The notes below the pieces were generated by a model. That model saw nothing but the letters and a program-made list of their open reading frames with translations, ran no database searches and was not told the DNA's origin. A stretch of 64,000 nucleotides of DNA from Gracilimonas mengyeensis. Lineage in GTDB: Bacteria; Bacteroidota; Rhodothermia; Balneolales; Balneolaceae. The DNA lies in NCBI RefSeq assembly GCF_900182705.1, contig NZ_FXTP01000001.1:186001-250000 (forward strand), given 5' to 3'. Shown piece by piece: positions 1-64,000 of this stretch. Numbering within the stretch: the stretch's first letter is position 1; each line of letters opens with the position of its first letter. Position numbers and translations under genes: made by a program.

Positions 1-489
1 CTGATCGGAGGGGCGTTAATCACCTTGGTTGGTTTTGGTTTTTTTGTAGGCGACCGCAAAAGAGCTCGTAAAATTAAAAAGGCTAAGAAAAAAGCTCGTA
101 AGCAAGCTCAAAAGGCACAATCAAGTGCAGGTTCTTCTTCCTACACCGATATACCCGGAGCTGAACACTCAACTTTTGACTCGGGGTCAAAATTACGCAA
201 TGATTTGGACGATGCCACAGCAGGCAGCAAGACGAACAGTTCAAGGTCCTACATTGATTTTGATAATTACGGTTACCGTCATTCCAAAAAACTGACGCGT
301 TCCAGAACCGACAAGAAACTTACTGGAGTATGCGGTGGCCTGGCTAAATATTTTGGAATCAGTTCAACAGTCGTAAGAATTATGTTTATTGTACTAACTC
401 CCGTGATGAGTGGCTTTAATTTTCTTATCTATTTTGGTCTTTCTTTAGCTATGCCAAAAGAACCTGTAGATATGATGGATGACTTTTAA
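1..489 (+). CDS. PspC domain protein, 5' end outside the window
   Basis: The frame is open from the first base of the window. The codons before the TTG at 25 encode a hydrophobic run that continues into GFGFFVG, so this is a membrane segment cut by the window edge, not a start. A strongly basic stretch (KKAKKKARKQAQKAQ) and a Ser/Asp-rich linker follow. A C-terminal PspC module begins at LTGVCGGLAKYFGI and ends in one membrane helix. PspC proteins are inner-membrane sensors or regulators of envelope stress. The visible part has one full PspC module; another may lie upstream. The domain call is firm, the physiological role is not. Confidence 0.8.
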   Translation: MIGGALITLVGFGFFVGDRKRARKIKKAKKKARKQAQKAQSSAGSSSYTDIPGAEHSTFDSGSKLRNDLDDATAGSKTNSSRSYIDFDNYGYRHSKKLTRSRTDKKLTGVCGGLAKYFGISSTVVRIMFIVLTPVMSGFNFLIYFGLSLAMPKEPVDMMDDF

Positions 490-831
490 AAGTTGAAATT
501 GTCAGGCGTACAAGGCAAAACAATTTAAGGGCATAGGCTTATCTTCATTCTGTGCAATGGTGCCCTTTAGATGCTTTTTTTTCTTCTAAAAAAATTAGAG
601 TATGCCTTATAAATATTTATATTAGGGGCTCATAAGGCAATAATGAAAATGTTAGGTAAATATAAACGGGAATCGGTCTTATAATTCTGTATCAGTATTA
701 TTCCCATTTATAAATAAATTAAAGGACATCAGCATAAGAAAATTATGTTAGAAATTGCTTCGGATTTTAATAAACCACGAAGCATTTTTTCATCAAGTGC
801 AGTCAATTACCAATTTAAATAGATCATTGCG
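490..831. other. Intergenic region between the PspC gene and the polysaccharide operon
   Basis: This AT-rich stretch of 342 bases has no convincing gene. A weak hairpin (AAGGGCA at 527-533 with TGCCCTT at 561-567, then a T-rich run) could end the PspC transcript. A second hairpin with a T run lies at 756-790, just upstream of the next gene. An open frame of 25 codons at 745-822 (starting MLEIASDFNK) overlaps that hairpin. The promoter of the eleven-gene operon must lie here, but I cannot place its boxes with confidence. Confidence 0.5.
756..790 (+). terminator. Terminator-like hairpin in the operon leader
   Basis: TGCTTCG (756-762) pairs with CGAAGCA (778-784), with a 15-base loop and six T residues directly after (785-790). 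It lies only 41 bases before the TTG start at 832. It could end read-through from the PspC gene, or act as an attenuator for the operon. The stem is only 7 bp. Confidence 0.4.
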
Positions 832-1980
832 TTGAGTTTGAAAGGCTTAATTTTGATTGTAGATGACACTCCAGCCAATCTACATCTGTTATCCAATGTA
901 TTAAAGAAAGAAGGCTATGAGTATTTAGAAGCCTCCGACGGGAAGACCGCTTTAAAGCTGGCTAAAAGCCATCATCCTGATTTAATACTATTAGATATTA
1001 TGATGCCTGGAATGGATGGGTTGGAAGTAACAAAAGCGCTTAAGAATGATGCTGAACTTGAAGATATTCCGGTTATTTTTCTTAGTTCGCTCAATGATAT
1101 AAAGAATAAGATAGATGCCTTCAAAGTGGGTGGGGTTGATTATATAACCAAACCTTTCCAAAAAGCAGAAACCCTTGCCCGCATTAAAACTCATTTACAT
1201 ATCCGATCGCTGCAGCAGCAATTGGGAGAGCGCATACGAATTCTGAAAGAGCGGGAAGATGAGCTTAGTAAACTAAATCGTAAAAAAGACGATTTAGTAC
1301 GTATGGTAAGCCACGATATAAAGAATCCACTAACAGGAATAGTTGGTCTGGCAAGGTTTTTAAAACATAAACAGGAATTGTCTCGCGATGACCAAGAAGA
1401 GATGTTTACTGTTATAGAGGAAAGTGGAAATAACCTACTTAGAATGGTTCAGGAAATGCTGGATCTGGAAGACAGGGAAATGGAAGGAAAGCCACTTGAT
1501 TGTGTCAAGACTATGCTTGACCCCCTAATTAAACGTGTTATAGCCATTAACAGAGCAAAAGCTGTAACCAAAGAAATCGAATTTGGCTATTCTGTAGAGC
1601 CCAGAGAACTTGAAGCATGTATCGACGCTGCCAAAATTGAAATTCTGGTAAATAACCTGGTGGCAAATGCTTTAAAATTTACGCCAAGTGGCGGTAAAGT
1701 ATTTATTGAAGTGACCATCAATTCTTCCAATACCTTTTTGATAAAAGTGAAAGACACGGGTATCGGCCTTCCGGAAGATTTGAAAGACAATGTTTTTTCA
1801 GGACAATCCCATATTTCAAGAAAGGGTACGGGGGGCGAAACAGGAACCGGACTTGGACTCAATATTGTGAAGTTGTATGTTGAGAAACATCAAGGCAAGG
1901 TATGGACCGAGTCGGAACCCGCCGAGGGCACTACTTTTTTTATTGAATTACCATTAAAGAGTAACATTAAAAACAACTAA
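832..1980 (+). CDS. Hybrid response regulator / histidine kinase (REC-HisKA-HATPase)
   Basis: A cytosolic signalling protein with an N-terminal receiver domain (about 4-122; acidic pair Asp11-Asp12, phospho-acceptor Asp55 in LLDIMMPG, Lys107 before Pro). A coiled linker (125-152) leads to a HisKA dimerisation domain with phospho-His161 in VSHDIKNP. The HATPase domain has the N box NNLVANALKF and the G boxes DTGIGLP and GTGLGLNIV. There is no membrane segment, so it reads an internal or relayed signal. The start is TTG 832, with a second TTG at 838. One base separates it from the next gene, another receiver protein, and it heads the Pel-like gene run, so I infer control of polysaccharide output. 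The domain calls are firm; the signal is unknown. Confidence 0.9.
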   Translation: MSLKGLILIVDDTPANLHLLSNVLKKEGYEYLEASDGKTALKLAKSHHPDLILLDIMMPGMDGLEVTKALKNDAELEDIPVIFLSSLNDIKNKIDAFKVGGVDYITKPFQKAETLARIKTHLHIRSLQQQLGERIRILKEREDELSKLNRKKDDLVRMVSHDIKNPLTGIVGLARFLKHKQELSRDDQEEMFTVIEESGNNLLRMVQEMLDLEDREMEGKPLDCVKTMLDPLIKRVIAINRAKAVTKEIEFGYSVEPRELEACIDAAKIEILVNNLVANALKFTPSGGKVFIEVTINSSNTFLIKVKDTGIGLPEDLKDNVFSGQSHISRKGTGGETGTGLGLNIVKLYVEKHQGKVWTESEPAEGTTFFIELPLKSNIKNN

Positions 1981-1981
1981 A

Positions 1982-2914
1982 ATGGCATATAAGGTTTTAG
2001 TAATTGATGATGATGAGCCTATTCATTACATGCTTAAGAACCTGCTTAAGGATGAATTTGCTGTATTGAACGCACATAATGTGCAAGAGGCTATTGATAT
2101 ATTATCAGAGACAACGGTTAACCTGATTTTATCGGATATTCATATGCCCGGTATTTCAGGTTTAGAATTCCTGGAATCCATCCGCCTTGATGAAAAGAAG
2201 AAATCGATCCCGGTATTGATTATGACCAATTTGCCGACGGTTGAAAAAGAAAAGAAGGCACTGGATTTAGGTGCAGCCGATTTTATCAAGAAAGAGCTGC
2301 TGAATAACAACCGGGAAAAGGTGCTCGATATCATCCGGATGAAGATTGTTACCGATGTACAGGTTTCAGGTTTAGATGAAGATCAAACCAAGAAAAAAGA
2401 TCAGCTGGTAATGAAGCTGATGGAAACGGCCATTGGCGGATCTTTTAGTGATACGGTAGAAGTACTCAGCAAGGGACTGGCTGAAATTGTAAATATGAAT
2501 TATGCCGGTTTTTGGATGATAAAAGATGATGAGGCCGAGTTGCTCTATTCGAAAAATGATGAGGAAGAACGGCCGGCCAATGAAGATAATATCATGGCAG
2601 AAAGCAGTTTTGATTATCTCAAAGATAACAGGGAAGAGTACCTGAGTAACCACGTATTTAATGAAGATGTAGGATTTTTCGTTGATTTCTCAAAAAAGCA
2701 GGGACTGTCTGCAGAAATTGGCGTTCCTCTCTTCGCAGTTAATGAGCGCGAATTATTAATGAACAATATGAAAGTGCCAGCTAAAGCCGATATGTTTGGA
2801 CTTATCATACTCAAGCGCTCTGTGCTTTTTTCATCTACGGAATTTGAGCTGGTTTCCCGCTTAATCAAGCAATCAGGCTCTATTTTATACCGCTTGTATA
2901 AGAAGAACAAATAA
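1982..2914 (+). CDS. Response regulator with receiver and GAF-like domains
   Basis: The receiver domain spans about 3-120, with the acidic cluster DDDE at 9-12 and phospho-acceptor Asp52 in LILSDIHMPG. A helix (about 130-150) leads to a domain of about 150 residues that reads as GAF-like (LVMKLMETAIGGSF, then NMNYAGFWMIKDD and a terminal ...ILYRLYKKNK helix). There is no DNA-binding output domain, so it probably acts by protein contact. It starts one base after the kinase stop and is followed 11 bases later by a glycosyltransferase. It is the likely phosphorylation partner of the kinase. The GAF call is weaker than the receiver call. Confidence 0.82.
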   Translation: MAYKVLVIDDDEPIHYMLKNLLKDEFAVLNAHNVQEAIDILSETTVNLILSDIHMPGISGLEFLESIRLDEKKKSIPVLIMTNLPTVEKEKKALDLGAADFIKKELLNNNREKVLDIIRMKIVTDVQVSGLDEDQTKKKDQLVMKLMETAIGGSFSDTVEVLSKGLAEIVNMNYAGFWMIKDDEAELLYSKNDEEERPANEDNIMAESSFDYLKDNREEYLSNHVFNEDVGFFVDFSKKQGLSAEIGVPLFAVNERELLMNNMKVPAKADMFGLIILKRSVLFSSTEFELVSRLIKQSGSILYRLYKKNK

Positions 2915-2925
2915 TCCTATCGGCA

Positions 2926-4095
2926 ATGCGTGTTTTATTAATTATTGAAGGAACCTATCCCTGGTACAGGGGAGGGGTTAGTGAATGGGTGTATCAATAT
3001 CTTGCCCATTTGCCTGATGTGAAGTTCACCATCCTTCAATTAGCTACCGACGAATTTCAGCATCTGGATCCCGAAGATGCTTTATATCCTATTACCCGGA
3101 ATATTGATACTTTTCGGCGCATCTTTCCTCCTGATGCCAACAGTCAATTAGACCAATACCTGGAGCGCTGGTACCAGCAAAATAAGTATCAGTTTAAAAG
3201 TTTAATTCCCGCCCAGGATGTTGTGCATGTAACAAACACCGGGTTTGCAGGCTGGCTGGGCAGCCGATTAGCAGAAAATTACAAGTTGCCATTACTACTC
3301 ACCGAGCACGCCATTTACTGGAAGGAGGTGGAGCTTGGAGCCGTAGCGCTGGAATGTGGATACGAAATACCGCAAACGGAAGAAGCTAAGATGCGAATTT
3401 CCAGGTCTTTCAAGAAAATGGCAGAATACACGTATCAGTCAGCGGATCAAATTATTTCCGTATCTCAGTCAAATATCCCTTATCAAAAAGGATTAGGAGC
3501 CGATAACATACAATATATTCCCAATGGCATTCCTGAAGACTGGCTGATGCATTCTAAAAATAGAGGAGAACAGCCTGTTATCGGATGGGTGGGACGCTGT
3601 GCCGAAATGAAAAACCCACTGGCTTTTTTTGAGCTGGTTGAGGCTTTCAAAAAACAAAATTGTACACCTGTATTCAGGATGTTACTGAGCGATGCCAATG
3701 AAAAGGAGTTAGAGGAAGAAGTACGGCAGAAAGCTCAGGAGTTTCCAGAGGTGGATATGGTGTGGAATCAGCCTGCTAAAGACTATTTTAAGGATTTCGA
3801 TTTCCTGGTGATTTCAAGCCATAATGAATCGCAGCCCTTGGTAATGTTGGAAGCCATTGCTCACAGAGCCTTGCCGGTAGGATTTCAGGTAGGGGATCTA
3901 AATAGCGAATATGGAATGATACTTGACTCGAAGGTTGGTTTTGGCCCGATGGCAGAACAGATCGTACAACTATGGAATGATGAAAAGAAATTTGAGGATA
4001 CGGTAGCCCAAAGTTTTAAAAAGATCCGGGAAGAGCACACCTGGCCTCAGATTTTTGAATCGTATAAGAGCGTGATACAACAGATTATCGCATAG
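2926..4095 (+). CDS. PelF-like short GT4 glycosyltransferase
   Basis: A GT-B fold glycosyltransferase of the GT4 type, 389 residues. The N-terminus (IIEGTYPWYRGGVSEWV) and the internal LLTEHAIYWKE match the PelF-type signatures EG(T/S)YP..GGVS and L(L/V)T(E/D)HG.Y, but the PelF insertion domain is missing, making it about 140 residues shorter than the next gene. An EX7E motif is kept (Glu301 and Glu309 in ESQPLVMLE). The usual PVVATDVGG loop after it is replaced by LPVGFQVGDL, so donor binding may differ. It probably works in the cytosol with PelF. The acceptor and donor cannot be read from sequence. It lies 11 bases before pelF. Confidence 0.8.
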   Translation: MRVLLIIEGTYPWYRGGVSEWVYQYLAHLPDVKFTILQLATDEFQHLDPEDALYPITRNIDTFRRIFPPDANSQLDQYLERWYQQNKYQFKSLIPAQDVVHVTNTGFAGWLGSRLAENYKLPLLLTEHAIYWKEVELGAVALECGYEIPQTEEAKMRISRSFKKMAEYTYQSADQIISVSQSNIPYQKGLGADNIQYIPNGIPEDWLMHSKNRGEQPVIGWVGRCAEMKNPLAFFELVEAFKKQNCTPVFRMLLSDANEKELEEEVRQKAQEFPEVDMVWNQPAKDYFKDFDFLVISSHNESQPLVMLEAIAHRALPVGFQVGDLNSEYGMILDSKVGFGPMAEQIVQLWNDEKKFEDTVAQSFKKIREEHTWPQIFESYKSVIQQIIA

Positions 4096-4106
4096 GCGGA
4101 TCTCAT

Positions 4107-5696
4107 TTGAAAAATGATAAACCACGGATATTATTAGAAACAGAAGGGTCTTATCCCTATAGCGGGGGAGGTGTGTCTACCTGGGCGCATATACTTTGCA
4201 CCGAACTGGTTGAAAAAGTAGACTTTGACTTACTTGCCGTTACGGGAAATCCTTATGTGGAAAGCAGGTATCGCTTACCCCAAAATGTCCATAAGATCAT
4301 CCACATTCCGTTATGGGGAGTTGATGAACCCTCGGATTACTACGACAACGATCGCCCCTTTTCTTATCAGATAAAAAAGAAAGCCCGCACCACCAAAGAG
4401 GTTACCAAAAATCTGTTTAAGCCCATTTTCGAGGATTTTTTGGCTTGCCTGTTTGATCCCTATTCCAATGTGCAACACATCAGTGAGGTGTTGTATGGCA
4501 TGTGGAAATACTTTGACTACTTTGACTACAAACAGACAATGCGACAGCCATTGCTTTGGTTTGATTTCAAATACAGCCTACAAGACTATTTTGATGTGCT
4601 GGGTATGGACGATCACGAGCAGCCAAGGGTGTTTGATATGACCTTTGGGATGCGTTGGTTCTACCACTTTCTGATGCCCATTGCAGCTCCCATCCCGCCC
4701 AAAGTGGATGTAACGCATGCCACTATTGCTGGTTTCCCGGCTCTGGCTTCTATTGCCTCGAAATTCGAATATGGCATTCCCAGTATCGTGACAGATCACG
4801 GCGTTTACATGCGTGAAAGACTGATTAATGTGGGGCAGGCAGATATGCCATTTTTCTCAAAAAAGCTGCTGGTGGATTTGTCTACCATAGTAAGCCGGGC
4901 AGTATACCATACGGCCGACCAGATATCTCCGGTAACTACGGCTAATACTGATTGGGAGAAAAGATTTGAAGCAAAGGAGGAACATATTTTACCGATCTAT
5001 AACGGGGTAAATACCGATGTTTTCGTACCCACTCCAAAACCCTCCAAGACTAAAGACACACCCACAGTTGTAGCTGTCGCTCATTTATTTCCGTTAAAGG
5101 ATATCGAAACCATGATTGAAACGGCCGCTTTGGTCCGCGAAGAAATCCCTGAAGTACAGTTTACGGTTTATGGGAGTCTTGAGGTGGATAAGGACTATGT
5201 AAAAAAGTGCCGTAAGCTGATTAAAGAACGTAAGCTGGAGGATACTTTTCACTTAGGCGGGTATCACGATCAACCCAGCATGATTTTTAATGAAGGGGAT
5301 ATCTCCATTCTTACCTCTATTTCAGAAGGATTTCCTTACACAGTCATCGAGTCGATGAGTTGTGCACGTCCCGTTGTGGCTACCGACGTTGGAGGCATCA
5401 GAGATGCATTGGAAGGCTGTGGCATTCTCTGTAAGCCGAGAGATCCACGGGATATTGCCAATGGGGTTCTTAAATTATTAAAAGATGATGACCTGCGACT
5501 TGAGTATGGCCGCAAAGCAAGGGAACGGGTTTTATTGACATTTAAGACAGAGAAGTCGGTTAATGCCTATTATGATTCCTATAAGGAGCTGGCCAGAAAG
5601 GAACGAAAACCGCTCAAAAATCAGGTAGAAACTGCTTCTGTAAAATATCTGCTTGAATATCTATACGATAAGGAGGATGCGTATCATGAAAAATGA
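4107..5696 (+). CDS. pelF: PelF-type GT4 glycosyltransferase (Pel polymerase subunit)
   Basis: A protein of 529 residues, close to the usual PelF length. It starts at TTG 4107 with GGCGGA just upstream. The N-terminus ETEGSYPYSGGGVSTWAH and IVTDHGVYMRER are PelF hallmarks. An insertion (about 80-190) precedes the second half of the GT-B fold, which has VAVAHLFPLKDIETMI, the EX7E pair Glu407/Glu415 in EGFPYTVIE, and ARPVVATDVGGIRDAL. PelF is the cytosolic enzyme that polymerises Pel (an N-acetylgalactosamine-rich polymer in Pseudomonas) from UDP-sugar. The last codons overlap pelG by 11 bases. The family call is strong; the sugar in this organism is unknown. Confidence 0.87.
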   Translation: MKNDKPRILLETEGSYPYSGGGVSTWAHILCTELVEKVDFDLLAVTGNPYVESRYRLPQNVHKIIHIPLWGVDEPSDYYDNDRPFSYQIKKKARTTKEVTKNLFKPIFEDFLACLFDPYSNVQHISEVLYGMWKYFDYFDYKQTMRQPLLWFDFKYSLQDYFDVLGMDDHEQPRVFDMTFGMRWFYHFLMPIAAPIPPKVDVTHATIAGFPALASIASKFEYGIPSIVTDHGVYMRERLINVGQADMPFFSKKLLVDLSTIVSRAVYHTADQISPVTTANTDWEKRFEAKEEHILPIYNGVNTDVFVPTPKPSKTKDTPTVVAVAHLFPLKDIETMIETAALVREEIPEVQFTVYGSLEVDKDYVKKCRKLIKERKLEDTFHLGGYHDQPSMIFNEGDISILTSISEGFPYTVIESMSCARPVVATDVGGIRDALEGCGILCKPRDPRDIANGVLKLLKDDDLRLEYGRKARERVLLTFKTEKSVNAYYDSYKELARKERKPLKNQVETASVKYLLEYLYDKEDAYHEK

Positions 5697-7314
5697 TGTA
5701 CAAGGTGCTCCTCACATAGATAAAGAAACGGAAGTTGCCGAACTTACTGACCGGGTTCATGAGCTGATCGATAATCCCATAAGTACCTGGGCAGTAGCTG
5801 CAACTATTGAATCGCTTGGTATAAGAAATATAGATGCCCAAACCGATTATGGATATACTTCGGTATTTGATCTTGGCGATGAGGTATATCGTCGGATCAA
5901 GGAAAGGGAAAAGGCGAAATTTAAAGAAGATGAGGAGGGTGAAGGGTTTAAGGTTGGAAGTTTTAGCAATTCCTTAAAACTGTTTTTTAAGCATTATACC
6001 GCCGGCATGATTTTTTCGATGCCGATGCTCTCCCAGATTGTTGCCATCATTATTTTTGAATACGCTTTATGGGCCTGGTTTAATTTCAATGAAGCGCAAG
6101 CTACCGTAGTAGCGATGGGGACCATATTGTCGTTCATTCTTACCGGTGGGTTTATCCAAACATTGGGGCGGCTGGTATCCAGATATAAAGGCGAAGAAAA
6201 CTTTTACCTGGCTTCTAAAGCAACCTGGGCGGTAATGAAGGTGGCAATTCCCTTCATTTTAACAGCCGCTCTTTTCTTGTTGGTGCTCAATGTTATTTTT
6301 CCCTTTTATCCGCAACAACTGGCCTGGCTTGCGGTGCTGTATATGGTGCTGATCTCACTCTTATTGCTGGCGGCAGCCGTACTTTATGCCACTGAACAGC
6401 GGTTTATGATTCTCTTAGGTATTTTACTGGGTACCGTATTGGTTATTTTTGGGATGGTTTTTGCCGATATTGGCATTTACTTTTCTCAATGGTTGGGTAT
6501 AATTTCAGCTACCGTATTTATGGCCGGATATGCATATATATATTATCGCTTTAAAATTCGGACTTTACGTCAAGAGTTATTTAAACAATCCCTGCCCGAA
6601 GCTGAAGTAATCTATTACAATACCTACCGGTATTTCATCTACGGGTTTTGTTACTTCACTTTTTTGTTCATGGATCGAATGATGGCATGGTCTGCAGGCC
6701 CGCCGCCTCCGGAGTATATCATCTGGTTTAATACCCCTTATGAACTGGGGATGGATTGGGCTTTGATAACGCTGGTTATTACCATTGCCATGTTGGAGTA
6801 CAGCATTCACTCGTTTTCAAAACACTTGATTCCAGCTCAGAAAAAAGCAATGATTTCAAAGATCAAACTTTTTAACCGCTTTTTTCGAAGATTTTATGTG
6901 AAACAAATTATACTGCTACTGATTGTTGGCGGTTTGTCTATTATCGGAACATATTACGGGGTACTAAGCCTGCGGGCATTTGAAGATCAGGTCCCAGAAA
7001 TTGCCGATTTTTTTGCAAATCCCATGACTTTTAGGGTTTTTTGGATGGCAAGTATTGGATACCTGTTCCTTATTTACGGGCTGCTGAATAGTCTATTCTT
7101 TTTCACCCTAAACCGTCCTGAATTGGTTATGTATGCAATGATGGGGTCATTATTTGTTAATTTTATAGTCGGCTTTTTATGCAGCCGTATTTTTGGTCTC
7201 GAATATGCCGTTATTGGTTTAATTGCCGGGTCAGTGGTTTTTGCCATTTCTACAGGAATTTTGGCAAAAAGATTTTTTAAACATCTCGATTACTTTTATT
7301 ACTCTGCATTCTGA
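5686..7314 (+). CDS. pelG: PelG-type polysaccharide transporter with N-terminal extension
   Basis: The start is ATG 5686, 9 bases after AAGGAGG (5670-5676); an upstream in-frame codon at 5653 lacks such a site. The first 100 or so residues are soluble and charged (with TWAVAATIESLGIRN and VFDLGDEVYRRI). About twelve membrane segments follow, in the MOP/MATE arrangement seen in PelG, including GGFIQTLGRLVSRYKGEE, comparable to the family's TRY.AD segment. PelG moves the polymer across the inner membrane with PelF. At about 542 residues it is longer than the usual 450 or so because of the N-terminal domain. The position directly after pelF supports the call. Confidence 0.82.
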   Translation: MKNDVQGAPHIDKETEVAELTDRVHELIDNPISTWAVAATIESLGIRNIDAQTDYGYTSVFDLGDEVYRRIKEREKAKFKEDEEGEGFKVGSFSNSLKLFFKHYTAGMIFSMPMLSQIVAIIIFEYALWAWFNFNEAQATVVAMGTILSFILTGGFIQTLGRLVSRYKGEENFYLASKATWAVMKVAIPFILTAALFLLVLNVIFPFYPQQLAWLAVLYMVLISLLLLAAAVLYATEQRFMILLGILLGTVLVIFGMVFADIGIYFSQWLGIISATVFMAGYAYIYYRFKIRTLRQELFKQSLPEAEVIYYNTYRYFIYGFCYFTFLFMDRMMAWSAGPPPPEYIIWFNTPYELGMDWALITLVITIAMLEYSIHSFSKHLIPAQKKAMISKIKLFNRFFRRFYVKQIILLLIVGGLSIIGTYYGVLSLRAFEDQVPEIADFFANPMTFRVFWMASIGYLFLIYGLLNSLFFFTLNRPELVMYAMMGSLFVNFIVGFLCSRIFGLEYAVIGLIAGSVVFAISTGILAKRFFKHLDYFYYSAF

Positions 7315-7323
7315 GGTATATCT

Positions 7324-8946
7324 ATGATTAAAGACGTCAAAACTTACATACATACCGTAGGAAATCGACTAAGCAAGGCATTTTCCATAGAGGAGTTTGG
7401 GCTGGAAGAGCAACTTGATTTCTGGGAACTTTCTGCTGAACACGTATCACGTAAAGAAACCCCTTCTTTCACGGACATCGTCTCCTGGATGGATATGCTC
7501 TACCGGGCGCCCGTGCATTTTGTGTATCAGCTTGAGGATGAGAAGTTAGTATTGAGTCGCCGCCATGTAATCACAGAAAACCTCCTAAATACACAGGCAG
7601 GCAGGCGAACAGCCTCCGGCTCTCAAAGTGTTCAGGAGAAGGAGTTGTTACAAAACTTTGAACACCAACTCCAGAATCTGGAAAAAAAGATGAGCATGGA
7701 CGAGGTGTTTCGGGAGCACGGTATTACCGCTCATTCCATAGGGCAATGTGAACACATCCCTCTGTTCGACAACGATGGTGACTTGTGGGGGATCTATTGT
7801 GCAGGTCCATATATCAAAAGTCCGGAACAGATCACCCCAAAATTATCAATTGTTGGCAGGTTGCTTTCCCGCTGGCTAATTAGCTTGGATGAAGAAGAGG
7901 ATAAGCCGCAAAAAGACTATGAAAGTCGCATTGAGGAAGTTACCGCAAACCTGGGCAGCGGAAAGCTTAATACGGAAGCCCTCATGCAACTCAATCTTAA
8001 GTATTTGCTGAATTCCGTAAAGGCGGATTCGGGCTGTGTGTTTGAATTTATGGGTGGAGGACATAAAGTACTGGCATCCAGTGGTTTTAGTGAGGATGAG
8101 CTTGCAGAGTTTACTCAAGTTGAGAACGTACTTGTACAGGAAGCTACCGACAAAGTGAAAGTTACTGAAGCAGGAAGGAAGTGGTTTGAAGCACGAGGAG
8201 AAAATCCCGATGTGTTGTATTTTAAAGGAGAGCATCATTCCGGCTTTATACTACTCTTTAACAGTGCGGACACTCCACGGTTTAAAGTCAGTGATATTCT
8301 GGATGATATCAGAAACTCTTTCGCCTCCATTTTGGATTATCGATATCAAAATGAAAAGTTCTCTGAGAAACTAACTCATGTGTATTATACCATGTTGCGT
8401 GCTATTGAGAGAAGCCGCTCTAAAACAATACATCACACCCCGCGCATGATTGCTTTTGTAGAACGCTTTGGACTTTTATTTGGGCTGGAAGATGAGGAAA
8501 TGGCTCGCATCAAACGAACCGCAAAACTGCACGATATCGGATATGTTGGAGCTTCCAGCATTGAGTCAGGTAAATCTATAGGCGGCGAGCTTACCCATCC
8601 GTTGATTGGTGCTAACATGGTAGAGCAGTTAGCTGTTCACCCTGATATCACAGAAGGAATAAAAACCCATCATGAATGGGTAAATGGAAACGGAACGCCC
8701 GGTGGTTTGAAAGCTGAAGAAATACCCTGGTCTGGTAAAATCATAGGTGTGTTCGAATATGTAGTAGACTTTGTAGAAACCCACAAAGATGACGATTCCA
8801 AAAGCGGTGATGAATGGATAGAAGCTCTCTCTAAAGGCATTATGGAGCGTGCCGACGTAGAATTTGATATGGTGCTTATCCCAACGGTCATCCAACTCAT
8901 ACAGGCTCTTGGTTGGGAGGGATGTGTAAATCTCGGTGTAGATTAA
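7324..8946 (+). CDS. GAF / HD-GYP-like protein, possible c-di-GMP phosphodiesterase or sensor
   Basis: A soluble protein of 540 residues. The first 350 or so look like one or two diverged GAF domains (SIGQCEHIPLFDNDGDLWGIY and the SGCVFEFMGGG...LLFNS region). The C-terminal part is an HD domain of HD-GYP type: His403-Asp404 in LHDIGYVG, THPLIGANMVEQL, His449-His450 in HHEWVNGNGTPGGL, and IPWSGKIIGVFEYVVDF. The metal ligands seem kept, but HDIGK is HDIGY and the GYP signature is GTP. It could hydrolyse c-di-GMP, act on another nucleotide, or only bind. It sits where Pel operons usually carry the c-di-GMP receptor PelD, which also has a GAF domain. Confidence 0.78.
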   Translation: MIKDVKTYIHTVGNRLSKAFSIEEFGLEEQLDFWELSAEHVSRKETPSFTDIVSWMDMLYRAPVHFVYQLEDEKLVLSRRHVITENLLNTQAGRRTASGSQSVQEKELLQNFEHQLQNLEKKMSMDEVFREHGITAHSIGQCEHIPLFDNDGDLWGIYCAGPYIKSPEQITPKLSIVGRLLSRWLISLDEEEDKPQKDYESRIEEVTANLGSGKLNTEALMQLNLKYLLNSVKADSGCVFEFMGGGHKVLASSGFSEDELAEFTQVENVLVQEATDKVKVTEAGRKWFEARGENPDVLYFKGEHHSGFILLFNSADTPRFKVSDILDDIRNSFASILDYRYQNEKFSEKLTHVYYTMLRAIERSRSKTIHHTPRMIAFVERFGLLFGLEDEEMARIKRTAKLHDIGYVGASSIESGKSIGGELTHPLIGANMVEQLAVHPDITEGIKTHHEWVNGNGTPGGLKAEEIPWSGKIIGVFEYVVDFVETHKDDDSKSGDEWIEALSKGIMERADVEFDMVLIPTVIQLIQALGWEGCVNLGVD

Positions 8947-9815
8947 TGAGATTACACATAATAATAGCAAGCATAATGGCCATATCTTTGATGCAGTGTT
9001 CTACTTCTGAAAAAGCAGGGTTCCAGCCGGAGTTACATACTCCCTATGCGGTATGCTATGCACAAGTTTCGCCTTCACAAGTTCATGCATATTCTCTGGT
9101 TATCTTGGAACCAGATTTTTACAGTGAAGAAGAAATTCAGGAATTGAAATCGGGTGATACTCAAATTATTGCTTATTTGACACTCGGAGAGGTGGATGAA
9201 AACCGATGGTATTATTCCCTGCTTCAAGAGCAGGGCTTTTTGGGTAAAAACCCAAACTGGAATAGTGCATTTATTAATCTTGAAAATACCCAAAGCAGAA
9301 ATGTACTTCTGCAGCAGGTGTTGCCTAAAATTATGGCAAAGGGGGTAGATGGCCTCTTCCTTGATACCATTGATGCGGTGGCCCCGGTAACAGAACGAGC
9401 TCATCTACAGCCTTACATGGCTCAATTGATCAAAGACATTCATGAAGAATATCCCCAAAAAATAATCATCCAGAATAGCGGCATTTTTATGCTGGAAGAA
9501 ACCCGCTATGCCATTGATGCTTTTATGACGGAATCGTTGGCTTCTGATTATGATTTTTCATCCGGAGAGTATCTGGTGCGAAGCGACGAAGATTATCACA
9601 ACCGGCTGGAATACCTGCGGTTTTATAGCGATAAATACGAAGTGCCATTCTTTATCCTGGATTTCGCAGATACCCCCGCTAAGCGTGACAGAATTTACCA
9701 ACGCCTTGATTCCCTTAACAGGCCGTTCTTTATCAGCAATATTGGTTTAAGCGATTTACCGGAAGATCCTGGCGGATACGCCAATTCTTTGAAGGAGGAG
9801 GACCATGGACTATAG
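8946..9815 (+). CDS. GH114/PelA-hydrolase-like lipoprotein
   Basis: The start is ATG 8946, overlapping the previous stop as TAATG. From there the protein has a lipoprotein signal with lipobox SLMQC (Cys18), which an upstream TTG at 8913 would spoil. The mature part reads as a TIM-barrel of the endo-alpha-1,4-polygalactosaminidase family (GH114/GH166, like the hydrolase domain of PelA): IIAYLTLGEVDENRWY, KGVDGLFLDTIDAV and QNSGIFMLEE. In Pel systems this activity trims the galactosamine polymer in the periplasm. Here it is a separate lipoprotein, not part of a PelA with a deacetylase. A strong GGAGGAGG at its 3' end serves the next gene. Confidence 0.82.
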   Translation: MRLHIIIASIMAISLMQCSTSEKAGFQPELHTPYAVCYAQVSPSQVHAYSLVILEPDFYSEEEIQELKSGDTQIIAYLTLGEVDENRWYYSLLQEQGFLGKNPNWNSAFINLENTQSRNVLLQQVLPKIMAKGVDGLFLDTIDAVAPVTERAHLQPYMAQLIKDIHEEYPQKIIIQNSGIFMLEETRYAIDAFMTESLASDYDFSSGEYLVRSDEDYHNRLEYLRFYSDKYEVPFFILDFADTPAKRDRIYQRLDSLNRPFFISNIGLSDLPEDPGGYANSLKEEDHGL

Positions 9816-11865
9816 CCTCCAGGCCATATTTTCAGCATTGCGAATTTTGATCACCTTCGTGTTTTTATTCGGATATGTAACCCCGTTTTTCTTTCGCCAT
9901 GCGGCCCAGCAAAATGGAATTGATCGAATCGTTTATTCTTGGGCTGGTTTAGGAGGTTTGCTAACTATAGGAGTATTTATACTGGTAAGTCTTCATATCT
10001 ATGATTTTATCAGCATTCTTTTTTTCCTTCTGATGCTGCCTTTACTGGTACGTTTCTTTAAGCGTAAATGGGAGGGGAATAGTGTGGTGGATATCTTTAC
10101 CATGGAAGAGAATCGTTTGGTGGCAAAGCAGGTAAAGCTCATCGAGAAAGTAAAATACCTGACATGGGGTGATGCCAAGAAGAAATTAAAAAAGAAGATC
10201 AAACCGAATTCTCAACAAGATGCCTTTACCTTAGCGGCGGTATTAATAGCCGTGAGCGGAGCTGTACTACGCATCATTCCTTCCATACAGAATTCATCTC
10301 CCTTTAGTAGGTTGTGGTACTTTGAGCTGGACGCGGTAAAACAGCTTAGCCTACAGCAATACTTTGACGGTTATCCGGCTCCCAGGGGGATGCATTCCAT
10401 TATTCATTTTTTTAGTACCATCACCCAGGTAAGCCCGGAATTGATACTACACATCCTTGGAGGACTGATTAGTTTCTTCCTCACAATCATCATTTTTTGG
10501 GTGATTCGTGACATAACCCGTAATAAGCACCTTTCCGCAGCTGTTTTCGGTGCAATGCTCTATGCTATTTTTCCCACCATGTTCTTACCCGTTTCCCTGG
10601 AGTTGGAGTCGGAATTGAGCTCTCTGTCTTTAGCTTTATGTTTTGCGATACCCACGGCGATATTTTATTTACGAAATATTCGCTCCGGGGATAAAACCCC
10701 CTGGTTTTATATAGCAATGGGTATCATTGCTACCGGACTTACCGACATTTTTGTGCTCTTGATGGTTTTGATGCCCTTCCTCATTTTTGGGATTTTCTCG
10801 CTGCCTAAGCGTCGTTTTACCCAACAGGCTGGTAAATTGTTTGTATATCTGACTTCGTTGTACCTATTGGTATTGTCTCCGTACGTGATATACTGTCTCA
10901 TCAATGGCATAAAAGTAGATGCTTTTTTTCAGGATCAGCTCTTTAACACCCAAGTGTTTAGTTTTGCCCCGAACCTGTTGATCCCTATTGAGGAGCTAAG
11001 TCTAAGGTATTTGGTCGCGGGGGTGTTCCTGCTGGTGGCTTATTTGATCCGGCACTTCATACAGGATAAAAAAAGGTTGGGCGAAGAAATTATCTTTCTA
11101 ATTGTCTTTGTGATGGTTTCCTTCGTTTATACGCCGTTCTTCGATTTTCAATATGTTTGGATTGATCCCGATCAATTGAACAGTTTCTATGGATTGTTAA
11201 TAGCGATAGTTGCCGGCATAAGCTTGCATTCCTTATTAATGCTTATTGAGTGGATTTCTGATGCCTTTCATAAAGTGAAACGCTATGCGGGTTCGGTTTT
11301 AACGGCTGGCTTTGCCATATGGTTTTTTGTGTTGCAGGACGGGGTAGAAGTGAGCCGGATGCTCCCCAAAACCCAACCCAATGGATTTTTTGATGCCTAC
11401 TATTCCATTATAAACGAACGGGTTCCCTACACCTACGCAACGGTTGGCCCGGACCTTGACAATGGACTGGCCCGTAACCGCCATTATTTTATGAATTATG
11501 ATTTCTTCCTCGACAACTATGGTGCAATCGATTCTCTTTATCAGCAATACCTTACCGTGCCTGATAACCAGCGGAATCCTGAGGAGGAAATCCCCCCTGC
11601 AAGTATCTTTCTTTTTGTTGAAAAACCACCTTATGGCTCCATTCAACAGGGAATTTTATATGATGCACAGGGCGTTATGAGAGATATGGAACAATGGTTG
11701 TCTTCCTACAGAGAGCTGGAAGGACGAAAAGTAGAAGTGTATCATGAAACAGATAATGCTATTGTGTATGAAATCATAAACAGGGAAGGAGAATCTACGA
11801 TTACCGGGGTACTTAGAAATATATATCCGGAAGGGGAGGGACGTGCTGAACAGCTGCTTAAATAA
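9805..11865 (+). CDS. Large polytopic membrane protein, unknown, GT-C-like
   Basis: ATG 9805 follows AAGGAGGAGG and overlaps the GH114 gene by 11 bases. There are two or three membrane helices in the first 80 residues, a basic cytosolic stretch (about 90-140), and then about ten more helices. Between helices lies the loop LWYFELDAVKQLSLQQYF with acidic residues, and a soluble C-terminal domain of about 150 residues follows the last helix (NPEEEIPPASIFLFVEKPPYG). The layout recalls GT-C glycosyltransferases or Wzy-type polymerases. I do not recognise the family. Its place between two Pel-like genes suggests work on lipid-linked or nascent polymer at the inner membrane, taking the slot of PelD/PelE. 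Confidence 0.7.
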   Translation: MDYSLQAIFSALRILITFVFLFGYVTPFFFRHAAQQNGIDRIVYSWAGLGGLLTIGVFILVSLHIYDFISILFFLLMLPLLVRFFKRKWEGNSVVDIFTMEENRLVAKQVKLIEKVKYLTWGDAKKKLKKKIKPNSQQDAFTLAAVLIAVSGAVLRIIPSIQNSSPFSRLWYFELDAVKQLSLQQYFDGYPAPRGMHSIIHFFSTITQVSPELILHILGGLISFFLTIIIFWVIRDITRNKHLSAAVFGAMLYAIFPTMFLPVSLELESELSSLSLALCFAIPTAIFYLRNIRSGDKTPWFYIAMGIIATGLTDIFVLLMVLMPFLIFGIFSLPKRRFTQQAGKLFVYLTSLYLLVLSPYVIYCLINGIKVDAFFQDQLFNTQVFSFAPNLLIPIEELSLRYLVAGVFLLVAYLIRHFIQDKKRLGEEIIFLIVFVMVSFVYTPFFDFQYVWIDPDQLNSFYGLLIAIVAGISLHSLLMLIEWISDAFHKVKRYAGSVLTAGFAIWFFVLQDGVEVSRMLPKTQPNGFFDAYYSIINERVPYTYATVGPDLDNGLARNRHYFMNYDFFLDNYGAIDSLYQQYLTVPDNQRNPEEEIPPASIFLFVEKPPYGSIQQGILYDAQGVMRDMEQWLSSYRELEGRKVEVYHETDNAIVYEIINREGESTITGVLRNIYPEGEGRAEQLLK

Positions 11866-11866
11866 T

Positions 11867-14800
11867 ATGCAAAAACACTTGTTCTTCCTGGTGCTGTCTT
11901 TGGCCGGATTCTCACTTTTTTGGGGATGTAACAGCGATAAAATACGATTTTTCCCCGGAACGGTAGAGGGTGGGCAGAAGCCGTATGTGATGGTGGTAAA
12001 ATATCTGTCGGACGACTACAGTTCCAGCATGTCAGCAAATGTGACCAAGTCATTAGACTACACCAAGATACCTTATCAAACCCTGGACCTGGAGATTATC
12101 TCCGGTGAATTTCGTATCCCTGAAACGGTACGTACTATTGTGATTACCAGCTTCGAAGCAACCCAGTTACCCCAGGAAGCTATCAAAAAGCTTATAGAAT
12201 TTGTAGCAAAGGGCAACAACATTGTTTTTACAGGACCTTTTGCGGATGAAAAATTTTCTTACCTGCAGGGTATCAGGCCAGACATCGATTTCTCCTTTGA
12301 TTCAACCAACACCGGGTTTGAATTGCTCGAACAGGCATTTCCCGGAATGGCAGGAAAGAGATATAATCCCAAGGGTCTTGAAGTGCATAATGGACTTGAA
12401 GCCAATCAGTTTATTCCATCAGTTACTCACTTGGCAGCAACAGCCACCGATCCGGAACAACCTTTCATCGTTTCTAATAAGTTGGGGATGGGGGAAGTAA
12501 TCACGATTAACAGCTATGCAATTAATAATCGTCTATATAGGGGTATTGTCTTTTCATCCATACTGCGCGGGCTGAGCGGTATTCCCTACCAGGTGGCAAA
12601 TGTAAGCACCATTTTTCTGGATGATTTCCCCGCCCCATTGTATAACGAAATGTTACCACCTATTGACGAGGAGTACGGCATCTCTCACGCAGAATTTGTA
12701 AGCAAGGTTTGGTGGCCGGATATGAGGGCTTTGGCCGATACTTTTGATATTACATATTCCGCTATGACAGCCTTTAATTACAATGCCAATGTAGTGCCCC
12801 CTTTCGATTTCCAGGAATGGCGCCAGGGCTCTATTGTGTATAATCAGGATATTGTAAGAGGCAGTATATTTTTGGCGAATAACATCCGGGATAGCAGGCA
12901 CGAGCTGGCTTTTCACGGGTATAACCACTTTTCTTTATGGAGAGAAGATTGGGATAATATCAACTTCATGATTTCGGCTCTACATGCCGCCCGCAAACGC
13001 TGGCAGGTAGATGATATGGGACCATTACCCACCAACTATGTTCCGCCTACAAACCACATTGACTCCCTGGGGATACAGGCTATAATCCGGGGCATGCCCA
13101 GTATTGAATACATGAGTTCACTTTACCTGGGCTATTTAGAAGATGGAGGAGCGCGAGAATTCGATCCCGAGCCCTATGCCCCCACTGAGTTATTTAATTA
13201 TCCCAGAATAACCAGTGGGTTTACGATGACTGACAATTCCATTTTGCAGCAAATGGGGCTGCAGATTATGACAGGCATTTGGACACATTTTGTACATCCC
13301 GATGATGTTTTCCAGGTGGTTCAGCGTGATGCCGATGATTTTGCAAGCCGTAACCCAAAAGGTTTGGGTTGGAAATCAGATCCCGAATATGGCTATGGAC
13401 TATATCATTTGCTAAGGGAACGAATAATCCTCACACAAGATCTGTTCCCAAAAAATAAATTTGTGTCGGCCACACAGGGCGGAAGGTTGACTCAGGATTG
13501 GAGACGCAGCCTGACAGGATATGAGGAGAAAGGGAACTTGGTTTTGGTTAACTCGGCCTTCCGTTCCGACTATCTGCCTCTTGCAGCAGATAGTACGAGG
13601 CATTGGTACATGTATGCCACCAGGGGGCAAGTGAGGGAAATTGAAAAATCCCTAAACTTGCAAGAACTTCCTTTTGATAAAACGCCTTTTTGGGATGGTT
13701 TTTTGTATCAATTTACCTCGCAGAAGCCTTTCTTTTTTATGCCAAGTTATCAACCGGACAAAGTACACAATCCAACAGTTTTAGATGAGATTGCTGCACA
13801 AGAATGGGATGAATACGTTGAACTTTTTATTGAACCGCCGGCCCAGAATATTCCAGATGTAATTTGGCAGGACAACCGAATGAATGAAGCCTTGGCAGCT
13901 TTGGAAAAGAACCCCGGTAATCGCTGGCGCCAGGAAGAAGTGATAAATTTGAGCATTGAATTCGACAGAGTCTATCATGCTATCAACATTTTAGAGAATA
14001 GATTACTTTCACAAGAGGAATGGAGTACGGAAGATTCCGAGCGACTATTGACGTATTACGGCTGGGAAGGGATGCTATTGGAAGCTGAACAGTTCTTGGA
14101 AAGCATGTGGGAAAAACACCACAATCAAGCTGTACTGGATTTGAAAAACAAAGCGGTTGCTCAATTAGGATTATATGGTACTGATTTCGAACAGCGTTGG
14201 CTGGAAAGGAGACTGGAACTTTATCCGGATGACCCGGAGATACTGCTGGACTTCACAAAGTCCATAGAGTCCCAAGAAAACTGGCCATTGATGAAGAAAA
14301 ACCTTCAGCACTTACTTAGTCAGAATTCTCAATCAGATACCTTGTATGCTTTTACACTTCAACGCTCTTTATATTACGCCAGTCCGGATAGTACCCTTGC
14401 GTTGGTGGATCGCTTTCCAAGGCCGGCTTATCCACAGCTAATGCCCTTTGCCAGGGAGTTGGCTCAGCTTAATGCCTATGTAGCCAAGGACTATGAACAG
14501 GCTTTATTTTGGGCCAATAACCTTCCTGATTTCGATGAGCGACAAAAGCTCTATTGGTTATCTTTATTAGAGCTGGATGAATTGTATGTAGCCAATGCAA
14601 AGCGGGCTGTGGCAGAACAACCCGGCGACGACAGCTTGCGATCCTATGTAGGAGCTAATTTGTTTTACGAAGGATTTCAACAGGAGGCTTACGAGGTACT
14701 TTATCCTCTTTTTCAGTGGAACCGCGAAAAAGGTTTAACGGCCGATACGCTGCTGCGACAGGAAATCGGCTATATGGATTATGGACAAAAGAAAGCATTC

Positions 14801-15757
14801 TATAAACGATATCCCTTGTTTTTTGATACCGATCAAAGACAAGCGTTAGCCAATCAGCACCGCATTACGGAAGGAGTTAAGGTGACAGCCTCAGGCGAAT
14901 ACAGAGATGATAACTTTGATAATACCTTTGCCCGGAGTTCTATAGGTATAGAATTTGGTCACCGCCAGCATACAACCCATACCATAAAGACAGAGAATCT
15001 GCTTTTCACCGATGATGAACGGACCCAATCCCTGAATCAGGAATACTACGGTATTGGATATCAACTCACCCACCGTGAGAATCAGCAACGCCTGATAATG
15101 CAAGCCGGCGGATCCCTGCTTTTTGGACAGCAGGATATGATAACGGAAGCTTTATTTTCTTTGGGTTACTCCGGGACCGAATCCTATACATCGGTACAAC
15201 TCTCGGGGGGAGCAGAACTAACATCTACTTCCGTACAAAATGATTACTACCAGGGGCAGCTACAGCTGTATCGGCAAGATGAATGGTTAAGTAACAAATT
15301 CACTACCTCAGTGTCGTCTATGGGTAAATATTATACTAACGAGGTGTTCGAATATGGGGGACAGGCACGGTTATACGGGAACCTCAGGGATCAGAAATGG
15401 CGCTTCAGAACACTGGGTGAGCTTGGCTATTATGATGCTACGGAAACCTTTGAAAGTGGCATTCCTTATTACACTCCTGATCAATATTTTTCACAAGGCC
15501 TTGGGGTTGACGTACAGTTTAGAAATCCAGACAACTACGAATATCAAACCAGAATTGATGCAGAGGTTATGGCTCGTCACGAAAGGGAAGACAGCTTCTA
15601 TTTTAGTGGCAGTGTACAAATGAATCTAAAAATTGCCCGGTTTTGGGACCTGACCACGGGAGCTGAAATTTCTACCAGCGACACCTATCGTTCGAACCGA
15701 ATTTTTATTACCATCTCGCACAGTTTGCCTACAAAATTTTGGCAGAAAAACCGGTAA
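11867..15757 (+). CDS. DUF2194 deacetylase-like / TPR / outer-membrane beta-barrel fusion (PelA-PelB-like)
   Basis: I prefer ATG 11867, one base after the previous stop, because it gives a clean signal peptide with lipobox LFWGC; GTG 11843 in frame is possible. The N-terminal half (about 30-600) matches the DUF2194 type. It has carbohydrate-esterase motifs: FLDDF with Asp252-Asp253, and His350/His354 in FHGYNHFSL, as in NodB-fold deacetylases. Residues of about 630-980 are helical TPR-like repeats (VIWQDNRMNEALAALEKNPG, ELYPDDPEILLDFTKSIES). The last 300 or so form alternating strands ending at the C-terminus, as in the PelB barrel. In canonical Pel, PelB repeats recruit PelA to the exit pore; here both are one chain. 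It would deacetylate polymer at the outer-membrane exit. Confidence 0.82.
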   Translation: MQKHLFFLVLSLAGFSLFWGCNSDKIRFFPGTVEGGQKPYVMVVKYLSDDYSSSMSANVTKSLDYTKIPYQTLDLEIISGEFRIPETVRTIVITSFEATQLPQEAIKKLIEFVAKGNNIVFTGPFADEKFSYLQGIRPDIDFSFDSTNTGFELLEQAFPGMAGKRYNPKGLEVHNGLEANQFIPSVTHLAATATDPEQPFIVSNKLGMGEVITINSYAINNRLYRGIVFSSILRGLSGIPYQVANVSTIFLDDFPAPLYNEMLPPIDEEYGISHAEFVSKVWWPDMRALADTFDITYSAMTAFNYNANVVPPFDFQEWRQGSIVYNQDIVRGSIFLANNIRDSRHELAFHGYNHFSLWREDWDNINFMISALHAARKRWQVDDMGPLPTNYVPPTNHIDSLGIQAIIRGMPSIEYMSSLYLGYLEDGGAREFDPEPYAPTELFNYPRITSGFTMTDNSILQQMGLQIMTGIWTHFVHPDDVFQVVQRDADDFASRNPKGLGWKSDPEYGYGLYHLLRERIILTQDLFPKNKFVSATQGGRLTQDWRRSLTGYEEKGNLVLVNSAFRSDYLPLAADSTRHWYMYATRGQVREIEKSLNLQELPFDKTPFWDGFLYQFTSQKPFFFMPSYQPDKVHNPTVLDEIAAQEWDEYVELFIEPPAQNIPDVIWQDNRMNEALAALEKNPGNRWRQEEVINLSIEFDRVYHAINILENRLLSQEEWSTEDSERLLTYYGWEGMLLEAEQFLESMWEKHHNQAVLDLKNKAVAQLGLYGTDFEQRWLERRLELYPDDPEILLDFTKSIESQENWPLMKKNLQHLLSQNSQSDTLYAFTLQRSLYYASPDSTLALVDRFPRPAYPQLMPFARELAQLNAYVAKDYEQALFWANNLPDFDERQKLYWLSLLELDELYVANAKRAVAEQPGDDSLRSYVGANLFYEGFQQEAYEVLYPLFQWNREKGLTADTLLRQEIGYMDYGQKKAFYKRYPLFFDTDQRQALANQHRITEGVKVTASGEYRDDNFDNTFARSSIGIEFGHRQHTTHTIKTENLLFTDDERTQSLNQEYYGIGYQLTHRENQQRLIMQAGGSLLFGQQDMITEALFSLGYSGTESYTSVQLSGGAELTSTSVQNDYYQGQLQLYRQDEWLSNKFTTSVSSMGKYYTNEVFEYGGQARLYGNLRDQKWRFRTLGELGYYDATETFESGIPYYTPDQYFSQGLGVDVQFRNPDNYEYQTRIDAEVMARHEREDSFYFSGSVQMNLKIARFWDLTTGAEISTSDTYRSNRIFITISHSLPTKFWQKNR

Positions 15758-15787
15758 CAAATCTAAATTACACTCGTAGGGCAACCC

Positions 15788-16102
15788 ATGAGTTTTATCA
15801 AAAAACATTTGGAATGGATGGTATTCAGCGGAGGCTTGCTGCTACTCGCGCTTATGGAGCCAACAACTACCGGAACATCCTGGTGCCTGTTCGAATTAGT
15901 TGGTTTCGATTTTTGCCCCGGCGAAGGCCTCGGGCATTCCATCGCTTACACATTTCGGGGTGATATCACTTCGGCATTGGATGCCCATTTCGCTGGTCCG
16001 GCAGCAGTTATCATCCTTATTTCAAGAATAGTACACATTTGGTATCAGCTTCTAACTAAATCAAAAGAACCTTATACGGAGGACCTATCATGGCAACATT
16101 AA
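15788..16102 (+). CDS. Small membrane protein, DUF2752-like
   Basis: A protein of 104 residues with two membrane helices (about 10-30 and 70-90). Between them is FDFCPGEGLGHSIAYTFRGD, which resembles the DUF2752 pattern CPxCGxTRAxxxLLxGD with changes at the second Cys and the Arg. It starts at ATG 15788, 30 bases after the barrel gene, and overlaps the next gene by 13 bases, so it is translated with it. The function is unknown. DUF2752 proteins often travel with TM2 proteins, as here. Confidence 0.65.
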   Translation: MSFIKKHLEWMVFSGGLLLLALMEPTTTGTSWCLFELVGFDFCPGEGLGHSIAYTFRGDITSALDAHFAGPAAVIILISRIVHIWYQLLTKSKEPYTEDLSWQH

Positions 16103-16452
16103 TCGATCATCTACCCGAAGTAAGCGGCGATGAAGCTCGCTACCTTGAACGGTTGCTGGAGAACTATAATGAGCAGCAGATCTCTCGATTCTCAAATATT
16201 TATCGGTCCCGCCGAAAAGACCCGCAGCATATTCTGATAGCTTGCCTCTTTGGTTTTTTGAGTATTGCAGGTATACATCGCATTCTTTTGAATCAGACAG
16301 CGATGGGATTGCTTTATCTATTTACCGGGGGCTTGTGCCTTATCGGTACCATCGTTGATTTGGTGAATTACAAAGAAATGACTTTTGATTACAACCGGGA
16401 TATTGCCCGTGATGTGAAAAGCTATGTGGATAAGCAAACGGATAATTCCTGA
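16090..16452 (+). CDS. TM2 domain membrane protein
   Basis: A protein of 120 residues. The start ATG 16090 follows GGAGGAC. The N-terminal 45 residues are charged and cytosolic. A TM2 pair follows: FLSIAGIHRILLNQ, a short turn, then TGGLCLIGTIVDLVNY, matching the family pattern of a Gly/His/Arg-bearing first helix and an acidic end of the second (usually GxHRFYLG and DL). It is the last gene of the operon, with a terminator 42 bases later. The role in the polysaccharide system is unknown. Confidence 0.75.
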   Translation: MATLIDHLPEVSGDEARYLERLLENYNEQQISRFSNIYRSRRKDPQHILIACLFGFLSIAGIHRILLNQTAMGLLYLFTGGLCLIGTIVDLVNYKEMTFDYNRDIARDVKSYVDKQTDNS

Positions 16453-16494
16453 TAGCAGGATGATCCAAAAGTTCTTCTACACATAAAAATATTC

Positions 16495-16527
16495 AGCTCT
16501 GGTATTTTAAAGATATCAGGGCTTTTT
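16495..16527 (+). terminator. Intrinsic terminator of the Pel-like operon
   Basis: An 11-bp stem, AGCTCTGGTAT (16495-16505) with ATATCAGGGCT (16513-16523), pairs fully if two G-U pairs are allowed. The loop is 7 bases and a run of five T follows. It lies between convergent operons, so it marks the end of the eleven-gene run. Confidence 0.75.
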
Positions 16528-16572
16528 ATTGGTCCAATTCAAGAGTTGAAACCCTTCACTTTTAGTGTAGAG

Positions 16573-17247
16573 TTACTTGGTTAGAGTCATTCTCTTTGCT
16601 TTCAAAAAGAAAGCCTGTTGACCTGTTTGCACTTTCACATTGTATAAATACACTCCGGATGGAAGGTCATTTAGAGAAACCCGAACCTGTGTTTTTGGTA
16701 CCTGGGCAAAACCTGAGATCTCTCTAATCAAGGCACCAGCAGCATTATAAATGTAAAGCTGGTACGAAGCTTTTTGAGGCGAAAGGAAAGTAACAGTGGT
16801 TTGAGGATTAAAAGGATTGGGATAGTTTTCAACCAGTTCGAATCCATCCGGGATTTTAGCGAGGCGTTCATTAGAAACGGGAACTTCGTCTGCCCCTTCA
16901 CTGATCCAGGTTCTGATTAATTGAATTTCTTCGTCGGATAAAGAGCCTCCCTGGGGCATTCGTGAGCCAAATTCAGGATTGGGTTCAATCTTATCTACCA
17001 AGGGACTATCATCGGGTGCGCCCGGGACCACAATATTTGATCCATATTGATTGCCTACGCTGTTCATAACCGCATCGTAACTTGAAAGGGTTACCCCGCT
17101 TGAAGAGCCATGACAAGTCACACAATTTGAATTAAAAATGGGCTGTATCTCTGTTTCATAATCCACTTGAGCCTTGAGTGGTGTATAGAGAAAGGAAATG
17201 AGGAGAAGGAGAGAAGAGGTAAGTAGTGCTTTCATAATTTTTCCCAT
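16573..17247 (-). CDS. Cytochrome-c-like protein with T9SS C-terminal sorting domain
   Basis: A signal peptide (about 1-26; an inner ATG at 17235 gives MKALLTSSLLLLISFLYT) is followed by a single haem-binding motif, Cys42-Val-Thr-Cys45-His46, in IFNSNCVTCHGSSSG. A possible distal Met lies in FGSRMPQGG, and an EEIQLIRTWI helix follows; this is the layout of planctomycete-type cytochrome c domains. Residues of about 140-224 (ENYPNPFNPQTTVTFLSP... GVYLYNV) are a type A T9SS sorting domain, so the protein is delivered to the cell surface. It is last in the minus-strand cluster and is a paralogue of the first gene there. Confidence 0.88.
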   Translation of the reverse strand: MGKIMKALLTSSLLLLISFLYTPLKAQVDYETEIQPIFNSNCVTCHGSSSGVTLSSYDAVMNSVGNQYGSNIVVPGAPDDSPLVDKIEPNPEFGSRMPQGGSLSDEEIQLIRTWISEGADEVPVSNERLAKIPDGFELVENYPNPFNPQTTVTFLSPQKASYQLYIYNAAGALIREISGFAQVPKTQVRVSLNDLPSGVYLYNVKVQTGQQAFFLKAKRMTLTK

Positions 17248-17250
17248 TGG

Positions 17251-18120
17251 TTAAAGTCCAAAAACCCTGTTAATGTTAAATCCGAACCGAAAATCGAGAT
17301 CAGTAAAATCAGTTTGTGTTCTGGAAAGCAGGTGCTGTTCCGTGAACCAGCGGCCGCTCATCAAAAACAGTTGAAATACATGACCTCCTGTATCAATTTC
17401 AAAAACAATGGCCATGTGATCATGATATCCGTCGTTACGCGGTCCAAGTGCAGGCAGGTATTCGAAGGCTAATGCATTTCGGGCATTCAATTTATATCGC
17501 CCTGCAAATCCTAAACCGTAAAAAGTATGATGCAGTTCATCACTCTCAGTTTCTTTTACAACCGTATTGAAGTGAGCAACCATAGGTGACATTTGAGCAC
17601 TAAACGCATCAGTAAACTTGCGGGCAATCATTAAGCTGGCCAGGTAATTCAGCCTTTCGCTAAACGTGTAATCGAATCTTCTTTCGTTTTGTGTACTTAC
17701 CCCAATGTCCGTTTTCAGGCTGATATGGACCGGGATTTTTCCAGAGTTGAGTTGATGAAGTATCACGTATTTAAAACGAAGATCAACATTGTCTTCCAAG
17801 CTTGAACGTCCTATTCCCACATCCAGCCGGTCGGTTATACCGTAATCAATACCCAGACGTACTGCAGCCCCTGCATCCAAGCCGTAAAAACTGTCAATGC
17901 CTCCAGATATCAACCCAAAATTATGCATTACGCTTGTATTCATGTTGTTTTTGGGGATGGATATTGCTGTACTTAATCCTGCTATGCTTCCAGCTAAAAA
18001 GATGTCATCAACGGGTTGATTATCCTGAACAACACGGGTGCGTTCCATTTGCGCTAATGCCGGAGATGAGCCTGTCAACAAAACAAGTACACAAAAGAAG
18101 ATTATTTTGGTTGAGTTCAT
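17251..18120 (-). CDS. DUF5777 beta-barrel outer-membrane protein
   Basis: A protein of 289 residues with a Sec signal ending in ALAQ. It continues as short amphipathic strands rich in aromatic and Gly residues (FLAGSIAGLSTAISIPK, LDAGAAVRLGIDYGITDRLDVGIG) and ends with strands, as outer-membrane barrels do. The pattern VDDIFLAGS...PK near the N-terminus is typical of DUF5777. These barrels often sit next to YceI and cytochrome-like genes in Bacteroidota, as here. Only one base separates it from the YceI gene upstream. The cargo or role is unknown. Confidence 0.8.
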   Translation of the reverse strand: MNSTKIIFFCVLVLLTGSSPALAQMERTRVVQDNQPVDDIFLAGSIAGLSTAISIPKNNMNTSVMHNFGLISGGIDSFYGLDAGAAVRLGIDYGITDRLDVGIGRSSLEDNVDLRFKYVILHQLNSGKIPVHISLKTDIGVSTQNERRFDYTFSERLNYLASLMIARKFTDAFSAQMSPMVAHFNTVVKETESDELHHTFYGLGFAGRYKLNARNALAFEYLPALGPRNDGYHDHMAIVFEIDTGGHVFQLFLMSGRWFTEQHLLSRTQTDFTDLDFRFGFNINRVFGL

Positions 18121-18121
18121 C

Positions 18122-18679
18122 TTAGTCCTCCACAGGTTTTAACAGCGCTTCAATTTCAATGTCCTGCTGCTGATCTACTTTCACAAAAAGCAATTTTGGA
18201 GGCTCGATATCGTAGTCTTTAAGTAATAAAGTCCAGCCTGCTTTTACTAACAATCCGTTGTCAGTCATTTGCAGGGTCCCGGTGATTTTAGTTTCATTGG
18301 TTACACCATGAATTTTGAAATCACCCTCAACTGTAACAGTTTGGGGAGAGGTGTTCTCGGGATCAAAGTTGGACGTGAGTTTCCCAAAGAACTCGGCAAA
18401 GGGAAATTCTTCCGCCTCCAGAGTTTCCAGCATATCCCGGTCGCGTTTATCAATGCCGGTTTCAAGCGTATGGAGATCGAGGTAGAAATCAACAGTTTTA
18501 TCCTCCAGATCAATTCTGCCGGTCAAAAAATCAGAGCTTCCGCTGAAGGTATGGAGGGGGACTTCAGAGTGAAAAACGGCGGTACCGCTATCCGTCATAA
18601 ATGCTTGCCCCAGCGCCATACTATGGGATACAAGGATTAGCAGGGGAATCAAAAATATTGTGGTTCTTTTAGTTCTCAA
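18122..18679 (-). CDS. YceI family periplasmic protein
   Basis: A protein of 185 residues: signal peptide (to about 25), then a lipocalin-like YceI barrel. Family marks are the opening GTAVFHSEVPLHTFSG, the LDLHTLETGIDKRDRDML segment and FKIHGVTNETKITGTL. YceI proteins bind long isoprenoid chains (quinone-like molecules) in the periplasm. Between two cytochrome-like genes, a quinone or redox-related role is plausible. It overlaps the lipoprotein gene upstream by 11 bases, so translation is coupled. Confidence 0.9.
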   Translation of the reverse strand: MRTKRTTIFLIPLLILVSHSMALGQAFMTDSGTAVFHSEVPLHTFSGSSDFLTGRIDLEDKTVDFYLDLHTLETGIDKRDRDMLETLEAEEFPFAEFFGKLTSNFDPENTSPQTVTVEGDFKIHGVTNETKITGTLQMTDNGLLVKAGWTLLLKDYDIEPPKLLFVKVDQQQDIEIEALLKPVED

Positions 18680-19079
18680 GGGCGCCTCCTTCTATCCAAC
18701 TGCGGATTTGATTTATTTCGGAAGGAGTGAGGTAGCTACCAGTAAGGGGCATACGACTTCCGTTTGTAGGATTAGCTTCTATTTTATCGACTAAAGGACT
18801 AGCATCAGGATCTTCGGGAATAACAATATCCGTTCCGTAAACAGCTCCCACGCTGTTCATTACTTGTTGGTAGGTGGTGAGGTTGACTCCATTGGTTGAG
18901 CCATTGATATGACAGCCACTACCTCCACAAGTACTGTTAAAAATTGGCTGAATATCTTCCTGATAGCTAACTTCCGAAGGCTCTACGGGTTCGGCTGATG
19001 AAATATCTTCCACATTATTAATACAACTCGTGAGCAAAATGAACATGCTACATAAAAGAAAACGAGAAGATACTTCCAT
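18669..19079 (-). CDS. Cytochrome-c-like lipoprotein with CxxxxCH motif
   Basis: I chose the start at 19079, six bases after GGAG, over the ATG at 19091. It gives a lipoprotein signal with lipobox LLTSC (Cys19). The mature domain parallels the cytochrome-like gene at 16573-17247 almost segment by segment (QEDIQPIFNST, a motif, YQQVMNSVGAVYGTDIVIP, SPLVDKIEANP, GSRMP, INQIRSWI). The haem motif here is CGGSGCH (Cys51, Cys56, His57), with four residues between the cysteines instead of two. That spacing is known for some c-type cytochromes, but it could also mean loss of haem. First gene of the cluster. Confidence 0.82.
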   Translation of the reverse strand: MEVSSRFLLCSMFILLTSCINNVEDISSAEPVEPSEVSYQEDIQPIFNSTCGGSGCHINGSTNGVNLTTYQQVMNSVGAVYGTDIVIPEDPDASPLVDKIEANPTNGSRMPLTGSYLTPSEINQIRSWIEGGALEN

Positions 19080-19190
19080 AATTAGCTCCATTTAAATTTG
19101 AATATTAAGTAAGCTAAGTAATTAGTTGAATGTTAAACGAATAAAGTAGAATTGCAACAATAATTTTCAAATCTAACATTAAGGCCTCCG

Positions 19191-19739
19191 ATGAATACCA
19201 TAAATAGAGATAAAGCCGTCAAACTATTATCTGACTACATTGAAAATGAAAACCTGCGCCATCACTGCAAAATGGTGGCTGAAGCCATGCAAGCGTATGC
19301 AAAATCACTTGGTAAATCTGAGGAGGAAACAGACCGGTGGTGGGCAGCCGGCTTATTGCATGATTTGGATTGGGAGAAATATCCCGATGAACATCCCGGA
19401 AAAGCAGTGGAGGAAATTTTACCAGAACACGGGTATCCGGAGGATGTGATTGAGGCTGTCCGTGCCCACGCTCCGGAACGAACCGGAAAAGAACCAGAGA
19501 CAGAAATTGAACGCTATCTGTTTGCCTGCGATGAGCTTTCCGGTTTTATGAATGCCGTATCATTAATGAGACCCAATAAGTTTTCAGATATGAAAGTGAA
19601 ATCGGTTACGAAAAAGTTAAAGGATACCCGCTTTGCAGAAAGTGTACCCAGGGAGGACATCAAAAAAGGAGCGGAGATTATCGGAAAGCCCCTGAATGAA
19701 CATATCGCTTTTATGATAGAAGTATTCAGAGACTGGTAG
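19191..19739 (+). CDS. HD-domain hydrolase
   Basis: A cytosolic protein of 182 residues. The HD superfamily fingerprint is present: His24/His25 early, His57-Asp58 in AGLLHDLDWEKYP, His68 in DEHPGKAVEEIL, and a later Asp in FACDELSGFMNAV. Such small HDIG proteins are metal-dependent phosphohydrolases, often on nucleotides or phosphorylated metabolites; the substrate cannot be told. It is monocistronic: divergent from the cytochrome cluster and followed by a strong terminator 25 bases after the stop. Confidence 0.88.
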   Translation: MNTINRDKAVKLLSDYIENENLRHHCKMVAEAMQAYAKSLGKSEEETDRWWAAGLLHDLDWEKYPDEHPGKAVEEILPEHGYPEDVIEAVRAHAPERTGKEPETEIERYLFACDELSGFMNAVSLMRPNKFSDMKVKSVTKKLKDTRFAESVPREDIKKGAEIIGKPLNEHIAFMIEVFRDW

Positions 19740-19764
19740 AAAGGTGTTTAACCTACATAAAAAG

Positions 19765-19795
19765 AAACCCGGACCGATCAGGGTCCGGGTTTTTT
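19765..19795 (+). terminator. Strong intrinsic terminator
   Basis: AAACCCGGACC (19765-19775) pairs with GGTCCGGGTTT (19782-19792) over 11 perfect pairs, with a 6-base loop and a T run. It ends the HD hydrolase gene. Confidence 0.92.
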
Positions 19796-19961
19796 CTTTA
19801 GGGCATTTGGTGCTGTTGCAGCATCCAAAAGCTCGTTTAATTGCTCTTCAGGTGGCGGTTACGCAAATGTGTGGGGAATGTTACAATCCAAATAAAAATT
19901 AATAGGGTCACAACTCCATCAAAATGGATTCTTTTAACGTGGTATTCGTATCTTAAAAGCA

Positions 19962-21041
19962 ATGAATCTACAGAGGCAAATAGGACTAACAAAATCAGAG
20001 CTTATCACCACCATTTTATGTTTTGTGGTGATTTTTTTTCTTGTTTTTAGCATACGGCTTGTACGATTAACTTCTGGTGATTCCCTTGTGTTTGAGGAGG
20101 AGACAGAAATCATTCTGGAAGAAGCAACCAGCTTGTCAGCGTTGCAGGAACAGCTTAGATCCATCGGTGTTCAGTATCAACCCGAAGAAATGCAATGGGC
20201 GGCTAATCTTTTGGGTTGGCGAAGGTTTCAACGGGGGCGGTACGAGTTTGACGGGGCATATTCCTACAATGGGTTTTTATCAAAAATGGCGAGAGGTATT
20301 CAGGATCCGGTATCGGTGGTTGTTCTGCCGGGGATAACACCTGAACGGTTGGCAGAGCGATTGGGGAATAGTCTTGATTTCTCGGCAGACAGTTTGAAGG
20401 CTGTGTTCAGCGACAGTTTGTTTTTGGCTGAAAAATCATTGACCAGGGAAGAATTGTTTGGCAGGATGCTTCCTGAAACGTATTTGATTTATTGGACCTC
20501 ACAGCCGGTCGCTGTTATTGAAAAAATCCTGCGTCAGTTTGATCAATCTTTTACAGAAGAAATGAAAGAAAGAGCCGCCGGATTGGAGCTTTCCATTGAC
20601 GAAGTGGTGACCTTGGCATCCATCATAGAGTGGGAAGCTAAAAACCAGGCAGAAATGTCTACCATCAGTGGTTTGTACTGGAACCGCCTGAACCGTGGAA
20701 TGCTTCTGCAAGCTGATCCAACCGTAAATTTTGCCTTGGGCGAACGGCGCCGATTATTGTACGAGGACTACCAGATTGACCATCCATACAATACATATAA
20801 AATCAAAGGCTTGCCGCCCGGACCAATAACCAATCCAAGCCTGGCTGCTATTGAAGCAGCCTTAAATCCTGAGGAACATAACTATTTATACATGGTTGCC
20901 AATCCGGAAGGGGGACATGTGTTTACCCGTACCTATCAGGAACATCTGGAAGAGAGCGAGAAATGGCGCAGGTGGCTAAGGGAGCAATATCGAATTAAGC
21001 GTCAGCGTGAGGCAGAGCAAAGCCAGGAAAATTCCCGTTAG
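19962..21041 (+). CDS. mltG: Endolytic murein transglycosylase MltG
   Basis: A protein of 359 residues: cytosolic start, one membrane helix (about 14-36), a LysM-like region with the VVVLPGITPERLAERL segment, and the YceG/MltG catalytic domain. Key marks are MLPETYLI, the catalytic Glu223 in LASIIEWEAK, LQADPTVNFAL, and the YNTYKIKGLPPGPITNPSLAAIEAALNP region. MltG cuts nascent peptidoglycan strands at the inner membrane and sets glycan length. It has its own transcription unit; the next gene is convergent with a shared hairpin between them. Confidence 0.95.
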   Translation: MNLQRQIGLTKSELITTILCFVVIFFLVFSIRLVRLTSGDSLVFEEETEIILEEATSLSALQEQLRSIGVQYQPEEMQWAANLLGWRRFQRGRYEFDGAYSYNGFLSKMARGIQDPVSVVVLPGITPERLAERLGNSLDFSADSLKAVFSDSLFLAEKSLTREELFGRMLPETYLIYWTSQPVAVIEKILRQFDQSFTEEMKERAAGLELSIDEVVTLASIIEWEAKNQAEMSTISGLYWNRLNRGMLLQADPTVNFALGERRRLLYEDYQIDHPYNTYKIKGLPPGPITNPSLAAIEAALNPEEHNYLYMVANPEGGHVFTRTYQEHLEESEKWRRWLREQYRIKRQREAEQSQENSR

Positions 21042-21110
21042 CTTATCATTGAAAATTGGAGGCAAGGCGGCGGCTTTTGTTGATAGTTTAAATAATGCCT
21101 CTTGGTTAAT

Positions 21111-21147
21111 AAATGGCCGACAGGACGAGACTTCGGCCATTTTCCTT
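21111..21147. terminator. Hairpin between convergent genes
   Basis: AAATGGCCGA (21111-21120) pairs with TCGGCCATTT (21133-21142) over 10 pairs with a 12-base loop. It has T residues on the plus side and, read from the minus strand, a T run from the A-rich flank. It can serve mltG and the minus-strand gene that ends at 21176. Confidence 0.7.
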
Positions 21148-21175
21148 TTATCATTATCAGGAATACTATTACGAT

Positions 21176-22864
21176 TTAATTGCTGCCACGCCTGATATTT
21201 ACTACCTGGTTGATGTGTGTTCCTTCAAAACTCACATCCATTATCAAACCCTGGAAATTGTTAAAAGATTTCAGTCCTTGTCTTAAGTATGAGGGATTTT
21301 GAACTTTTTTGAGATTTCGAAGGAGTACTGTAGCCGCATCATAACCTATGTATGCAAAACGGTTGGGTTCGGTATCATACCGCAAACGGAAAGCACTCTT
21401 AAAGTTTTCTATGGGATTGGTGCCTTGCTGCTGACGAAAAGTTTCGGTGTAGTAGAGAGCTGACCGGGCACCGAAATTTTGTATGTTTACTGACTCCCAT
21501 TCTTCAGAACCCAGTATGGTCATGTTACTTCCAATGGCTTCCAGGTTGGTAACCAAAGAACTCATAAGCGTATTTGCAACTGTACCGGTGAAAGGGGCAT
21601 AAATGGCATCGATGTTGTATTGAAATACCGTATCAACTTCAGGGTCAAAGTATTTCACATATTCGCTGATATCATAGCCCTCCGCTTCCAGATCTTCTAC
21701 AAAATAATGTACAACGGCTGCTCCTCGTTTTCGGGATTCATCCAAGAAAGCCTGTGCTGAAGATTCACCAAGGGCACCGCGTTCGGCTATAACGGCAAGC
21801 GTATCATATCCAAGCCTTTCAACGGCATATTCAGCCATCATTCTTCCCTGTACGGCAAAAGTGGGATTAAGCTGGAAGGTGTAATTGTAATCCAGGTTGA
21901 GACTGTCGGAATTGGCCAGGGGAGAGATCATGGGAACTTCGTACTGCTCGGCATAGCGTGCAAACTCTGTAGCCACTTCTGAAAACAACGGACCAATCAC
22001 AGCATCAACATCGTAATTCCATACAAAGTCATTGGCTACGGCCGATGCCTGCCTTACATCACTTTGGGTATTTCGATAGGTAATGAAAGCTTTTTGATTC
22101 GAATTCTCACTATTAAAGTTTTCTACGGCCAGCTGAATTCCAAAATACAGATGCTGCGAAATCTCAAATTCGGACGAGTTGGTGTCGAATTCAGGTAAAG
22201 CAACCCCAATATTGTAGGCAATGCCGTTGGGAGCATCAGCGTAGTGATTTGGATTATATCGTTGGTTGTAGGCCGTTTCATTACCCAGCAACTGGCGGAT
22301 GTTCCGGTAGCCTGAGGTATCCGCAGACTGAACCGCCCTTTGGGTAGCCTTAAACAAAGCTCTGGCAGACTCAATATCTACATTGCCAATTGCCGATTCC
22401 ATCAGGTCAACCCGAACCTGATCAAAAGAAGTTGCCTTAAAGGCATTGTGGCGCTGCTCTAAACTGAGGTAGTTTAGAAGATCCTGGTATAATTGGTTGG
22501 CATCCATGTACACAGAAGTACGCAAACTGCTTTGCCGGATTTCATAGAGGGCATCAAGAGCTTGACTAAAGTTTTTTAGCTGAAAATCAGCAAGGGCAGA
22601 GGTGTAGGCTGCTTCCATCCTCAGATTTTCATCATTACTTTCAACCTGCAACAATTGGTTTTTAGCTTGAAAATATTGTGCTAAAGCAAAATGAGATTTA
22701 CCTGCAAAAAGATGCGCTTCCGGATCGTTGATTTGTTCAAAGACCTGTAAAGCCCGTTCATAGTTGCCTTCCTCATACCAGTCAATACCCGTTTGTAATG
22801 ATTGGGCATGCCCGGCAGAAATCAGCAGCAATGAAAATAGTATCGTAGAAATGAAATTCTTCAT
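21176..22864 (-). CDS. TPR / periplasmic-binding fold protein, LpoA-like architecture
   Basis: A protein of 562 residues with a Sec signal (to about 20). TPR-like helices span about 22-180 (GIDWYEEGNYERALQVFEQI, GKSHFALAQYFQAKNQLLQV). A type I periplasmic-binding fold of the Leu/Ile/Val receptor type follows (NIGVALPEFDTNSSEFEISQ, VDAVIGPLFSEVATEFARYA, VPMISPLANSD, FAYIGYDAATVLLRNL). No permease genes lie nearby, so uptake is not implied. The same TPR-plus-binding-fold layout is found in LpoA, the outer-membrane activator of a penicillin-binding protein, though there is no lipobox here. Convergence with mltG makes a cell-wall role worth considering; it is only an inference. Confidence 0.78.
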   Translation of the reverse strand: MKNFISTILFSLLLISAGHAQSLQTGIDWYEEGNYERALQVFEQINDPEAHLFAGKSHFALAQYFQAKNQLLQVESNDENLRMEAAYTSALADFQLKNFSQALDALYEIRQSSLRTSVYMDANQLYQDLLNYLSLEQRHNAFKATSFDQVRVDLMESAIGNVDIESARALFKATQRAVQSADTSGYRNIRQLLGNETAYNQRYNPNHYADAPNGIAYNIGVALPEFDTNSSEFEISQHLYFGIQLAVENFNSENSNQKAFITYRNTQSDVRQASAVANDFVWNYDVDAVIGPLFSEVATEFARYAEQYEVPMISPLANSDSLNLDYNYTFQLNPTFAVQGRMMAEYAVERLGYDTLAVIAERGALGESSAQAFLDESRKRGAAVVHYFVEDLEAEGYDISEYVKYFDPEVDTVFQYNIDAIYAPFTGTVANTLMSSLVTNLEAIGSNMTILGSEEWESVNIQNFGARSALYYTETFRQQQGTNPIENFKSAFRLRYDTEPNRFAYIGYDAATVLLRNLKKVQNPSYLRQGLKSFNNFQGLIMDVSFEGTHINQVVNIRRGSN

Positions 22865-23081
22865 GTAGTTAGGTTGCGTTACAAAGGGTTACATTGATTT
22901 ATAACTCGCTTAAAACTAAAAAGTTCTGTTATGTAATGCTTCTTTTTGGTGATTGAATTTGGGACACATAAAGTAAAGTTTGTTGCTTAGAATGGTATTC
23001 TATATCCTGGAATTTTCAGTTGTAGGTTACAACGAGTTACTACCTGCAATCCAGTAACAGTGAATCTGATATTACAGTACT

Positions 23082-24677
23082 TTATGGTGCCGGATATACA
23101 TAATTAGATTCGAAACTAAGCGGGATGCCGATCCACCAGTACAGCAACAGGAATGCGGTCCACACTATCAGGAATATAATGGAATAAGGGAGCATCATGG
23201 AGATGACGGTTCCAATTCCGGTTTTCTTCACATAGCGCTGACAAAATACTACCACCAGAGGAAAATAGGGCAGCAGCGGGGTGATGATGTTTGAGACCGA
23301 ATCCCCCACGCGGTAAGCAGCCTGGGTGAGATCTGGCGAGATACCCAGTTGCATCAACATAGGCACAAAAATAGGGGCAATGAGAGCCCATTTGGCAGAG
23401 GCTGAACCGACCAAAATGTTTACAAATGCGCTTAGGAATACAATCCCTACTATCGTCACTTGTCCGGGTAAAGCCAGTGATTGCAAAAAATTAGCCCCTT
23501 TAAGTGCAATCAAAAGACCAATATTGGATTTGGCAAACGCATCAATAAACAAAGCACAGAAAAAAGCCATTACAATGTAATACCCCATACTTTCCATCGA
23601 CTTGGACATGTTGTTGATCATGTCTTTAGAGCTTTTATACTTGCCGGAAGCATAGCCGTAAACCACTCCGGGAATCAACAACAGAATAAAAATGAGGGGT
23701 ACAATAGCCTGCATCAGAGGAGCATGGAAGGAAAATAGAGAACTTACCTCGGGATTATTCCACTCGGGATCGCGAAGTGCAGAACCTTCTGGTAAGGCCC
23801 ACAGGAGTAGCCCGATGATACCAAGTAGCATAGCGCCAAAGCCCAGCCAGAATGCCCTGCTTTCACGCTTAGTAACGGTTTCCATTTCCGGGATTTCATC
23901 CTCGTCACCGTCAACTTTAACATCCGAAAGCCGAGGTTCTACAATTTTATCTGTGATAAACCATCCTACTAAAACAATGACAATACTTGATGCACCCGTA
24001 AAGTAAATATTGTTCAATGGATTAAGGACAATCTCCGGATCCAGAATACGGGCAGCTTCCAGGGTAAAGCTCATGATGAGCGGGTCAATAGCAGAGGGTA
24101 TAAAGTTGGCGGAGAAGCCACCGCTTACCCCCGCGAATGCCGCGGCTATACCGGCGAGGGGATGCCTGCCGGCCGCATAAAAAATCACTCCACCCAATGG
24201 AATTACCAACACATAACCGGCATCGGCAGCCGTATGGCTTACAATGGCAATGAGGATGAGCATTGGGGTTAAAAATGATTTTGGAGTGAAACTAAGCAGC
24301 TTTTTGAGCCCGGCACTTATCCAGCCGGAATGTTCAGCCACACCAACCCCCAGCATGGCTACCAGTACAATGCCGAGGGGGGCAAAGAGAACAAAAGTCT
24401 CAACCATATTGGCCAGGAAATTGGCCATGCCTTCACCGGTCAGCAAGTTATTTACGGAGAGTTCATTACCAGTTAAAGGGTGAGTTTCACCAAAATCGAT
24501 GGGAGCCAGCACTGCTGAAAGAATCCACACAAATACCATCAACAAAAAGAAAAGCATGGCGGGATCTGGCAGCTTATTCCCTGCTCTTTCGATTCCATTC
24601 AGAAAACGGTCGAACAAAGAGCTGTTGTGTTCTTGTTGTTTTTCCGGTTTTACTGGTTCATTTCCTTTATCTGCCAC
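23082..24677 (-). CDS. AbgT family transporter
   Basis: A protein of 531 residues with about 12 membrane helices. AbgT marks include GNKLPDPAMLFFLLMV near the N-terminus, SHTAADAGYVLVIPLGG, and NILVGSASAKWALIAPIFVPML with SDSVSNIITPLLPYFPLVV-type segments near the end. Founding members import p-aminobenzoyl-glutamate, and others export sulfonamide-like drugs, so folate precursor transport or drug efflux are the options. It lies 73 bases downstream of guaA, on the same strand. The upstream half of the 22865-23081 gap shows nothing clear. Confidence 0.9.
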   Translation of the reverse strand: MADKGNEPVKPEKQQEHNSSLFDRFLNGIERAGNKLPDPAMLFFLLMVFVWILSAVLAPIDFGETHPLTGNELSVNNLLTGEGMANFLANMVETFVLFAPLGIVLVAMLGVGVAEHSGWISAGLKKLLSFTPKSFLTPMLILIAIVSHTAADAGYVLVIPLGGVIFYAAGRHPLAGIAAAFAGVSGGFSANFIPSAIDPLIMSFTLEAARILDPEIVLNPLNNIYFTGASSIVIVLVGWFITDKIVEPRLSDVKVDGDEDEIPEMETVTKRESRAFWLGFGAMLLGIIGLLLWALPEGSALRDPEWNNPEVSSLFSFHAPLMQAIVPLIFILLLIPGVVYGYASGKYKSSKDMINNMSKSMESMGYYIVMAFFCALFIDAFAKSNIGLLIALKGANFLQSLALPGQVTIVGIVFLSAFVNILVGSASAKWALIAPIFVPMLMQLGISPDLTQAAYRVGDSVSNIITPLLPYFPLVVVFCQRYVKKTGIGTVISMMLPYSIIFLIVWTAFLLLYWWIGIPLSFESNYVYPAP

Positions 24678-24750
24678 AGCTTTTGCGGTTTAGTTACGGT
24701 TTTGATTGTATCGGGTGGAAGTAGCTTACTTGGTAAGAAAAAATGGAATC

Positions 24751-26301
24751 CTATTCCCATTCAATAGTTGCCGGTGGTTTGGAGCTTACATCGTACACCA
24801 CGCGGTTAATGCCCTGTATCTCATTGATAATACGATTGGATACGTGTGCAAGGAATTCATAGGGGAGGTGTGCCCAGTCTGCGGTCATACCATCGCGGCT
24901 GGTTACCGCACGTAAGGCGATTGTGAATTCATAGGTGCGCTCATCTCCCATAACGCCCACGCTTTGTACAGGCAACAGCACGGCAAGGGCTTGCCATACC
25001 TCGTCATAGAGGTCTTGTTTTTTGAGTTCTTCCACAAAAATATAGTCAGCCTCCCGAAGCAGGTCCAGTCGTTCTTTGGTTGGCTCTCCAAGTACGCGAA
25101 TGCCTAATCCAGGACCCGGGAAGGGGTGGCGCCCGATAAAGTGGGCTGGAATTCCAAGAGCGCGTCCTACTTCGCGGACCTCATCTTTGAATAGTTCACG
25201 AACCGGCTCAATTAAATCCAGTTTCATCTTTTCAGGCAGCCCGCCTACATTGTGGTGAGATTTGATAGTAGCGGATGGCCCTTTAAAAGATACACTCTCA
25301 ATAACGTCTGGATAAAGCGTCCCTTGTGCCAGGTATTTGAAATCACCATCGTGCTTAATCTCATCATCAAACACATCAATGAAAGTGTTACCGATAATTT
25401 TACGCTTCTTCTCAGGATCAGAAACTCCTTCCAACCGCTCCAGGAATAATTCGGAGGCATCAACACCGCGCACGGGCAGATGCAGATCACGGGTATATAA
25501 ATCCATTACTGAGTCGAACTCGTTCTTGCGAAGCAGTCCGTTATCTACAAACACACATTGCAGTTGATCGCCAATGGCTTTGTGGATGAGCGTAGCTACA
25601 ACGGTAGAATCAACACCGCCCGAAAGGGCACAGAGTACTTTGTCATCGCCCACTTTTTCGCGAATGGATGCAATTTGCTCTTCAATAAATGATTCGGAAG
25701 TCCAGTCGCCTTTCAAATCACAAATGTCATAAGCAAAATTCTGGAGAATTTGCTTTCCATGATCGGTGTGCGCTACCTCGGGATGAAACTGAACTCCATA
25801 TATTTGATTTTCTTTATGACGAACAGCTGCAACTTTAGCATTGGTTGTATGACCAATAATTTCATAAGAAGGAGGGAGCGCATGAATGTGATCTCCATGA
25901 CTCATCCAAACTACGCTTTCATTCGGGATTGCCTTAAGCAGGTCTTCGGCGTTGTCAATTAACAGATTGGCCCGTCCGTATTCTCGTTTTTCGGCTTGTT
26001 CCACGCTACCGGGGATTTCATTATGTGCCAGTAGCTGTAAGCCGTAACAAATTCCAAGTATGGGTACATCCCAATCCAGGATTTCTTTTTGCAAGTGAGG
26101 TGCGCCCTCATCATTCACACTTTTAGGTCCGCCAGAAAGTATGATTCCACCTGGTTCCGGCGTATTCACATCCTCCAGGTTTACATTAAAAGGGTGGATT
26201 TCACAGTAAATATGAAGCTCTCTGAGACGGCGGGCAATGAGCTGGGTTAACTGTGATCCGTAGTCTAAAATTAAGATCCATTCCGAATGTCGGCTATGCA
26301 T
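24751..26301 (-). CDS. guaA: GMP synthase (glutamine-hydrolysing)
   Basis: A protein of 516 residues, the normal length. The class I amidotransferase part has Cys85 in [11 protein letters not shown] and the His173/Glu175 pair in GVQFHPEV. The ATP pyrophosphatase part has the PP-loop SGGVDS (227-232). The C-terminal dimerisation domain ends in [18 protein letters not shown], the family's conserved tail. It converts XMP, glutamine and ATP to GMP. The gene stands alone, downstream of a palindromic repeat pair. Confidence 0.97.
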
Positions 26302-26431
26302 GGGAAAGAGAGGTTGAGATGAAATGAAGATTTAGTGTTAAGGAATGATTCGATGATGCACCGATTGCAATACCAAATCAATATCATGAAAAAGGGTTTG
26401 TTTGATAAACAGGTACGCTCAAAAATATAAA

Positions 26432-26490
26432 AACCTGTCAGGTTTAAGCGATGGGGCTAAATGCTTCCATATACTTCAACCTGACAGGTT
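26432..26490. repeat. Paired palindromic AACCTGWCAGGTT repeats
   Basis: AACCTGTCAGGTT (26432-26444) and its exact reverse complement AACCTGACAGGTT (26478-26490) form a 13-bp inverted repeat around 33 bases. Each copy is nearly palindromic itself. It lies between gcvH and guaA, both read leftwards, and could act as a terminator for the efp-accB-accC-gcvH transcript. AT-rich sequence follows on the minus side. Confidence 0.7.
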
Positions 26491-26509
26491 GGAATACTAG
26501 ACAGAGGAG

Positions 26510-26890
26510 TTAATCGATAACTTCTTCGTACTCTTCCGCAGAAAGCAGTTCATCGAGCTGTGAAGGATCAGAAAGCTTGATCTTAATCATCCATCCGTCA
26601 CCGTAAGGATCATCATTTACCAGCTCTGGCTCATCCTCCAGCTGTTCATTGATTTCGGTAATCTCACCGTCAACAGGAGCATAAAGGTCGGATACGGTTT
26701 TAACCGCTTCCACAGTACCAAAGGTGTCATCCTGGTCAAACTCTGTGCCTTCCTCGTCCAGTTCTACAAACACGATGTCGCCCAGTTCACTTTGGGCAAA
26801 ATCAGTGATACCAACGGTTACGGTACCGTCTCCGTTATCCTTTACCCATTCGTGTTCGCGGGTATATTTTAACTCTGAGGGAACGCTCAT
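26510..26890 (-). CDS. gcvH: Glycine cleavage system H protein
   Basis: A protein of 126 residues, the usual size. Marks are [32 protein letters not shown], and the lipoyl attachment site in [16 protein letters not shown] (Lys of EAVKTVSD), followed by [18 protein letters not shown]. It carries the aminomethyl group between P, T and L proteins. No gcvP or gcvT is in this window. The start overlaps the accC stop as TAATG, with GGAGGAAAA upstream, so it is the last gene of the efp-acc operon. An H-like protein next to BCCP may point to lipoate/biotin co-regulation. Confidence 0.95.
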
Positions 26891-28242
26891 TAATTTTCCT
26901 CCGGCTTAAATTTAAATTCTCTTTCCAGATATTTAGTATCAAACGTACCATTTATGAAATTCTCATCGTCCATTAGCTGGATGTGATAAGGTATGGTGGT
27001 TTTTACTCCTTCGATGATAAATTCCTGCAGTGCCCGCTTCATTTTCTTGATTGCCTGTTCACGTGTAGGTGCACAAACAATCAACTTGGCAATCATAGAA
27101 TCATAATGGGGCGGGATACGATAGCCTGAATACGCATGAGTATCCAAACGAACACCGTGACCGCCTGGCGGATGAAATACTTTGATCTCACCGGCAGAAG
27201 GACGGAAGTTGTGTTCTGGATCCTCTGCGTTAATGCGGCATTCAATGGAGTGATTCTCAAACTCAATAGGCTCATCTGAAAGTTTCTCGCCGGCGGCAAC
27301 CCTGATCTGTTGTTCAATCAAGTCGATGCCGGTTACTTCTTCCGTCACGGGATGTTCTACCTGAATCCGGGTATTCATCTCCATGAAGTAGAAGTTGTGA
27401 TCATCATCAACCAAAAACTCTACGGTGCCAGCGCCTTCATAATCTACGGCTTTAGCCGCATTGGTGGCCGCTGTTCCCATGCGTTCGCGCAGTTCTTCAG
27501 TCATCAGGGGAGAGGGAGACTCTTCCAGTACTTTTTGATGACGACGCTGCAGCGAGCAATCACGTTCACCTAAGTGAATATGGTTTCCATGTTGATCAGA
27601 AAGAACCTGAATCTCAACGTGATGCGGGTTAGTTACAAAACGTTCAATATATACCGCAGGGTTGTTGAAAGCCGTCTCGGCCTCATTGCGGCACATCTTA
27701 TAATTTTTTTCCAGCTCATCCGCTTCCATCACCAGGCGCATTCCACGTCCGCCGCCTCCGGCAGAGGCTTTGATAATCACCGGAAAGCCGATCTCATCGC
27801 AAACTTTCTTGGCATCTTCATAGCTTTCTACTACGCCATCGCTTCCGGGTACCACGGGTACGTCGTTAGCAATCATGGTAGCTTTGGCTACGGCTTTATC
27901 GCCCATCTTTCCTATTGCATCCGGTGATGGGCCAATAAATTTGATATCGTGTTCCTGGCAAATGCGCGAAAATTCCGCATTTTCAGAAAGGAATCCGTAA
28001 CCTGGATGAATGGCTTCAGCATTGGTAATTTCAGCTGCAGCTAAAATACTTGGTATCTTCAGGTAGCTGTCTTTACCGGCAGGCGGACCAATACATACCG
28101 CTTCATCGGCAAATTTAACGTGCAGGCTGTTGGCATCGGCCGTTGAATAAACAGCAACGGTTTTGATGCCCAGTTCCTTACAGGTGCGGATCACCCGCAG
28201 TGCAATTTCTCCTCGGTTGGCAATCAGAATTTTGTTAAACAT
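26890..28242 (-). CDS. accC: Acetyl-CoA carboxylase biotin carboxylase subunit
   Basis: A protein of 450 residues with the three biotin carboxylase regions: the N-terminal [21 protein letters not shown], the ATP-grasp with [12 protein letters not shown] and the [21 protein letters not shown] metal and active-site stretch, and the C-terminal region with ECRINAEDP and [14 protein letters not shown]. It carboxylates the biotin on AccB using ATP and bicarbonate, the first step of fatty acid synthesis. It lies 9 bases after accB and is translationally coupled to gcvH. Confidence 0.97.
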
Positions 28243-28251
28243 GAAAGCCGC

Positions 28252-28743
28252 TTAGTCTTTTTTGATGATGAATAGGGGCTGCTCGTATTCTACGGGCTGA
28301 CCATCGTCAACCAGTATTTTTTGAACGGTGCCGGAAAACTCGGCTTCAATCTCGTTCATAATTTTCATGGCTTCAACAATACAAAGTGTTTGGCCTTTGG
28401 ATACAGAGTCACCCACTTTCACAAAAGCATCCGAATCGGGATCCGGAGATTCGTAGAAAGTACCTACGATTGGGGAGGTCACCGTGTCGCCGTCAGGTTG
28501 ATCTGCTTTGTCATCTGCCTTAGATGCATCAGCTGCAGCCGGTTGCTGTGGCTGTTGTGGGGCAGGCTGAGGCGCAGCGGGTTGTGCAGGAGCTTGGCCC
28601 ATAGGCTGAGTGGTATAGGTAACCTGCTCTGGGGTGCCTTGCTTTTTAACTTTAATTTTAAAGTCTCCTTCCTCCAGAGACACTTCGTTTACATCGCTTT
28701 CTGCGATGAGGTCTAAAATGTTTTTTATGAGTTTTAAATCCAT
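28252..28743 (-). CDS. accB: Biotin carboxyl carrier protein
   Basis: A protein of 163 residues: N-terminal helix domain ([20 protein letters not shown]), a flexible Pro/Ala/Gln linker (about 45-80) and the biotinyl domain. The biotin-bearing Lys127 sits in [13 protein letters not shown]; the usual AMKM is AMKI, a common variant. It shuttles carboxyl groups between AccC and the transferase. It lies 8 bases after efp, in the same operon. Confidence 0.96.
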
Positions 28744-28751
28744 GATAAGGG

Positions 28752-29321
28752 TTATTTAGCTCGTTCTATGTATTCTCCGGTTCGGGTATCTACGCGAATT
28801 TTTTCGCCTTCGTTGATGAATAGTGGCACATTTACGGTTGCACCAGATTCCAAAGTGGCAGGCTTGCTGCCACCTTGTGCAGTATCACCGCGTACGCCGG
28901 GATCCGTTTGTTCCACTACTGCTTCGATATGGTCTTTAGGTTCGGCATATAAAACGGTTTCTTCATCGGCATTTACTACAACCGTGCAGTTTTGCCCGTC
29001 AACAAAAAATCCTTTGCGTTCAACCTGAGAGGCATTAATAGGAACCTGTTCATAGGTATCGGTATGCATCAGGAAATAAATTTCACCGTCATTGTACAGG
29101 TACTGGTAATCGCGCGTTTCTACACGAACTGCTTCGGCATTTTCGCCGGAGCGCCAGGTTTTATCAATATTTTTACCGTTTACAATTCCTTTCAGCTTGG
29201 TGCGGACAAAAGCAGGGCCTTTGCCGGGTTTTACGTGCTGAAATTCGGTAATGGAATAGAGCTCACCGTCCATATCCAGAACCATTCCGTTTCTGAAATC
29301 CGATGTTGATACTTTAGACAT
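28752..29321 (-). CDS. efp: Elongation factor P
   Basis: A protein of 189 residues with three OB-like domains. The tip loop in [17 protein letters not shown] carries Lys34, the residue modified in many bacteria; whether it is modified here cannot be told. The C-terminal domain has [22 protein letters not shown], the typical EF-P signature. EF-P relieves ribosome stalling at polyproline. The start is preceded by GGAGGAAAATTAATT. It is the first gene of the efp-accB-accC-gcvH operon, an order common in many phyla. Confidence 0.97.
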
Positions 29322-29387
29322 TAATTAATTTTCCTCCGTTAAATTTCGACCAAAAATACCACCTGCCTGCTTGGATAACAAACCGGT

Positions 29388-30734
29388 TTAGATGAAATTG
29401 GTAATCAGATTATAGAGTATGGCGGCAGGGCAGATATACTTGATGAAAACAGGCCATACTTTCGAAAATAAGGTTTGTTTGATACCCGCATAGCCATATT
29501 CCATTTCATTGATGGCATTTTCGGTTTTCCAAAAGTAGCCTACAAAAATACAGATTAAGAACCCTCCAAGAGGCAATCCTATACTGCTAAACAGGTAATC
29601 AAACCAGCCAATGAGTACCGGGAAGTAAGAGACAAATACAGAAACTACCAGAATACTCAGCCCCACAGACCAGGCAGCTTTTTTGCGTTTTACTTCAAAT
29701 TCATCAATCACATAAGATACGGGAACCTCGAGCAGTGAAATAGTGGAGGTTAAGGCGGCAATACTTAGCAGCAGGAAGAAAGTTACTCCCAGTAGCATAC
29801 CCACTCCGCCACCAATAGTGTGGAAAAGGGCAGGGAGAATTTGGAATACGAGGTCAGTACTGGAAGCCAGTGAGCCACCAGCACTAATATTGATGCCCTG
29901 ACTTTGAGCCAGATACATAGCCGGGACAATCAAGAGTCCGGCAAGAAAGGCAATACCCACATCAGCCAGCGTTACAAAAGCAGCGGCTTGCGGGATGTTT
30001 TCCTTTTTGTTGAGGTAAGATCCGTAGGTAATCAAGGCACCCATCCCCAAAGAAAGAGAGAAGAAAGCCTGCCCCATGGCAGAGAAAATAAGGTTGGCGT
30101 TAATTTTACTGAAATCAGGCAGCAGGTACACGCTAACACCTTCGGCACTGCCCGGTTGTAACAACACATATACAATCATCACAACGATGATAGTAATTAA
30201 AAGGGGCATCATGGCTTTAGTGGCTCTTTCGATGCCGTCACTTACCCCGCCTGTGATAATCTTAATAGTTCCGAGCATAAAAACGGTAGCGATAATCGCA
30301 TTTTTAAACCCATTCCCGGTATCCGTGAGCCAGTCGGCGGCACCACCCCATCCGAAGAAGTAGAAAATCTCTTCGAAGGCAAAACCAAATGCCCAGCCGG
30401 CAATAACGGTATAAAAGGAGAGGATCATCACCCCGCAAATTACACCCCATAGCCCGACAAGTGGGAAAAATTTGTTGGTACTGATATCGCGAAAAGCACC
30501 AACGGGGTTCTTGCCAGACCGGCGGCCAATAGTAATTTCAGCGGCCATTACGGGGAAACCTATGGCGAAGGTACACAGCAGGTAAATAAGCAGGTAGGCG
30601 GCTCCACCTTCGGTAGCTACTTTGGTTGGGAAAGCCCAGATGTTGCCTAAGCCCACGGCTGAGCCTGCTGCAGCCAAAATAAAACCAAGTTTTGAATTCC
30701 ATGAACCTCGTTCGGTGGTCGTTAGTCCAGCCAA
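29388..30734 (-). CDS. Sodium-dependent transporter of the NSS/SNF family
   Basis: A protein of 448 residues with about 11-12 membrane helices. TM1 carries the family signature GSAVGLGNIWAFPTKVATEGGAAYLLIY, with the unwound Na+/substrate site; later come GMGALITYGSYLNKKENI and SIAALTSTISLLEVPVSYVID. Bacterial members import amino acids with sodium. The substrate is unknown. It has a leading GGAGG site and stands as a single gene between efp and pulA, both on the same strand. Confidence 0.94.
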   Translation of the reverse strand: MAGLTTTERGSWNSKLGFILAAAGSAVGLGNIWAFPTKVATEGGAAYLLIYLLCTFAIGFPVMAAEITIGRRSGKNPVGAFRDISTNKFFPLVGLWGVICGVMILSFYTVIAGWAFGFAFEEIFYFFGWGGAADWLTDTGNGFKNAIIATVFMLGTIKIITGGVSDGIERATKAMMPLLITIIVVMIVYVLLQPGSAEGVSVYLLPDFSKINANLIFSAMGQAFFSLSLGMGALITYGSYLNKKENIPQAAAFVTLADVGIAFLAGLLIVPAMYLAQSQGINISAGGSLASSTDLVFQILPALFHTIGGGVGMLLGVTFFLLLSIAALTSTISLLEVPVSYVIDEFEVKRKKAAWSVGLSILVVSVFVSYFPVLIGWFDYLFSSIGLPLGGFLICIFVGYFWKTENAINEMEYGYAGIKQTLFSKVWPVFIKYICPAAILYNLITNFI

Positions 30735-30781
30735 GTGATTTCCTCCTTAGGATGATTATTGATTATTCGGCGTAAAATATT

Positions 30782-32809
30782 TTAAGCTTTGTTCACACGC
30801 AACTTTCTGAGCACCACTCCGCTGCCGGGAGGCACTTTATATGAATTTTTTACACTTTTCATGGTCTGAAAGCCGGCTTTGCGGTCATTGGCAACTAATT
30901 CCCAATATCCCTCGGGTAAGGTGATATCGTGTGCCTGATCAAAATTTGCGTTCAATGATACAAAGTAATCATACATATCACCTGAACTTTTTCCATCAAT
31001 TGACCAAGTGATGTGGAACGGATCTTTATATACTTTAAAATTAACTTCCTGAGGTTGTGCTTTTCGTAAGGCAGGTGATTTTAACCGTAATTTTATCAGC
31101 CCTTTATAGTACTCATAAAGTGCTTTATTTACAGTTGATTCCTCAAAATTCAGCCAGTTGGTGGCGTCGTCTTTATTGTAAGTATCCCGGTTTATTTTTC
31201 CCTTATCAGGGTCTACATTATCAGGATCTTGTACCACTTTTGTGCGCGCCCATTCTTGTCCGGCATGCATCATGGTAATGCCCTGGGAGGTAAAAAGAAC
31301 AATAGCAGCAAACAAAGCCGTCTTTTCTTCTTTCTCCGTTAGCTTGGTAGCGGTCATCTTATCTTCAAAAACCTGCTGCTTCTTTTCCGGGTTATGCACC
31401 AGTCGGATGTAATCTCCAAGTGTATGCCCGTCATGACTTTCCAGGTAATTTACAGAGTGACCCGAATGATTAAATAATCCGTTTTCAGACCCTTTAAGGG
31501 TTCCCCTGATGAAATTTTCAATTCCAAAGCGGGTGAGATGCGGATCTTTATCGGAGAAGATGATGCCTTTATTTTCCATGGGATTGTATCCCTTAAAAGC
31601 ATTCCGATAATGGTCATTCCAGGAAGCCCAGTCGTGGTCGGAGTAACCATCGGGTTTATAATCTCCACCCCAGGGTTCGGCTATTAAAACAACGTTTGGG
31701 TTGATTTTTCGGGCTTCATCACGGATTAAGTCTACCGTTTCCCAGTCAATCAAACCAGCTAAATCGAACCGAAAGCCATCAATATGAAATTCTTGCATCC
31801 AGTATTTGATGGATTCTACAATCAGTTGACGGGAGTGTTGAGCAGCGGTATTGATGTCATTACCGGTCCAGCTGTCATTCAGGAAGTTACCTTTTTCATC
31901 CAGCCGGAAATAGTGATCCTTAGCCGTGTATTTCAGAGGATTGATATCATAATGGGAAGCATGATTGTACACCACGTCCATGATGACGGAGATATTCTCT
32001 TTATGAAGCTCATTTACCAGCTGCTTAAGCTCAGTATGGGCTTTACGTGTAACACCATTTAAGGCACCGGCTTCTGTAGAACCATTCGAAGCATACATGG
32101 TTTCCGGTACAAAATGGAAGGAGGTCATGTAGCCCCAATAATTAGTGGCATAAGCATTCCAGGTATTTTTAACCCCTTCATCCGTCTCTTTATTAAAAGG
32201 CGGTTCGGTGTACGCAAATTTTTGGAGGGGAAGAAATTCAACAGCATTCACCCCCATTTCTTTCAAATGGGCAATACCGCCACGTTGGGCTTCCCTGAAA
32301 TCATTATAAATTCCCTGCACAAAGGTTTTAGCAGAAGGGTGGGCCACCAGGTCTTTGATATGAGTTTCGTAGATAACCAAATCCCGCGCATCTTCCGGGG
32401 TGGAAAAGGCTTGGTCTTCCCAAGTGAAACCATTCTGGCGAATAATTTTGGTCTTGGGAAATTGCAGGTGATGATTTCGCGTGGTCACATGTTTGCTCCA
32501 CGGATCGGCCACCGGATATTTGGTATTCATGAACCGCCGGCTGTCTTTGGGACCGTCTATTTTGTAGGCATACCATTTGCCATAAAAATGGTCATTGATG
32601 ATGGTTTGCCAGATGTCTTGCTCGTTCTTTTCCAAGGGAAACTCAAGGCCTTCATCATCCTCATAGTTTTGATAGATGATCAGCGTAACTTCATGAGCTT
32701 TAGGAGAAAATAGGCGAAATACAGTCTTCTCTTTATCTACCGTACAGCCGAGTGAATAGTCCTTCAGGTTGTCGATAGTACAGGTGTTTTTTTTAGCAGA
32801 AATTTCCAA
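30782..32809 (-). CDS. pulA: Type I pullulanase
   Basis: A protein of 675 residues: N-terminal CBM48-like domain (about 20-110; LGCTVDKEKTVFRLFSPKA) and a GH13 catalytic barrel. The GH13 regions are clear: YNHASHY (281-287), the nucleophile Asp349 in IDGFRFDLAGL, the acid/base Glu378 in IAEPWGG, and YLESHDGHTL with the His-Asp pair of region IV. It debranches alpha-1,6 links in glycogen or pullulan. No signal peptide is seen, so it acts in the cytosol, probably on stored glycogen. No other glycogen genes are nearby. Confidence 0.93.
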   Translation of the reverse strand: MEISAKKNTCTIDNLKDYSLGCTVDKEKTVFRLFSPKAHEVTLIIYQNYEDDEGLEFPLEKNEQDIWQTIINDHFYGKWYAYKIDGPKDSRRFMNTKYPVADPWSKHVTTRNHHLQFPKTKIIRQNGFTWEDQAFSTPEDARDLVIYETHIKDLVAHPSAKTFVQGIYNDFREAQRGGIAHLKEMGVNAVEFLPLQKFAYTEPPFNKETDEGVKNTWNAYATNYWGYMTSFHFVPETMYASNGSTEAGALNGVTRKAHTELKQLVNELHKENISVIMDVVYNHASHYDINPLKYTAKDHYFRLDEKGNFLNDSWTGNDINTAAQHSRQLIVESIKYWMQEFHIDGFRFDLAGLIDWETVDLIRDEARKINPNVVLIAEPWGGDYKPDGYSDHDWASWNDHYRNAFKGYNPMENKGIIFSDKDPHLTRFGIENFIRGTLKGSENGLFNHSGHSVNYLESHDGHTLGDYIRLVHNPEKKQQVFEDKMTATKLTEKEEKTALFAAIVLFTSQGITMMHAGQEWARTKVVQDPDNVDPDKGKINRDTYNKDDATNWLNFEESTVNKALYEYYKGLIKLRLKSPALRKAQPQEVNFKVYKDPFHITWSIDGKSSGDMYDYFVSLNANFDQAHDITLPEGYWELVANDRKAGFQTMKSVKNSYKVPPGSGVVLRKLRVNKA

Positions 32810-32848
32810 CTACATAGGGATTTTATTGGGTGCCCGGTAAATATATTA

Positions 32849-34882
32849 TTAAGTGATGGGGCTGCCGGGCTCAGCAGATGTTTCTACAAATTTTAGTTCT
32901 CCATCCGGGGTCTCGGCCATCAGTATCATACCCTGGCTTTCAACCCCCATCAGTTTTTTGGGAGCCAAATTGGCTACCACACTTACTTTTTGTCCGGGCA
33001 GGGCTTCGGCTTTAAAGTCGTTAGCAATGCCAGACACAATGGTTCTTTTTTCAAGACCAATATCAACAGTTAGCTTTAACAGTTTATTGGACTTCTCAAT
33101 TTTTTCAGCAGTCAGGATTTCACCTGCACGTAGGTCCAGTTTCATGAAATCACCAAACTCGATATTGTCTTTGAGTTCAGGTACATCGGGAGTAGGGTCG
33201 GCGGCAGCGGCTTTATCGTGTAATTTCTGAATTTGTGCCTCGATGACATCGTCTTCCAGTTTCTCAAACAAAATATCACCCTGGTTAACAGAAGCTCCTT
33301 CTTCCAGCATATCAGGACCAATATCGTCCCAGCTGAAATCATCACTTAACCCAAGCTGAGATCTCAATTGCTTCATTTTCTCCGGGAGGATGGGCTCAAA
33401 CATACAAGCCAGTGCTGCACTTATTTGTAAACTCACGTGCAATGTATTGCCGGATTTGAGTGGCTCGGTCTTGCGGGTTTTCCAGGGCTCCGTTTCGGTG
33501 AAATACCGATTCCCGATCCGGGCCAGGTTCATCGTTTCGTTGATGGCTTCTTTAAACTTAAAATTCTCGTAAGCCGCGGTCACTTTTTCCTTTTGCTCGG
33601 TAATGGCTTCTAAAGCCTCTTTGTCCGTATCAGTGGGTTCTAATAGCTCGGGAACTTTTCCATCTGCATAATTTACGGTGAAGGAAAGGGAGCGATTGGT
33701 GAAATTACCCAGTACATCCGCGAGTTCCGTGTTAACCCGCATCTGAAAATCTTTCCATGAAAAATCAGAATCTTTGGATTCAGGCAGGGTAGTACCCAGG
33801 GCATAGCGCAATAAATCGGGTTCAAATTCTTCCAAATATTCATACAACCATACGGCCCAGCCACGAGAGGTAGATAATTTCTTGCCTTCCAGGTTTAGGA
33901 ATTCATTGGCCGGAACGTTCTTGGGAAGCACATAATCGCCATGTTCCATCAGCACTACCGGGAACATGATGCAGTGGAATACAATGTTATCTTTTCCGAT
34001 GAAGTGATACAGCTCGGTATCTTCATCTTGCCAGTATTTTTTCCATAACTCTGGCTCGCCTTTATCCCGGGCCCATTCTTTGGTGGCCGATACGTAGCCA
34101 ATGGGCGCATCAAACCAAACGTAAAGCACTTTGCCTTCGGCTTCTTCAAGCGGAACGGGCACGCCCCAGCTTAGGTCGCGGGTGGCCGCACGATCAGCCA
34201 GTCCGTCATTCAGCCAGCTTTTCACCTGTCCCATTACATTGGGCTTCCAGTTTTCTCGGGTCTCAATCCATTTTTCCAGTTTGGGTTGTACTTCACCCAG
34301 CGGCATGTACCAGTGTTCAGTTTTTTTAAGTTCGGGTTTCTCGCCGGACAGTGCGCTTACCGGATCTATCAATTCAGTAGGAGAGAGGGAGGTGCCGCAT
34401 TTTTCACACTGATCGCCATAGGCCTCTTCATATCCGCAATTTGGACACGTTCCTTTTACATAGCGATCGGGAAGAAACATCTCAGATTTTGGATCATACA
34501 GCTGTTCTTCTGTTTTCTTTTTGAAGAAGCCTTTCTCATACAGGGTAGTAAAGAACTCCTGTGAGGTTTCGTGATGCACTTTGGAGCTGGTGCGACCGTA
34601 GTAGTCAAAGGAAATTCCAAAGTCTTCGAATACCTTCTTATTCATTTCATGGTAACGGTCCACGATATCCTGTGGAGAAACGCCTTCTTTTTCAGCGGCA
34701 ATGGTAATGGGTACGCCGTGCTCATCGGAACCGCAAATGTAGACTACATCTGCATCGGTAAGACGCTTGTAGCGTACGTAAAAATCCGGAGTTAAATAGG
34801 CTCCGGCAAGGTGTCCGAGGTGAATAGGTCCATTGGCGTAAGGCAGCGCCGAGGTAACAAGAATACGTTTATTATCAGCCAT
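32849..34882 (-). CDS. metG: Methionyl-tRNA synthetase
   Basis: A protein of 677 residues of the longer MetRS type. The ATP site has PYANGPIHLGHLAGAY (HLGH at 21-24) and the KMSKS loop is KLSTS (335-339). A zinc knuckle has Cys146/149/159/162 (CPNCG, CEKCG). The anticodon-binding helical domain follows, and the C-terminal 100 residues are an OB-fold tRNA-binding domain (FMKLDLRAGEILTAEKIEKS ... GMILMAE). It charges tRNA-Met and is single and essential. A 1-kb repeat-rich gap lies upstream. Confidence 0.97.
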   Translation of the reverse strand: MADNKRILVTSALPYANGPIHLGHLAGAYLTPDFYVRYKRLTDADVVYICGSDEHGVPITIAAEKEGVSPQDIVDRYHEMNKKVFEDFGISFDYYGRTSSKVHHETSQEFFTTLYEKGFFKKKTEEQLYDPKSEMFLPDRYVKGTCPNCGYEEAYGDQCEKCGTSLSPTELIDPVSALSGEKPELKKTEHWYMPLGEVQPKLEKWIETRENWKPNVMGQVKSWLNDGLADRAATRDLSWGVPVPLEEAEGKVLYVWFDAPIGYVSATKEWARDKGEPELWKKYWQDEDTELYHFIGKDNIVFHCIMFPVVLMEHGDYVLPKNVPANEFLNLEGKKLSTSRGWAVWLYEYLEEFEPDLLRYALGTTLPESKDSDFSWKDFQMRVNTELADVLGNFTNRSLSFTVNYADGKVPELLEPTDTDKEALEAITEQKEKVTAAYENFKFKEAINETMNLARIGNRYFTETEPWKTRKTEPLKSGNTLHVSLQISAALACMFEPILPEKMKQLRSQLGLSDDFSWDDIGPDMLEEGASVNQGDILFEKLEDDVIEAQIQKLHDKAAAADPTPDVPELKDNIEFGDFMKLDLRAGEILTAEKIEKSNKLLKLTVDIGLEKRTIVSGIANDFKAEALPGQKVSVVANLAPKKLMGVESQGMILMAETPDGELKFVETSAEPGSPIT

Positions 34883-35021
34883 GTAAATGAGTTATTCTAA
34901 TTTTTCACCAAAGATAAGAAATGATGCCCTCAATATTTAAAACAGAGGATAATTTTTGTTTGGGGTGTTTTTGGTGATATAGTGATGAGGTGATGGGGGA
35001 CTTTGTGAGCTCTTGGCGCTA

Positions 35022-35085
35022 ACACCTCTCATCCCGAGTAATTCGGGACGGGAACATCCGCATTGTCTCCCCGAATTATCGAGAC
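35022..35085. repeat. Dispersed repeat, copy A (second copy at 58323)
   Basis: It begins ACACCTCTCA, contains GGGAACATCCGCATTGT and ends TATCGAGAC. The same blocks in the same order occur at 58323-58393 (GGGAACAGCCGCATTGT). The middle differs; here it contains the small palindrome ATCCCGAGTAATTCGGGA. It is non-coding. Confidence 0.7.
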
Positions 35086-35230
35086 AGGCTAAGGTGAGAC
35101 TTTTGTAATATGAGGAAACTGAATTTTTAATCCGAACACTTCGAGATTCAATGTTCCTTGTTCAATGTTCGATATTCAACTGTTCTCCCTTGCCTGTCCC
35201 GTACCGGTAGGTCGGGGTGGGAGGTGCCTT

Positions 35231-35250
35231 GGTTTTGGCTTGCCAAAACC
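35231..35250. repeat. Perfect small hairpin within a GGAGGTGCC...CGGAGGGTGT unit
   Basis: GGTTTTGG (35231-35238), loop CTTG, CCAAAACC (35243-35250). The flanks GGGAGGTGCC and GGCGGAGGGTGTG resemble those of a unit at 58518-58576. It could fold in RNA or as a cruciform. Confidence 0.6.
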
Positions 35251-35412
35251 GGCGGAGGGTGTGAGATAGCGGATGCAGTTTAAGCTGTTTTAATAAGCAA
35301 GTTAGCGCTCGTTCCGAAGGTCCACCTCTGGAATACATTCGGGGAAACACCGCCTTCCCGTGTTTTGAATGGCTTTGGTTACTCGTCTTCACTTTAGTAC
35401 TAAGGCCAATTT

Positions 35413-35525
35413 AGGGTTCGTTTACAAGCTCCAACAGGACCCTATCACTGTCTCTTTCCCTCCGGCTCACCTATAAGGATGTCTTAACCTTGGCTGTGCC
35501 GCAAGGAAAGAGGTCGCCTTGGTGA
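35413..35525. repeat. Dispersed repeat of about 113 bp (second copy at 54333)
   Basis: Shared blocks in order: AGGGTTCGTTT, ACAGGACCC, TTTCCCTCCGGC, a TGCCGCA block, and GCYTTGGTGA. All recur with nearly the same spacing at 54333-54444. It is non-coding in both places and in the same orientation. Confidence 0.75.
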
Positions 35526-35646
35526 GAAACCTGACATAGAATACAATAAGGCAACTAAGATTTATTTTCGGACTTGCCTGAATGGTTAATGCTGTGCATT
35601 CCGAACCCGAATTTTGGAGTAATCTTGTAAATCCTGTTTAATCCAT

Positions 35647-35686
35647 AAAATCCTGGTTCAACATGCGGGGTCTGAACCAGGATTTT
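35647..35686. repeat. Inverted repeat AAAATCCTGGTTCA
   Basis: AAAATCCTGGTTCA (35647-35660) and TGAACCAGGATTTT (35673-35686) pair over 14 perfect bases with a 12-base loop. AATCCTG-type words flank both sides. Single arms of the same family occur near 54619-54657, 58237-58279 and 58637-58658. Its position, 243 bases before proB, makes an element more likely than a terminator. Confidence 0.75.
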
Positions 35687-35929
35687 GCAGGATGCTTCAG
35701 GATTAGCAAGATTTTACCCTCGCCACGGTGCTCTGCTCTGTGATGTCCAATAGAGGCTCTGCCTCAAACTGATAGCAAGAGCCTCATTGCCAACCTCTGA
35801 ACGCAAATACACCCATCAGAAGAGAAACATCTTAGACTCCCACCAAAATAAATCCTAATAAAAGCGCTTTCATTTCAATTTTCGCCAACAACGCCTTTTT
35901 TGTCCATTTTCAAATTTTATATTTGGGGC

Positions 35930-37072
35930 ATGTCGAAAAAACAAGCAAATAGAAATCAACTACCTGACCACCTGCAGCGGATTGTCATTAAAGTGGGTAG
36001 CCGTATTCTCGTTAATGAGGAAGGGCGGCCTAATCTTGAGCAGATTGAACGTCTTACAGGACAAATTTCCGAGCTGGTGAAAGAAGGGCGGGAGGTTATA
36101 CTGGTATCCTCAGGAGCCATTGCGGCCGGGGTGGAATCACTGGGTTGGGAGGAACGTCCCACGCAATTGCCTGAGTTGCAGATGGCAGCCGCCTTGGGGC
36201 AAAGTGTACTGATGAATCATTACGCCACGGCTTTTTCAAAACTCGGTTGCCGCATTGGACAGATATTACTCACTCATGCCGATCTTAAAAACCGTGAACG
36301 CCATCTGAATGCGCGGAATACCATGCTCACCATGTTGAGGAATAACGTGATCCCGGTGGTGAATGAAAATGATGTGGTTGCGGTCGACGAAATCCGTTTC
36401 GGAGATAATGACGTGCTGGCCTCAATGGTTTCCGCCCTCATTGACGGCGACTTGCTCATTCTTTTAACTACCGCCGATGGATTCTTACAAGTAGAAGACG
36501 GCCAGTTGAAAGATCGTATCCCGGTTTTGGAGGCGATTACCGAAGACACTCTTGCCATGGCCCAGGGCAAAGGAAGCAACTGGTCTTCGGGAGGGATGGC
36601 TTCCAAGCTGAAATCCGCGCAGCATGCAGCACACGCTGGTACGCCTGTGGTTATCGCCAACGGACTAAAGAGCGGAATCATCCGCCAGATTTTGGATGGC
36701 GAAGATGTAGGGACGCTGCTTCTGCCAAGAAAACAGCCCATCAAAGCCCGGAAAAAATGGATTGCTTTCTTTCACCGTCCGCAAGGCGATATTTTTGTGG
36801 ATGATGGAGCTTCCAAAGCCATTTGCATGGAGGGAAACAGTTTGTTGCCGGTGGGTATTCGTAAAACGGAAGGGAAGTTTGGAGTGGGAGATCTGGTCAA
36901 CATCAAAGACACCCATGGAAAGACCATTGCGAGAGGGCTTACGGCCTACTCCAATGACGATATTGAGCGAATCAAAGGACAGCATTCAAACAGCATCAAA
37001 GACATTCTTGGGACTGTTCGTTTTGATGAAGTAGTGCATCGTGATAATTTGGTAGTGTTGGAGGAAGGATAA
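35930..37072 (+). CDS. proB: Glutamate 5-kinase
   Basis: I start it at ATG 35930; an in-frame TTG at 35900 would add ten residues that match nothing. The amino acid kinase domain (about 15-260) has IVIKVGSRILVNEEG, VSSGAIAAGVESLGW, VNENDVVAVDEIRFGDND and SSGGMASKLKSAQHAAHAG. A C-terminal PUA domain follows (about 280-370). It phosphorylates glutamate, the first and feedback-controlled step of proline synthesis, which also serves osmoprotection. Two bases separate it from proA. Confidence 0.96.
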   Translation: MSKKQANRNQLPDHLQRIVIKVGSRILVNEEGRPNLEQIERLTGQISELVKEGREVILVSSGAIAAGVESLGWEERPTQLPELQMAAALGQSVLMNHYATAFSKLGCRIGQILLTHADLKNRERHLNARNTMLTMLRNNVIPVVNENDVVAVDEIRFGDNDVLASMVSALIDGDLLILLTTADGFLQVEDGQLKDRIPVLEAITEDTLAMAQGKGSNWSSGGMASKLKSAQHAAHAGTPVVIANGLKSGIIRQILDGEDVGTLLLPRKQPIKARKKWIAFFHRPQGDIFVDDGASKAICMEGNSLLPVGIRKTEGKFGVGDLVNIKDTHGKTIARGLTAYSNDDIERIKGQHSNSIKDILGTVRFDEVVHRDNLVVLEEG

Positions 37073-37074
37073 TT

Positions 37075-38355
37075 ATGAATAATGCAGTAGATATGGATAG
37101 TACAATCGCAGAAAAAATGGAAACTATAGGCCGCCGAGCCCGCAAGGCTTCACAGGCATTGATGGGTTTGTCTGAAGAGGAGAAAAACCAGGCCCTGAAG
37201 GCGATGGCAGATGAGCTTGATAACCAGCGCGAAAAAATTCGCAAGGCCAATGAGCTTGATGTTAAAGACGGCCGCGAGAACGGTCTCAGCAGCGCCATGA
37301 TCGACCGGTTGATACTGAATGATGAACGCATTGACGCGATGATTCAGGGGTTACATGATATTGCTGCTTTGCCTGATCCCATAGGTAAGGATCTGAGAAC
37401 CTGGGATAAGGAAAACGGATTAAAATTACATAAACGAGCCGTTCCTATTGGAGTCATTGGGATGATCTACGAGTCCAGGCCCAATGTGACGGCAGATGCG
37501 GCCGCACTCTGCCTGAAAGCCTCCAACGCCATCATATTGCGTGGCGGATCGGAAGCTCTGCGCAGCAACCAGGCTATTGCAGAAGCGCTCAACAAAGGGG
37601 CAAAGAAAGCCGGTTTGCCTGAACATGCGCTTCAGCTGGTACCGGTACGAGACCGAAAAGCGGTGCAGGAATTAATCCGGATGGATCGCTATGTAGATGT
37701 AATTATCCCCAGAGGCGGGCAGGGATTGATTCGCGCCGTGGCCGAGAACGCGACGGTTCCCGTACTTAAGCATTATGAAGGAATCTGTCATATTTATGTT
37801 GACGCTGATGCCGATCACGAAAAAGCATGGCGCATTGTTGAAAACGCAAAATGTCAGCGTCCGGGAGTTTGCAATGCAGTGGAGACCCTTTTGGTAAATA
37901 AAGCCATTGCCCCCGAGTGGTTACCTGAAATGGCGGAACAGCTTCTTAAACAAAAGGTAGAGCTGCGTGGCGATGAAGCCAGCCGAGATTACATTAAAGA
38001 TGTTAAACCTGCGACTGAAGAAGACTGGTCTACCGAATACCTTGATCTGATTCTTTCGGTTAAAATTGTGGATGGCATCAAAGAAGCAGTGGAGCATATA
38101 AACCATTATGGATCAGGACATTCGGATGCTATTGTCAGCGAAAATAGTGAGCAGCAGGATTACTTCTCCCGGATGGTTGATTCTGCGGCTGTGTATGTGA
38201 ACGCTTCAACCCGGTTTACCGATGGCGCCGAATTTGGAATGGGGGCTGAAATTGGCATCAGCACGGACCGCCTGCACGCTCGCGGACCTGTGGGACTGGA
38301 AGAGTTGACCACCTACAAATACGTGATAACCGGAAATGGGCAGATAAGGGAGTAG
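37075..38355 (+). CDS. proA: Glutamate-5-semialdehyde dehydrogenase
   Basis: A protein of 426 residues of the aldehyde dehydrogenase superfamily. It has the family's RAVPIGVIGMIYESRPNVT, LRGGSEALRSNQAI, the catalytic Cys266 in CQRPGVCNAVETLLV, and AVYVNASTRFTDGAEFGMGAEIGIST near the end. It reduces glutamyl phosphate to the semialdehyde, the second step of proline synthesis. It is coupled to proB, with GGAGGAAGGA before the start. Confidence 0.97.
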   Translation: MNNAVDMDSTIAEKMETIGRRARKASQALMGLSEEEKNQALKAMADELDNQREKIRKANELDVKDGRENGLSSAMIDRLILNDERIDAMIQGLHDIAALPDPIGKDLRTWDKENGLKLHKRAVPIGVIGMIYESRPNVTADAAALCLKASNAIILRGGSEALRSNQAIAEALNKGAKKAGLPEHALQLVPVRDRKAVQELIRMDRYVDVIIPRGGQGLIRAVAENATVPVLKHYEGICHIYVDADADHEKAWRIVENAKCQRPGVCNAVETLLVNKAIAPEWLPEMAEQLLKQKVELRGDEASRDYIKDVKPATEEDWSTEYLDLILSVKIVDGIKEAVEHINHYGSGHSDAIVSENSEQQDYFSRMVDSAAVYVNASTRFTDGAEFGMGAEIGISTDRLHARGPVGLEELTTYKYVITGNGQIRE

Positions 38356-38422
38356 ATTTTTTCCTATTTCTCGTGAAGTGATGAAATTAGTGGGCGGATA
38401 GGATAACATAATCTTACCAGAA

Positions 38423-38489
38423 AACCCCGAATGGGGTTAAACATTAATAGCCCAGGGTAAAACCGCGTTAGCGGGTGCAACCCTGGGTA
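38423..38489 (+). repeat. ACCCCGAA..GGGGTTAAACATTAATAGCCC repeat, copy 1
   Basis: Contains AACCCCGAATGGGGTT (a short hairpin), AAACATTAATAGCCCAGGG, and a distal CAACCCTGGG that pairs with CCCAGGG. The reverse complement of 38650-38738 shows the same order of blocks with small changes. Repeats of this style occur widely in Bacteroidota genomes, as I remember them. Confidence 0.75.
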
Positions 38490-38649
38490 GCTTTCCAGTT
38501 ATAAAGAACCCGAGTTTAGAATGGTGTTAAAGTATGAATTTTTGTCGAGGGTTGGGTGAGTATGCCTTTAGAAGTTTGGGAGCCCAAGCTTCGTTTACCA
38601 TTATCACATTGTCAACTTAAGGGGCGAAGCTTCGTCTTCTTTATTTCCA

Positions 38650-38738
38650 GACCCCGGGTTGCGCCTGTTTGCTCCCCGCAAGCGGGAACGCTTAAATAGG
38701 CTTACCCGGGGCTATTGATGTTTAACCCTTTCAGGGTC
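38650..38738 (-). repeat. Same repeat, copy 2, inverted
   Basis: Read on the minus strand it gives GACCCTGAAAGGGTTAAACA, TCAATAGCCCCGGG and CAACCCGGGGTC. CCCCGGG (38652-38658) pairs with CCCGGGG (38705-38711). Inside is GTTCCCGCTTGCGGGGAGC, an additional hairpin. Confidence 0.75.
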
Positions 38739-38788
38739 TTAATCTTGAATGAAATTCTCTGCAATGACGAGATTTATATCTACCTGTA

Positions 38789-40006
38789 CTAATTCATTAC
38801 CAAGGTTTTTACCCGAGGCTCATCTCCGGAGACATCCGTAAATGCTATAATCACTCCATCCCGGTAGGATGTGATTTGCGGGAAGCCAGCGCTGCGTTCA
38901 GTAGAAATATCGTCGAGCTGATGAGCGTTTAACTTATTACCGTCAAAATCATAGCTTTCTATTTTTAGAGCCCCATTTTCATTATTTGTGGAAACCCAGC
39001 TTACCCAAATTTTATCTTGGGAGATATGCAGATCCACTCGTCCCTGTGTATTTGATTCTTCCAGAAGGATAGGGGAATGGAAGCTTTCTCCGCCATCATC
39101 AGAGATGGCCAGCTTGGTTTTGGGTTTATCATTAGCTCCGGTGAACCAGGCTACTGCCACCGTTTCTCCGGAAGCGTCGATAGCAGGACCATTGACCGGA
39201 CAAGCGGCAATATTCCAGTTATCGGCATGAACCGGTTTACCTTCCGTCCATGCTCCGTCCTCAAATCTCGAAATGTAGATATCCCGGATTTCATCGCCCG
39301 TTCTGTTTCTATAGGCGGCAATAAATCCCGTATTTGTTTTAGCGATGGCCGTATTGCAGCAGTCACACACTGATTCATCAATTAAAAAGCGTTCCTTAAC
39401 CATACCTTTTTTATCGATAATAGCTCCTCTAAGCGTCATTGCTTTTTCAATATCGTCGTATTCATCATGGGCACGGTCATGTGTTTGCCGCCCATCCAGC
39501 CAGAGCGCTGCAAAAGTGGAATCGGAGGCCGGAGTCATACTTAGGAAGCCATGCTCGGTTGGTGTGTTATCGTTGTGCGGGGTGAAAGCACCCAGCCAAT
39601 TACCGCCAAAAGTGGCCATGTTTACATGGTAAGCATAGGTGCCACCCGGTACTTTATTCAGCCAGTGGGCAGCTAAGGGCTTACCGTCACGGGCAATGAA
39701 AGCGGGGAAATCAGCCCAGTTCACAAACCAGGTGGAGTCGGTAGCAATAGTTTGGGCTTCACTCCAGTCATCATCCCCAAAGGAAGCATATTTGAGAGTA
39801 TACAAGTTGCCAGACTGCTCCATCCAGCCCATGAAAACCGTTCCGGTATTGTCTGTGAACAGCCGGGGATACATGCTTTCAACTGAGGCAGGATTCTTTG
39901 TGGTTAAAATGTTGTTTTCCCCGGGCTGGGGGGTGCAAGAAGCTAGTATAGCCGGAAGAAAAAGAGTCAGGAAGAGGATATTTTTAAACAAATTGGTCGG
40001 GTTCAA
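38789..40006 (-). CDS. BNR/sialidase-like exported lipoprotein
   Basis: A protein of 405 residues with lipobox AILASC (Cys24). The rest reads as a beta-propeller: repeated strands ending in turns, one clear Asp-box (SDDGGESFHSP), and PRLFTDNTGTVFMGWME near the start. It would sit on a periplasmic or outer face. An odd cluster Cys214-Asp-Cys216-Cys217 (DESVCDCCNT) lies in one blade and suggests a metal site or disulfide. I do not see the Arg triad of true sialidases, so enzyme activity is unproven. It is a single gene. Confidence 0.75.
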   Translation of the reverse strand: MNPTNLFKNILFLTLFLPAILASCTPQPGENNILTTKNPASVESMYPRLFTDNTGTVFMGWMEQSGNLYTLKYASFGDDDWSEAQTIATDSTWFVNWADFPAFIARDGKPLAAHWLNKVPGGTYAYHVNMATFGGNWLGAFTPHNDNTPTEHGFLSMTPASDSTFAALWLDGRQTHDRAHDEYDDIEKAMTLRGAIIDKKGMVKERFLIDESVCDCCNTAIAKTNTGFIAAYRNRTGDEIRDIYISRFEDGAWTEGKPVHADNWNIAACPVNGPAIDASGETVAVAWFTGANDKPKTKLAISDDGGESFHSPILLEESNTQGRVDLHISQDKIWVSWVSTNNENGALKIESYDFDGNKLNAHQLDDISTERSAGFPQITSYRDGVIIAFTDVSGDEPRVKTLVMN

Positions 40007-40073
40007 AAGACTGTTTTTTTAAGTGTAGTGATATATTGATTTAAACTCATATAGGGGCTGGAGGTAAAAAGTC

Positions 40074-40222
40074 ACCTCACCTCGGTCCTCTCCTCAAGGA
40101 GAGGATGTTTCTGATCGGTAATAATATTGATTTCGATTCTTATATATAAATTTGTTGCACAAAAAACATGTTGCCTTGGCAAAATGCAAAGCCCTCTCCT
40201 TAAGGAGAGGGTTGGGAGAGGT
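40074..40222. repeat. Inverted pair of CTCTCCTYAAGGAGAG repeats
   Basis: ACCTCACCTCGGTCCTCTCC followed by TCAAGGAGAGG (40074-40105 or so) is answered in reverse orientation by GCCCTCTCCTTAAGGAGAGG then GTTGGGAGAGGT (40191-40222). Each arm is itself palindromic. The arms are about 85 bases apart. It lies between the BNR lipoprotein gene and the tadA stop and is non-coding. Confidence 0.7.
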
Positions 40223-40254
40223 AAAAGAAGGAATTTCACCAAGGCACATAATTT

Positions 40255-40734
40255 CTACTGATCTCGTCTTTCCCTAAAAAAATCCTTTATCAGCTGTTCG
40301 CATTCGGCTTCCATCACGCCCTGAATGATTTCAACCTGGTGGTTCAATTTATTATTTGCAGAAATATTAAATACACTGCCACTACCACCGGCCCGGGCAT
40401 CGGCAGCGCCAAATACCACTGTTCCAAGTTTACTCCAAACGGCCGCTCCCGAGCACATGGGGCAGGGCTCAATGGTCACATAAAGCGTACAATCGCTCAG
40501 GTATTTCTGGCCCAGCGTTTCGCAGGCAGCGGAGATAGCCAGCATTTCGGCGTGTGCCGTTGGATCATTAAGTCGTTCCACCTGGTTGTAACCTTTTCCA
40601 ACAATCTGTCCACGATGTACCACCACGGCTCCAACAGGTACTTCATTTTCCTCATAGGCCTGTTCGGCGAGCATCAGCGCACGCGCCATATACCGTTGAT
40701 GTTGTTGCCAAAGTTGAAGATCCTGGTGTTTCAT
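40255..40734 (-). CDS. tadA: tRNA-specific adenosine-34 deaminase
   Basis: A protein of 159 residues of the cytidine/deoxycytidylate deaminase fold. Zinc and catalytic residues are His61 and Glu63 in TAHAEMLAI and Cys91/Cys94 in IEPCPMCSGAAVW. The C-terminal GSVFNISANNKLNHQVEI and FFRERRDQ are TadA-like. It makes inosine at the wobble base of tRNA-Arg. It is divergent from apt, with about 85 bases between the two start sites. Confidence 0.95.
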   Translation of the reverse strand: MKHQDLQLWQQHQRYMARALMLAEQAYEENEVPVGAVVVHRGQIVGKGYNQVERLNDPTAHAEMLAISAACETLGQKYLSDCTLYVTIEPCPMCSGAAVWSKLGTVVFGAADARAGGSGSVFNISANNKLNHQVEIIQGVMEAECEQLIKDFFRERRDQ

Positions 40735-40820
40735 AATACTGCTTGATTGCTATGAGTTTAAATAGCTACTTTTGTTCGCATTGTAATCACAAAAAGGTAG
40801 CCAAACATAAATCTAATTTG

Positions 40821-41363
40821 ATGGAAAAAGTAGAACAAAGTATCAGGGAATTTATCGGGGAAACCATTCGCACGATACCTGACTTTCCCAAGGAAGGTAT
40901 TCAATTTAAAGACATCACAACTTTGCTGCAGGACAAACGAGCGCTGGAGCTTACCTCATACATGCTGGCGCAGCCTTACCGTCATAAAAATATCGATTAT
41001 GTAGTAGGTCTGGAATCGCGGGGCTTTCTCTTTGGTACCAATTTGGCTCAGGATTTGAATGCCGGTTTTGTGCCGGTTCGCAAGCCGGGTAAACTTCCTG
41101 CAAAAACGCTGTCCGAATCTTATGAACTGGAGTATGGCGAAGATCATATGGAAATTCATGAGGATGCTTTGTTTGAGGGTGCAAAGGTAATTATTCATGA
41201 TGACCTGATTGCTACCGGCGGTACGGCTTCTGCTGCTTCAAAATTGGTGCAGCGATTGGGAGGTGAAGTCATTGGCTATTCTTTTATTATTGAACTCTCT
41301 TTTCTGAATGGCAGAGAGCATCTCATCCCTAATACACCGGTTGAAAGTATTTTGATTGAATAG
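40821..41363 (+). CDS. apt: Adenine phosphoribosyltransferase
   Basis: I start it at ATG 40821 (180 residues, the normal length); an in-frame TTG at 40743 adds a Cys/His-rich stretch that is probably leader sequence. Marks are [32 protein letters not shown], the RKPGKLP loop and the PRPP site [13 protein letters not shown] (125-137). It salvages adenine to AMP. Confidence 0.96.
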
Positions 41364-41429
41364 CCGGAACAAACTTCATTTTTGGAACTACCATCTACTA
41401 AATTAGAACAGTAAATGGAGGACCAAAAG

Positions 41430-41906
41430 ATGAGACCTGCTAGATATTTGTCACTATTTATGGTGACAGCCTTGCTATTTGCAGGCACTGCCTGTAATAA
41501 ATTTGTTGTTAAGAATGTCGACTATTCACACAAGATTGAATCCGTATTAACGCCCGATGAAACGGGATCAGTAACGGATGTTCGTCATGGTATTAGCTTC
41601 AATATCAACCCCTTTCTAAAACAGGAATTTGGGGAAGATAGCAGCCATACGGTGGATGAAGTGAGACTTATACGCGACAGTAAAGGCTATTATTTCATCA
41701 CAGCCAATGACTTTAAACATGTGTATGTGATGGAACCTGAAAAAAGCGAACTGAAGCTGGAGAACAGGATTAAAGTTTCAGACAGCGGGCTGAATGCGCC
41801 AGCTTTTAACATGCGAGATACCATGGTGCAGCTGATACAATCCGATTCCAATACGGTTGTCACATTGAGCGCTAAAGGAAAAATCAAACAGGAGGAACAA
41901 TCATGA
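41430..41906 (+). CDS. Small lipoprotein, unknown
   Basis: The start ATG 41430 lies 7 bases after GGAGGA; an ATG at 41415 overlaps that site and is less likely. It gives a lipoprotein signal with lipobox AGTAC (Cys22) and a mature part of about 136 residues with alternating strands (VDEVRLIRDSKGYYFITANDF, HVYVMEPEKSELKLENRI). I do not recognise it. The stop overlaps the start of the next gene (ATGA), and that gene is also exported, so the two probably act together at the envelope. Confidence 0.75.
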   Translation: MRPARYLSLFMVTALLFAGTACNKFVVKNVDYSHKIESVLTPDETGSVTDVRHGISFNINPFLKQEFGEDSSHTVDEVRLIRDSKGYYFITANDFKHVYVMEPEKSELKLENRIKVSDSGLNAPAFNMRDTMVQLIQSDSNTVVTLSAKGKIKQEEQS

Positions 41907-43174
41907 GACGCCTACAAAACTATATACCATTGACTCTTTTGATGGTAGCTGCCTTGTTGATGGGCACCGGCCAAACATTTGCCCAACAATCTGACTACCA
42001 GCTTAAAGTGAATTTTGAAAACCAGTATGCTGAATTAAAAGCATCGGTAGATGAAGCCATGACGGTAAAGGAAATCGACTCTATTTTTGTAGAGATTGAT
42101 TCTCTTGAAGCCAAATATGCTGAACATGAGCAGTTACTTGACAATGCTTTGTATCCAGATACTTATGAAGGCCAGGTTGCTGACCTTAAGCAAAGGGCCA
42201 ATAATGCAGAGCATAAGTTGACGATTATCTCAGATAAAGAGGAAAAAGTGGCTGCTTTAGCTAAGGAATTATCATCATATAAGACTGAAATTGCGAATCT
42301 TCGGAGCCAAACGGATTCACTGAGAGATGCTATTGCTGCATCCGAGAACAGTGAAGCGGAATTATCCCAATTGGTGGCCAGCTACCGCGAAAGCCTGGAA
42401 AAGCAGGATGAGATGGTTTTGGCTATGATTGACTCTCTGTTTGCAACCTATAAAGGGCTTCAAAGCCAGCAGATTGCAGAGCTTTCCGAAAAAGTTAAAA
42501 GCCGTTCGTTGGAAGGAGAGAAACAGAACCCGGCTTACTTTATCCAAAGTGTAATAACTGAAAATATGCAGATTTTGGAGAATGACTCTGCTTCCCTTCA
42601 CACCGAAGATTACTTGCGAATGTATGTAGTACAAGAGCGGTTTGAAGAAGTTTGGAATCAGATTGGTGGACAAATAGCAACATTGTATGGCAGTAATCAG
42701 CCTCAACAGTGGAGAGCACGCATTAATTCTGAACTTGAAGAATGGGACCATAAGGTTTCCAACAGAATGTGGGCTTCCATGGATGCATATTTGGAAGAGC
42801 ATCAAATAGATTTAGGTGATTTTGAAAGCAATGAAGGCTTCTATACAGCCCTTGAAGATTTTGTAAAAGGAGCTACCGATGCCAGCCGTGAAAAAGTAAT
42901 GACATCCGGTGAGTATCAGGACTTTGAAGCTTTTTATGATTTCTGGAATAATAAAATTAAGAGTGAGTGGGGAACTTATGTACAGGAAGGCGAAGTGCTG
43001 ACCATGTCTCAGATCTCTTCCATTGATCAGGAAGTAATGAACTGGCAGGATGAAGCTAAACCACGATCTTTCATTATTCCAATTCTGTTTGGAGCCAGCT
43101 TGCTTACCATTATTGGATTGGTGATTGTACTGGCCAGAAGTCGCCACAAGAACGGTAGCAGTACAACTAACTAA
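41903..43174 (+). CDS. Exported coiled-coil protein with C-terminal membrane anchor, unknown
   Basis: A protein of 423 residues. A Sec signal (to about 27, ending TFAQ) is followed by a long helical part. Residues of about 80-200 have heptad-like coiled-coil spacing (LAKELSSYKTEIANLRSQTD). A second helical domain (about 210-370) is rich in Trp and acidic residues. One membrane helix (FIIPILFGASLLTIIGLVIV) sits near the C-terminus, with a short basic tail. So most of the chain is periplasmic, held to the inner membrane by its end. No family is recognised. It is coupled to the lipoprotein gene and ends in a strong terminator. Confidence 0.72.
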   Translation: MRRLQNYIPLTLLMVAALLMGTGQTFAQQSDYQLKVNFENQYAELKASVDEAMTVKEIDSIFVEIDSLEAKYAEHEQLLDNALYPDTYEGQVADLKQRANNAEHKLTIISDKEEKVAALAKELSSYKTEIANLRSQTDSLRDAIAASENSEAELSQLVASYRESLEKQDEMVLAMIDSLFATYKGLQSQQIAELSEKVKSRSLEGEKQNPAYFIQSVITENMQILENDSASLHTEDYLRMYVVQERFEEVWNQIGGQIATLYGSNQPQQWRARINSELEEWDHKVSNRMWASMDAYLEEHQIDLGDFESNEGFYTALEDFVKGATDASREKVMTSGEYQDFEAFYDFWNNKIKSEWGTYVQEGEVLTMSQISSIDQEVMNWQDEAKPRSFIIPILFGASLLTIIGLVIVLARSRHKNGSSTTN

Positions 43175-43205
43175 CAAACTAACGACTATACCTTTAGTTT
43201 TTATC

Positions 43206-43233
43206 AAGCCGCCTTAAAAGGGCGGCTTTTTTT
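43206..43233 (+). terminator. Intrinsic terminator of the coiled-coil pair
   Basis: AAGCCGCC (43206-43213) pairs with GGCGGCTT (43221-43228) across a 7-base loop, followed by a run of T. It lies 31 bases after the stop. Confidence 0.92.
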
Positions 43234-43280
43234 ATGGGATTAAAATAAGAATGATGATGAGCTTGGACGAAATAATATCC

Positions 43281-43556
43281 TAACGTCAGTTCGAGATAAA
43301 GTCTCAACTTTCACTGTAATTGCTCCGGCCTTCAGGCCGGTGAAGAAAGAAAAGAAAAATAAAGCTTTGCCCTGATGGGGCTACAAAATAATTCGTTTTT
43401 CAAGGCTGTGGCAATATGGTCTTTTACTATTTTTGCAGCAACCTCTAAAAACGTATGGACTTTTATGCTATCAAAATTCGGGTTCTTTATTAAAGAGGTT
43501 CGCTTTCAACGGTCTGAAGACCGGAGCAACTTATTTCTTATCTCGAACTGACGTTA
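43281..43556. mobile_element. MITE-like element with 19-bp perfect terminal inverted repeats
   Basis: The ends TAACGTCAGTTCGAGATAA (43281-43299) and TTATCTCGAACTGACGTTA (43538-43556) are exact reverse complements. Just inside lies a second inverted pair, TTGCTCCGGCCTTCAGGCCG and CGGTCTGAAGACCGGAGCAA, in which a few bases differ. The core has no reading frame of note. Both ends carry TA as outer dinucleotide, which would fit a TA target site, though no longer target duplication is visible. A non-autonomous element, mobilised in trans or now fixed, is the simplest reading. Confidence 0.75.
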
Positions 43557-43626
43557 CCCTAAAAAAGGGAGTTCGAAATCGAGAGAGTCTTGCACTTTTT
43601 TAAAGACTTGAATTCAAGATATAAGT

Positions 43627-43784
43627 GATCCTTTCCTCATTCATTCCGCTACGATGCATTCGTTAGTGAGGATGATTTGCGAGAAGTGGAGAGGCAAAAT
43701 AAGGCGACGAAGGTGCCTTTGTCTCTAACCCAATCGACCTGTCACCTTGAAGAAGTATAGCGTAGCGGAATGGAGTAAAAGATC
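43627..43784. repeat. Imperfect inverted-repeat element ending in GATC
   Basis: ATTCCGCTACG (43643-43653) pairs exactly with CGTAGCGGAAT (43761-43771). Beyond these the ends run to GATC on both sides (GATCCTTTCCTC on the left against GATCTTTTACTC on the reverse strand of the right), so the whole 158 bases look like a decayed element. The core is non-coding. Confidence 0.6.
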
Positions 43785-43931
43785 TTCTTAACCAGTCTTA
43801 GAGTAGTTTTAATGCCCGTTGAGAGTTTTTTGCACCTTAACATAATGCAACTAAGATTTACTTATTATTTGAAACTCTTAGGGTTAGGATGCGATATACG
43901 ACCCGGAAATAATCACCCCAAAAAGAAAAAA

Positions 43932-44486
43932 ATGAGACCACGACTTTTTAAAACCTTACCCATTTTACTTTTTCTCGTCACTTTTTTGGCTTTTGAAGCT
44001 GTGGCTCAAACTCCAGATTCTACGGCTGTTGAAGATCAACAAGAAGCAACTACCACCACTTTGATATTTGTGCGACATGCCGAAAAGATGGATGACGGCA
44101 CCGACAACCCTTCGCTAAATGGACAGGGGAAGGATAGGGCTGATAGGTTAGCACAACTCTTACATCAGCAGTACAAAATAGATGCGATTTATTCTACCGG
44201 ATACAACCGAACGCTTGAGACAGCAACACCAACGGCTGAGGTCTTTGGGTTGGATGTCCAGGAATACGGGCTGGATGATCCAAAAGGATTAATTGCATCC
44301 ATTGTGAAAGAATACAAGGGAAGGACAGTATTGATTGTCGGGCATTCAAACACGACGCCTTATTTAGTGAATATAGCTTCTGGCAGAGACGATTTTAAAC
44401 AATTGGATGAGAAGACTTATGGCAAATTATTTGTAGTGGAATCCCGGGAGCTGTACAAAGGAAAAGTAACGGAAAGCAATTACTAA
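43932..44486 (+). CDS. Exported histidine phosphatase family protein
   Basis: I start it at ATG 43932, which gives a Sec signal (about 1-25, FEAVAQ) and 184 residues; an upstream in-frame ATG at 43812 does not. The phosphoglycerate-mutase-like domain has the catalytic IFVRHAEKM (Arg48, His49; RHA instead of the common RHG), STGYNRTLETATPTAEVFG and the second His in LIVGHSNTTPYL. It is a periplasmic phosphatase; the substrate is unknown. A convergent operon ends 7 bases after its stop. Confidence 0.85.
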   Translation: MRPRLFKTLPILLFLVTFLAFEAVAQTPDSTAVEDQQEATTTTLIFVRHAEKMDDGTDNPSLNGQGKDRADRLAQLLHQQYKIDAIYSTGYNRTLETATPTAEVFGLDVQEYGLDDPKGLIASIVKEYKGRTVLIVGHSNTTPYLVNIASGRDDFKQLDEKTYGKLFVVESRELYKGKVTESNY

Positions 44487-44493
44487 GTGTCAA

Positions 44494-46587
44494 TCAGGGC
44501 AGCGAATAGTATTTACGGAGCAGCCATTCTCCGGCAAGGAGTGATAAAACGATTAAGAACCAAAATATCGAGCGTACCGGGTACGCGTAATTCTCAATTT
44601 GTTCGGTTTGGGGCTCAAGCACATTATCTGAAGTAAACCGGTCCCAAAAACCATCGATATTATCAAAGCTGAAAAAAGCTCCGCCAGAATTTTGAGCGAT
44701 GGAACGAAGCAGTCCATCGTTTCGGGCGGTATTGCTGAGTTCTGAACTGGAATTTGAGACCACAAATTCTCCCGAACTTTGATCAATGTCTCTGCCGCCT
44801 TTTCGGGCCGTGGCCTCATACGAATAAATACCTTCTGCCAATTGAGGCATTCTAAGTTGGTAATTCCCATTTCCAGTATGATCCATGGTAAAGGTTCGGT
44901 CGGAGCCATCTGGTGTATTCAAAATTAATTCAATGATGCCATCGGGTTCGGGTTCTCCATTTTCATTTTGAAGGCTGCCGGTGATATTGACCGTTTCAGA
45001 AGTAGTGAAATTTTGCTTTGAGGGAGAAAGAAACAGTAGCCGGTCGTCGGGATCACTGGAAGTCCAGGATACGAGATTAGACATAAGCTGCCGGTTATAG
45101 TCTCTCAGCGATTCGTCCTGGCTTTGGGCAAATTTATACCAGTTCCAGATGGCTACCTGCGCACGCCTGATGTTACCGCGTTCCAGCACGGCAATAGCCG
45201 GAGATTCGGTTTCCATCCCTTCAAACTGAATGTTGTGTAAAACCTGAGCCTGAGGATCGGAGAGAACGGTTCTCAGCGAACTTCTAAGGTTTGGGGTATC
45301 CCCAAGGTTGACCGCGGGGAGCTCCATGATGGGCTGTTCATCTTCTTCAGCTACCTCAGCAAGCCGAACCGGTGAAGAGTTTCGGTTACGATGACGGATT
45401 AGCTCTAAGTTACTTAGTTCGCTGGCGGTAATATTTTCATTATCCAGGCTTAAATAAAGCGTGGGCTTTTGCCGGGCCAATTCAGTAATGGCAGCCGCTC
45501 CACTGGAAGGGGGAGTACCATGTATGACCATTAGACTGAATTCATCTAAGCCCTCCGGCAGTTCTTCAATAAAACTATTCCCCAACCATGTGAGAGTGGA
45601 TAGTTCATTGTTTTGATCAGTGGAGATAACACGCCGCAGCGTTTTGACATCGGGGTGAATGCCAAAAGCAACGTGCAATATACGCACTTTGCTATCCAGC
45701 ACATTCACCGAAAAAGACTGTTGATTGTTTGAGGCAGACCATTCATCAGGCAGTACCTGAACTTCTATAGAAAACTGCTGCAGACCCTCTTCCTCAAGAG
45801 GTAATTCAAAGCGGGTTTCCTTCACCTGGTTATCGGTATCAAAATTGAGGCTTTGCTCCTGAAGCGTTTCTCCGCTTCGGGTCAGGCGTACCTGAACGGT
45901 GCTTCCGCCATAGCCCGATTGTGTGATTTCAGCATCAATGATATGATTGGTATTTGTATATCCCGTTTGATTAGCCAGAATGTTTGAAACGGAAATATCC
46001 TGGACTGCTGCTGTATCTCCAATACCAATGGTGTACATCGGGATGGAAGAATTGTACGCACTAATGGCGGGATTTCGGCCATAGGTGATAATTCCGTCAG
46101 TGATAAGCACCACGGCCTGTACGGATTCATCCATTTCAAGTACCGATGAAACCGGTTCAGCGAGGTTAGTCTGGGGTTCAGTTGCTGTGATAGAATCGGG
46201 ATGAAACGGACGGGTTGAAGTGCCAATGCTATAGAATTCAACACGAGCATCATCGAGGCTGGAGAAATCCAATTCATTCAGCAGTGTGCGATAAGACTCG
46301 AGTCCCCGGTAATCTCCTTTGGAGATTCCAGCACTTTCAGAATTATCCAGAAATACTGCAATCTTGGGTTGTACTTCTACCTCGCGGGATGAATAGAAAT
46401 AGGGATTCATCAACAAAAGGAATACAAGAAGCAGGGCAGCGGCCCGTAAAGTAATCAGAACCGTTTTTGGGAGCGGAGGGATGCTGCGGTGCTTGCGGTA
46501 ACTGTACCAGGCAATAAAAACCAACAACAAAGCCACCGGCACAGCCAGCCATGGAGAGATAATATGTTGGAAACCTTGAAATTCCAC
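44494..46587 (-). CDS. VWA-domain membrane protein, partner of MoxR
   Basis: A protein of 697 residues. Two membrane helices (about 14-28 and 43-61) are followed by a von Willebrand A domain with an intact first MIDAS motif, DNSES (81-85), and QAVVLITDGIITYG. Then come an Ig-like strand domain, a region with VMVIHGTPPSSGAA, another strand domain (VNITGSLQNENGEPEPDG) and a last helix (IFWFLIVLSLLAGEWLLRKY). Such proteins work with MoxR ATPases in assembling or activating envelope complexes. It is 32 bases after the moxR gene. The usual DUF58 gene is not between them. Confidence 0.85.
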   Translation of the reverse strand: MEFQGFQHIISPWLAVPVALLLVFIAWYSYRKHRSIPPLPKTVLITLRAAALLLVFLLLMNPYFYSSREVEVQPKIAVFLDNSESAGISKGDYRGLESYRTLLNELDFSSLDDARVEFYSIGTSTRPFHPDSITATEPQTNLAEPVSSVLEMDESVQAVVLITDGIITYGRNPAISAYNSSIPMYTIGIGDTAAVQDISVSNILANQTGYTNTNHIIDAEITQSGYGGSTVQVRLTRSGETLQEQSLNFDTDNQVKETRFELPLEEEGLQQFSIEVQVLPDEWSASNNQQSFSVNVLDSKVRILHVAFGIHPDVKTLRRVISTDQNNELSTLTWLGNSFIEELPEGLDEFSLMVIHGTPPSSGAAAITELARQKPTLYLSLDNENITASELSNLELIRHRNRNSSPVRLAEVAEEDEQPIMELPAVNLGDTPNLRSSLRTVLSDPQAQVLHNIQFEGMETESPAIAVLERGNIRRAQVAIWNWYKFAQSQDESLRDYNRQLMSNLVSWTSSDPDDRLLFLSPSKQNFTTSETVNITGSLQNENGEPEPDGIIELILNTPDGSDRTFTMDHTGNGNYQLRMPQLAEGIYSYEATARKGGRDIDQSSGEFVVSNSSSELSNTARNDGLLRSIAQNSGGAFFSFDNIDGFWDRFTSDNVLEPQTEQIENYAYPVRSIFWFLIVLSLLAGEWLLRKYYSLP

Positions 46588-46619
46588 ATTAATCCTGCTT
46601 TGTGGTTGTGAGAGTCAGC

Positions 46620-47612
46620 TTATTCCTGTCCGGTGAGCATTTGAATGAGTTTAACCGTAGTAAAACCTTCGGCTTCGGCCGCGTAGTTATTCACAATACG
46701 ATGGCGTAGTACCGGTATGGCCAGTTCCTGAATATCTTTTTCAGTCACGTGGTACCGGCCTTGTGAGAGCGCGCGGGCTTTGCCTCCTAAAATCAGGTAT
46801 TGGGAAGCCCGGGGACCTGCACCCCAGCTCATGTACTTATTGATGAAATCCGGAGCCATATCGGTATTGGGCCGTGTTTTTGAAACCAGCTCAACCGCAT
46901 AATCCAGAACATTTTCTGGCACTGGCACTTCACGTACAAGGCGTTGTAGCTGCTTTATTTTCTCAGCATCCACCAAAGGAGTGATATTGATATCCTGGTG
47001 GGCTGTGGTACTGCTTACAATTTCTTTTTCTTCAGCCAGGCTTGGATAATCCACCCAAATATTAAACATAAAACGGTCTAACTGGGCTTCCGGGAGCGGA
47101 TAGGTTCCTTCCTGTTCAATAGGGTTTTGAGTGGCCAGTACAAAGAAAGGGGTATCCAACGGGTAGGTTTTACCTGCCGTGGTTACGTGATATTCCTGCA
47201 TGCCTTCCAACAGGGCAGCCTGTGTTTTTGGGGGCGTACGGTTGATCTCATCAGCCAGTACAATATTGGCGAATACCGGGCCTTTAATAAATTTGAATTC
47301 CTTGCGGCCCGAGTCTTTGTTTTCTTCAATGACCTCGGTACCCGTGATATCCCCAGGCATTAAATCAGGGGTGAACTGAATACGGCTAAAGCTCAAATTC
47401 AGCGATTCGGCAAGGGTACGGATCAGCAATGTTTTCGCCAAACCGGGAACACCTACGAGTACGCAATGACCTCGGGAGAAAAGGCTTATCAGCAACAGGT
47501 CGATGATATCATCCTGACCAATGATCGCCTTATGAATTTCTTTTTTTATCTGATGAAATGTATCGTGGAATTCATCAGCTAATTTTACTGATTCTTCAGC
47601 TTGGTTGTTCAT
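46620..47612 (-). CDS. MoxR family AAA+ ATPase
   Basis: A protein of 330 residues. Walker A is GVPGLAKT (54-61) and Walker B/sensor segments are [52 protein letters not shown]. The C-terminal lid has [19 protein letters not shown]. MoxR ATPases act as chaperones that insert metals or remodel VWA-containing partners. The start overlaps the stop of the SurA-like gene by 4 bases, joining it to a periplasmic chaperone operon. Confidence 0.95.
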
Positions 47613-49018
47613 GATTCAATCTGTGAGTTTTGTCCCGGCAAATCGGCATCGGCGCTCTCGGGCACGGGAATTCGGTAATTTACATACACATCTTCCCGCA
47701 GCTCGCTCATCCATTTATCAATTACTCTCATTTGTTTTTGCTGCAGTGCAATTTGTTTAATCCGCTCATAATCCTGCTTAAGGTTCGCAATGTGCTCCGG
47801 GATTTGCCGGTCGAGGCGCACAATTCGATAAGCCTTACGATTACGGGTTTGCAGGGTGAAAGACTTAGGTTCTGATATCGCACCTTCTTCATCCATTAAC
47901 AGAACGATACGATACATAGCCGGATCCAGCCGGTTAAGAGGAATCAGGCGTTCACCGGTTTGAGGATCAAATATTTTACCACCAAGGTCAGCCGTATTGT
48001 CGTCTTCACTATACTTGCGGGCCATGTCAGAGAACTTCAGTTCGGGATTCGTAAGCAGGCTGTCTCTGATCTCATTGAGTCGATTAATAGCATATTCTTC
48101 GTCCAACTCTTCTTCATCCACAGTAATTAGAATATGGTTGGTTTCGATCTGATCGCCTACACGTCGTTTCAGTTTAATCACGTGATAACCAAACTGGGTT
48201 TCTACAACTTTGGAGATGCCACCGGGTTGTAAAGCAGCGGCTGCGGCTGAGTACTCAGGTACCAGCTCGTTGAGAGACATCAGGGGAAGCAGGCCTCCGT
48301 TTCTTCGAGAGCCGGGGTCTTCGCTGTGGCGTTGTGCCAGTTCTTCAATAGACTTACCGTGCACCAATATGGAATCTCGCAGTTGTTGGGCAAATGCAAA
48401 GGCTGCGCTATCGGCATCTTTATGAGCCGGAGGTACGATCACGATTTGGGATAAAGAGACCTGTTCGGGAATAGTAGGGAGGGAATCAGCAGGAATCTTG
48501 TTAAAAAACTCTTCGACTTCAGGACGAGTAATTTTAATGGATTGCAGTTTCTGTTGCTGCACTTGTTGGGTAATCATCTGCTCGCGAAAGTCTTCCCGGA
48601 AATCAGCACGAAGCTGAATGATGGATTTTCCAAAGGCTTCTTCAAGGGCTTGCTCACTACCGGCCTGGGAAATAAGCTGCTGGATACGCTGGTCCATCTG
48701 TGCGTTAACCTGGTCGTCGGTAACAGTGATGGAGTCAATTTGGGCCTTTTCCAGCATCACGTAGTTATCAATAGTCGATTCAAGAAAGGAGTACCACAAC
48801 TCTTCGCTAAATTGAGCCGAGCGTTGTTGAGACATCTGAGCCTGACGCAAATAGTCGGCTACACGCTGGTCAATTTCCGATTTCAGGATGATGCGCTCAT
48901 TAACATGGGCAACAATCTGATCAACAAGTTTTGGTTGTTCCTGGGCCTGTAATTGAGTGGTTTGTGTAAATAAAGTGAGAAAAAGAAGAGGTAGAAAAAG
49001 GAATAATTTATTCTTCAT
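47609..49018 (-). CDS. SurA-like periplasmic peptidylprolyl isomerase
   Basis: A protein of 469 residues with a Sec signal (to about 26). The SurA N-terminal chaperone domain ([24 protein letters not shown]) is followed by two parvulin domains (about 183-290, with [21 protein letters not shown] and FGYHVIKL; and about 290-405, more diverged). A C-terminal helix completes the chaperone core. SurA-type proteins carry unfolded barrels to the BAM complex. It overlaps the lipoprotein gene upstream by 11 bases and moxR downstream by 4. Confidence 0.92.
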
Positions 49019-49928
49019 TAGTAGATTGATTCAAAGATGCAGTGTCTGTTTGTACAGTACTATCGCTGTTTGTAACGCTATAAATTTTAATTTCATTGTT
49101 CGCCTGCCCCTGAAGATAAAGATTCTTTACATATGTATTGAAGGCTCTTTTGCGCTTTTCCATAACCAGCCAGCCTTTAATCTGTTCCAGCAGCCAATCC
49201 AGGTCAGGGTGATCACCGGCCGGACGTTCGTCCAGTAATTGCACAAAATGGTACTCATTCCCGGCCTGGAGAATAGGGGAAATCTCGGACGGACCGATAA
49301 CTCGCAGGTACCGGTTCAGGCTCTCAATATCTCCGCCTGCGAGTGACAGAGGCCAGTATTTTTGAGATTCCCTGATCTTCAAATCAGGATATAATGAGTA
49401 ACGATTTGCCACATCTTCCCATTCCTGCCCCTGTAATAATCCCTGCCGGGCATTTTCAGCGTCAGAAGCAGAGGAGGCTACCAGGTGACGGTAACGTACG
49501 TATTGCTCCTCCAACGTGAATTCATCTTTATGCTGCTGATAATAATTGCGCGCTTCCTGATCAGTTACTTCTACTTCATCCTCAAACTCGCCGATGATAA
49601 AATCCTGTACGGATTGTACAATCAATTCTTCCTCCAGACGCTCCAGACGTTTTTGAACTTCCGGACGACTGCTAAAATTAAGGCGATCGGCTTCCTGTAA
49701 TATAACCCGCTGGCGCACCCACTTATCCCGATATTGCTCAATAGCAGATACGCTGTCGGATTGAAGGATAGCCGGTGGAATTTGCTGGCGGGCTTCAGAC
49801 AATGTCAGGCTCTCCATACCTACCTCAGCCAAAATATCCGTGCCGTTTCGTTGAGGGGTATTGCAAGCCGTAAAAAGTAGAAGTCCGCCCGCAAACAGGC
49901 TAATTATATGGAAGAAGGGATGGTTCAT
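49008..49928 (-). CDS. SurA/PpiC-like lipoprotein chaperone
   Basis: A protein of 306 residues with lipobox LLFTAC (Cys22). A SurA-N-like domain (DILAEVGMESLTLSEARQQI ... VRQRVILQEADRLNFSSRPE) and a single degenerate parvulin-like part follow (EQYVRYRHLVASSASDAENA ... GNEYHFVQLLDE). The GG-loop of active parvulins is not clear, so it may be only a chaperone. It is the middle of three such genes, each overlapping the next. Confidence 0.8.
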   Translation of the reverse strand: MNHPFFHIISLFAGGLLLFTACNTPQRNGTDILAEVGMESLTLSEARQQIPPAILQSDSVSAIEQYRDKWVRQRVILQEADRLNFSSRPEVQKRLERLEEELIVQSVQDFIIGEFEDEVEVTDQEARNYYQQHKDEFTLEEQYVRYRHLVASSASDAENARQGLLQGQEWEDVANRYSLYPDLKIRESQKYWPLSLAGGDIESLNRYLRVIGPSEISPILQAGNEYHFVQLLDERPAGDHPDLDWLLEQIKGWLVMEKRKRAFNTYVKNLYLQGQANNEIKIYSVTNSDSTVQTDTASLNQSTNEE

Positions 49929-51865
49929 GAATCCTTCTGGTAGGCCTTACTTAATTTATCGGTATAAACTTTAACGTTATACTCGTCCCTGATTTTATTG
50001 AGCCATTCTTGCTCACGTACAGGCTGGAAATCAGCCAATAACTTGCTGAAGGCTTCCTCAAAAGTCATACGGCGGGAGGGAAGGCGGTCTTTTAACCAAA
50101 AGATGGCACGACGTTTATTGTATTCAAATGGCTCTGAAAACTCACCCTCATCAAGGTTTTCGAGGCGGTTATAGGGGCTTTCAGTATAAGAATTCAAAGA
50201 GTCAGCCCGGAAAGCGATGCCTTTAATTTCGGTTTTAAGACTGTCGGGATTATTTCCTTCCTGAATAAATGCTTTGGCCTCCATTAGCAGGGAATCTTCA
50301 GCAGAAGTAATCAGATAATAATAAGGGCGTTCGGAATAGGAGTATTCCTCTGGATTATCCTCGTAGATTTTCTCAAGACGGGACGTATCTACCGTTGCGC
50401 TGCTCCAAACTTTGTCATCATTTATTTGGTAGACTACCAAGCCATCCATGTAGCTTTTTGATTGCTTTTTAAATTCTGGAAATACTTCCTTGGTAAGCTC
50501 AATGATGTTCTCATCAATTACATAGTTGACGAAGTTGTTGAACCAGTCATCGGCGTAATCTCTGCCCATTCGGTTCGCATATTTCTCTTTGAAATATTGG
50601 TGCAGGTCTCCAATGGTTTTTTTCGTGTCTTTAAAGTGATAAACCGGCTTTTGAAGTAATGATTTTCCCGGAGAGTCTATCTCAGAAAGCATCAGGCTAT
50701 CTGAATCCACTAACCATTCTGAATACTGCTCAAGGTTGTTTTCGAAGGTTTTTGTTTCAAAACGATCTTTTAGATAACTGACTACAAAAGCATTGTTTTC
50801 TTCAAATGCGGGGGAATCCTCAAAGCCTTTCATGAGGGCAGCTCTGCGTTCTTCTTCTGAAGCATAGGTTTGAACAGAATCAATCTTGAAAATGTGATAA
50901 CCGTAATTGGTTTGTACCGGTTCAGAATATTCTGATTCCGGGGATATATTCATCACAGCATCCACGAAATTCATCGCAAAATTCGATTGATAGCTGACCC
51001 ATCCGAGTCGGCCACCGCTATTTCGGGAATTACCGTCTTCGGTGTAATCCTGGACAACTTCGCCCCAAGGCTGTCCATCTTCCAGGGCGGCATAAGCTTT
51101 ACTTATTTTTTGATAAGCGGTCGTATCCTGCGTTGCACGCACATAAATGTGGCTGGTTTGTCGTGCACGGGTTCGTTCCCGGCGATCCTGTAACAGCACA
51201 ATGTGATAGCCAAACTGGGTTTTAAAGGGCTCGGAGATTTCGCCTACTTCCAGGTTATAAGCTACATCTTCGAACTCGCTTACCGTTCTGCCGGCAGAAA
51301 TCCAGGGAATATCCCCGCCCATGCTGCGGCCGTTGCGTTTGGTTGAGTATTCCTGATTTACTTCCTCAAGAGGAACACCTTCCTGAATTTTTTCTTTTGC
51401 TTCCTGCAGTTGTTGCTTGATTTCAGCTTCACGCTCTGCAGAGATACGAGCATCGGCAGCAATCAGAATATGAAAGGTTTTGAGCTCCTCCGTTGAGCGC
51501 TCATAGTAAGATTCGAAAAGAGTAGGTTTGATCTCACTTTGCAGCCATTTGGCGTAAGCCGCCTGTTTGGCATACGCCTTATGTTCTTCAATGAGGGAAG
51601 AATCCTGGTAATAACCCAGATCTTGGGCTGCTTTTAGCTTGGCTTTATAATCCAGGTAAACGGGTAAGAACTCTTCCAGCTCCTGTAAAGTCGGGTTACT
51701 GGCTTCACCGGAGTTGATGTTATTTTTTAGTTCAGCGTAGGTGACCTTCTCTTTACCTACTTTTCCAACTACTGTTTTGTCAGAGGATGACTGGGCCCAC
51801 AAAAGAGCAGGACTTATCAGAAATATAAAAAGTGAAAAAACAATACGTTTCATACTGTTCGCCAT
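49925..51865 (-). CDS. PpiC/SurA-like peptidylprolyl isomerase with two parvulin domains
   Basis: A protein of 646 residues with a Sec signal (ALLWAQ). A short N-terminal chaperone domain is followed by two parvulin domains (about 130-230 with SMGGDIPWISAGRTV and FGYHIVLLQDRRER; about 235-345 with NSGGRLGWVSYQSNF and YGYHIFKID). A long helical C-terminal part of about 300 residues remains that I cannot assign. It starts the operon with the lipoprotein, SurA-like, MoxR and VWA genes. It is probably part of outer-membrane protein biogenesis. Confidence 0.9.
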   Translation of the reverse strand: MANSMKRIVFSLFIFLISPALLWAQSSSDKTVVGKVGKEKVTYAELKNNINSGEASNPTLQELEEFLPVYLDYKAKLKAAQDLGYYQDSSLIEEHKAYAKQAAYAKWLQSEIKPTLFESYYERSTEELKTFHILIAADARISAEREAEIKQQLQEAKEKIQEGVPLEEVNQEYSTKRNGRSMGGDIPWISAGRTVSEFEDVAYNLEVGEISEPFKTQFGYHIVLLQDRRERTRARQTSHIYVRATQDTTAYQKISKAYAALEDGQPWGEVVQDYTEDGNSRNSGGRLGWVSYQSNFAMNFVDAVMNISPESEYSEPVQTNYGYHIFKIDSVQTYASEEERRAALMKGFEDSPAFEENNAFVVSYLKDRFETKTFENNLEQYSEWLVDSDSLMLSEIDSPGKSLLQKPVYHFKDTKKTIGDLHQYFKEKYANRMGRDYADDWFNNFVNYVIDENIIELTKEVFPEFKKQSKSYMDGLVVYQINDDKVWSSATVDTSRLEKIYEDNPEEYSYSERPYYYLITSAEDSLLMEAKAFIQEGNNPDSLKTEIKGIAFRADSLNSYTESPYNRLENLDEGEFSEPFEYNKRRAIFWLKDRLPSRRMTFEEAFSKLLADFQPVREQEWLNKIRDEYNVKVYTDKLSKAYQKDS

Positions 51866-51920
51866 TGCGAATATCGGGTTAGGTTATCGTGATTTTAGTT
51901 TGATAGTGATAAAAGAGTAA

Positions 51921-53249
51921 TCAAAATAGCATGCCGGCAAAAGCAGCCGTCATCAGGTTGGCTAAAGTTCCGGCAAAAACAGCTTTAATGCCAAATTTAG
52001 CAAGATCTGATTTTCGGCTTGGTGCCAGTCCGCCAATTCCTCCAATTTGAATGGCAATGGAGGAGAAGTTGGCAAAGCCACACAACGCAAAAGTGGCCAT
52101 GGCTATTGTTTTAGGTGAAATATTGGCGGCGGTTACTTCTTCCGCCAGTTTCAGGTAAGCTACAAACTCATTCAATACAATTTTAGTGCCCAGCAAGGAT
52201 CCCATGTTCACGGCATCCGCCCAGGGGACCCCAATCAGCCAGGCGATGGGAGCAAAAATCCATCCAAGTACCATTTCAATGGTCAGGCTTTCTCCCAAAA
52301 GTCCGGTAATACCGGTGATGTCGCTTCCCCAGCCTAAGATACCATTAAACATAGCCAGTAATGCAATGAAGGCCAATAACATAGCGCCTACATTTAAGGC
52401 TAGCTGAAGACCTGTGCCGGCTCCGGTAGCTGCAGCATCAATCCCGTTGGCATCGGTTTTTTCTACTTTCATGGATACATCGCCTTTGGTCACGGGTTCG
52501 CTGTCTTCAGGGTACAAAATTTTGGCAATCACGAGTGCGGCAGGAGCGGCCATCAGACTGGCCCCCAGTAATCGTTCAGCAAAAAGTTGTTGAGCCGCGG
52601 CAATTTCTAATCCATTGGCTTCGGCAAAGGGTGTACCCAGCATGGCTACATAAGCAGCCATCACACCCCCGGCAATGGTGGCCATTCCTCCCGTCATTAC
52701 CACCATCAATTCCGATTTGGTCATTTTTTTGATAAAGGGTTCCACAACCAGCGGTGCCTCGGTTTGCCCCACAAAAATATTGGAAACAACCGAGAGGGTT
52801 TCAGCCCCGGAAGTTCCCAGCAGTTTCTGCATCCCTTTTGAAACCATCTTCACCACAAACTGCAGGATGCCGTAGTGGTATAAAATGGCCGTGAGTGAAG
52901 CAAAAAACACAATGGTAGGCAACACCTGGAAGGCAAAAAATACGCCCAGGCTGTCGGGATGTTCTGGGCCGTGGCCCAATCGTCCAAATATAAAAGAGGC
53001 ACCCTCGGTGGTGTAATCCAGCACTACAACAAAGAAGCTGGCTATTTTTTGGAATAGCAGCATGGGCCAGCCCAAAGGAGCCCAAAAACCGGCCAGTACA
53101 TCAGCCTTTAAAATAAATATGGCCAGGATAAACTGTATCCCGATTCCTATACCGACCAGTTTCCAGTCAATATTTTTACGGTTGTTGCTGAAAATGATGG
53201 CAAGGCCAAGAATGCTGACGATGCCGATAATACCACGTACAATATCCAT
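51921..53249 (-). CDS. CNT-family nucleoside transporter (NupC-like)
   Basis: A protein of 442 residues with about 8-10 membrane helices. Concentrative nucleoside transporter marks are [49 protein letters not shown] and [20 protein letters not shown]. It takes up nucleosides with a cation. The start overlaps the tdk stop by one base, so uptake and phosphorylation of thymidine are joined in one operon. Confidence 0.95.
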
Positions 53250-53923
53250 TAGGTGTGCTCTGTGTTTATTTCTTTTTTCTTCTGATCACTTTTTTTGTCG
53301 GATGATTCCGCTCCTGAATTCATAAAAGGTTTGATAGGTCGGCCGCGGCGTTTGTCTACCGGCGGACGGAAACAATGGCGTGCGCGTGGCTCGTAGGCAT
53401 CATATTCGCCCACCAACACTTGTCCCTCTTTTTCGACCACACGCTGTGAGTAATGGGCCATAGTACCTGATTCAGCACAAACAGCATGCAGCTTGGTTAC
53501 ATATTCTGCAATCGCCAACAAATAGGGCATAGGGCCGAAGGGTTTTCCTTTAAAATCCATATCCAGGCCGGCTACAATTACACGTTTGCCGTCGTTGGCC
53601 AGAGTGTTGGCCACATCCACCACGCGATCGTCAAAAAACTGGGCTTCATCAATGCAGATTACGCGGGCGTCTCCGGTGAGCAGTACAATTTGGTCGGCCG
53701 TGTCCACAACCAGGCCGGGAAGGGAAGTTTCATTGTGGGAAACCACTTCCTCGTCGCTGTAGCGTTTGTCGAGTGCAGGTTTTACCACCACTACTTTTTG
53801 ACCGGCAATATGTGCGCGTTTGGCCCGGCGGATCAGTTCTTCGGTTTTTCCACTAAACATGCCGCCACAGACCACTTCTATCCAGCCATATTCCCGTGGT
53901 GCTAACGAAGGTTCGTTAATCAT
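53249..53923 (-). CDS. tdk: Thymidine kinase
   Basis: A protein of 224 residues of the type II (TK1-like) family. P-loop GGMFSGKT (20-27), [11 protein letters not shown] with the catalytic Glu, [17 protein letters not shown], and the lasso YEPRARHCF. Of the four zinc-binding cysteines of the family only two are seen (VCAESG and HCF), as in many Bacteroidota enzymes. The C-terminal tail ([17 protein letters not shown]) is charged and disordered. It phosphorylates thymidine supplied by the coupled transporter. Confidence 0.95.
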
Positions 53924-54123
53924 CTAAATAAATACGTGTGAAATTAGGTTATGAGCCCTGTTAATTTGAGGACGGAATATATCAGCCAAGCGGGAGAAAA
54001 GGAAAAAGGAAAAGTGGTTAATTGTTTGAAAGTGTTAGGTTCAAGGTTTTAGTAGCAAGGCGCAAGATTTTTCTTGTCCATGTATTTGAATTGGGTGAAC
54101 AAATCCCGCAGGGATGGCCGAAT

Positions 54124-54215
54124 GTAGCCGCGGACTTCAGTCCGTGGTGATGGAGGTCACGGCTACCAACCTCCGCCCGATTGGTGTAAATGGTTTAGTG
54201 TTTGACGGAGGTTGG
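54124..54215. repeat. Nested hairpins
   Basis: CCGCGGACT pairs with AGTCCGTGG (about 54128-54146, one G-U pair allowed), within an outer GTAGCCG/CGGCTAC pair. Directly after comes CCAACCTCCG (54166-54175), which pairs exactly with CGGAGGTTGG (54206-54215). No T run follows, so a mobile or structural repeat is more likely than a terminator. Confidence 0.6.
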
Positions 54216-54332
54216 GCTTTCTGTTTTTCAAAAGCTTGTTCACTGCAATGTATATATTGAATCCATCAACCATTTTGGAACCAGAGGTTCCTGCAGGCAT
54301 TACGAACGAAACGTGCGTAACGAGGAAGGTTA

Positions 54333-54444
54333 AGGGTTCGTTTTTTTGCCTACCCAAACAGGACCCCAACCCTTTCCCTCCGGCATTTTGAATCAAGCGC
54401 CTTTGCCCATTGTACTGCCGCAGGGCAAGGGGACGCTTTGGTGA
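54333..54444. repeat. Dispersed repeat of about 112 bp, second copy of 35413-35525
   Basis: AGGGTTCGTTT, ACAGGACCC, CTTTCCCTCCGGC, TGCCGCAGGG and GCTTTGGTGA appear in the same order, orientation and spacing as at 35413-35525. The intervening bases have drifted. Confidence 0.75.
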
Positions 54445-54675
54445 CATCAACAATTACTTCGCAGTTCGTTAATCGCTAATCGAATGATCGTCAATCTCTC
54501 GAAAGTTACTTTATATCGAATTGCTTTCCAGAAATGAATGATGGCTTTACAAATTAAGAGAGAATTTCAATAGATGTGCGATAGACCGACAGACCGATGT
54601 TCGATGGACGATTTTTTTTAATCCTGTTCATCCTTAAATCCCCAAAATCATGGTTCAATATGATGCCCGCTTTAG

Positions 54676-54708
54676 CTCCAGTATAAGTCCAGTACAACTC
54701 CAGTTACA
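54676..54708. repeat. Three tandem 11-bp units
   Basis: CTCCAGTATAA, GTCCAGTACAA, CTCCAGTTACA follow without gaps. It is a small imperfect tandem repeat in the gene-free region. Confidence 0.6.
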
Positions 54709-54899
54709 GTATGTTTGGAAACGAAGCGGTATTGGAGGGGTGCTGGAGGGATACAATGGATGGAAGATGACTGACATCCTAATGAGCCGTCAGTTTTGCC
54801 CCGTAACGGGCAACACCATTTAAGAGATGACAGAGTCTGTGACCGGCAGATCGATCATTGGTGATTTCTTGAAAACCACTCTTATCTCTTAATAACACC

Positions 54900-55086
54900 G
54901 TCATTGCGAGGAACTCATAATGCTTAAAGTAGGACTGGAGTGCCTACCGACGAAGCAATCTCCTTAATACCACTTGGGGTATTCATCAACGAAGCGTTGG
55001 GAAAGGAGTTGCCTTGATCAAACAGATCGCCACGTCGGAAGGCAAGGTAAATCGAGTTTCAAACGAAGTTGCCTCCTCGCGATGAC
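54900..55086. mobile_element. MITE-like element with GTCATYGCGAGGA ends
   Basis: The left end GTCATTGCGAGGA (54900-54912) and the right end TCCTCGCGATGAC (55074-55086) are reverse complements but for one base. Inside, GACGAAGCAATCTCC on the left is loosely mirrored by words such as AACAGATCGCCACGTC on the right. This resembles a very widespread bacterial repeat (CGTCATTGCGAGGA...), as I recall it. It is about 187 bases long and non-coding. Confidence 0.65.
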
Positions 55087-55238
55087 TGGCGTTGAATAGA
55101 TTTTTGAAATCCTACTTTTCTGCTTAAATTTGTCATCGGTAAGATAAAAGCCAATAGCCCAATAACATCCTCATGCCATAGTTTCAAAAGGGCAATTTCG
55201 ATATCTCTTTGATGGACATTATAAAAGGAGATATAGCC

Positions 55239-55670
55239 ATGCGTAAAAAGATTTCAACTGCCTCTGTTCTTTCTGTTTCAATCATTTCCTTTCTTTTGGT
55301 GAGTTGCGGCACACCGTATCAAGCCCTGGACTTTTGGGGGCATGGTTTCAGCGAAAGAAAGCTCTCGGAACAAAGCTATCTTGTTTCATTCAGTGGCAAT
55401 GAAAGTACATCAGCCATCGAGGTTCAAAACTTGTTGCTTCGAAGATGCGCCGAACTCACACTGTCTGAAGGCTATAATTATTTCTTGATCCTGGACGAGA
55501 AATCCGACAAGAAAACCAGCTTGTCGTACATTGAAAGCTCCGAAGAATATAGCCGGGATGAAGAATACACGAAATCCGTTCAGATATACATGGCGAACAG
55601 AGATGAGCTTACCAAAGAAGAACTTCGCCAGGCGATAGATGCACGTGTTTATCTTGCATACAACAAATGA
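55239..55670 (+). CDS. CC0125/CC1285-type lipoprotein
   Basis: ATG 55239 lies 8 bases after AAGGAG (55225-55230); the frame opens earlier at 55209 but without a signal. It has 143 residues with lipobox LLVSC (Cys23). The mature start GTPYQALDFWGHGFSERKL and LVSFSGNESTSAIEVQNLLL, followed by RCAELTLSEGYNYFLILDE, match the CC0125/CC1285 lipoprotein pattern. The function of this family is unknown. It is a single gene between repeat-rich gaps. Confidence 0.8.
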   Translation: MRKKISTASVLSVSIISFLLVSCGTPYQALDFWGHGFSERKLSEQSYLVSFSGNESTSAIEVQNLLLRRCAELTLSEGYNYFLILDEKSDKKTSLSYIESSEEYSRDEEYTKSVQIYMANRDELTKEELRQAIDARVYLAYNK

Positions 55671-56169
55671 AGACTGATATGATTTTCGATGCTTAAACAG
55701 CAACTTTGCTCTTAGCCCGACCTCACCTCAATCCCCTCCTTCGCAAGGAGAGGAAGTTTGCTTGGCTTAACCATAAAGGAATCTTGAAGTATGAGTTTGA
55801 TGTATTACAAGAGTCCTTTTCCTTGAGAAGGAGAAGACAAAAGAGGTCAGCAGGGAAGGGCTGTGATCTTCACTCTACTTAGTTTTGAATCGCGGATTTA
55901 ATGGATAAACAGATTGCGCAGATTTTACAAAGGCTCAATCTATAATCTTTAATTTTCCATCCTTTAATATTTAATCATAATAAAGGTCGAATTCTTTCTT
56001 CCACCCCTTAGCCATCCATCAGACGACTCTCTGCGGGAATTAAGTGACGGAGAGCTAAGCCAGTCGTCGGATGGAATACGGGGTTTGTAATCTGCAATTT
56101 GTAATCTCCAATCTTTAATTCACAGATACATAATTTTTACATATACCGCCTTATTGCTATCTTCAGCGC
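55671..56169. other. Gene-free stretch with inverted repeats
   Basis: A CCTCACCTCAATCCCCTCC / AAGGAGAGG unit at about 55721-55755, similar to 40074-40105, is answered by an opposite arm at about 55813-55850 (CCTTTTCCTTGAGAAGGAG, AGAGGTCAG). A second inverted pair is CCATCAGACGACT (56016-56028) with AGTCGTCGGATGG (56062-56074), one mismatch. AT-rich sequence precedes the helicase start. I see no gene. Confidence 0.6.
56016..56074. repeat. Inverted repeat CCATCMGACGACT
   Basis: The arms at 56016-56028 and 56062-56074 match as reverse complements at 12 of 13 bases around a 33-base loop. It lies about 95 bases upstream of the helicase start. It is either an old repeat or an operator-like palindrome. 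Confidence 0.6.
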
Positions 56170-58188
56170 ATGAAGAAATTTGTTCTACAGAAGGAAGAGC
56201 CTCGTAAACGACCCGAAGATTATTCCATCCCGTATGCTGATTTGCTTAATAAACAGCAGCAGGATGCGGTGTTCCACGATAAAGGACCAGCTTTGGTGGT
56301 GGCGGGAGCGGGGACTGGTAAAACCCGTACGCTGGTGCATCGAGTGGCACGTTTGGTAGAAAGTGGGGTTAATCCCAACAATATTTTGCTGCTTACTTTT
56401 ACCCGTCGTGCCGCTAAAGAAATGCTTAACCGTGCAAGCAATATCCTGGATGAGCGTTGCCGGCAGGTGCAGGGCGGTACCTTTCATTTTTATTGCAGCT
56501 TGTTGCTTCATCGTTATTCCGAGGCCATTGGTTATCCCTCCAACTTTACCATCATTGACATAGCCGATGCGCTTGAAGTGATTCAGTTCGTGCGCACGCA
56601 GCTCAACCTTCATAAAAAAAAGAAACGGTTCCCCAACAAAAATACGCTGCGTAATATTATCAGCACCTGCCACAACAAAAACCTGGATTTGCGCGTGGTG
56701 TTGCTGGAAGAGTATCCGCAATTCCTGGAGCAGGAGGAAAAGATCCTGAAAGTGGTGGAAGGCTACCAAGAGTACAAAGAACGCAATTTTGTAATGGATT
56801 TTGATGACTTGCTGATCAACACCAGGGAGTTGCTTTCCAAGAATGATGACATCCGCAAAAAGGTGGCTTCTAAAAATGAGTTTGTGATGGTGGATGAGTT
56901 CCAAGACACCAATAAGCTGCAGGCAGAACTTACCGAGTTGTTTTCCAGCGTGCATGGTAACGTGATGGCAGTGGGGGATGATGCCCAAAGCATTTATTCC
57001 TTTCGTGGGGCCGATCACCAAAACATCATGGATTTTCCAGAGCGATTTAAAGGCACCAAGCTCATCAAGCTGGAAGAAAACTATCGTTCTACCCCCGAAA
57101 TCCTGGAAGTGGCGAATAACCTGTTGAAACAGGCTAATTATAAGTTTGATAAGCAGCTGTATTCCAACATCGAAAATGGGGAATTGCCGGCCCTGGTGCA
57201 GTCTTCCAGCGAGCACGACCAAAGCCGGTTTGTAACGCAGGCGGTACTCCAGATGCGGGAGCAGGGGATGGAGCTCAATGAAATGTCCGTGCTGTTTCGT
57301 AACGGGCGAGACTCTTTTGATTTGGAAGTAGAGCTGAACCGAAAGAACATTCCTTTTGTAAAATACGGCGGACAAAAATTTACCGAAGCCGCTCATATCA
57401 AAGATGTACTGGCGCATGTTCGTGTGCTGGTGAATCCCATGGATACTATTGCCTGGAACCGCGTGTTGATGCTGCTGGATGGTATCGGCCCCAAGACCGC
57501 CCAGGATTTATTTGAGTGGATTCGTCTGGCCAACAATCCGTACCGGCTGGATCTCTCGGATACCACCAGTCAGTCCTACATCGATCAGCTAAAAGAACTG
57601 AGTAAATTACTGGTCGATTTGAAAGAAAATGATCACTCGGTATCCAAAGTGGTGGAATTGGTTGTCGGTTACTATAGAGATTTTTGCAAGAGCCGGTATG
57701 ATGATTACCCAAAACGACTGAAAGACTTAGAAGCTTTTATTAATGTATCAGAGAGCTTTACTTCGCTCCCTAAAATGCTCGAAGAGTTGGCCTTGGACCC
57801 GATTACTGCTACGGCCGTAGATACGGAGCAAAAGACCAAGGAAGAGGCCCCGCTTATCCTTAGTACTATCCATTCGGCCAAAGGATTGGAATGGAGGCAT
57901 GTGTTCATCATTCAATGCCTGGATGGTATCATTCCGTCAGCTTATTCCGTTGAGGATGAGGAACAGCTGGATGAAGAATTGCGCCTCTTATATGTGGCCG
58001 CCACTCGTGCAAAAGAGATGCTCTATTTCAGTTATCCGGTACTGGCGCAGTCGGCGTACGGGGATTATTTTACTCAGCAATCCCGTTTTCTAAAAGATAT
58101 CAATAGTGAGTTGCTGGAAGAATGGAAGCTTGTAGAGGAGGAAACCAATCAGCTTTCCGATGGGGATCAGCAGCAATTGCCTGAATAG
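56170..58188 (+). CDS. UvrD/Rep-type ATP-dependent DNA helicase
   Basis: A protein of 672 residues with all superfamily 1A motifs: Q motif in LNKQQQDAV, Walker A AGAGTGKT (45-52), LLTFTRRAAKEML, DFDDLL and VMVDEFQDTN (II), VGDDAQSIYSFRGAD (III), LEENYRSTPEIL (IV), LSTIHSAKGLEWRHVFI (V) and LLYVAATRAKEML (VI). It unwinds DNA 3' to 5' in repair or replication restart. At 672 residues it is nearer Rep/PcrA than AddA. The C-terminal 20 residues are Gln/Glu-rich. A frame of 410 codons on the other strand is a shadow. Confidence 0.94.
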   Translation: MKKFVLQKEEPRKRPEDYSIPYADLLNKQQQDAVFHDKGPALVVAGAGTGKTRTLVHRVARLVESGVNPNNILLLTFTRRAAKEMLNRASNILDERCRQVQGGTFHFYCSLLLHRYSEAIGYPSNFTIIDIADALEVIQFVRTQLNLHKKKKRFPNKNTLRNIISTCHNKNLDLRVVLLEEYPQFLEQEEKILKVVEGYQEYKERNFVMDFDDLLINTRELLSKNDDIRKKVASKNEFVMVDEFQDTNKLQAELTELFSSVHGNVMAVGDDAQSIYSFRGADHQNIMDFPERFKGTKLIKLEENYRSTPEILEVANNLLKQANYKFDKQLYSNIENGELPALVQSSSEHDQSRFVTQAVLQMREQGMELNEMSVLFRNGRDSFDLEVELNRKNIPFVKYGGQKFTEAAHIKDVLAHVRVLVNPMDTIAWNRVLMLLDGIGPKTAQDLFEWIRLANNPYRLDLSDTTSQSYIDQLKELSKLLVDLKENDHSVSKVVELVVGYYRDFCKSRYDDYPKRLKDLEAFINVSESFTSLPKMLEELALDPITATAVDTEQKTKEEAPLILSTIHSAKGLEWRHVFIIQCLDGIIPSAYSVEDEEQLDEELRLLYVAATRAKEMLYFSYPVLAQSAYGDYFTQQSRFLKDINSELLEEWKLVEEETNQLSDGDQQQLPE

Positions 58189-58322
58189 ATTTGAGCCCGA
58201 TTTCTGATAAAGGAGTGTAATTTTCGGGATTTAATTAATCCTGTAAATCTCATCAATCCTGAAAAATCCTGGTTCATTCTATGATTTAAAGCAATGGTTA
58301 GACCAATCAGGCCTTGGCACCG

Positions 58323-58393
58323 ACACCTCTCACAAACAATACGGGAACAGCCGCATTGTTTGATCTCTCCTCAAGGAGAGACTTTATCGAGAC
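58323..58393. repeat. Dispersed repeat, copy B (see 35022)
   Basis: ACACCTCTCA, GGGAACAGCCGCATTGT and TATCGAGAC occur in the order found at 35022-35085. The insert between the last two blocks is a TCTCCTCAAGGAGAG palindrome, a unit also seen at 40074 and 55721. So repeat families are nested in one another. Confidence 0.7.
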
Positions 58394-58517
58394 GGTCTTA
58401 AAGTTACGTTGCCTGAAAATTTTTTGAGGTTTAATTCTAAATCGCAGACTTCACGGGGGCGAATTATAGCTATATAGTTGAATTAAGATTCCAAAATATT
58501 TCACTACTTCCTAAAAG

Positions 58518-58576
58518 TCCTCCCTTGAGGGAGGTGGCTTGCGCAGCGATAGCGGAGCAAGACGGAGGGTGTTTGA
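58518..58576. repeat. CCTCCCTTGAGGGAGG...CGGAGGGTGT unit
   Basis: A palindrome CCTCCCTTGAGGGAGG is followed by GGCTTGCGCAGCGATAGCG and GACGGAGGGTGTTTGATG. The last two blocks resemble 35221-35262. Confidence 0.6.
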
Positions 58577-58749
58577 TGCTAAGGCTTTCATTTATTTTAT
58601 CAGACTCACAAACTATACATGCGCCTGGATAACCATAATTCTGAAAATCCTGGTTCACAACCCCAGAACTTCGAGCTTGAATACCGCCCTTCCAATTATT
58701 ACCCTATTTCTAATATCTATTTCAACAATTATCAACTATCGCGGTCAAA

Positions 58750-61686
58750 GTGAAACAACTTCTACTCGGCTTATTCATCTTATTCGGGATTTCTGAGTGC
58801 TTAATAGCACAGGGATTTAACTCTACCAATGGCCGCAATCATCCCGAACTAAATTGGCAAGTGGCGGAAACGGCGCATTTTAAAATCATGTATCCGCAGC
58901 GGATTGCTGGGATTGAAGATGAAGCGGCGGCTATTGCGGAAGAAAGTTACCGTGTCTTATCAGAAAATCTGGATGTGGAATTTAATTACAAAATCCGCGT
59001 GTACCTTTCGGATGAGGATGAGGTCAACAATGGGTTTGCCGTGCCATTCCGCCGGGCCTATACCGATATTTGGGTGAATCTGAATGATTACAGCGAGATT
59101 TGGACCGGCAGCGAAAAGTGGCTGCGCAAAGTGCTGGCTCATGAACTGGCGCATATTTTTCACTTTGAAGCGGTTAAAGGGAATGCAGGGCTTCTACAAA
59201 ATGTATTTGCCACTCCGCGAACCCGATTTTGGTCAGAAGGGCTGGCTCAGTATCAAACCGAATATTGGGACTCACAGCGTGGCGATCGTTGGTTGCGTAA
59301 AGCTGTTTTTGATGATAACCTGAACTATAATTCCGGACAGGCGCTGGATGATGGCCGCTTGGTGTATGCGCTTGGAAATTCTCAGCTTCGCTACTTCACT
59401 GAAAAATATGGCGATAGCACGCTGGTGAATATGCTGAAGTATCGGGATACTTCTCTGGGGTTTATTAAGTATCATGATTTTTATGAGGCTTTTGATAAAG
59501 CAGTAGATGGCGGCTATTCAGCGTTTTTTGACGATTGGCGCAAGCATACCAACGTGTACTATAACACGCTGGCTTCGCGGATGGAACGAGTGGATTCCCT
59601 CGACGGAAAGTCTTTTGGCTTTCCTGCTACTTTTTTATTTGATGCGGCAGTGAGTCCCAACGATAGCCTTGTTGCCGTGCTGGGCTATCCATCAATGACA
59701 CGTCCGGTTAAAAGGCTGTATGTGATCACTACGGATTCATCCCATAAAACCAAACAAGTTGGAGAAGGCAGAATCAACGAGGACTTGGCCTGGAGCACCG
59801 ATGGACAGCAGTTGGTGTATTCTAGGCTTGTCAGGGGAGAACATTCATCGCTGGTGAATGATGTTTTTGTATATGATTTAAACAACGGAGAGGAGCATCA
59901 AATAACTTACAGCAGGCGAGCTAAATTTCCTGTTTTTGGGCCGGATGATGATCAGCTTTCGTATATCGTAAATGAAAACGGAACCGGAAACCTTTTTACC
60001 CACGATTTGAATACAGGACAGACACAACGAATTACCAACTACCAGGGCGATATTCAGTTGCTGTGGCCGCAATGGTTGCCAAAGCAAAACAGCTGGGTGT
60101 TTCATCGGTTCGGTGAAGCCGGTAACCGAAACCTGGTGTTACTCAACCGCGAATCTGGCAAGGAAACTATCTTGGATGATGGAGAACTGGACAACCGTAA
60201 GGTTGTGGTCAATCCTTCCGGCGATAAACTCGCCTATGTTTCACTGCGGGATGATGTGCCCAATGTTTTTATCTATGATTTCGAAACCGACCAGGAAACC
60301 CGGTTTACCAATGTTTTTACCGGGGCGGAAGTATTTGGCTGGGTTTCGGAGTTTGATACTATGGCTACTGAACACCTGCTGGTTGGCGCTTCGGAAAGCC
60401 GTACCAAAGATCAGCTGTATTTTGTTGAGGCAGATCGGGAAACCCCAGAAGTTTCAAATGATTATGTGCCGGCGGAATATGCCAGTTGGAAACAAAAGAC
60501 CCCGCCGGTACTTTTCCCAGATTCCATAGCCCCAGCTCCACAGCTGATATCTGATCGATATGAATATGCATCTTTTCAGAACATTACCCATGTAACCTCT
60601 TTTGCACTGCCATACTATAGTGCTGAGGATGATTGGGGTATTTTTGCTACTTCTAACTGGACCGAGCCTCTGGGCAAGCACACTTTTGCCGGCGGGGGAT
60701 GGCTGTCGATACCCGAGCCTGCAAAGAATTCTTATGGAGCCTTTTCCTATATCAATAACCAATGGTATCCCAGTATCTCACTGAATGTGTACCAGATGCC
60801 GGAGAATGGACAGTTTTATGGTGATCGATACTTGTTTGAAGAATACACCGGCGTTGATGTTACGGCACGGTGGCCGTTGGATACTTTTTCCGGTTCTTAC
60901 CAGCGTAGCACACTTGGGCTTAAGCTTCGTTACTATCACACAGATCCTTTTGAGCGTAGCAAGTTTTTGCAGATGTCAAATATTGAAGCTCCTCAATCTG
61001 CCACTATCGCTGACCTGGAATTGGCTTTTGAGGTAAAGAAACAACGTCCCTGGAGCCGAAATGTGATTCACCCGCTGGATGGCTCGGGCCTGAGATTTTC
61101 TCTCTCTGCTGCTAATGAGAGTGTAGCTTCAGACCTGAGCTTTTTGAAGGCTGATTTAAATGCTTACACGATGTTTCCCGCTTTAGGATTGCACCGTGTA
61201 TTTATCCAAACGCGTTTACAGACACAGTTCGGCAATCCCTTGCCCCAAAATTATATTGGCTTCTCACGCTATGATAATATCACCCTAAACCTTTTGGAGC
61301 AGGTACCTTTACGCTTTTTTGGAGATAACGAGCGGGTGCGCGGTTACCGTGATTTTGTGGCTGGTGATCAGGTAGCTTTTGCCAGCATGGAGTATCGGGT
61401 GCCTTTCTTACCCTCATTGCAAACCGAGATTTTGGGATTACTGAAGTTGGGAAGCACCTATGCTACATTGTTTACTGATGCCGGGATGGTTTTTGAAGGA
61501 CAAGCGGAGTCAGGTGAAAGCGGCACCATCAGCCGGTGGGGAGCAGGCGGAGAAGTGAAAAACCTGGTATCTCTTTTTGGGATCGAATTTGTACACAGCC
61601 TGGGAATAGCCAAACCCGCCAATCAATTATTTGATAATCAGCCATTTGAAGTGTACTATCGCATCAAAACAGTAGTACCTTTTTAA
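58750..61686 (+). CDS. Gluzincin protease-like / beta-propeller / outer-membrane barrel fusion
   Basis: A protein of 978 residues starting at GTG 58750, with a Sec signal (about 1-20). A metalloprotease-like domain of the peptidase MA type (about 30-280) has the zinc motif HELAH (His131, Glu132, His135) and a third ligand in RFWSEGLAQY (Glu163). TolB/WD40-like propeller repeats span about 290-560 (DLAWSTDGQQLVYSRL, YDLNNGEEHQITYSRRAKFP). The C-terminal 370 residues are strand-rich and close with the Omp85-type NERVRGYRDFVAGDQVAFAS and EYRVPFL segments, ending in Phe. It is probably in the outer membrane with the protease and propeller parts in the periplasm or outside. Confidence 0.85.
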   Translation: MKQLLLGLFILFGISECLIAQGFNSTNGRNHPELNWQVAETAHFKIMYPQRIAGIEDEAAAIAEESYRVLSENLDVEFNYKIRVYLSDEDEVNNGFAVPFRRAYTDIWVNLNDYSEIWTGSEKWLRKVLAHELAHIFHFEAVKGNAGLLQNVFATPRTRFWSEGLAQYQTEYWDSQRGDRWLRKAVFDDNLNYNSGQALDDGRLVYALGNSQLRYFTEKYGDSTLVNMLKYRDTSLGFIKYHDFYEAFDKAVDGGYSAFFDDWRKHTNVYYNTLASRMERVDSLDGKSFGFPATFLFDAAVSPNDSLVAVLGYPSMTRPVKRLYVITTDSSHKTKQVGEGRINEDLAWSTDGQQLVYSRLVRGEHSSLVNDVFVYDLNNGEEHQITYSRRAKFPVFGPDDDQLSYIVNENGTGNLFTHDLNTGQTQRITNYQGDIQLLWPQWLPKQNSWVFHRFGEAGNRNLVLLNRESGKETILDDGELDNRKVVVNPSGDKLAYVSLRDDVPNVFIYDFETDQETRFTNVFTGAEVFGWVSEFDTMATEHLLVGASESRTKDQLYFVEADRETPEVSNDYVPAEYASWKQKTPPVLFPDSIAPAPQLISDRYEYASFQNITHVTSFALPYYSAEDDWGIFATSNWTEPLGKHTFAGGGWLSIPEPAKNSYGAFSYINNQWYPSISLNVYQMPENGQFYGDRYLFEEYTGVDVTARWPLDTFSGSYQRSTLGLKLRYYHTDPFERSKFLQMSNIEAPQSATIADLELAFEVKKQRPWSRNVIHPLDGSGLRFSLSAANESVASDLSFLKADLNAYTMFPALGLHRVFIQTRLQTQFGNPLPQNYIGFSRYDNITLNLLEQVPLRFFGDNERVRGYRDFVAGDQVAFASMEYRVPFLPSLQTEILGLLKLGSTYATLFTDAGMVFEGQAESGESGTISRWGAGGEVKNLVSLFGIEFVHSLGIAKPANQLFDNQPFEVYYRIKTVVPF

Positions 61687-61697
61687 GGTTTCAGTTC

Positions 61698-61717
61698 ATC
61701 CTGCCAGGCAGGATTTG
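61698..61717 (+). terminator. Short palindromic hairpin after the fusion gene
   Basis: ATCCTGCC (61698-61705) and GGCAGGAT (61707-61714) pair with a very tight loop, followed by TTT. It lies 12 bases after the stop at 61686. It is a weak terminator or a repeat unit. The rest of the gap up to 61939 shows nothing certain apart from an A/T-rich stretch where a promoter could lie. Confidence 0.4.
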
Positions 61718-61939
61718 AAGAAAAGGGTATTCAAAAGGATGTAAATAAAAGATAAACAGGTATTAATAAATGATACGTATGGATCTTGGTGATCTGTTCA
61801 AAATCCCCATATGGTTATTATCAAAAAAAAGTAGTTTCTTAGACACGGCAAAACTTAAGATATTTTAATATTACGTCGATACTTAGATACAACCAACAGT
61901 TATCAGGCAGCGCTAATCCGCTAATTTGCAAGCAGTATT

Positions 61940-63277
61940 ATGGCACAATTCAGGCTTAAGGCAATATCTCAGAAAGGGAAATTGGTACAGACCGAGTTTG
62001 AGGCAGACAATAAAAAAGAAGCTCAGCTTAAGGTAGACCGCCTTTCCCGTACCAACGGACTTTCCATTAAGGCCCTGGATGAGAAAAAAATGTACCAGTA
62101 TAAGGTGCAACGGCCCGGTAAACCCAAAGTGACCGGCGAGCAGGAAGCGTATAGCAAAGAAGAGCTGGAAAAGGCGCTGGTGAAGCTGGGTTATAAAGTC
62201 ATTAGCATCAATAAAAAGCTGTTCGACTTTAAGGGCGGCGTACCGATGCAAGAGGTGGTGACCTTTATTCGCCTTTCCTCTGATCTGCTAAACCAACAGC
62301 TTTCCTATGATGAAATTTTGAATCTCCTGTATGAGGATACGCAGAATAAGCGCATGAAGGAGGTTATTAAAACCATCCAGAAGGACTTAAAAGATGGAAA
62401 GGAAGGTTCCGAGGTATATGGCAAGCACGAAGATGTTTTTGGAAAGTTTGCGGCCTATATGCTAAGTGTAGCTTCTACTTCTGGTAATATGGCTTTGGTA
62501 TTTGAAAGTACAGCCAAGTTCCTGGAACGGGATGCGGATTTTAAGAAAAATCTCCGTCGAGCCCTGATGATGCCCGCAGTTACGGTTTTGGCTGTAATTG
62601 GGGTGGTTTTGTTTTATGTAGGATATATTTTTCCTGCCACAGCCGAGTTATTTGTTGAGATGGACATCACCCTGCCACCGATGACGGCGGCTACCCTGGA
62701 GCTGAGTTACTGGCTCAGGGATAACTGGATTATGATTATGCTGTCCTTTGTCATACCTATCGCAGGCTTTATATACTATATAAAAACACCCAAAGGGAAA
62801 CTTAACCTTGATAAATATATTATTCATATTCCTGTTATTGGTGATCTGCTCCACAAAACCAGTATTGAGATTTTTTCCCGCGTATTCTATACGCTGTACA
62901 GTGGATCAGGGCAAAATATTGAAGTGATAAAGGTAGCAGCTGAGGCCTGCCGGAATAAATACATGGAAAAACAGATTAAAGAAGTGGCCATTAAAATGAT
63001 GTTGAAGGACGGGGCCGGTCTGATTGAGTCCCTGGAAACCACCGGTGTGTTTACTAAAACGGCCTTAAGTCGGTTTAGGTTAGGTGCCGAGTCAGGAGCC
63101 TTGCGGGAAAATGCCAAGCAGCTGGCCGAGTATTACGAGATTCAAACTACTTATAAAATGCAGTCGGTGATTGACATCATAAACCTGTTTATCAACTTGT
63201 TTATCATGATTGCCCTGATTGCTATTACCATCGTCTCGTCCGAGTCTGCTATTATCCAGCCAAATACCGGAATGTAA
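61940..63277 (+). CDS. pilC: Type IV pilus / type II secretion inner-membrane protein PilC (GspF)
   Basis: A protein of 445 residues. Two T2SSF domains are seen (about 105-230, VVTFIRLSSDLLNQQLSYDEIL; about 305-440, IFSRVFYTLYSGSGQNIEVI and SRFRLGAESGALRENAKQLAEYY), each ending in membrane helices. In front lie two copies of the short PilC N-terminal module (FRLKAISQKGKLVQTEFEAD and YQYKVQRPGKPKVTGEQEAY), where one is usual. It is the platform on which the ATPase acts to assemble pilins. It is followed 12 bases later by pilB, the reverse of the common order. Confidence 0.9.
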   Translation: MAQFRLKAISQKGKLVQTEFEADNKKEAQLKVDRLSRTNGLSIKALDEKKMYQYKVQRPGKPKVTGEQEAYSKEELEKALVKLGYKVISINKKLFDFKGGVPMQEVVTFIRLSSDLLNQQLSYDEILNLLYEDTQNKRMKEVIKTIQKDLKDGKEGSEVYGKHEDVFGKFAAYMLSVASTSGNMALVFESTAKFLERDADFKKNLRRALMMPAVTVLAVIGVVLFYVGYIFPATAELFVEMDITLPPMTAATLELSYWLRDNWIMIMLSFVIPIAGFIYYIKTPKGKLNLDKYIIHIPVIGDLLHKTSIEIFSRVFYTLYSGSGQNIEVIKVAAEACRNKYMEKQIKEVAIKMMLKDGAGLIESLETTGVFTKTALSRFRLGAESGALRENAKQLAEYYEIQTTYKMQSVIDIINLFINLFIMIALIAITIVSSESAIIQPNTGM

Positions 63278-63289
63278 TTGTTGATATAA

Positions 63290-64000
63290 ATGGGAAAGAT
63301 TAACATACGGAGACATATTGGCGACATCCTGGTAAATAAAGGAGTGATCACGGAAGATCAGCTCCAGAAGGGATTGGCTATACTTGCCGAAGAGCCCAAG
63401 GAAAGCAACCGTCGGCTGGGGCAGATCCTCTTTCAAGACTTAGGCCTGAACCGGCATATGATCATGAAAGAGATTGCCAAGATCTACGCTTTCCGTGAGG
63501 TATTGAAGGATGTAGAGGAGGTGCCTGGTGAAGTACTGGATCACATCAAAGAGAATATTGAAGACCTACCCAAAGAAGTGGTAGATGAACTGGTCCATCA
63601 CAAAGCACTTCCGTATCAAAAAACCAATAACTCAATAACTATTGCTGCAGCTGATCCCTCTGATCCCAATATTCAGGGGGTGATCAATAAGATCAATTTT
63701 AAGCAGACCGAGCTTGTCTACTGTAAGTACGAGGTTATTGAAGAGATCCTCTCTAAAGTATATGAGCAGAAGAATGAATTCCTGGATCTGTTGGAAGAGA
63801 TTGATTACGAAGAGCCCGATCTCGACAAAACTGAAGAGGAGATTGATGAGGAAGAAATAGATGCCGAAATCAATCAAAGTATGCTCAACTCCCTGGTAGA
63901 GGGGATGCTGGTTGAATCGGTGCGTCAGGGCGTGAGTGATATGCACATTGTGCCCAGTTCGCCGACTACCACAGATATTCGTTTTAGGATTGATGGTAAA
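63290..64000 (+). CDS. pilB: Type IV pilus assembly ATPase PilB (GspE), 3' end outside the window
   Basis: ATG 63290 opens a frame of 237 codons that runs off the window. The N-terminus MGKINIRRHIGDILVNKGVI is followed by LQKGLAILAEEPKESNRRLG and an MshEN (GspE N-terminal) domain, up to ALPYQKTNNSITIAAADPSD. An acidic linker (about 155-192, EEIDEEEIDAEIN) leads to VEGMLVESVRQGVSDMHIVP and TTDIRFRIDGK, the start of the secretion ATPase domain. MshEN domains can bind c-di-GMP. The Walker motifs lie beyond the window. The family call is firm; the length is unknown. Confidence 0.9.
   Translation, partial: MGKINIRRHIGDILVNKGVITEDQLQKGLAILAEEPKESNRRLGQILFQDLGLNRHMIMKEIAKIYAFREVLKDVEEVPGEVLDHIKENIEDLPKEVVDELVHHKALPYQKTNNSITIAAADPSDPNIQGVINKINFKQTELVYCKYEVIEEILSKVYEQKNEFLDLLEEIDYEEPDLDKTEEEIDEEEIDAEINQSMLNSLVEGMLVESVRQGVSDMHIVPSSPTTTDIRFRIDGK

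Follow-up and report, generated by a model that had tools for sequence, protein, structure and literature searches.

In a 64,000-nucleotide stretch of the Gracilimonas mengyeensis genome (contig NZ_FXTP01000001.1; hereafter called the window), one open reading frame joins a deacetylase domain to predicted helical repeats and a predicted outer-membrane barrel. We consider it quite probable that the fusion forms the part of a Pel-like exopolysaccharide machine that lies in the periplasm and outer membrane, with the modification enzyme and the exit pore carried by one chain. The fusion suggests that a matrix system recurs in Bacteroidota and Balneolota, and no account of such a fusion, or of its matrix system, was found in the literature searched. 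The genes and domains concerned are listed in Table 1.

Table 1. Genes of the window around the fusion and domains of the fusion protein (residues counted from the ATG)
Feature	Position	Strand	Remarks
Two regulators	832..2914	+	Receiver-histidine kinase; receiver protein with a weak GAF match
Second, shorter PelF-like glycosyltransferase	2926..4095	+	
PelF glycosyltransferase	4107..5696	+	
PelG-like exporter	5653..7314	+	Name based on gene position and relative L081
Protein with C-terminal HD/HD-GYP-like domain	7324..8946	+	
GH114/GH166-type hydrolase	8913..9815	+	Homologue of PelA hydrolase
Membrane protein	9805..11865	+	686 aa; about 12 hydrophobic segments and a C-terminal soluble part
Fused deacetylase / helical repeat / outer-membrane barrel protein	11867..15757	+	1296 aa from ATG
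Signal peptide to Cys21 of fusion	11867..11929	+	LFWGC, atypical lipobox
N-terminal alpha/beta domain of fusion	11954..12595	+	Residues about 30-243
CE26-type deacetylase domain of fusion	12596..13471	+	Residues about 244-535
Small beta-rich domain of fusion	13472..13744	+	Residues about 536-626
22 predicted helices of fusion, TPR-like superhelix	13772..14872	+	Residues 636-1002
Predicted 16-strand outer-membrane barrel of fusion	14879..15724	+	Residues 1005-1286

Domains and active site of the fusion protein

The reading frame ends with the stop at 15757 on the + strand and has two possible starts, GTG 11843 and ATG 11867, giving 1304 or 1296 aa. An earlier note, made from the sequence alone, had proposed a three-part fusion in about 1300 residues, and this is borne out by the intact 1296-aa frame and by the folds modelled with AlphaFold2. 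The TPR superhelix and the barrel of 14-18 strands that the note had asked structure prediction to look for correspond to the 22 helices (about ten hairpins) and 16 strands of the repeat-barrel model (mean pLDDT 87.7; pTM 0.55), and the model of the deacetylase half has a pLDDT of 92.4. Since the linker at residues 656-668, after the first helix following the enzyme, has a pLDDT below 50 and the pTM is 0.55, the placement of the enzyme relative to the repeats and barrel is not predicted. A short helix of the model (residues 1120-1124) lies between barrel strands 7 and 8, at a position matching that reported for Plug-I of PelB (PMC12141448).

Residues 48-483 are covered by Pfam DUF2194 (E=7.7e-61), and a PDB sequence search gave a single match with E of 1 or less, to PelADA of Bacillus cereus (9ZAU; E=1.2e-36), which improves to E=1.6e-71 with a 76-row profile, the homology spanning both main domains. 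The N-terminal alpha/beta domain is the counterpart of the carbohydrate-binding domain of PelADA, CBM114, as described in PMC13254593. Alignment with 9ZAU places the eight active-site residues of PelADA at D252, D253, H350, H354, P394, R447, H477 and D480, and all of them are invariant in the 76 full-length sequences (window included) that serve as the set for residue, lipobox and charge counts; those except P394 represent the metal triad Asp-His-His, the base Asp, the Arg, and the acid His with its following Asp. The DUF2194 domain with Asp252-Asp253 and His350/His354 had been rightly recognised in the earlier note, the residues lying in LDDFP and HGYNH, and its NodB-like fold with a metal site is supported by this conservation and by fold matches of the deacetylase-half model to Agd3 (Z 16.2 over 507 residues) and PelA 9CGY (Z 14.9 over 461); 9ZAU was not among the matches from this fold library, which ends at 2026-04-08. 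The candidate assignment to CE21, as in Pseudomonas PelA, was rejected for lack of a sequence signal, comparison with two PelA sequences by hhalign giving only noise. Judged by its sequence, the fusion deacetylase belongs to CE26, the monoderm-type PelADA, and not to the CE21 of Pseudomonas PelA.

The model of the barrel matches the folds of PgaA and BcsC (Z 24.0) and PelB (Z 22.5), followed by CymA with Z 16.1, and in the predicted structure the repeats and barrel have the fold of exopolysaccharide secretins, with a TPR superhelix before a 16-strand barrel. No sequence similarity of this part to PelB, BcsC or PgaA was detected, hhalign comparison with single-sequence targets giving scores no better than those of shuffled and reversed controls. 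Search of PDB profiles with the repeat-barrel alignment gave weak matches only, the top being a ribonucleotide reductase entry (E 0.0012) and the next, from E about 0.005, mostly TPR-type and designed proteins; a BcsC fragment was at chance level (E 0.9). Because the fold is shared without detected sequence similarity, the name PelB for the repeats and barrel rests on fold and operon. PelB proteins diverge from each other too; at 1e-5, the Pseudoalteromonas PelB retrieved only itself among plasmids, where an Azonexus pel record was present. A net negative charge of the repeat region, seen in 64 of the 76 sequences, is suited to a cationic polymer; the residues facing into the barrel are only weakly acidic, with a mean net charge of -1.2 and negative values in 46/76, unlike the barrel wall of PelB, which is reported as anionic (PMC12141448).

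Neighbouring genes and the nature of the polymer

For relatives of the locus, 80 of 127 confirmed were kept, and the counts on loci rest on those 80. The order PelF, PelG-like protein, hydrolase, membrane protein and fusion is found in 69 of them, and in the remaining 11 the fusion starts less than 4 kb from the end of the available DNA. In 54 of the 69 loci no gap between these five core genes exceeds 200 bases, and in the other 15 one gap contains the HD-domain gene, relatives of which follow the PelG-like gene and precede the hydrolase in 15/80 loci. The 12-helix membrane protein adjoins the fusion in 78/80 loci, the other two having less than 200 bases upstream. Judged from gene layout and gaps, the core genes of the 69 loci have no apparent PelC gene between them, and PelD_GGDEF was found in 0/3 fusion genomes versus 2/2 canonical pel records.

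The PelF profile matches all five reference PelF proteins (E 3e-54 or better). The hydrolase is above the cut-off of PF03537 (47 bits; cut-off 27), and the best match of its profile among the reference proteins is canonical PelA (E=1.2e-37). It had been described as a separate lipoprotein next door to the fusion, and the separate frame is confirmed; the lipoprotein part is uncertain for the window (LMQC is not a standard lipobox), while the relative L049 has a clear lipobox. The PelG-like protein of the window has no match at the Pfam PelG cut-off of 29 bits, and among its relatives L081 has 37.6 bits, L053 15, and L104 and L049 none; the PelG-like profile misses the three canonical PelG proteins tested.

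These data bear on the possible, though fairly unlikely, reading that the machine is the same and its polymer is not Pel, being another N-acetylated hexosamine polymer or a mixed one from two PelF-like enzymes. Both PelF-like glycosyltransferases of the window are above the PelF cut-off (NF038011 PelF, 100 bits; the PelF synthase match has 139), the PelG-like protein and barrel have diverged past sequence detection, and the 12-helix membrane protein resembles none of the canonical pel proteins with which it was compared, none of 6 members (window and five relatives) reaching a Pfam cut-off and the PDB giving no match (one row, E 5.8). On the other hand, the second PelF is not shown in any of loci L053-L115, and the CE26 deacetylase and GH166-type hydrolase are reported to be tied to alpha-1,4-GalNAc polymers (PMC13254593, PMC12022489), PelADA itself deacetylating alpha-1,4-GalNAc oligomers (PMC13254593).

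Known systems and coupling of deacetylation to export

PelADA (CE26/CBM114) has the same order of alpha/beta, CE and beta-rich domains, with sequence homology and the eight active-site residues, but it is a protein of 610 aa without repeats or pore, and it is reported to have a cytoplasmic-membrane anchor and to have been modelled together with PelG (PMC13254593). In Pseudomonas, PelA, PelB and PelC similarly bring a deacetylase, a TPR superhelix and a 16-strand barrel to one polymer with the hydrolase in the operon, but as separate chains, with the CE21 enzyme fused to the hydrolase, and with a PelC ring and PelD, of which the former was not seen and the latter not found in the fusion systems examined; the layout is unlike that of Pseudomonas Pel, as had been claimed from the three-part fusion and the separate hydrolase. 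In BcsC and PgaA, too, a 16-strand barrel comes after a TPR superhelix (fold Z 24), but these proteins have no enzyme domain, handle cellulose or PNAG, and show no detected sequence similarity. BcsZC of Zymomonas is likewise reported to join a periplasmic polymer-processing enzyme to an outer-membrane pore for polysaccharide, though with a hydrolase instead of a deacetylase and in a cellulose system (PMC7112194). In a pel-like cluster of Cetobacterium (Fusobacteriota; L117), PelF, PelG and a GH114-type hydrolase accompany a DUF2194 protein, but there the deacetylase is stand-alone (609 aa).

In the mechanism proposed here, PelF would polymerise an N-acetylhexosamine polymer, probably of GalNAc, which the PelG-like and 12-helix proteins would carry across the inner membrane; in the fusion, the binding domain at the N-terminus and the CE26 domain would catch the polymer and take off acetyl groups, and the helical superhelix would lead the now-cationic chain to the 16-strand barrel for release. 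We infer in this way the activity of the fusion deacetylase on the polymer, the polymer's identity, the direction and the enzyme-export coupling. The fusion would pair each pore with one deacetylase and place deacetylation before export, which Pseudomonas reaches by docking of PelA on the TPRs of PelB. There, PelA is reported on biochemical evidence to work with PelB, their interaction raising deacetylation (PMC12022489).

This effect in Pseudomonas, together with the absence of stand-alone strong DUF2194 or repeat-barrel matches from the phylum genome samples, argues against the fusion being chiefly a tether or assembly device, with a deacetylase that acts on polymer throughout the periplasm and is joined to the pore only to set stoichiometry or outer-membrane location. 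We regard that reading as unlikely; consistent with it are the flexible low-confidence linker between enzyme and superhelix and the lipobox in most relatives, which suggests that the N-terminus is membrane-anchored as well. A simple lipobox pattern is present in 62 of 76 fusion sequences, and of the 14 without it, whose N-termini were read by eye, L039-L043 resemble substrates of signal peptidase I, with AQ at the end, and a Cys is similarly placed in the remaining nine, among them the sequence of the window. The earlier note called the fusion direct evidence for deacetylation at the pore, which was overstated; it is strong indirect evidence of one complex, and we strongly infer that the enzyme and pore parts act in one.

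Evenly balanced, in our judgement, is the wider proposal of a minimal Pel-type trans-envelope machine in Bacteroidota/Balneolota, whose deacetylase would come from the monoderm PelADA lineage and have been fused once and irreversibly to a secretin, so that PelC, PelD and a separate PelA are dispensed with and deacetylation is obligatory for outer-membrane passage. Its five genes would be those for PelF, the PelG-like protein, the hydrolase, the new 12-helix membrane protein and the deacetylase-secretin fusion. The fusion bears on how deacetylation is coupled to export in synthase-dependent exopolysaccharides; since enzyme, guide and pore are in one chain, the coupling can be tested by cutting the linker or by one dead active site, and structural work can use one polypeptide where Pseudomonas requires several proteins.

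Recurrence and inheritance of the fusion

One complete fusion-length frame is present in 75 of the 80 fetched loci, with relatives' lengths taken from the first in-frame start and possibly some residues off; the fusion runs off the contig end in four (L068, L085, L105 and L109), and L111 is the sole split relative (813+452 aa). L085, titled Bifidobacterium breve MAG, and L084, a Sphingobacterium MAG, were not counted as other phyla. In 394 phylum genomes, strong DUF2194 matches lie inside frames of 1268-1349 aa in 26/26 cases; 20 rows in 19 genomes (E > 1e-7, partial coverage) were set aside, and so were two short weak rows of the repeat-barrel survey. That two genes were joined by sequencing error or a local frameshift, a possibility the earlier note had raised as refuting the fusion, was looked for in the 80 loci, and this reading, like that of a chance frame, is practically out of the question: nothing was found in its favour, one relative of 80 (L111) being split, and against it stand the single frames of similar length in the relatives and the fusion-length frames in the genomes.

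Of the 26 genomes with strong DUF2194 matches, 25 have a clear repeat-barrel part, with G304, G320 and G360 clear on direct test. This part is weak in G243, whose fusion-length frame has the deacetylase at E 7e-119 and the repeat-barrel part at E=3.7e-10 and is absent from the repeat-barrel survey matches. Among plasmids, only three records matched, all from Fusobacteriota; one of them, from Fusobacterium, is unannotated. Distances of the deacetylase and repeat-barrel parts correlate with r of 0.96 (18 sequences) and 0.95 (58 sequences), with permutation maxima of 0.42 and 0.12, respectively, as one inherited unit would be expected to do.

Spread and constancy of the fusion gene

The fusion of deacetylase, helical repeats and outer-membrane barrel is not an artefact and is constant in our sample. 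Of 127 relatives confirmed, 80 loci were retained, by record title including Balneola, Fodinibius, Roseivirga, Flavobacterium, Maribacter, Salegentibacter, Mesonia and Aquimarina. In this set 75 loci have the fusion as a complete single ORF, four run off contigs, and the sole split case (L111:10001-14048) consists of 813 and 452 aa, 247 bases apart. These 75 sequences and that of the window measure 1264-1372 aa (median 1311). Strong matches (E under 1e-50) to DUF2194, the Pfam family of the deacetylase half, numbered 26 in 394 phylum genomes, all in frames of 1268-1349 aa. A frameshift joining two genes, considered in the earlier note, is thus not the case.

The repeat-barrel alignment alone was strong in 22 of 296 phylum genomes; each of these matches fell in a frame of 1269-1349 aa, and the 22 all belong to the 26 genomes strong for DUF2194. 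Of the other four, G304, G320 and G360 show the repeats and the barrel clearly (E 1.8e-163 or better), and G243 has only a weak repeat-barrel match (E 3.7e-10); the 1344-aa frame in G243 (locus L167), in which the deacetylase is clear and the C-terminal part strongly diverged, is possibly a second version of the architecture. Pairwise distances of the deacetylase and repeat-barrel parts were correlated at 0.96 and 0.95 in two groups (permutation maxima, 0.42 and 0.12). In the single annotated comparison outside the phylum, Cetobacterium (Fusobacteriota), a 609-aa DUF2194 protein instead stands alone beside hydrolase, PelF and PelG.

Predicted structure and active site

The chain is longer than the 1200 residues that one prediction can take and was therefore modeled as two overlapping halves, using alignments of 76 rows: residues 26-665 (deacetylase; pLDDT 92.4, pTM 0.92) and 505-1296 (repeats and barrel; pLDDT 87.7, pTM 0.55). 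The three parts that the earlier note had read in one chain were all recovered. Residues 656-668, after the first helix past the enzyme, are of low confidence, and therefore the placement of the enzyme against repeats and barrel is not fixed by the models.

Features of the fusion protein and of its neighbourhood (window positions, or residues counted from ATG 11867)
Feature	Position	Strand	Description
PelF-family glycosyltransferases	2926-4095, 4107-5696		two in tandem
HD/HD-GYP-like protein	7324-8946		motif HHE...GNGTPGGL
Membrane protein	9805-11865		686 aa; about 12 hydrophobic segments and soluble C-terminal part
Fusion ORF	11867-15757	+	one frame, 1296 aa; alternative start GTG at 11843
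Beta-rich domain	residues 548-626		predicted model
22 helices	residues 636-1002		predicted model
16 strands (barrel)	residues 1005-1286		predicted model
Small membrane-type ORFs	15788-16452		104 and 120 aa, after the fusion
Downstream genes	16573-19091	opposite	
Downstream gene	16573-17247	opposite	CxxCH motif
Downstream gene	17251-18120	opposite	
Downstream gene	18122-18679	opposite	presumably YceI-like
Downstream gene	18669-19091	opposite	CX4CH stretch

Against solved structures, the repeat-barrel model best matched PgaA (4Y25; Z 24.0, rmsd 3.5, 272 aligned), BcsC (6TZK; Z 24.0, rmsd 4.9, 318 aligned) and PelB (9H80; Z 22.5, rmsd 3.9, 272 aligned), within about 1.5 in Z; the next fold was CymA (Z 16.1). 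By predicted fold only, we class the protein as a putative exopolysaccharide secretin. A short helix is modeled between barrel strands 7 and 8, at the position of the Plug-I helix of PelB (PMC12141448). The deacetylase half matched CE4-type entries (Z up to 18.3), human NDST1 (Z 16.6, rmsd 7.1, 401 aligned), Agd3 (Z 16.2, rmsd 6.5, 507 aligned, all three domains covered) and PelA 9CGY (Z 14.9, rmsd 8.5, 461 aligned).

By sequence, the only PDB match was 9ZAU, the CE26 deacetylase PelADA of Bacillus cereus (residues 32-483, E=1.2e-36). In this alignment D262, D263, H350, H354, P405, R458, H488 and D491 of PelADA, whose roles are taken from PMC13254593, correspond in the fusion to D252, D253, H350, H354, P394, R447, H477 and D480, invariant in 76/76 full-length sequences including the window. 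Asp252-Asp253 and His350/His354, which the earlier note had placed in NodB-like motifs, are among these residues, and the features tested place the protein as CE26-type, probably an active deacetylase.

Proposed coupling and precedent

The enzyme-first, barrel-last order fits 'deacetylate, guide, export', with coupling of the steps presumed. In Pseudomonas, TPRs 9-14 of PelB serve as the docking site of PelA, and this interaction raises deacetylation (PMC12022489); the covalent link in the fusion would be the equivalent of this contact between separate proteins. The net charge of the repeats averages -11 and is negative in 64 of 76 sequences, and inward-facing barrel residues are only slightly negative, which weakly supports a cationic cargo. 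No description of a DUF2194-pore or PelA-pore fusion was found among the matches listed in open-access literature. The nearest precedent in PMC7112194, PMC7112168, PMC12022489, PMC12141448 and PMC13254593 is Zymomonas BcsZC, in which a hydrolase, rather than a deacetylase, is fused to the pore.

Neighbouring genes

The order PelF, PelG-like, hydrolase, membrane protein, fusion was found in 69 of 80 loci; in each of the remaining 11, the fusion starts no more than 4 kb from where the available DNA ends. Among reference proteins, the PelF profile from these loci finds 5/5 PelF (E 1.7e-94 to 2.9e-54), the hydrolase profile has canonical PelA as its top matches (E 1.2e-37 and 1.7e-32), and canonical PelG, PelD and PelE gave no match to these profiles. 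One of four PelG-like relatives passed the Pfam PelG cut-off (L081, 37.6 bits). PelD_GGDEF was found in 2/2 canonical pel records and, by the same search, in 0/3 fusion genomes; the locus is classed here as Pel-like, a variant in which PelD was not detected.

Hydrolase residues including D146, D149 and E202 (numbering of locus L036) are kept in 73/73. At L022:9955-10818 (genome G089) the hydrolase is split into ORFs of 104 and 168 aa beside an intact fusion. The membrane protein, with no match in Pfam or PDB, has counterparts directly before the fusion in 78/80 loci and may be a new subunit of the inner membrane that stands in for PelE. The HD/HD-GYP-like protein may replace PelD in c-di-GMP control; an HD-domain protein lies between PelG-like protein and hydrolase in 15/80 loci, and this gene is missing from the Fodinibius roseus operon (L046). 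The shorter PelF-family gene occurs in 16/80 loci, all among L036-L052. Downstream, relatives of the 104-aa ORF occur in 12/80 loci, also all among L036-L052, and those of 17251-18120 lie beside 12/80 loci.
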